From positions 1-20,620 of IMG/VR virus record IMGVR_UViG_3300027747_000793: a DNA stretch of 20,620 bases; one strand, 5' to 3'. Below, one piece after another: positions 1 to 20,620 of the stretch (its first letter is position 1; each line of letters starts with the position of its first letter). The notes below the pieces were generated by a model. It made no database searches. It was not told where the DNA came from and worked only from the letters and a program-made list of their open reading frames with translations. The DNA comes from a virus. Both the position numbers and the translations under genes were made by a program.

Positions 1-459
1 CAAAACTTTAGAAGTCCTTTGTATCCATGTAAGAACACCGCAAGATACATCGCAATGAGTTTTCCACACTTGGTAGATCCTGAGTCCATTCTATTCGGTG
101 GTACTGGTCACTTCGATGGATTACACCAGATCTTCGGTGGTCAGAACCTAAACGGTAAAGTTAAGTACAGTATCAACGAAGCTGGAGCATTCACACCTGA
201 GAACAAACAGGCAGAGCAATGGTTATATCAGATGGATCTGCTAGTGAATCACCCGTTAAACCCAATGACTGAACAGAAGTATCTGAACATTGAAGACAAG
301 ACCTGTTTCTTTTGGAAGCACATCGCAATCTCTCACGGTGAAAAGAAGCCGACAAAGAACATTCCTTACACTTGGATCTTTCCAGACACATTCAGTTTGG
401 CCAAGCAGGATCAAGAGGAGTTCTTAGAGGGAATACAGCACAGAAGCTTAATGTATTAG
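1..459 (+). CDS. Unrecognised protein, 5' end cut by the window edge
   Basis: The reading frame is open from the first base (Q-N-F-R-S-P-L...) to a TAG at 457-459. The internal TTG at 19 is therefore probably not the start and the gene begins left of the window. About 152 residues are visible. They look like a soluble, globular, aromatic-rich domain with a glycine-rich stretch (LFGGTGHFDGLHQIFGG, window residues ~32-48). There is no membrane segment or low-complexity sequence. I do not recognise the family and assign no function. Two things set it apart: it is the only plus-strand gene, converging on the long minus-strand block, and hand counts of three lines give about 40-45% G+C against about 23-28% for lines counted in the glycosyltransferase block. 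It may belong to a different functional module of the phage, perhaps metabolic or replication genes, but that is only inference. Confidence 0.75.
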   Translation, partial: QNFRSPLYPCKNTARYIAMSFPHLVDPESILFGGTGHFDGLHQIFGGQNLNGKVKYSINEAGAFTPENKQAEQWLYQMDLLVNHPLNPMTEQKYLNIEDKTCFFWKHIAISHGEKKPTKNIPYTWIFPDTFSLAKQDQEEFLEGIQHRSLMY

Positions 460-481
460 GATCCTATAGTTAGTAAATAAG

Positions 482-507
482 AAAAGGAGCTCATTTGGGC
501 TCCTTTT
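482..507. terminator. Bidirectional intrinsic terminator between convergent genes
   Basis: There is a perfect 9-bp inverted repeat: AAAAGGAGC at 482-490 and GCTCCTTTT at 499-507, around an 8-nt loop. The stem ends in a T run (504-508) on the plus strand. Because of the A run at 482-485 it also ends in a T run when read on the minus strand. It lies 22 nt after the plus-strand stop at 459 and 32 nt past the end of the minus-strand gene ending at 540, so it can stop both converging transcripts. It is the only clear hairpin-plus-T-tract I found in the window. Confidence 0.9.
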
Positions 508-539
508 TATTTGTTCTTAATATCTTATCGTAATTGTTA

Positions 540-1010
540 TTACTCTTCGGCCTCGAGCTCGGGTGCGATTGGATTAACGTCCCTGCGGTACCATTTGCCT
601 GCTATATTTTCGTTATAGCTTTCCACCTCTAGTACTCGCAATGTCATTTGATAATAGGTCTCCCAATAGCTCATCTGTTTCTTCGTGGTGCAATACCTCA
701 ATACTTCTCTAGTGAACACCTCTTTGCCCAACAGTTTAATGTCCTCTGTGATTAACTTGCTCGATCCGTAATAGTCCGACCAATTGCTTTCTTTGATTTC
801 TTTTCTTTTCTTTGGGATACGACCCGGTTTTACCCACTCTGAAGTCTCCTTCTTGGTTAGTTTCTTTGTTAGTACATTTCTAAGGATTTTTTTACCGACG
901 TAGAATTTGCCGGTCTTATTGTTGGTGACTTTGTAGACGAATCCTACAACGTCTTCTGGAAAGTCTTTTAATTGAGTGAGCTCTTTCGCTTCATATAACC
1001 AATTTGACAT
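540..1010 (-). CDS. GIY-YIG-type endonuclease (Seg-like, possible homing endonuclease)
   Basis: This 156-residue protein has the start of a GIY-YIG nuclease domain. GFVYK at residues 23-27 is followed about 10 residues later by FYVGKK (36-41), a variant of the GIY...YIG pair. Next come a basic stretch (45-75), DYYGSSKLI (79-87), an arginine-containing helix (GKEVFTREVLRYC, ~95-107), a likely catalytic glutamate in YWETYYQM (E117), and YNENIAGKW (132-140) near the end. This order is typical of small phage proteins annotated as Seg-like or putative homing endonucleases, which nick or cut DNA in a metal-dependent reaction. There is no separate DNA-binding tail of NUMOD type, so the domain is minimal. 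It is the last gene of the minus-strand block, 22 nt downstream of a small structural-module gene, next to the bidirectional terminator. Mobility is inferred; a repair or genome-processing nuclease is an alternative. Confidence 0.75.
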   Translation of the reverse strand: MSNWLYEAKELTQLKDFPEDVVGFVYKVTNNKTGKFYVGKKILRNVLTKKLTKKETSEWVKPGRIPKKRKEIKESNWSDYYGSSKLITEDIKLLGKEVFTREVLRYCTTKKQMSYWETYYQMTLRVLEVESYNENIAGKWYRRDVNPIAPELEAEE

Positions 1011-1032
1011 AAACTGCTTTCTAATAAATATC

Positions 1033-1344
1033 TTAAATGTCCCAACGAACTACAAATGTAATATCGGTGTTGGAAGGAATAGGATACGGAGTAGATAGTT
1101 TACCCACCAATAAGAGTTGATTAGTATCGTTGTATAAACCAACCGTAGTGGCGTAGGGTCTAAAATCGGATCCAGTAACCACATCAAGGTAAGATCCTGA
1201 TGTGCCTGCTTTTCTTGCGCTTGGATTCAATGTGTAGTTGAATTCATTTTCATTCACATGACATCTTACTTCTTTTTGGTATATAGTATATTGAGAAGAC
1301 GCAGTAAAGCTAAAAGGTACTACTGTTGATGAAGGTGTAGGCAT
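1033..1344 (-). CDS. Stand-alone structural C-terminal module (paralogue of the 345-aa virion protein)
   Basis: This protein has 103 residues. From about residue 25 to the end it aligns with the last ~80 residues of the 345-residue structural protein coded at 14151-15188. EFNYTLNPS matches EYNYTANPS, TTVGLYNDTNQLLLVGKLS matches TTVGLYNTNNELLAVAKMS, and the ends VVRWDI and RVKLDW correspond. The short N-terminus (MPTPSSTVVPF...) is unrelated and may be a linker or attachment peptide. I infer a small virion or virion-assembly component, or a detached duplicate of a domain that other phages carry at the C-terminus of larger structural proteins. It sits 11 nt downstream of the HtrL/GT2 fusion gene and 22 nt upstream of the GIY-YIG gene. 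No enzymatic motif, signal peptide or membrane segment is visible. Confidence 0.75.
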   Translation of the reverse strand: MPTPSSTVVPFSFTASSQYTIYQKEVRCHVNENEFNYTLNPSARKAGTSGSYLDVVTGSDFRPYATTVGLYNDTNQLLLVGKLSTPYPIPSNTDITFVVRWDI

Positions 1345-1355
1345 GTTAATAAATA

Positions 1356-3146
1356 TTAGTTCTCTCGTCTTTCTTCTGGCGTGTAATGAGCTATACGATC
1401 ATGATCCACTGGAGAAGCAAGTAAAACTGCAGGTTTGATATTACCTTTTTTACACTCTTGAAAAACATAACTCATCCAAGTTTGTTCGTAAGGATGCGCC
1501 CATTTTACATCAAGAAACACTCTTTTATTACCCTGTTTTCCCATTACTGTAGGCCAATTGGCGTAGTAGATATCTCCTGATATGTAAGATACACCATCAA
1601 TTACGTTAATATTATTGAATTCTGTTTTTGGAGAATCTGGATCTAAACCGGTTTCAGGAAGTCTGTCGTAAAGTGGCCAAAATTCTGATCTTATTTCTTG
1701 AGGCACATTATACCAAGATACTTGAATATTATTATCCATGTACACTTCTGTATAAGACAATTTAAGATAATCGAACTGTTCTTTCTCCATAATTTTTAAT
1801 ACAGTATCATGTAAATTAGGTACGAACTTTCTAAAACCGTTTCTACAAAACTCTGTTGTATCTGGTGGGTGTATTCCCATATCGTCTTCTAAGAATAGAT
1901 AGTAATCGCTATCCGATTCATTAAAATGTTCAGCCGCTAATTGTCTACCTCCACAAATGCCGCCATTTTTACCTGTAATAATATGTTCGAAGTTATATTT
2001 TTCACACAACAATTTATTAGATTCTCTTGATTCTTCATTAGTCGAATTATCTATTAATATGTTTCTAGTTGTTTGTAACCACTTATCGTGTTTTAACCAC
2101 TTCTGTATTGTATGTTCTAATTGATGGGTGAAATTAAAAGTTAACATGTAAACAGACATTTTTAGTTTTGATATGTCTATCACTAAAGGAGAATGTCTTA
2201 TTGCTGTTTTAGGAATAGCTTCTAGTTCTACTTTATCGTCTATTAATGCTTGCGCAAATTTTACAATAAATCCATTACTGTCCAAAGCGTATCTTCTGTA
2301 CCTATCTGGATATAGATAGGACATTATCGTAAATATGCTTTCTTCTGTTCCCATTAGTCCTTGAGCCAACGATCTTTGTAATAGAATATAATACTCTGAA
2401 TTAGCTTGATTAATATATTCTTTTTTACCTCCAAATAAACCGCCTCTACAAACGTATTCAACTTTCTCACGCGAGTATCTATTCATTTCGCTATACTTAA
2501 ATCCGTGAATTTCATCGTTAGCTTCGTAAGGAAAACTTAAAAATAAAAATGATTCTAAGTAAGGCAATAATTTATCTAATGCTTTGTCTCTTGTAAAATA
2601 ATTAATGTCTACAGTATTTCCAATTCCTGCGTCTAACCAAATAAAATATTCTGTATTAAATGGATTCCATATAGTAACATCATTCAATAAAAACATTTTT
2701 GATTGAACTATTGGATTATACCATTCTAAAGCTGCCTGAGGACTACTTTTTAACCATCCGTCTTCTCCAGTTTGATTATACCAATCTGGATTAGTTCTAA
2801 CCTTTTGTGTCTCTTCCCAAAATGGTGCGTATAAATTCTTTAATTCAGTTTCTAATTCGTATACTTTTACGTAAGTATTTTTTGAAGATCTTTTTTCCCA
2901 CACTAAGTATTCATATTCTTTAGGAATATAGATAAACATATTAACGGGAATCTCTAAGAACTTTTTGAAATTCTCTATGTAATGAGAGAAGTCTCTTCCA
3001 GGTCTACCTATATTCCATAAACCTGTTACGACAGTCAAATCGTTATTAGTTACATCTATATTAGGAGATTTCAAATGTTCTAATAAATTGACTCTATCCG
3101 ATTCTCCAAGAGAATTTATGTGTTGTAGTAATTCTGATAATTCCAT
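1356..3146 (-). CDS. Two-domain glycosyltransferase: HtrL/YibB-WlaTC-like domain fused to GT2-like domain
   Basis: This protein has 596 residues. Residues ~38-325 resemble the HtrL/YibB/WlaTC glycosyltransferase family: TVVTGLWNIGR near the start, NMFIYIPKE (69-77), and an acidic FIWLDAGIGN motif (168-177) in the place of the sugar-nucleotide/metal site. RGGLFGGKK and a tyrosine-rich helical region follow. Residues ~330-596 form a second GT-A fold of GT2 type: SVYMLTFNFTHQLEHTIQKWL, then ILIDNSTN (363-370), GGICGGRQLAAEHF, and the acidic LFLEDDM motif (417-423), with DGVSYISGDIYY and a late histidine pair (DHDRIAH) near the end. The protein probably adds two sugars, or adds one and elongates. 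The start follows the carbamoyltransferase stop by 1 nt (TAATATG), so translation is probably coupled. The fusion is unusual; acceptor and donor cannot be read from the sequence. Confidence 0.8.
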   Translation of the reverse strand: MELSELLQHINSLGESDRVNLLEHLKSPNIDVTNNDLTVVTGLWNIGRPGRDFSHYIENFKKFLEIPVNMFIYIPKEYEYLVWEKRSSKNTYVKVYELETELKNLYAPFWEETQKVRTNPDWYNQTGEDGWLKSSPQAALEWYNPIVQSKMFLLNDVTIWNPFNTEYFIWLDAGIGNTVDINYFTRDKALDKLLPYLESFLFLSFPYEANDEIHGFKYSEMNRYSREKVEYVCRGGLFGGKKEYINQANSEYYILLQRSLAQGLMGTEESIFTIMSYLYPDRYRRYALDSNGFIVKFAQALIDDKVELEAIPKTAIRHSPLVIDISKLKMSVYMLTFNFTHQLEHTIQKWLKHDKWLQTTRNILIDNSTNEESRESNKLLCEKYNFEHIITGKNGGICGGRQLAAEHFNESDSDYYLFLEDDMGIHPPDTTEFCRNGFRKFVPNLHDTVLKIMEKEQFDYLKLSYTEVYMDNNIQVSWYNVPQEIRSEFWPLYDRLPETGLDPDSPKTEFNNINVIDGVSYISGDIYYANWPTVMGKQGNKRVFLDVKWAHPYEQTWMSYVFQECKKGNIKPAVLLASPVDHDRIAHYTPEERREN

Positions 3147-3147
3147 A

Positions 3148-4827
3148 TTATTTTTTTATAAAGAGGTCTTTTCTTATGTAATAATCTTCCAATAGCAAAC
3201 AGTCTAATTGAGTCTCATTGTATATTTTAAATGCATCAGCGTATGTAGATAGGATAGGTCTTCCATTAACATTAAACGATGTGTTCAATAATACTCCAAT
3301 TCCTGTTGCGGATTCAAATTCTGTTAACAAATCATACAACCATTCGTTCTGTTCTCTAGTCACTGTTTGAACTCTCGCAGTTCCATCTACGTGAGTTATG
3401 GCTGCTAATTTATCTCTCCACTCTTCTCTTACTTTAGGACAAAAACTCATCCATCTTGATTCGCCATTGAATTCAAAATATTTAGATACATCTTCTTGTC
3501 TAACTACTGGAGCAAACGGTCTGTACCATTCTCTATGTTTTACTTTTTCATTTAGTACATCTTTCATATCAGCTATAGATGGATTGCATAAAATGCTTCT
3601 ATGTCCCAATGCTCTAGGTCCGTGTTCGGCTTGACCTTTTACAACTCCAACTATTTTACCATTTACTAAATCGTCTACCAATATACTAGGATCCCATTGT
3701 TCATGAGGATGGAACTCTTGATTTTTCGTCATTAATTTTTTTACATTTGCGTAATGGCAAATATATTGAGCCAATAGATGACGATCTAATATAGGCAATC
3801 CTTTGTATGTAATATCAACAGCATTTTCTGGTTTTGAATGTTTGAGCATTAATCCTAAAGCAATACCACAATCATTTGGGTTGGGTCCTACGAATACTTC
3901 TTTTCCAAATTCTTGTTTAATTCGTGTATTCAATAATATGTTTAGACCACAACCGCCGGTAATACAAACAGGCACATCAGGATATTGTTCAAAATAAGGT
4001 TTAGCAATTTCAATGAAACAGTCTTCGAAAGCTCTTTGTGCAGTAGCCGCAACATCGTACGCAACTTGACCTTCTAATCTATTGTTTATGTCAAACTCTA
4101 CTCCTATTTTCTCTCCAAGTATTTTGATCTTTTTATCGTAGTCGTCATTAGTACCATCAGGATTAGATTTAAAAAAGTCCATAAAATCGCTTAACCAATC
4201 AGGATTCCATTGACCGTAAGATACTAATCCCATAATTTTTCCAGGGTACGTTAGGTTACCATCACTTATCCATTCAAAAGTAATGTCTTTTAGATAGTGT
4301 CCAAATGACATATAAGGAAAACCTAAATCGTAATAAACATGTTTCAATTCTTCATTAGGATTCATTACTTGAGTTAATCTAGTTATCTCTTGACCACGAA
4401 TTGCACGATACACATTAAACTTACCATCATCACCGCCTCCGTCAAAAGAAAATATTAAAGCCTCTTTATAATCTGATTGGTAGAATACTCCATTTGCATG
4501 AGATTCGTGGTGAGATCCGTGAATATAATTTTTGACTTTAAACATTGCATTTGTTTGGAAAGCTCTGTGTACTCCTTCAAAATTTTCTCCTATAAAATCA
4601 GTCGACGAATAATAACAGTTTTCATATTCTGTAATACCATACTCTTTTTCTATCCACTTTATCAATTGCTCTACTACCATCATAATATAAGCCGGCGTTT
4701 TATACTGCGCTATGCCTACATTTTTATAGTTTAAAAATCTTTCTATTTCTATTACGCACAAAATTTCTCCATTTTGTTCTAATACGATAGCGCCATTGTG
4801 AGATCCGTGAAAACTTATGTTAGTCAT
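3148..4827 (-). CDS. O-carbamoyltransferase, NodU/CmcH/TobZ family
   Basis: At 559 residues this is full length for the family, which moves a carbamoyl group from carbamoyl phosphate via carbamoyl-AMP to a hydroxyl of a sugar or natural product. The N-terminal Kae1-like part has SFHGSHNGA (5-13), an ER motif (29-30), the metal-binding histidines HHESH (106-110), FDGGGDDG (128-135) and GGCGLNILLN (291-300). The YrdC-like C-terminal part has KGQAEHGPRALGHRSIL (397-413), VKHREWYRPFAP (429-440), RVQTV (485-489) and NTSFNVNGRPI (515-525). All key motifs are present, so it is probably active. It overlaps the upstream glycosyltransferase gene by 8 nt and precedes another by 1 nt, so a sugar hydroxyl on a glycan made by its neighbours is the likely acceptor. 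Modified DNA bases or host glycans are alternatives. Confidence 0.93.
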   Translation of the reverse strand: MTNISFHGSHNGAIVLEQNGEILCVIEIERFLNYKNVGIAQYKTPAYIMMVVEQLIKWIEKEYGITEYENCYYSSTDFIGENFEGVHRAFQTNAMFKVKNYIHGSHHESHANGVFYQSDYKEALIFSFDGGGDDGKFNVYRAIRGQEITRLTQVMNPNEELKHVYYDLGFPYMSFGHYLKDITFEWISDGNLTYPGKIMGLVSYGQWNPDWLSDFMDFFKSNPDGTNDDYDKKIKILGEKIGVEFDINNRLEGQVAYDVAATAQRAFEDCFIEIAKPYFEQYPDVPVCITGGCGLNILLNTRIKQEFGKEVFVGPNPNDCGIALGLMLKHSKPENAVDITYKGLPILDRHLLAQYICHYANVKKLMTKNQEFHPHEQWDPSILVDDLVNGKIVGVVKGQAEHGPRALGHRSILCNPSIADMKDVLNEKVKHREWYRPFAPVVRQEDVSKYFEFNGESRWMSFCPKVREEWRDKLAAITHVDGTARVQTVTREQNEWLYDLLTEFESATGIGVLLNTSFNVNGRPILSTYADAFKIYNETQLDCLLLEDYYIRKDLFIKK

Positions 4828-5692
4828 TATTAGTTATATTATTTATTTTTAAAAATTCATCATAATCAGTATGCTCTTTAATTGTACCATCTCCACCGTA
4901 TCTCCAATATCTTTCGTGTATTGGATTGTGTTGTACATTAAATATTCTAGATCCATGGTAATCTTTTTTATTTAGGTTTAGTACATTATATATTGGAGCT
5001 AAAATGTATTCGTCGTTTATACCATAATGACCCCTACATCTATTCATTTCATTTATTTCGTATAGGTATTCTACAGCGCCGTGCCACATATCAAATAGCT
5101 TCTGTAAAGATTCATTAGAATCCGCAAAATACATTCTTGCAGCTGCATCTAATATTCTAATTTTATCATCTACTACTAAGTCATATTTTGATTTTAACCA
5201 ATCTACAATTAATTCACTTTTATGTGTTATAGCAGGTTCAGTCCATTCTGAAACAGCGTTGTAAAAATTATTGGATCCATAACATTCGTCATCTAAGAAA
5301 TTAAAATCCAATACAGTATCTGTGTTTAATAGGGCTACATTTTTTATGCCTAGCTTTAATGCTTGTAATACTGAAAATCTATAACTACTAAAAGGGAATA
5401 GATAACCTAGAGTGTTAAATTTAATTGCATAATCTTCTTTACTAACGCTTTCTAAAAAAGGTTCATTTTTTTCTATGTTTGGAAATTCCGCATAGAAATC
5501 TTTTAGTTCGTTAACTACTAAATTCTTTCTTTCCAATCCATCAAAATAAGATTTATCGTCTGTTAGCACACAGAAGTATAAGTTATCATCATCAAAATAA
5601 TAATCTTTTATTTGTTTGTAAGCGCTTTCTCTATATGTGGGTCCGCATGGAACATAACATATCGCTATTTTTTCTTTTACTATTGAGCTCAT
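4820..5692 (-). CDS. Probable GT-A-type glycosyltransferase
   Basis: This protein has 290 residues. It starts with a beta strand typical of Rossmann-like nucleotide-sugar folds (KIAICYVPCG, 8-17), then CVLTDD (41-46). A helix (YRFSVLQALKLGIKNVALL) leads into NTDTVLDF (123-130), which occupies the DxD metal/nucleotide-sugar position. The C-terminus has GHYGINDEYILAPIYN and a histidine-containing ERYWRYGGDG segment, as expected for the acceptor side of a GT-A enzyme. The layout parallels the protein coded at 6627-7655 and the two are probably distant paralogues. No membrane segment is visible. The start lies immediately after the upstream stop (TAATATG), and the end overlaps the carbamoyltransferase start by 8 nt. 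I cannot name the CAZy family. Context and the DxD-like site support glycosyl transfer, but this is moderate evidence. Confidence 0.65.
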   Translation of the reverse strand: MSSIVKEKIAICYVPCGPTYRESAYKQIKDYYFDDDNLYFCVLTDDKSYFDGLERKNLVVNELKDFYAEFPNIEKNEPFLESVSKEDYAIKFNTLGYLFPFSSYRFSVLQALKLGIKNVALLNTDTVLDFNFLDDECYGSNNFYNAVSEWTEPAITHKSELIVDWLKSKYDLVVDDKIRILDAAARMYFADSNESLQKLFDMWHGAVEYLYEINEMNRCRGHYGINDEYILAPIYNVLNLNKKDYHGSRIFNVQHNPIHERYWRYGGDGTIKEHTDYDEFLKINNITNND

Positions 5693-5693
5693 A

Positions 5694-6608
5694 TTATAAT
5701 TCTAATTTTTCTATTACGTGTTTTAATCTATTGAAAGGATTACAATACTCTGTATAATAATCTCTACCATTTTTTGCAACAAATTGTAAGAAGTCTTTAT
5801 TGTCTTTAACCTCGTTGTATCTCTGTCTATACGCTTCAACATATTCAGGACCTCCTTCCCTATCCGCGTACATATCCCAAGGAAACTTAGATCTATCTAC
5901 AGCCACGTAATGATAATTAGGTATTAGTGGAGGATCTAATTGAGTCATATATTCTATTCTTAGCATAGGAACTCCAATTGACAAGTATTCTATTTCTCTA
6001 AAATTAACTTCTGCTACTCCTGGAAGTGCTAAACCCATTCTATATTTAACCGCCATCATTAAATAGTCATGTATGGTCATAGGTCCCTCCCTTTCTGTAA
6101 TTAATCCTTCTGCTCTTAATTGTTCGCCAATTGGTCTACCCGTAGAAAACAAACAGAATAGTTTATCTATTGTAGTCTCGTTTAAATACTCGTACAATTT
6201 TCTTTGGTGATAATAATACTCGTGATTTACATTTGGATTAAAAGTATAGTAAGTGGTATTTTTTATTTTAAAATTCCATACACTTCTATCAAATGTTTTA
6301 GGGTATATATTATAAAATTGAGTGACTAATAGAATGTCTTTAGGATTATTTCTTTTTTCAAAAATGTCGAATACTCCTGTTCTAGATTCTCCCCAGAATA
6401 TGCATTTCAATGAATCCTCTTCTTCATCATGAATTAGTAATTCACAGTCTTTTAAGTTGTAATCAAATTTATCCATCCTTAAATAGCCGCCTTTTTGATG
6501 AACTAATTTAGCGTCGTATTTGTCTTTTATGTATATTAATGCTTCTAAAAGCACTTCGTGCCATCCCCAATAAGGATACTGATTTTCTAAAAAGTAAATT
6601 GTTTTCAT
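5694..6608 (-). CDS. Probable GT-B-type glycosyltransferase (GT90/exostosin-like C-terminal signature)
   Basis: This protein has 304 residues. The N-terminus (MKTIYFLENQYPYWGWHEVLLEAL) looks like the first strand and helix of a GT-B domain. The best signature is at residues ~189-237: YRMGLALPGVAEVNFREIEY, then LSIGVPMLRIEY, then PLIPNYHYVAVD. This order of glycine-proline turn, R-E-I-E-Y, G-V-P and hydrophobic strand with HYV resembles the nucleotide-sugar-binding half of GT90/CAP10-like and exostosin-like enzymes. The protein is short for a complete GT-B enzyme, so the acceptor domain is reduced. It sits between two GT-A-like genes, 18 nt after the upstream one and 1 nt before the next. Donor and acceptor are unknown. 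Family assignment is tentative, but a glycosyltransferase role is likely. Confidence 0.6.
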   Translation of the reverse strand: MKTIYFLENQYPYWGWHEVLLEALIYIKDKYDAKLVHQKGGYLRMDKFDYNLKDCELLIHDEEEDSLKCIFWGESRTGVFDIFEKRNNPKDILLVTQFYNIYPKTFDRSVWNFKIKNTTYYTFNPNVNHEYYYHQRKLYEYLNETTIDKLFCLFSTGRPIGEQLRAEGLITEREGPMTIHDYLMMAVKYRMGLALPGVAEVNFREIEYLSIGVPMLRIEYMTQLDPPLIPNYHYVAVDRSKFPWDMYADREGGPEYVEAYRQRYNEVKDNKDFLQFVAKNGRDYYTEYCNPFNRLKHVIEKLEL

Positions 6609-6626
6609 ATAAGTTAAATTTTAAAT

Positions 6627-7655
6627 TTATTCGTTATTAATTTCTTTGAATCCATATATTAAATTATTAGCATTTTGTAAACCGCTATAGTGATCTATTA
6701 ATTCTTTTTTATTTACTCTCAAAAAATCCTCCCTTGTTTTTGTTTCTTTAAATAATGGATTAGACCTGTATTTTAATGATACACCAAAAAAATCATTTTC
6801 TGGTATGTACAAATGAGTGATTATATTTTTATATCCGCATACAAAAGCGTTAAAATATCTGGTATATATAGATGAAATTATAAGCACCATAAATTCAAAA
6901 TCAATGATCCAATGAGAAGATGAAAAAACTTTTTTATTATTTTCATAGTAAAATTGAGTAAGATCTTCCCAAAAATTAAATAGAGTTTCTAAAGAAGCCA
7001 ATTCCTTAAACCAAAAACCAAAAGTATGACCATCGAATCCTGTATCAGTTAAATTGTCTAAACGAAGTTCTGCGCTATCTAAAATATATTTTGGGTAATT
7101 ATCTTCATTTATAAAAGGAAAATATTTTTTTACTATACTATTGTATTCCCCTAATATTAGTGGTTTAGACAATTCGTTATTCGAGGTATAGTAAACAGAT
7201 CCAAAAATTAAATCTTTCTCTTTTGCAAAATTATTGAGTTCAATTAATCCGAATTCAGATTTAAAATGATAGTTAATTTTAGCTCCTCCATCTACTAACA
7301 CCAATCTGGTTATTTTGTTTTTAATAGCCCATTTAAGTCCATATCTCATTATTCCCATAGGATATTTATAACCAGATTCATACATTGAAGACAATTTTTC
7401 CATGTATTCTAGTTCGTCTTCTATATCTAATACATATTCGTGTTTTCTACTCCAATCAGGTCTTAAAGATTCGAGATCTTGAACTATTAGATTGAATTTA
7501 GTTTTTACATTTTCTAGAATTTTTGGCGTATTTGTTATAATAACAACATTGGCTTCTTCTGGAATAAAATCAAAACTTTTTATTACTGTTTTTATATAAT
7601 TTCTACCGGTTAATACATAAATAAAATAAAAATCTTTAAATAAAGAATTATTCAT
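6627..7655 (-). CDS. Glycosyltransferase-like protein with altered metal site (DGG)
   Basis: This protein has 342 residues. The N-terminal FIYVLTGRNY and NVVIITNTPK are Rossmann-type strands. The segment IMRYGLKWAIKNKITRLVLV leads into VDGG (121-124) at the place where its apparent paralogue at 4820-5692 has NTDT. If the alignment is right, the second aspartate of a DxD motif is replaced by glycine. Activity may therefore be lost, metal-independent or carried by other acidic residues. The C-terminal half is rich in aromatic residues (SSSHWIIDFEFM, IYTRYFNAFVCGYKN) and has no clear membrane helix. It starts 2 nt after the stop of the tandem GT60-like gene. The short lines I counted here are the most AT-rich of the window (about 23% G+C at 6841-6900). 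The role is inferred mainly from context; it may be an accessory or acceptor-binding partner. Confidence 0.5.
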   Translation of the reverse strand: MNNSLFKDFYFIYVLTGRNYIKTVIKSFDFIPEEANVVIITNTPKILENVKTKFNLIVQDLESLRPDWSRKHEYVLDIEDELEYMEKLSSMYESGYKYPMGIMRYGLKWAIKNKITRLVLVDGGAKINYHFKSEFGLIELNNFAKEKDLIFGSVYYTSNNELSKPLILGEYNSIVKKYFPFINEDNYPKYILDSAELRLDNLTDTGFDGHTFGFWFKELASLETLFNFWEDLTQFYYENNKKVFSSSHWIIDFEFMVLIISSIYTRYFNAFVCGYKNIITHLYIPENDFFGVSLKYRSNPLFKETKTREDFLRVNKKELIDHYSGLQNANNLIYGFKEINNE

Positions 7656-7657
7656 GA

Positions 7658-8935
7658 TTAATCTATTTTAATTTGTACTCTTTCGCACCAATTTCTTGTA
7701 TTACTATAGCCCCATAAAACTAAACGAGAAGGTTTTTTGTGCGTTAAAAACATTTCTTCAAAATCGAAATATCCATTTGATGAACTATAGAATGTGCTCT
7801 GTAAAAACTCTTTAGTTAAGCTCCTAACGTGAATGGGGAGTCCGTTCTCATCGTCAAATGCCATGTGAATAAATTCATAATCGTTGTTTGGAAAGTCGTT
7901 TCTATAGAGCTTAACTAAGTGATAGAAAGATTCTGTAAAGCTCTGTTCCCATATCTCATCGTTTTCTATGTATGGATTCGGTGGATATTGATTGTCTAAA
8001 GTGTATTGTTGAACTGCTTTTCTTTTGAAGTGAAAACCTGCGTATTTTTCAAAATCTCTTAACGTTCTAACTGTGCCTAAATCGTAACCTGTTAAATCTA
8101 TGCTAGGATCTTCTTCTGTTTTTAATAGCACTCTAATCTTTTTTCTAGCATATTCTTGCTTTTGGAACCAATCTACGCCTAATTTAGAATCGTCGTCCCA
8201 TTTCAACATTCCCGCTCTTTCTTCTCTCATCGTAGAATGCCAAACTACCAATTTGTGAGGATGAAATAAATCGTATCCGTGAGTGTATGATCTAACAGTT
8301 AAGTTTAATTCCTCTCCGCTAAAATAGATATCTGGATCGTGTTTAATTTCTCTAGCCCATTCTGATCTAGCAAAACAAAAGTGTCCTGATAAGAATCTAC
8401 TCATTGGGGGTTCTGTCATCGTTTCCCAACCGTGTAATAAACCAGGTCTAATAAAGATTGTACCATGAGGATAGAACGATGCAAAAGTTTGTTGCCAAGG
8501 TTCCATAGTTCTACCAGTTGGATCGTTGTAAGGTGTGTACAGCGGTAAGTAAGCTCCTAATACTGGTTTGTATCCCTTAGCTTCCAAACCATTGTGCATT
8601 TCAATTAAGGTTTCGTCCCAATCTTGTGCGAATCTATGATGAGAATCTAATTGTAAAATATAATCTTCATCAGTTAATAAGTTTTCATTTATTTGAGCTC
8701 TTGCCCATGGAAGACCTTTAGCCTCTTTATACTCGAAATTTAATACTTTAACTCTTTTATCTTTTTTGAATTCATCAAGATTATCAAATTCATCAGTTTC
8801 ACAGTACTGCCTACATATACCAAAGCGAAGTCTACTTGGATACTTAGCTCTAGCTATTGCATCTTTAATAGTGGGCACCAATTCTGGATCTCTATAAGCA
8901 GGTAAGTGCAATAGTATGGTTTCTTTTTTATTCAT
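7658..8935 (-). CDS. GT60-like (GlcNAc family) glycosyltransferase, copy 2
   Basis: This protein has 425 residues and belongs with the Pfam GlcNAc family (PF11397; CAZy GT60). Eukaryotic members add GlcNAc to hydroxyproline or threonine of proteins. Visible motifs are LPAYRDPEL (11-19), EAKGLPWARAQI (71-82), QLDSHHRF (95-102; DSH as the metal/nucleotide-sugar motif), then LSGHFCF, FSGEELNLTVRSYTHGYDLF and PHKLVVWH. The N-terminal ~300 residues are co-linear with the upstream gene. A shared C-terminal extension (AFDDENGLPI...TRNWCERVQIKID) with beta character follows and is not part of the core fold. The gene overlaps the upstream copy by 8 nt (ATGAATAA), so it is a tandem duplicate under coupled translation. 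All core motifs are intact, so it is probably active. The donor (UDP-GlcNAc or another UDP-sugar) is inferred. Confidence 0.85.
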   Translation of the reverse strand: MNKKETILLHLPAYRDPELVPTIKDAIARAKYPSRLRFGICRQYCETDEFDNLDEFKKDKRVKVLNFEYKEAKGLPWARAQINENLLTDEDYILQLDSHHRFAQDWDETLIEMHNGLEAKGYKPVLGAYLPLYTPYNDPTGRTMEPWQQTFASFYPHGTIFIRPGLLHGWETMTEPPMSRFLSGHFCFARSEWAREIKHDPDIYFSGEELNLTVRSYTHGYDLFHPHKLVVWHSTMREERAGMLKWDDDSKLGVDWFQKQEYARKKIRVLLKTEEDPSIDLTGYDLGTVRTLRDFEKYAGFHFKRKAVQQYTLDNQYPPNPYIENDEIWEQSFTESFYHLVKLYRNDFPNNDYEFIHMAFDDENGLPIHVRSLTKEFLQSTFYSSSNGYFDFEEMFLTHKKPSRLVLWGYSNTRNWCERVQIKID

Positions 8936-10187
8936 ATTTTATAGTTTCTTCTATTCTTTCCATCCAACCTTTTGATTTGGAATGTGGCCAAACTCTCCAC
9001 GAATAAGGTTTTCTTATATCGGGATAAGATCTCCAGATATGCACAAATTGCTCTTCTTTGTTCTGATTTAATAACGAATATATTTCATTTTCATCAGCGT
9101 CCTGTCTGTAAAGATCATTTCCATTTTCGTCCAAGAAAGCTATTGCAAAGCTGTCATAATCATTTTCCGGAAGGCTTCCTTTGTAGATATCGAGGCAATG
9201 TTTAAATGTGCTAGTTAAACCTGATTCGTAATCTCCTACAAGTGGAGGAAATTTATTATCAGTCGTCTCCTTATGTATTTGTCGTGTTGAGAATTTTAAT
9301 CCCGCGTATATTTCAAAATCTTGAATTGATCTTGTAGTACCTGTATAATTAGGACCTAACGCTGCTTTTCTTTGACAACTTGTGCAACCAGGATCCATGC
9401 CGAATATTTTTCTAATTCTTGCGTAAGAAGCATCGTCTCTCATTTTCCAATCTTGACTGTCGTCCCAATGTCTTTTCTTACCATTTCTATCGTACTCGTG
9501 CCAAACTACAACTTTATGAGGAGCATACAAATCGTAACCAAAAGTATATGCTCGTAAAGCTAGCGAGCTCTCTTCTCCATGAAAATATAAATTAGGATCG
9601 TAAGGAACCTCAGTAACAAATTGACCAATAGTAAATAAAAAATGACCTGATACAAATCTTGTTTTGAAAGGTTCTTTTAAATTAGTCCAATTTTCTACAT
9701 AGTAAGGACGTAGAAACATAGCGCCAGCTGGCATGAATCTATCTATATTTAATCCCCATACTTCGTGAACTCTATTTTTTGGATCTATTTCTGGAAAATA
9801 ACCCGGCATATAAGCCGATAATAAAGGCTTACTTGATCCTTTACATCTCAAGTAATTTAACCAATCTTTTAGTGTTGTGTCCCAACTTTTAGCGAATCTG
9901 TGATGAGAATCTATTTGAAAGTAGTAATCCTCTCCATTGTAATGTTTTTGAATTTCGCTTCTCATCCAACATACACCTTTAGCGTCCTTATAGTCTATGT
10001 CAATTATGTTGAATCTCTTATCTTTGGAATATTTCTTTAGAGTGTCCCATTTGTCTTCTTTAGAGTGCTGCCAGCCTATACAAATAACCAAATTTTCAGG
10101 TCTATCTGCATTCTCTAACATATTTTTTAACGTGGGTAATAATTCCGGATCTCGGTACGCGGCTATCGAAACAAATATCTTATCCAT
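8928..10187 (-). CDS. GT60-like (GlcNAc family) glycosyltransferase, copy 1
   Basis: This protein has 419 residues and the same architecture as its downstream copy. IFVSIAAYRDPEL (4-16) is the family's opening motif, followed by DAKGVCWMRSEI (68-79) and QIDSHHRF (91-98) with the DSH site. VSGHFLF (~179-185), YFHGEESSLALRAYTFGYDL (201-220) and PHKVVVWHEYDR follow. The C-terminal ~90 residues (AFLDENGNDLY..., ending SKGWMERIEETIKYE) match the extension of copy 2. It is the first gene of the carbohydrate block, 87 nt after the gene for the Ser/Thr/Pro-rich 1290-residue protein. Known GT60 enzymes act on polypeptides: Dictyostelium Skp1 hydroxyproline, and Thr in trypanosome mucins. The neighbour's TPS linkers are therefore attractive substrates, which is inference. 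There is no signal peptide or membrane anchor, so it probably acts in the infected cell's cytoplasm. Confidence 0.87.
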   Translation of the reverse strand: MDKIFVSIAAYRDPELLPTLKNMLENADRPENLVICIGWQHSKEDKWDTLKKYSKDKRFNIIDIDYKDAKGVCWMRSEIQKHYNGEDYYFQIDSHHRFAKSWDTTLKDWLNYLRCKGSSKPLLSAYMPGYFPEIDPKNRVHEVWGLNIDRFMPAGAMFLRPYYVENWTNLKEPFKTRFVSGHFLFTIGQFVTEVPYDPNLYFHGEESSLALRAYTFGYDLYAPHKVVVWHEYDRNGKKRHWDDSQDWKMRDDASYARIRKIFGMDPGCTSCQRKAALGPNYTGTTRSIQDFEIYAGLKFSTRQIHKETTDNKFPPLVGDYESGLTSTFKHCLDIYKGSLPENDYDSFAIAFLDENGNDLYRQDADENEIYSLLNQNKEEQFVHIWRSYPDIRKPYSWRVWPHSKSKGWMERIEETIKYE

Positions 10188-10274
10188 AATAACTTAATTT
10201 AAAACTTTTATTTCATATTTTTAAATTTATCTTTTAAGTATTAACTATTTTTTATTTAATATCCAAAAATTTTA
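10188..10274 (-). promoter_or_regulatory. AT-rich intergenic spacer before the carbohydrate block
   Basis: This 87-nt gap is the longest one inside the minus-strand block. It is almost entirely A and T, with several A/T runs. It separates the 1290-residue structural gene from the glycosyltransferase genes, so it is the most likely place for an internal promoter, an mRNA-processing site or a weak terminator. I saw no good hairpin with a T tract, no consensus sigma-70 pair, no T4-type late box TATAAATA on the minus strand, and no complete Bacteroidetes TAnnTTTG box. The regulatory role is inferred only from position and composition. Confidence 0.3.
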
Positions 10275-13200
10275 TTAACATGAATTACATCCTACTGAAA
10301 TATAAGTTACAGCAGCTCCAATATTGGCACCTGTTCTAACTTGTCTCCAGTTACCGTTCGTATTATCTACAATTGATACTGTAGCATTTGCACCATAAGT
10401 TGTAAAGAGACTACCTACCGAGCCGTTAGCTGCAAAAGTTGCTCCAGAACCTGCAGAGCAGAAATTACCTGGAATTGCTACTGACCATACACTTCCAAAT
10501 GTAGTACAGTTTCCAGACGGTGTTCCTGTACCTACTCTATTTGTTACTACTACAGAACTAGGAGTCACAGTAACACTAGGCGTTATAGATATGGTTGGAG
10601 TAACTGAAGGTACAGTAGAACAATCTGTCACTGCTGTAATTTGACCTGTTGCTCCAATTTGTACTGCCCACAGTGTAGCACCCTTTCTCATATTGTGATA
10701 ATTAGATCCACCATTATAAGCAGTGGTTAAGCTAGAGTTTGTATAAACAAATTGACTAACTGTTGGCGTTGTAGTTCCTGGCGCCATCCAAGCTGATCCT
10801 ATAGGATTTTGCGATCCATTAGCGCAAGAATCGAAAGCGGTACTGTATCCGGTTGTATCTAGTGCAAATGAAACTGCTGCTTGAGATACACTTATAGAAT
10901 TTGGTGGAGTAAGACTCACACTCACCGATGGAGTTTGTGTAATACTAACACTTGGAGTAATACTTATCGATGGAGTAGGAGTAAAGCTTGGAGTAACTGT
11001 TGGAGTAACTGAAGGCGTTATTGATACGGAAGGTACAGTAGAACAATCTGTTACTGCTTGAATAACTCCACCTGTACTTACATAAACGGCCCAATAAGTA
11101 GAAGCTCTACCTATTTTAAAGAAACTTGGAGAACCAATTCCCGGGTTCCATGCGGTTGTAAGAGAAGTGTTCGTGTACAGCTGAGCTCCACCTGCGGGAT
11201 CGGTTCCAGCGGCTGGAGATTGATATAACACTTGTCCTATCAATGTATTGTTTTGAGAACAAGCCGTAAATGAATTAGGGTAAGCAGTAGGAGCCGACCC
11301 AAATGATCCTTCAGTAGATGTAGCAAATTGAATAGCTGGAGGAGTTACGGATATAGAAGGAGTCATGGATACAGATGGAGTTCTAGATATGCTAGGAGTA
11401 ATACTAATACTTGGAGTGTTACTAGGCGTAGTACTAATACTTGCAGTGTTACTAGGCGTAGCAGTAATACTTGGAGTGACACTAGGCGTAGCAGTAATAC
11501 TTGGAGTGACACTAACAGATGGTATAGTAGAGCAATCTGTTACTGCTTGAATAACTCCACCTGTACTTACATAAACGGCCCAATAAGTAGAAGCTCTACC
11601 TATCTTGAAGAAACTTGGAGAACCAATTCCTGGATTCCATGCTAGCGATAAACCGGTATCGGTATACAATTGAGCTCCACCTGCAGGAGTAATTCCAGCT
11701 GCTGGAGACTGATACAACACTTGTCCTATCAATGTATTGTTTTGAGAACAAGCTGTGAATGAATCCGCGTAAGCGGTAGGTGCAGAGCCATATGATCCCT
11801 GAGTTGATGTGCCAAACTGTATTGCTGGTTGAGTTACAGATATAGAAGGAGTAGGAGATTTAGAAGGCGTAGCAGTAATACTAGGTGTAATACTAATACT
11901 AGGTGTAATACTTGGTGTAGTCGTAATACTTGGAGTGACACTAACAGATGGTATTGTGGAACAATCTGTTACCGCTTGAATAACGCCGCCTGTACTTACA
12001 TAAACTGCCCAATAAGTAGAAGCTCTACCTATTTTAAAGAAACTTGGAGAACCGATTCCTGGATTCCACGCTGTTGATAAAGAATTATTTGTATACAATT
12101 GAGCTCCAACAGCAGGATCGGTTCCAGCGGCTGGAGATTGATATAACACTTGTCCTATCAATGTATTGTTCTGAGAGCAAGCTGTGAATGAATCTGCGTA
12201 AGGTGTGGGAGCCGACCCAAATGATCCCTGAGTTGATGTGCCAAACTGTATTGCTGGTTGAGTTACAGATATAGAAGGAGTAGGAGATTTAGAAGGCGTA
12301 GCAGTAATACTAGGTGTAATACTAATACTTGGAGTGACACTAGGCGTAGTAGTAATACTTGGAGTGACACTAACAGATGGTATAGTAGAGCAATCTGTTA
12401 CTGCTTGAATAACACCGCCTATACTTACTAATACCGCCCAATAAGTAGAAGCTCTACCTATTTTGAAGAAACTTGGAGAACCAATTCCTGGATTCCATGC
12501 TGTTGTAAGAGATGTGTTCGTGTACAGTTGAGCTCCATTAGCAGGAATATTTCCAGCGGCTGGAGACTGATATAATACTTGTCCTATTAAAGTATCGCTT
12601 TGAGAGCAAGCTGTGAACGAATCCGCATAAGGCGTGGGAGCTGCTCCAAATGAGCCTTGAGTGGATGTACCAAACTGTACTGCTGGAGGAGTTACGGATA
12701 TAGAAGGAGTCATGGATACGGATGGAGTTCTACTAGGAGTCACACTAATTGATGGAGTAATGCTAATTGATGGAGTAATACTAATACTAGGAGTTACACT
12801 AGGAGTCACACTAATAGATGGAGTTATGCTAATACTAGGAGTTTGACTAGGCGTTATGCTAATAGATGGAGTAATACTAATACTAGGAGTAATACTAATT
12901 GAAGGCGTTATAGATATGCTTGTACTAATACTAGGCGTAATACTAATTGATGGAGTTCTAGATACACTTGGACTAACTGTAACAGACGGAGATGCTGAAA
13001 CTCCTGGTATGTTAATTGTGGTATAAACTGTATCGCAAACTCCTGCTATATCATACAAATACATGTAATTTGCTCCTGTTGTAACTCTTACATCAAATCC
13101 TGAAACAATTTGTGAAGACGTTAATGTACCTATGTTATTTCCATTGCTATCCAAAGCCGGAATCAAAGAGCCAACACTACCAGTTTCATCGTAGTATGCC

Positions 13201-14147
13201 ATAAATTTATCAGCGCTTACTCCTGTAGCGGTAGCTTTTATAGTTACGTATTGATAAGGCTGTTGGACTAAAATACTAGTTGCGCTTAAACCTCTTATTT
13301 TACAATCAGTAATTTTAACTTCTAATTTGGCAGGATCCGAAGGAGTAGAATATGTAGACTTTACAGTAAAGAACGAATTATATGTTCCTACTTGATTCGT
13401 TTTAGGATCTGTTTCTCTAAGTGTAATATTTGCATTAGCGGTGTTAATACTTACGCTAGGAAAAGGTTGACCAAAATAACTGGATAGCGCTAAAGACGCA
13501 TTATCTATAGGAGCACAATCTCCTGTAGCGTCAGAAAGCGGATTAAATGTTTTAGGATTTTGAGTTATATCAAAAGTGTAATATTTGTCAGAAACGTTTG
13601 GTCCACCGTCCATTACGCAATAATAATTTTGATTGGTTATTATTACCGTAGCTTGAGGATACAGGATATTACCCACATGTATGTAGCTATTAAAAGCATC
13701 AACTACGTTTCCGTTACCGTCGTCTATTAATTTATAACTGGTTCCATCGGCTGAGGCCAATTGAAAACTTTTTCTAGCAATATTCTCACCAGCAACAGTT
13801 CTTGGAATAGAAATTATTTTAATTTTTTCGTTTGATCCTGTAGGGAAAATTCTAATGTCTTCATCTCCACTTCCAGAGGCTGCTGTAGATTGCAAATAAT
13901 TTATATCTGCAGAACCTGTTGAACTTGAAGATCCTGTAAGGAAATTAGAATAATAAAGGTGTCTTACAGACCAATAACGCAACGTTGATGGAGTTGCGGC
14001 TCCGGCTGGACTTACTGCTCCGTTTATACCTTTTTTAGCCGAGATACCAGAGTTATTAACGGTTGTGTTGTCGTAAGAACTCGAATATTTAACTTTTATT
14101 GGTTTAGCAGCTCCGTTAGAATCTAAAATATTCTTTGCGTTGCTCAT
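10275..14147 (-). CDS. Large mucin-like virion adhesin/tail protein with five two-cysteine repeats and Ser/Thr/Pro linkers
   Basis: This protein has 1290 residues. Residues 1-~378 form a unique region (LRYWSVRHLYYSNFLTGS, SGSGDEDIRIFP) that resembles N-termini of structural proteins in uncultured marine phages and probably attaches to the virion. A linker of TPSISI-type hexapeptides (~379-486) follows. Next are four closely similar ~100-residue units and a divergent fifth (~487-589, 630-732, 773-876, 936-1039, 1089-1180). Each has two cysteines (TACSQ and TDCST in units 1-4; SCANG and TDCST in unit 5), a YTN/YTD-x-SL segment and YWAV (LWAV in unit 5), suggesting a small beta domain with a possible disulphide. 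Linkers between units are again TPS-rich. A distinct C-terminal domain (~1199-1290) ends in CNSC. The start follows the upstream stop at TAATAAATG. A fibre or surface-exposed host- or mucus-binding role is inferred. The linkers are candidates for O-glycosylation by the enzymes coded next door. Confidence 0.8.
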   Translation of the reverse strand: MSNAKNILDSNGAAKPIKVKYSSSYDNTTVNNSGISAKKGINGAVSPAGAATPSTLRYWSVRHLYYSNFLTGSSSSTGSADINYLQSTAASGSGDEDIRIFPTGSNEKIKIISIPRTVAGENIARKSFQLASADGTSYKLIDDGNGNVVDAFNSYIHVGNILYPQATVIITNQNYYCVMDGGPNVSDKYYTFDITQNPKTFNPLSDATGDCAPIDNASLALSSYFGQPFPSVSINTANANITLRETDPKTNQVGTYNSFFTVKSTYSTPSDPAKLEVKITDCKIRGLSATSILVQQPYQYVTIKATATGVSADKFMAYYDETGSVGSLIPALDSNGNNIGTLTSSQIVSGFDVRVTTGANYMYLYDIAGVCDTVYTTINIPGVSASPSVTVSPSVSRTPSISITPSISTSISITPSISITPSISITPSISITPSQTPSISITPSISVTPSVTPSISITPSISITPSISVTPSRTPSVSMTPSISVTPPAVQFGTSTQGSFGAAPTPYADSFTACSQSDTLIGQVLYQSPAAGNIPANGAQLYTNTSLTTAWNPGIGSPSFFKIGRASTYWAVLVSIGGVIQAVTDCSTIPSVSVTPSITTTPSVTPSISITPSITATPSKSPTPSISVTQPAIQFGTSTQGSFGSAPTPYADSFTACSQNNTLIGQVLYQSPAAGTDPAVGAQLYTNNSLSTAWNPGIGSPSFFKIGRASTYWAVYVSTGGVIQAVTDCSTIPSVSVTPSITTTPSITPSISITPSITATPSKSPTPSISVTQPAIQFGTSTQGSYGSAPTAYADSFTACSQNNTLIGQVLYQSPAAGITPAGGAQLYTDTGLSLAWNPGIGSPSFFKIGRASTYWAVYVSTGGVIQAVTDCSTIPSVSVTPSITATPSVTPSITATPSNTASISTTPSNTPSISITPSISRTPSVSMTPSISVTPPAIQFATSTEGSFGSAPTAYPNSFTACSQNNTLIGQVLYQSPAAGTDPAGGAQLYTNTSLTTAWNPGIGSPSFFKIGRASTYWAVYVSTGGVIQAVTDCSTVPSVSITPSVTPTVTPSFTPTPSISITPSVSITQTPSVSVSLTPPNSISVSQAAVSFALDTTGYSTAFDSCANGSQNPIGSAWMAPGTTTPTVSQFVYTNSSLTTAYNGGSNYHNMRKGATLWAVQIGATGQITAVTDCSTVPSVTPTISITPSVTVTPSSVVVTNRVGTGTPSGNCTTFGSVWSVAIPGNFCSAGSGATFAANGSVGSLFTTYGANATVSIVDNTNGNWRQVRTGANIGAAVTYISVGCNSC
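11792..11900 (-). repeat. 109-bp perfect direct repeat, copy A
   Basis: This stretch is identical, by direct reading, to 12221-12329, offset by 429 bp (a multiple of three, so in frame). It covers the start of repeat unit 3 and the first half of the linker before it. Perfect identity at DNA level, including silent positions, points to a recent duplication or gene conversion between units 2 and 3. Confidence 0.9.
12221..12329 (-). repeat. 109-bp perfect direct repeat, copy B
   Basis: This is the partner of 11792-11900. It covers the start of repeat unit 2 and the linker before it. Recombination between the two copies would delete or add exactly one in-frame unit of 143 residues. Confidence 0.9.
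12690..13013 (-). repeat. Low-complexity Ser/Thr/Pro linker of 18-bp coding repeats
   Basis: This DNA is built from degenerate ~18-bp units such as ggagtaatactaattgat on the plus strand, which code for TPSISI/TPSVSV-like hexapeptides on the minus strand. The longest Ser/Thr/Pro run of the 1290-residue protein (~residues 379-486) lies here. Nearly every third residue is Ser and almost every sixth is Pro. Alternating bulky (I/V) and hydroxyl residues suggest an extended beta-like rod rather than a globular fold. Confidence 0.88.
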
Positions 14148-14150
14148 TTA

Positions 14151-15188
14151 TTACCAATCTAATTTAACTCTAATTAATGCTTCTTTTGTGAAATCTTTAA
14201 CAAGTGGCTTAGACATTTTTGCTACTGCCAAAAGTTCGTTATTGGTGTTATATAAACCAACAGTTGTCATGTAGGTCTGAGGACTGTTAACAAAGTTAGG
14301 ATATATTAAGCTACCTGAAACGTCTATCATTGATGGATTTGCAGTATAATTGTATTCTGCGTTCTTAATTCTTACAAACACATAATCTGACGATATTGTC
14401 TCTTCAGAGTTCAATGTGAAAGAACTGCCCGAGTTAATTGTTTGATAAATTAAATCGTGATTCACCCAACCATTTGCTGCTGTAGTAGAAGTAATAAAAG
14501 GAATGGCCAAACCACCATTAGCTGTAGTCGCGCTTAAAGCTCTAGGATTCAATACAATTAAACCGATATCTGGTAAGAAAAGACCGTAAGATCCTGATTC
14601 TGTGTAGCCTCTTGCAGGAGCTCCTGATAATAGAGGACTATTAACTGCTGTACCGTTAGAACCAGAAATGATATCGTAAGCTCTACCACAATCTAAGTAA
14701 TTTACAGTAGATATGTCGTTGTAATTATTTGTTAAGAATAAAGTTTGAGCGTAAGTTCCAAATTTCAAACTTAAGTTAAAAGTGCCTGGAAATAAATTTC
14801 CTTTATATCTGTTTCTATCTATAGGAATTGCAATTAAATTTAAAGAAGAGGTATTACCTGTTCCAAAATTTACGTTAGCGGTAGCATCTCCATAAATTAG
14901 GTTTCTATATTGACCAAAAGTAATTCTACTTGGAGTATTTTGAAGCACTAAAGAGTTTAATGGTGCTGAACCAGAACCGTATATATGACCGTAAGCAACT
15001 GAGAATTGTACGGCTGCATTAGAGGCGTTATAAGTAGTATTATATACGTCCAAATAATAACTACTCGTTAGGTTAGATGAAGCAGTGTAGAAAGCAGTCA
15101 GAGTCTGAGCGTTAGTACTCCATGCTGGAGCTGTTACAGAATCTGAAGATACTACAAAATCTGATGAAGCAAGTGATGTAAAAGACAT
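14151..15188 (-). CDS. Phage structural protein with conserved C-terminal module
   Basis: This protein has 345 residues and is rich in Ser, Thr, Asn and Tyr, as expected for a virion protein. The N-terminal part (SDFVVSSDSVTAPAWSTNAQ...) and the middle (SRITFGQYRNLIYGD, GLFLPDIGLIVLNPRALSA) look like beta-rich structural sequence. The last ~80 residues form the module also found alone at 1033-1344: EYNYTANPS, TYMTTVGLYNTNNELLAVAK, then EALIRVKLDW. I recognise this C-terminal pattern from uncultured phage structural proteins, but no precise virion location is established from the sequence. It starts 10 nt after the 219-residue gene. The next gene starts 3 nt beyond its stop, so the three are probably co-translated. 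A tail, baseplate or neck component is likely. Confidence 0.75.
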   Translation of the reverse strand: MSFTSLASSDFVVSSDSVTAPAWSTNAQTLTAFYTASSNLTSSYYLDVYNTTYNASNAAVQFSVAYGHIYGSGSAPLNSLVLQNTPSRITFGQYRNLIYGDATANVNFGTGNTSSLNLIAIPIDRNRYKGNLFPGTFNLSLKFGTYAQTLFLTNNYNDISTVNYLDCGRAYDIISGSNGTAVNSPLLSGAPARGYTESGSYGLFLPDIGLIVLNPRALSATTANGGLAIPFITSTTAANGWVNHDLIYQTINSGSSFTLNSEETISSDYVFVRIKNAEYNYTANPSMIDVSGSLIYPNFVNSPQTYMTTVGLYNTNNELLAVAKMSKPLVKDFTKEALIRVKLDW

Positions 15189-15198
15189 ATATTAACTA

Positions 15199-15858
15199 TT
15201 ATAAATTTGTTTTAATGATTGTTACTGGAACACTAATTCTAGCGCCTGAGTCACGGCCTGTTACTATTAATGTTGTTTGTAGTTGAGAATTACTACCGAA
15301 TAAAGTATTAACTGTAGTAGCTGTCATATTGATTGTAGTACCAATAACTGTTTTACTTACAGTTGTACCTATTGTTGTGGTAGCATTTAAAGAAGCGACT
15401 TCTGCTGTGTTAATTCCAACTCCAACAAAGTTACTCATTGTTCTAACGTCTCCGATAGTAACAACGTAGCCTGATTGCTCGTAAGTGCTATTAGCTCCCA
15501 AGTAATTTAATGTTTGAGGAGTAATAGAGATAGAAGCTCCTTGACGAAGGCTAATATTGTTATAACCAATATTCAATACCGGTAACTTAGCTGTGCCTCT
15601 AGGAAGCGTCACTAATTTATACTTCATGATTTCTGTATCGTCAGGAAAAGCCTGAAGAACTGGCATGTTTTCTATTGCTTCACCGTAGAAGGCTGATCCT
15701 GATGGATGATTTGGATTGTACAAAGTGTAATCCACTTCATCATCGGACAAAGAAAATTGAGTAATTTGGAAAGATCCATCGTTTCGTGCCAATAATTCTC
15801 GGCCCTTTTTTGTAAGGATGGCGTCTACAACTACTGAGGTGCTACTTAAATAAGACAT
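15199..15858 (-). CDS. Conserved phage structural protein (tail/baseplate-associated)
   Basis: This protein has 219 residues. The N-terminus (MSYLSSTSVVVDAILTKKGR, then ELLARNDGSFQITQFSLSDD, then EVDYTLYNP) is a signature I associate with small structural proteins of uncultured T4-like and other large phages, where the gene lies next to large tail or baseplate genes. The rest is beta-rich with many Thr/Ser/Val residues and ends RISVPVTIIKTNL, suggesting an immunoglobulin-like or beta-sandwich end. It starts 28 nt downstream of the 1369-residue gene and is followed after 10 nt by the 345-residue structural gene. No enzyme motif is visible. The exact virion position is unknown. Confidence 0.72.
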   Translation of the reverse strand: MSYLSSTSVVVDAILTKKGRELLARNDGSFQITQFSLSDDEVDYTLYNPNHPSGSAFYGEAIENMPVLQAFPDDTEIMKYKLVTLPRGTAKLPVLNIGYNNISLRQGASISITPQTLNYLGANSTYEQSGYVVTIGDVRTMSNFVGVGINTAEVASLNATTTIGTTVSKTVIGTTINMTATTVNTLFGSNSQLQTTLIVTGRDSGARISVPVTIIKTNL

Positions 15859-15886
15859 ATAATTTGTGCTTTAAAAATAAATATTG

Positions 15887-18800
15887 TTAAATTAGGTTTT
15901 GTTGCTTTAATGCTTTTACGACGTTACCAGAATTTTCCCTGACAACTGGATCTATATATTGAGGGAATATTAGACCATCGTTAACTATATTGGAAGATCC
16001 TGAAAAAGCTAGAATCAAGTTAGTTTCATCAGGAGATCTTTTGAGTACTATATAATTAGATATGTAGCCAGGAACTCCTGAATTAGTGTCTCCAGTATTT
16101 AGTGTTCGATCTAAAGTAAACTTATAAAATGGAATATTTCCGGGTGTAGCTCCAGTTATATCTGTATAATAATCTGGTCCTGATACTTCAACTACTCTAT
16201 ATTCAGATTCGTTATATGAACCCCAAGAAGAATTATTATTTTTAAGTCTTATGAGATCCATTTGATTTAGACTGAATACTTTTACTGGGGTATCTATACC
16301 TGGTGTAGTTGAACTTTCGATAAATCCATTATAGAACAGAGATTGGGTTGCAGATATTCTAATTGTATTAACATCTATGGCGTACCATTTACTGTCTAGA
16401 TCCGTAATAGAAGTCGTGTATACATCAGAAGTTGTTGAACCTCCAATTGGATTATATGTTTGTTCGCTGTTTATTGCTACACTATAACTATGACCTGGTT
16501 GCCAAGTATTAAGAGTTCCTGCGGATCCTGAATATGAACTATTTATGTATTGATTAAATCTATAAGGAGGAGAAGTAGAAGATGGTACGCCTACCTGAGC
16601 TGTATAAGAATAATTTATGTTACTAGATCCTAAAGTATTATTGTATATAGTAAAATTAACGTATGTCAATAATGTACTAGGAGTCGTTCCTACCGCGCTA
16701 AAAGTAACTGGCATATATATAGCGCTTTGTACTGGGGATCTTAGTGTCCCTAGAGTCGGGGTAGACCAATAATTTGGATCTCCTGGTGTAATTGATGTAT
16801 AAGTTGGAATCGTTACGGTCGTAGTAGATTGACTAGGTTGAGTTAAAGCATATATTTTATTATTATTAACTCCATCTGTGCTATACAATACAGGACTATA
16901 TTTAAAACCTCCTTCGTATAAATTAGAACTAGTATTATTAGTCAATACTTGAGCAGTATTATCGGCTGAACTATAGTCAAATAATGATATATTTACAGTT
17001 TCTCCTGACTTAAATATGTTTTGTGTATAAAAGATATTATTATTTTGTTTAGTTAAATCTAATACATTTTGATTATTATCAAAAATATATTTTATCTGTG
17101 CATTAACTCTTCCTGGTAATTGGAAAGAAGAAGAGTATGTATCCACTAAATAACTATACTGATATTTTATTTTATCTATTGCTGCAGTTTTACCATAAGA
17201 AGAGTCTCCATCGGTGTATGTGGTATAGGTCGCGCTCGTAGTTTTTGATCCATAGTATCTAGGAATCGTGTAACTCTGCATAGCATAATTAGAGTCTTGA
17301 AGTTGCGCTAACTGACTATACGGATCTAAATAGTTGGTATAGCTATTAGCAGTTCTATTAGAAAGTGATTGAGTGATTAATCCATAATTACTTGGTTTAA
17401 CTTGACTACTATCGTAATCCAAATCCAAATAATTTCTTGATTTTACCGAAGCACTAACGTTTTGAAATAGGGCTCCCAAAGATTGCGTAACGAAACTGCC
17501 AGCAGAACCGCTAAAATTCTTTGAAATATCGTACTGCTTTTGGAAACTGTTTAAAGTAGTTGCGGTAATTACGGATCCTCCAAATTCTCCAGTGAATTTT
17601 TCAACTCCTTGAGAACTAGTAAATGGAACGTAACCAACAGATCCAGTCTTGTAACCTGACCAAGAAGTAGATCCTGATATGATATTTCCTCCCGAACCCG
17701 TGATTCCTAATATATCTATTGACTGACTGTAATTATTATAGACCGCAACAGAAGGTTCGTATCTTGGCTGTTTGTTTCTTTCCAACATGTGCGACTTAAT
17801 AATAATACCAGTCGACACGTCAGCTCTTGCCGGCACAAAATCTTTAATAGCCTTAAATAAACCGTTATTGTAAAATTTGATCAGTCTAATGTACTCCCAA
17901 ACGCTGTGTTTCTTAGTGTAGTTGTTTTGAAAATAAGAGTCTCTAAGCGTATTCAAAGCAACGTAAGAAGAAGATGCTGCATAACCAGGATTTCCTATGT
18001 ATTGATCTATTCCTCCTGCAAGTACTCCTGAGGCAGATATATAATTGTTTATAGTATTAGAAGGACTAAAACCAACTTCTATGTTTATTGAATTTAGTTT
18101 GGTGTTAGGATCGTAATATTGTAAAGTAGTAAAAGGAGAAAGTAAAGAAGAGGATATGGTTGTGGATCCTGTAACAGAAGCACTTCCAGTATCTATTGTT
18201 ATTTTATAATTAGTAGAGTCCAAATCGTAAACTCCAGGAATAGTGTTATCTACATTACCTCCAAATTCATCAACAGATAAAATAGTGTCAGGAATACCAT
18301 AACAAGCAATTAAAGCTTTAATGCCTCTTTGAGTACCTCTAGTCTTTAGTAAATAAGGTAAGTTGTGATAAAGTCTTTTATAAATTTCGTCTTGTACTTG
18401 TTGACCTGGTAAAGTAGCAATACTAGAAGTTACGTAATTTGTAATCATTTCCGATCCAGTAGGAGGCAATAAACTTCCATCGGCATTGATACCAAATAAA
18501 CTATAATAAACGTTATCGGAAATACTCGTGTTAGTGTATAATTGCATTCCCAAACCTCTTAGTGCATCGGAAACCAAATCTAATGAAATTCCAGTATTGG
18601 GATTATTTGTAGCATCGAACTTATTAGAAACGTCTTTATAGTACAACCAAATATTATCAAAGTGTTGACCTATCATATCCAAGAAGGTCAAATATGGTTG
18701 GTTACTAGAGTCGTCTAAAATGTATTGAGGCGAGGAATATCTTAAAGCGTCCTTATTTGAATAATCGTAAATTGACGCAGAGTATAATAGGGACGCGGTA

Positions 18801-19996
18801 GTAGCGGTAGTAACAGTATCTGCAGTTCCCAAAAAGTTAGAAACTTGAGAAGATGTAACAGAGTATAGCGTGTAAGGTTGAGTAGTATTTGATTTTGGCC
18901 AAGAGTAAGATGAGGACTGAAAATACAAGAAAGTTTCGTAAGGATCTAATTTACTTACTATATTGTTTATTGAGGTTTGAGCGGCTAAAGAAGACGATGA
19001 AGCAATTATAGGTGAGACTGCCGAATATTTTTTTGCATTTGCTATGTCTTGATTATAACTTTCTATTAATTGAACTTTGTATTTAAAATTTAAAACTCTT
19101 TCAGAAGCATTTGAAAAGTGTATAAAATTAGAAAAATCGCTATAATCAACGTTGATAGCTATCGACTTATCTTGATAGTAGTTCAACATTTTTTGATAGG
19201 ACGAAGTTACATTACTTGTTAATAAAGTATTGTAAGAGTAGTAAGGCGTAGTTTGACCAACCTTAACAGATGTGGCAACAGAATAATTTGGACCTCTTAA
19301 TTTGAACCTTTCGTTAGGATCCTCGGCAGGCACTTGAATATTAACGTTGTAGTTTATAGGTTCTGAAACCTTATCTACTATCCACAATTGCGTTTTAACG
19401 TCTATATCAGCGTCTAAAGGTTCGTAGAGCTTAACTATTAAATAAGCTCCTTCATCGTCTTGATTAAACGCAACGTTAACTCCAATTGCTAAAGTATTAG
19501 TTCCAAAGTTTAAATAAAAATCGCTGTAATAATTCTTGGTAGATATATAATTTTGGTATACATTGAATCCTTCCAAAATTCCTGAATCACTGATAACTTG
19601 AGAAGCCAGTTTGATCTCTGTTCTTGATTGAGATATTTCTTTGATCCAATATGTCTTACCGTATTGAGAATTGAATAGCTTCTTTAAAAAGTTATATTGT
19701 ATGTTTACCGAGCCTCTATTGAATCCTCTATTTATAACGTCTGTTTGAGGATCTAAAGTTAGTGTGCTATATAAACTAGTAGAAGGATTGGTCGTAAGAT
19801 AGGGATAATAATCGAATCCATCGTAATCAGAAAGAAGTATGTTTCCGTTTTGATCGTATATAAACAGTTCTATATAATCTTCTTTAGCTCCAAAATTAGA
19901 ATTTATATAATTATTGGTGATTAACGAAGTATCAACAGAAGAGTATTGTTGACTTGGTATGTCCGATCCTTTTATTTGTACTTGTATTAATTCCAT
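15887..19996 (-). CDS. Very large tail/baseplate structural protein
   Basis: At 1369 residues this is the largest protein of the window. The N-terminus (KEDYIELFIYDQNGNILLSD) and much of the sequence are rich in Ser, Tyr, Asn and Thr, as in phage tail or baseplate components. Around residues 541-580 is a distinctive conserved stretch, NLPYLLKTRGTQRGIKALI, followed by CYGIPDTILSVDEFGG. I recall this from large structural proteins of uncultured phages, and it resembles the K-G-T-x-R-G turn of tail proteins of the P2 gpI kind. The C-terminus has YRVVEVSGPDYY and IVLKRSPDETNLILAFSG. The start codon shares its A with the upstream stop (TAATG), so translation is probably coupled. The size suggests a hub, wedge or other multidomain baseplate scaffold. 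Tail-fibre connector is an alternative. Confidence 0.7.
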   Translation of the reverse strand: MELIQVQIKGSDIPSQQYSSVDTSLITNNYINSNFGAKEDYIELFIYDQNGNILLSDYDGFDYYPYLTTNPSTSLYSTLTLDPQTDVINRGFNRGSVNIQYNFLKKLFNSQYGKTYWIKEISQSRTEIKLASQVISDSGILEGFNVYQNYISTKNYYSDFYLNFGTNTLAIGVNVAFNQDDEGAYLIVKLYEPLDADIDVKTQLWIVDKVSEPINYNVNIQVPAEDPNERFKLRGPNYSVATSVKVGQTTPYYSYNTLLTSNVTSSYQKMLNYYQDKSIAINVDYSDFSNFIHFSNASERVLNFKYKVQLIESYNQDIANAKKYSAVSPIIASSSSLAAQTSINNIVSKLDPYETFLYFQSSSYSWPKSNTTQPYTLYSVTSSQVSNFLGTADTVTTATTASLLYSASIYDYSNKDALRYSSPQYILDDSSNQPYLTFLDMIGQHFDNIWLYYKDVSNKFDATNNPNTGISLDLVSDALRGLGMQLYTNTSISDNVYYSLFGINADGSLLPPTGSEMITNYVTSSIATLPGQQVQDEIYKRLYHNLPYLLKTRGTQRGIKALIACYGIPDTILSVDEFGGNVDNTIPGVYDLDSTNYKITIDTGSASVTGSTTISSSLLSPFTTLQYYDPNTKLNSINIEVGFSPSNTINNYISASGVLAGGIDQYIGNPGYAASSSYVALNTLRDSYFQNNYTKKHSVWEYIRLIKFYNNGLFKAIKDFVPARADVSTGIIIKSHMLERNKQPRYEPSVAVYNNYSQSIDILGITGSGGNIISGSTSWSGYKTGSVGYVPFTSSQGVEKFTGEFGGSVITATTLNSFQKQYDISKNFSGSAGSFVTQSLGALFQNVSASVKSRNYLDLDYDSSQVKPSNYGLITQSLSNRTANSYTNYLDPYSQLAQLQDSNYAMQSYTIPRYYGSKTTSATYTTYTDGDSSYGKTAAIDKIKYQYSYLVDTYSSSFQLPGRVNAQIKYIFDNNQNVLDLTKQNNNIFYTQNIFKSGETVNISLFDYSSADNTAQVLTNNTSSNLYEGGFKYSPVLYSTDGVNNNKIYALTQPSQSTTTVTIPTYTSITPGDPNYWSTPTLGTLRSPVQSAIYMPVTFSAVGTTPSTLLTYVNFTIYNNTLGSSNINYSYTAQVGVPSSTSPPYRFNQYINSSYSGSAGTLNTWQPGHSYSVAINSEQTYNPIGGSTTSDVYTTSITDLDSKWYAIDVNTIRISATQSLFYNGFIESSTTPGIDTPVKVFSLNQMDLIRLKNNNSSWGSYNESEYRVVEVSGPDYYTDITGATPGNIPFYKFTLDRTLNTGDTNSGVPGYISNYIVLKRSPDETNLILAFSGSSNIVNDGLIFPQYIDPVVRENSGNVVKALKQQNLI

Positions 19997-20331
19997 TAAA
20001 CTAAACTAGTTATTGATGTAAATGATTGATTTATGTCCAATAGTTGTTGACGAAGAGAGTTAATTTCTTCAATAAGAGCCAATTTCTCTGCGTCTATAAC
20101 TGATCCTCCCACGTATTGTTGACTTCTTTCGATTAATTCAGAATGAGAATTAGTGCCGGTTACCGGAATGTCAAAAAATAGTCTATCGTATTCTCTAAAA
20201 AATTGATCAACATTCATGGTACTAGCGCTTATTTCTTGCGGCGCAGTTATTAACTCCCTAAACGAAGTGTCTATTACCTTCGAATAGGTGTTAATTCCAT
20301 AAACTTTTTTAACTAGTTGAACATTTTCCAT
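19996..20331 (-). CDS. Small virion-region protein with C-terminal coiled coil
   Basis: This protein has 111 residues. The start overlaps the stop of the upstream gene by one base (TAATG at 20329-20333), and its own stop overlaps the next start in the same way, so all three genes are probably made together. The C-terminus (LALIEEINSLRQQLLDINQS) has the heptad spacing of a short coiled coil, suggesting oligomerisation or chaperone-like binding to the 1369-residue protein. I do not recognise the family. Small size and tight coupling suggest a tail/baseplate accessory or assembly factor, as inference only. Confidence 0.7.
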   Translation of the reverse strand: MENVQLVKKVYGINTYSKVIDTSFRELITAPQEISASTMNVDQFFREYDRLFFDIPVTGTNSHSELIERSQQYVGGSVIDAEKLALIEEINSLRQQLLDINQSFTSITSLV

Positions 20332-20620
20332 TATCTTATTATTTTAAAGATAGAATTATTATCTATTTCTATTGATTCACCGTCAGGTAAAACAGTTTTC
20401 AACAATAATTTATAATATCTTTCAGGCTCTAATCCATTCATGTATACATCGAAATAACTGCTTGTGCCATCACAACTTACCTTTGTATAATTATTATCAA
20501 AATCAACGACTATATCGTCTGCTTTAACATCTTGTATTGCCCAATAAGTCTGTTGAGGTAAAGCTTTATTGGTAATATACACAGAAGCAGTTGAAAAAGT
20601 TCTAGCTGGATATTTGTCTC
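20331..20620 (-). CDS. C-terminal part of a phage structural protein, 5' end cut by the window edge
   Basis: The frame stays open to the right edge (…D-K-Y-P-A-R-T-F-S-T-A-S-V-Y-I-T-N). The GTG at 20582 that could serve as a start is therefore probably an internal valine codon and the gene begins outside the window. About 96 residues are visible: YPARTF, then LPQQTYWAIQDVKADDIVVD, DNNYTKVSCDG and a C-terminal beta-rich piece (MNGLEPERYYKLLLKT...IFKIIR). The NGLEPERYYK turn and surrounding strands look like the last immunoglobulin-like domain of a virion protein. It is translationally coupled to the next gene by TAATG. Virion position unknown. Confidence 0.7.
   Translation of the reverse strand, partial: DKYPARTFSTASVYITNKALPQQTYWAIQDVKADDIVVDFDNNYTKVSCDGTSSYFDVYMNGLEPERYYKLLLKTVLPDGESIEIDNNSIFKIIR

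Follow-up and report, generated by a model that had tools for sequence, protein, structure and literature searches.

Does a bacterial virus that carries a long mucin-like protein within its tail-fibre locus also carry, next to it, the enzymes that attach sugars to that protein? The question was raised by a 20,620-nucleotide window (IMG/VR virus record IMGVR_UViG_3300027747_000793, positions 1 to 20,620). The initial annotation described in it a 1290-residue structural protein rich in Ser, Thr and Pro, followed directly on the same strand by two GT60-like enzymes, four further glycosyltransferase or glycosyltransferase-like genes (one a two-domain fusion) and a carbamoyltransferase. It proposed that the GT60 enzymes start an O-glycan on the TPS linkers, that the other enzymes extend it, and that the carbamoyltransferase caps it. 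We first verified the genes, then asked whether related phages repeat the pairing, and finally compared this explanation with its alternatives.

Gene content of the locus

The observation was confirmed. All the open reading frames were found at the expected positions, on the minus strand and tightly packed. From the border of the locus through the block to the baseplate region, the features are as follows:

540..1010, minus strand: GIY-YIG (SegE-like) gene that closes the locus in most relatives, used as border marker
1033..1344, minus strand: g1033, C-terminal half of the ancestral fibre protein, here a separate small gene beyond the glycan block
1356..3146, minus strand: HtrL_YibB and GT2-like fusion, constant last gene of the block
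3148..4827, minus strand: NodU/TobZ-type O-carbamoyltransferase, proposed sugar-modifying step, optional in relatives
4820..5692, minus strand: g4820, predicted GT-A fold, closest solved structures GT6 (ABO / alpha-1,3-GalT type)
5694..6608, minus strand: g5694, conserved block gene of unproven type
6627..7655, minus strand: g6627, possible GT-A enzyme distantly related to g4820, in the variable middle of the block
7658..8935, minus strand: GT60b, second PF11397 enzyme, overlapping GT60a by 8 bp
8928..10187, minus strand: GT60a, PF11397 polypeptide alpha-GlcNAc-transferase-like, proposed initiating enzyme
10275..14147, minus strand: TPS-linker fibre/baseplate protein, 1290 aa, proposed glycosylation substrate
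10869..11069, minus strand: S/T/P linker 5 (residues 1027-1093)
11304..11549, minus strand: S/T/P linker 4 (residues 867-948)
11793..11984, minus strand: S/T/P linker 3 (residues 722-785)
12222..12413, minus strand: S/T/P linker 2 (residues 579-642)
12651..13031, minus strand: S/T/P linker 1 (residues 373-499)
13611..14147, minus strand: N-terminal domain (residues 1-179) of the TPS protein, the conserved half shared with short fibre proteins of relatives
14151..15188, minus strand: g14151, fibre/baseplate-region protein bearing the same C-terminal domain as g1033
15199..15858, minus strand: g15199, conserved baseplate-region protein used for the survey described below

The TPS protein contains 207 Ser, 181 Thr and 109 Pro, with 46 TPS motifs. 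Its five linkers (404 aa in total) are separated by copies of a ~140-aa domain, and the DNA shows tandem repeats of 429-489 bp. This composition is not due to chance, since none of 934 ORFs from nine related contigs or phages without GT60 has a 100-aa STP stretch. A tblastn search with the TPS protein in cultured phages returned nothing. However, its N-terminal domain (HMM match 1e-79) is 43% identical to residues 1-190 of an intact 297-aa protein from a relative's locus (L102), and g1033, which was missing from the initial annotation, is 70% identical to residues 210-296 of that same protein. The linkers and the block separate the two halves of a ~300-aa protein that relatives encode whole. 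By synteny with Flavobacterium phage immuto, in which gp107 is 70% identical to g15199, the TPS gene is placed after baseplate genes. The virion location of the TPS protein rests only on domain homology and synteny.

We next examined the enzymes. GT60a and GT60b matched PF11397 at 3.6e-65 and 2.4e-53 (221 and 182 bits against a cut-off of 21), GT60a also matched phrog_24687 at 4e-143, and the two are 37% identical to each other. Both paralogues keep all alignment-invariant residues, including the DxH metal-binding type motif (D93/H95, GEE 204-206 and H230 are invariant in 16 sequences). The carbamoyltransferase has both expected domains above cut-off (PF16861, 8.6e-66; PF02543, 6.4e-21; phrog_1601, 5.6e-124; NodU, 4.2e-46). 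The fusion gene matched HtrL_YibB (PF09612, 3.5e-14) and, weakly, GT2 (PF00535, 0.0047), and the border gene matched PF19835 at 2.4e-28. For g4820 no sequence family was found, but a medium-quality AlphaFold model (pLDDT 67.7) matched GT6 structures in Foldseek (E 2e-4, prob 1.0), albeit with a low TM of 0.36. g6627 also had no family hit and could be aligned with g4820 only distantly (about 20% identity), with a degenerate DxD. In the case of g5694, homologues were found only within related blocks, there was no family hit, and the structure model was unusable (pLDDT 37), so that the label "glycosyltransferase-like" given to it by the initial annotation is unproven. Searches of PDB sequences with GT60 (single sequence and profile) and with the g4820 profile found no relative, and a scan of genome contigs for GT60 gave eight distant bacterial or MAG sequences.

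Co-occurrence of glycosyltransferases and STP proteins

In all 15 evaluable close relatives, an STP protein lies directly before GT60a, with at most one tiny ORF between them. To examine co-occurrence without selecting for either feature, a check that the initial annotation had itself suggested, we fetched relatives by means of g15199. Glycosyltransferases were present in the fibre locus of 10 of 14 loci with STP proteins and of 2 of 24 loci without (Fisher, p=1e-4). One locus counted as lacking a glycosyltransferase (L111) carries GT60 further along its contig, whereas three loci (L135, L151 and L163) have STP proteins and no glycosyltransferase nearby. As the loci are related, the p-values given here overstate their independence. 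The middle genes of the block are glycan genes in relatives, namely GDP-mannose dehydratase, GT10, GT2, GT34, DegT and RmlD-like genes.

In a second lineage the same GT60 block is not linked to any fibre gene, yet three of the five contigs scanned (G021, G023 and G024) carry TPS-type proteins elsewhere. The GT60 contigs G022 (66 kb) and G027 (42 kb) have the block and no long STP protein, but they are fragments. Overall, a 100-aa STP stretch was found in 6 of 9 GT60-positive and 0 of 9 GT60-negative contigs and phages (p=0.009). For GT60 loci outside the window's group, a looser criterion (GT60 within five genes of an STP gene) gave 25 of 61 against 15.2 expected, which is only a moderate excess.

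The type of linker tracked the enzyme set. GT60 alone goes with TPS-type linkers, GT60 plus prolyl-4-hydroxylase (P4H) with Pro-rich linkers, and poly-Thr linkers with other glycosyltransferases. Pro content was 27% with P4H and 17% without (p=2e-4), and P4H loci had an STP protein just upstream in 34 of 35 cases, although this survey sits mostly in one phage group with shared gene order. No P4H was found among the Pfam hits of the window or in three near-complete relatives (G001, G002 and G005), and relatives of up to 180 kb have no PF13640 gene. We therefore set aside the idea that the window uses hydroxyproline, and the Skp1-like route is not evident in this lineage, although P4H does accompany GT60 in other phage groups.

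Interpretation and alternative explanations

The interpretation in the initial annotation is partly supported. Its central claim, that the block serves the STP-rich fibre protein, passed the check that it had itself suggested: co-occurrence holds in the survey and, in part, in the contigs in which the block has moved away from the fibre locus. Initiation on the TPS linkers by the two GT60 enzymes, the order of extension and the carbamoyl cap remain inference, the carbamoyltransferase being absent in about half of the close relatives.

With good though not complete confidence, we consider that the window holds the host-recognition (tail-fibre/baseplate) locus of a tailed phage, whose nearest cultured relatives are Flavobacterium phages of the immuto group, and that the genes following the fibre protein make glycans and attach them to it. 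In this view, the two GT60 enzymes would most likely add GlcNAc (or a related sugar) to Thr/Ser of the linkers in the cytoplasm during infection, the variable middle genes and the YibB-GT2 fusion would extend or diversify the chain, and the carbamoyltransferase, where present, would modify a sugar. The glycosylated linkers, lying between folded repeat domains, would act as stiff, protease-resistant spacers and as a variable outer coat. What our analysis shows is the genes, their families, their conserved arrangement and their co-occurrence with STP proteins, both linked and unlinked; there is no direct evidence of any glycan, and the transferase activity of the GT60 enzymes, the substrate and its glycosylation, the attachment residue, the order of steps and the function of the coat are inferred. 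Characterised GT60 enzymes modify polypeptides (PMC6939170, PMC8724618).

Two alternatives appear unlikely, to a similar degree. The STP linkers could be bare flexible spacers while the block glycosylates another virion protein (capsid or tail tube), as in mycobacteriophages (PMC12363180). The STP proteins without a glycosyltransferase nearby and the GT60 contigs without a visible STP protein speak for this, but the statistical pairing of glycosyltransferases with STP proteins, and of P4H with Pro-rich linkers, argues against it. Alternatively, the block could alter the host's surface polysaccharide (receptor masking or superinfection exclusion), its place beside the fibre gene reflecting co-selection for host recognition. 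HtrL_YibB is a family named after E. coli YibB, and relatives carry nucleotide-sugar genes of kinds also found in O-antigen pathways. However, known GT60s act on polypeptides, none of the block proteins scanned hit a flippase, GtrA/B or polymerase family, and this explanation predicts neither the co-occurrence with STP proteins nor the link of linker type to P4H. Hypermodification of phage DNA (glycosylated or carbamoylated bases) is very unlikely: some phage glycosyltransferases act on DNA (PMC5852040) and the fusion gene had a weak hit to an HMC-glucosyltransferase family (0.094), but we found no TET/JBP match in four relatives (in a search without a positive control) and no intact thymidylate-synthase-type gene in G001 or G002, and the block lies in the fibre locus.

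A more far-reaching possibility, which we put forward only tentatively, is that tailed phages carry two routes of polypeptide O-glycosylation matched to linker composition: GT60 alone on Thr/Ser of TPS-type linkers, and P4H plus GT60 (with HPAT-like and O-FucT-like domains in some) on hydroxyproline of Pro-rich linkers. This would be hydroxyproline-linked glycosylation, known from protists and plants, carried out by viruses of bacteria on their own fibres. Searches of the open literature, which do not cover subscription papers, found no prior description of GT60 in phages or of P4H with phage glycosylation. If the proposed fibre glycosylation is true, phages make mucin-like, sugar-coated fibres with enzymes of the family that starts Skp1 and trypanosome mucin glycosylation. 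This would give many STP-rich phage proteins a function, offer soluble enzymes for O-GlcNAc-type and hydroxyproline glycosylation, show a swappable glycan cassette inside a receptor-binding locus, and bear on where eukaryotic GT60/P4H systems came from.

Comparison with known glycosylation systems

Among the GT60 polypeptide alpha-GlcNAc-transferases, Skp1 Gnt1 and the Trypanosoma cruzi mucin-initiating enzyme belong to the same PF11397 family. The Skp1 enzyme is a soluble cytoplasmic polypeptide glycosyltransferase, the T. cruzi targets are Ser/Thr-rich, and a P4H partner is present in some phage relatives. The enzymes studied here differ in being phage-encoded, duplicated and next to a fibre gene, without P4H in this lineage.

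Glycosylation of phage virions is already known. In the mycobacteriophages Che8, Corndog and Myrna (Freeman 2023, cited in PMC12363180), phage-encoded glycosyltransferases modify virion proteins, as proposed here, but the targets there are capsid and tail-tube proteins, whereas here the proposed target is a mucin-like fibre protein with a multi-gene glycan block. Chlorella virus PBCV-1 likewise encodes its own glycan machinery (as cited in PMC5852040), although it is a eukaryotic virus and the glycosylated protein is the major capsid protein.

Finally, the cultured Xanthomonas jumbo phage XacN1 has the same GT60-CTase-YibB/GT2 block (ORF334, 333, 330), and glycoproteins were detected in its proteomic analysis, for which the authors suggested the phage-encoded glycosyltransferases ORF328 and ORF334 (PMC5852040); the text that we consulted neither identifies these glycoproteins nor proposes a substrate. 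Virion mass-spectrometry data for XacN1 are deposited (PXD008065), which makes the proposal testable. In contrast to the window, XacN1 has one GT60, its block lies on the strand opposite to the linker protein ORF325, and its short PTP linkers are found in a 3313-aa protein.

Organization of the locus and its place in the fibre region

The window, a 20,620-base virus record, is organized on the - strand, with the genes running from the baseplate region to a GIY-YIG gene in the following order:
15887-19996 (-), baseplate-region gene
15199-15858 (-), g15199, baseplate-region gene
14151-15188 (-), baseplate-region gene
10275-14147 (-), 1290-aa TPS protein
8928-10187 (-), GT60a
7658-8935 (-), GT60b
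g6627 (-), distant relative of g4820
g5694 (-), no family assigned
g4820 (-), predicted resemblance to GT6 structures
3148-4827 (-), carbamoyltransferase
1356-3146 (-), HtrL_YibB-GT2 fusion
g1033 (-), small gene beyond the glycan block
540-1010 (-), GIY-YIG (SegE-like) gene

GT60a/GT60b and g4820/carbamoyltransferase overlap by 8 bp, and a terminator-like hairpin lies at 481-508, after the last gene. The TPS protein contains 207 Ser, 181 Thr and 109 Pro, its five linkers total 404 aa, and the protein has 46 TPS motifs. PF11397 is matched by the two GT60 proteins at 3.6e-65 and 2.4e-53, and both paralogues keep every residue that is invariant across 16 family members, including D93-x-H95. The carbamoyltransferase is of the NodU type, whereas g4820 resembles GT6 structures only through a model of modest quality, and g5694 stays unassigned. 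The GIY-YIG gene belongs to phrog_447, which is labelled NAD synthetase; the Pfam match suggests that this label is wrong, and gp100 of Flavobacterium phage immuto, found at the same place, carries that annotation.

Synteny with phage immuto places the TPS protein where that phage has genes annotated as tail fibre and tail spike, between the baseplate genes and the GIY-YIG gene. Relatives without a cassette encode one protein of ~297 aa whose N-terminal part matches TPS residues 1-173 (43%) and whose C-terminal part matches g1033 (70%). In the window the two halves stand at the two ends, with the linkers and the whole glycan block between them. Other relatives fill the same gap with a fibre-like protein of 1000-1350 aa without Ser/Thr/Pro (STP) linkers, so this looks like a cargo site for host-facing proteins.

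Co-occurrence of glycosyltransferase genes with STP proteins

To test whether the glycan block is linked to the STP protein as its putative substrate, we used three different starting points. Starting from GT60a, all 15 close relatives with enough sequence, several of which are near-duplicates, have an STP protein immediately before GT60a. Starting from g15199, which is neutral to both features, we obtained 38 nonredundant resolved loci, in which any glycosyltransferase (GT) was found in the locus in 10 of 14 with STP linkers and in 2 of 24 without (p=1e-4); for GT60 alone, the figures were 6 of 14 and 2 of 24 (p=0.03). As the loci share ancestry, these p-values are guides only. The two STP-negative cases carry P4H (prolyl-4-hydroxylase), GT60 and carbamoyltransferase, and one of them (locus L152) has Pro-rich proteins a few genes upstream. 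Locus L111 (11764-20387), counted as GT-negative, has GT60 further along its contig, beyond the GIY-YIG gene and next to very large STP proteins. This 180-kb phage contig (G005, which also includes L203:4135-14935) carries several such proteins, with 1022, 878, 795 and 794 linker residues among them.

Finally, starting from the carbamoyltransferase, we found a second phage lineage whose GT60-GT60-carbamoyltransferase-YibB/GT2 block lies beside a gene of ~862 aa and away from the fibre locus used here. Of five contigs scanned, three carry TPS-type proteins elsewhere (G021, 520 and 275 aa of linker; G023, 855 aa; G024, 975 and 712 aa), whereas two shorter ones do not. In the scanned contigs or phages without GT60, no 100-aa STP stretch was found among 934 ORFs. 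Linkage alone cannot explain this. A second STP-rich protein (412 linker residues) was also seen far from the fibre locus in a near-complete relative (L377:12782-14731, corresponding to 32782-34731 of contig G001). As for the carbamoyltransferase, it also occurs in phage contigs without GT60 or STP proteins nearby (L295-L305 and L310), although the contig of L304 does have GT60 further away, so this enzyme has other uses. Distant GT60 genes were found in bacterial genomes and MAGs (L187-L194; SAR86, Insolitispirillum, Azonexus).

Linker composition and the make-up of the block

Linker type tracks the enzyme set. GT60 without P4H goes with TPS/TPT/TQT linkers (median Pro 17%, Ser 20%), whereas GT60 with P4H goes with Pro-rich linkers such as PTPTPT, APTPSPT or PPPIIAT (median Pro 27%, Ser 6%; p=2e-4 for Pro, 34 nonredundant loci). 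Exceptions are L041 and L043, which have several P4H genes and Pro of only 14-16%; arrays of several different P4H-like oxygenase genes in single phage contigs were observed in L041 (11593-18875), L043 (10915-20903) and contig G010. Poly-Thr linkers go with other GTs, including a GT6-like gene. In this regard, poly-Thr mucin-like proteins (TTTTTTEAPTTTTTT) in L105, L119-L122, L138, L139 and L149 have a separate conserved GT-A-like gene of ~318-331 aa directly downstream and no GT60, representing a parallel system.

A survey led by P4H found an STP protein within five genes upstream in 34 of 35 nonredundant loci and GT60 nearby in 16, although these loci come mostly from one phage group. In L155 and L019, the P4H gene is followed by a fusion with an HPAT (hydroxyproline arabinosyltransferase) match, which is below the cut-off in L155 and above it in L019, an O-FucT domain and GT60. 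This mirrors the Skp1 order of P4H then GT60 (PMC6939170). In a different phage group (L054-L074, e.g. L066:5925-11684), a Pro-rich tail-region protein is followed by P4H, a radical SAM/SPASM enzyme, GT60 and an NDP-sugar epimerase, suggesting a possible further peptide-modifying enzyme between P4H and GT60. The window lineage lacks P4H, so attachment to Thr/Ser, as for the T. cruzi mucin-type enzyme, fits better here.

In all relatives L001-L018 that span the block, GT60a-GT60b open it and the YibB-GT2 fusion closes it, while the middle varies. Middle genes in relatives include GDP-mannose 4,6-dehydratase, GT10 fucosyltransferase, GT2, GT34, an FkbM-like methyltransferase, DegT aminotransferase and an RmlD-like reductase, and the carbamoyltransferase is present in about half. 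A constant start and end with a variable middle suggests that the inferred glycan differs between close relatives.

Interpretation and comparison with known systems

We consider, with fairly good confidence, that a phage-encoded O-glycosylation cassette for a mucin-like fibre protein is the best explanation for these data. The attachment residue, the sugar, the order of steps, the capping and the role of the coat are, however, inferred rather than shown, as are the enzymatic activities and the glycosylation itself.

ALTERNATIVES. Host-surface modification and another virion target are not excluded, but do not predict the pairing with STP proteins. DNA modification is unlikely, since we found no TET/JBP match in four relatives, in a search that lacked a positive control, and no intact thymidylate-synthase-type gene in the relatives G001 and G002.

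Among cultured phages, Xanthomonas phage XacN1 and Stenotrophomonas phage RAS14 have GT60, carbamoyltransferase, one or two further genes and YibB/GT2, several kb from a protein of 3138-3313 aa with short PTP linkers, which in XacN1 lies beside a baseplate wedge gene. The XacN1 authors report at least two glycoproteins by proteomic analysis and suggest the phage-encoded glycosyltransferases ORF328 and ORF334 (PMC5852040), without proposing a substrate in the text consulted; ORF334 is this GT60. Glycosylation of virion proteins by phages is already known, and what would differ in the system proposed here is the use of GT60 enzymes, whose characterised members, in the literature we read, are from protists.
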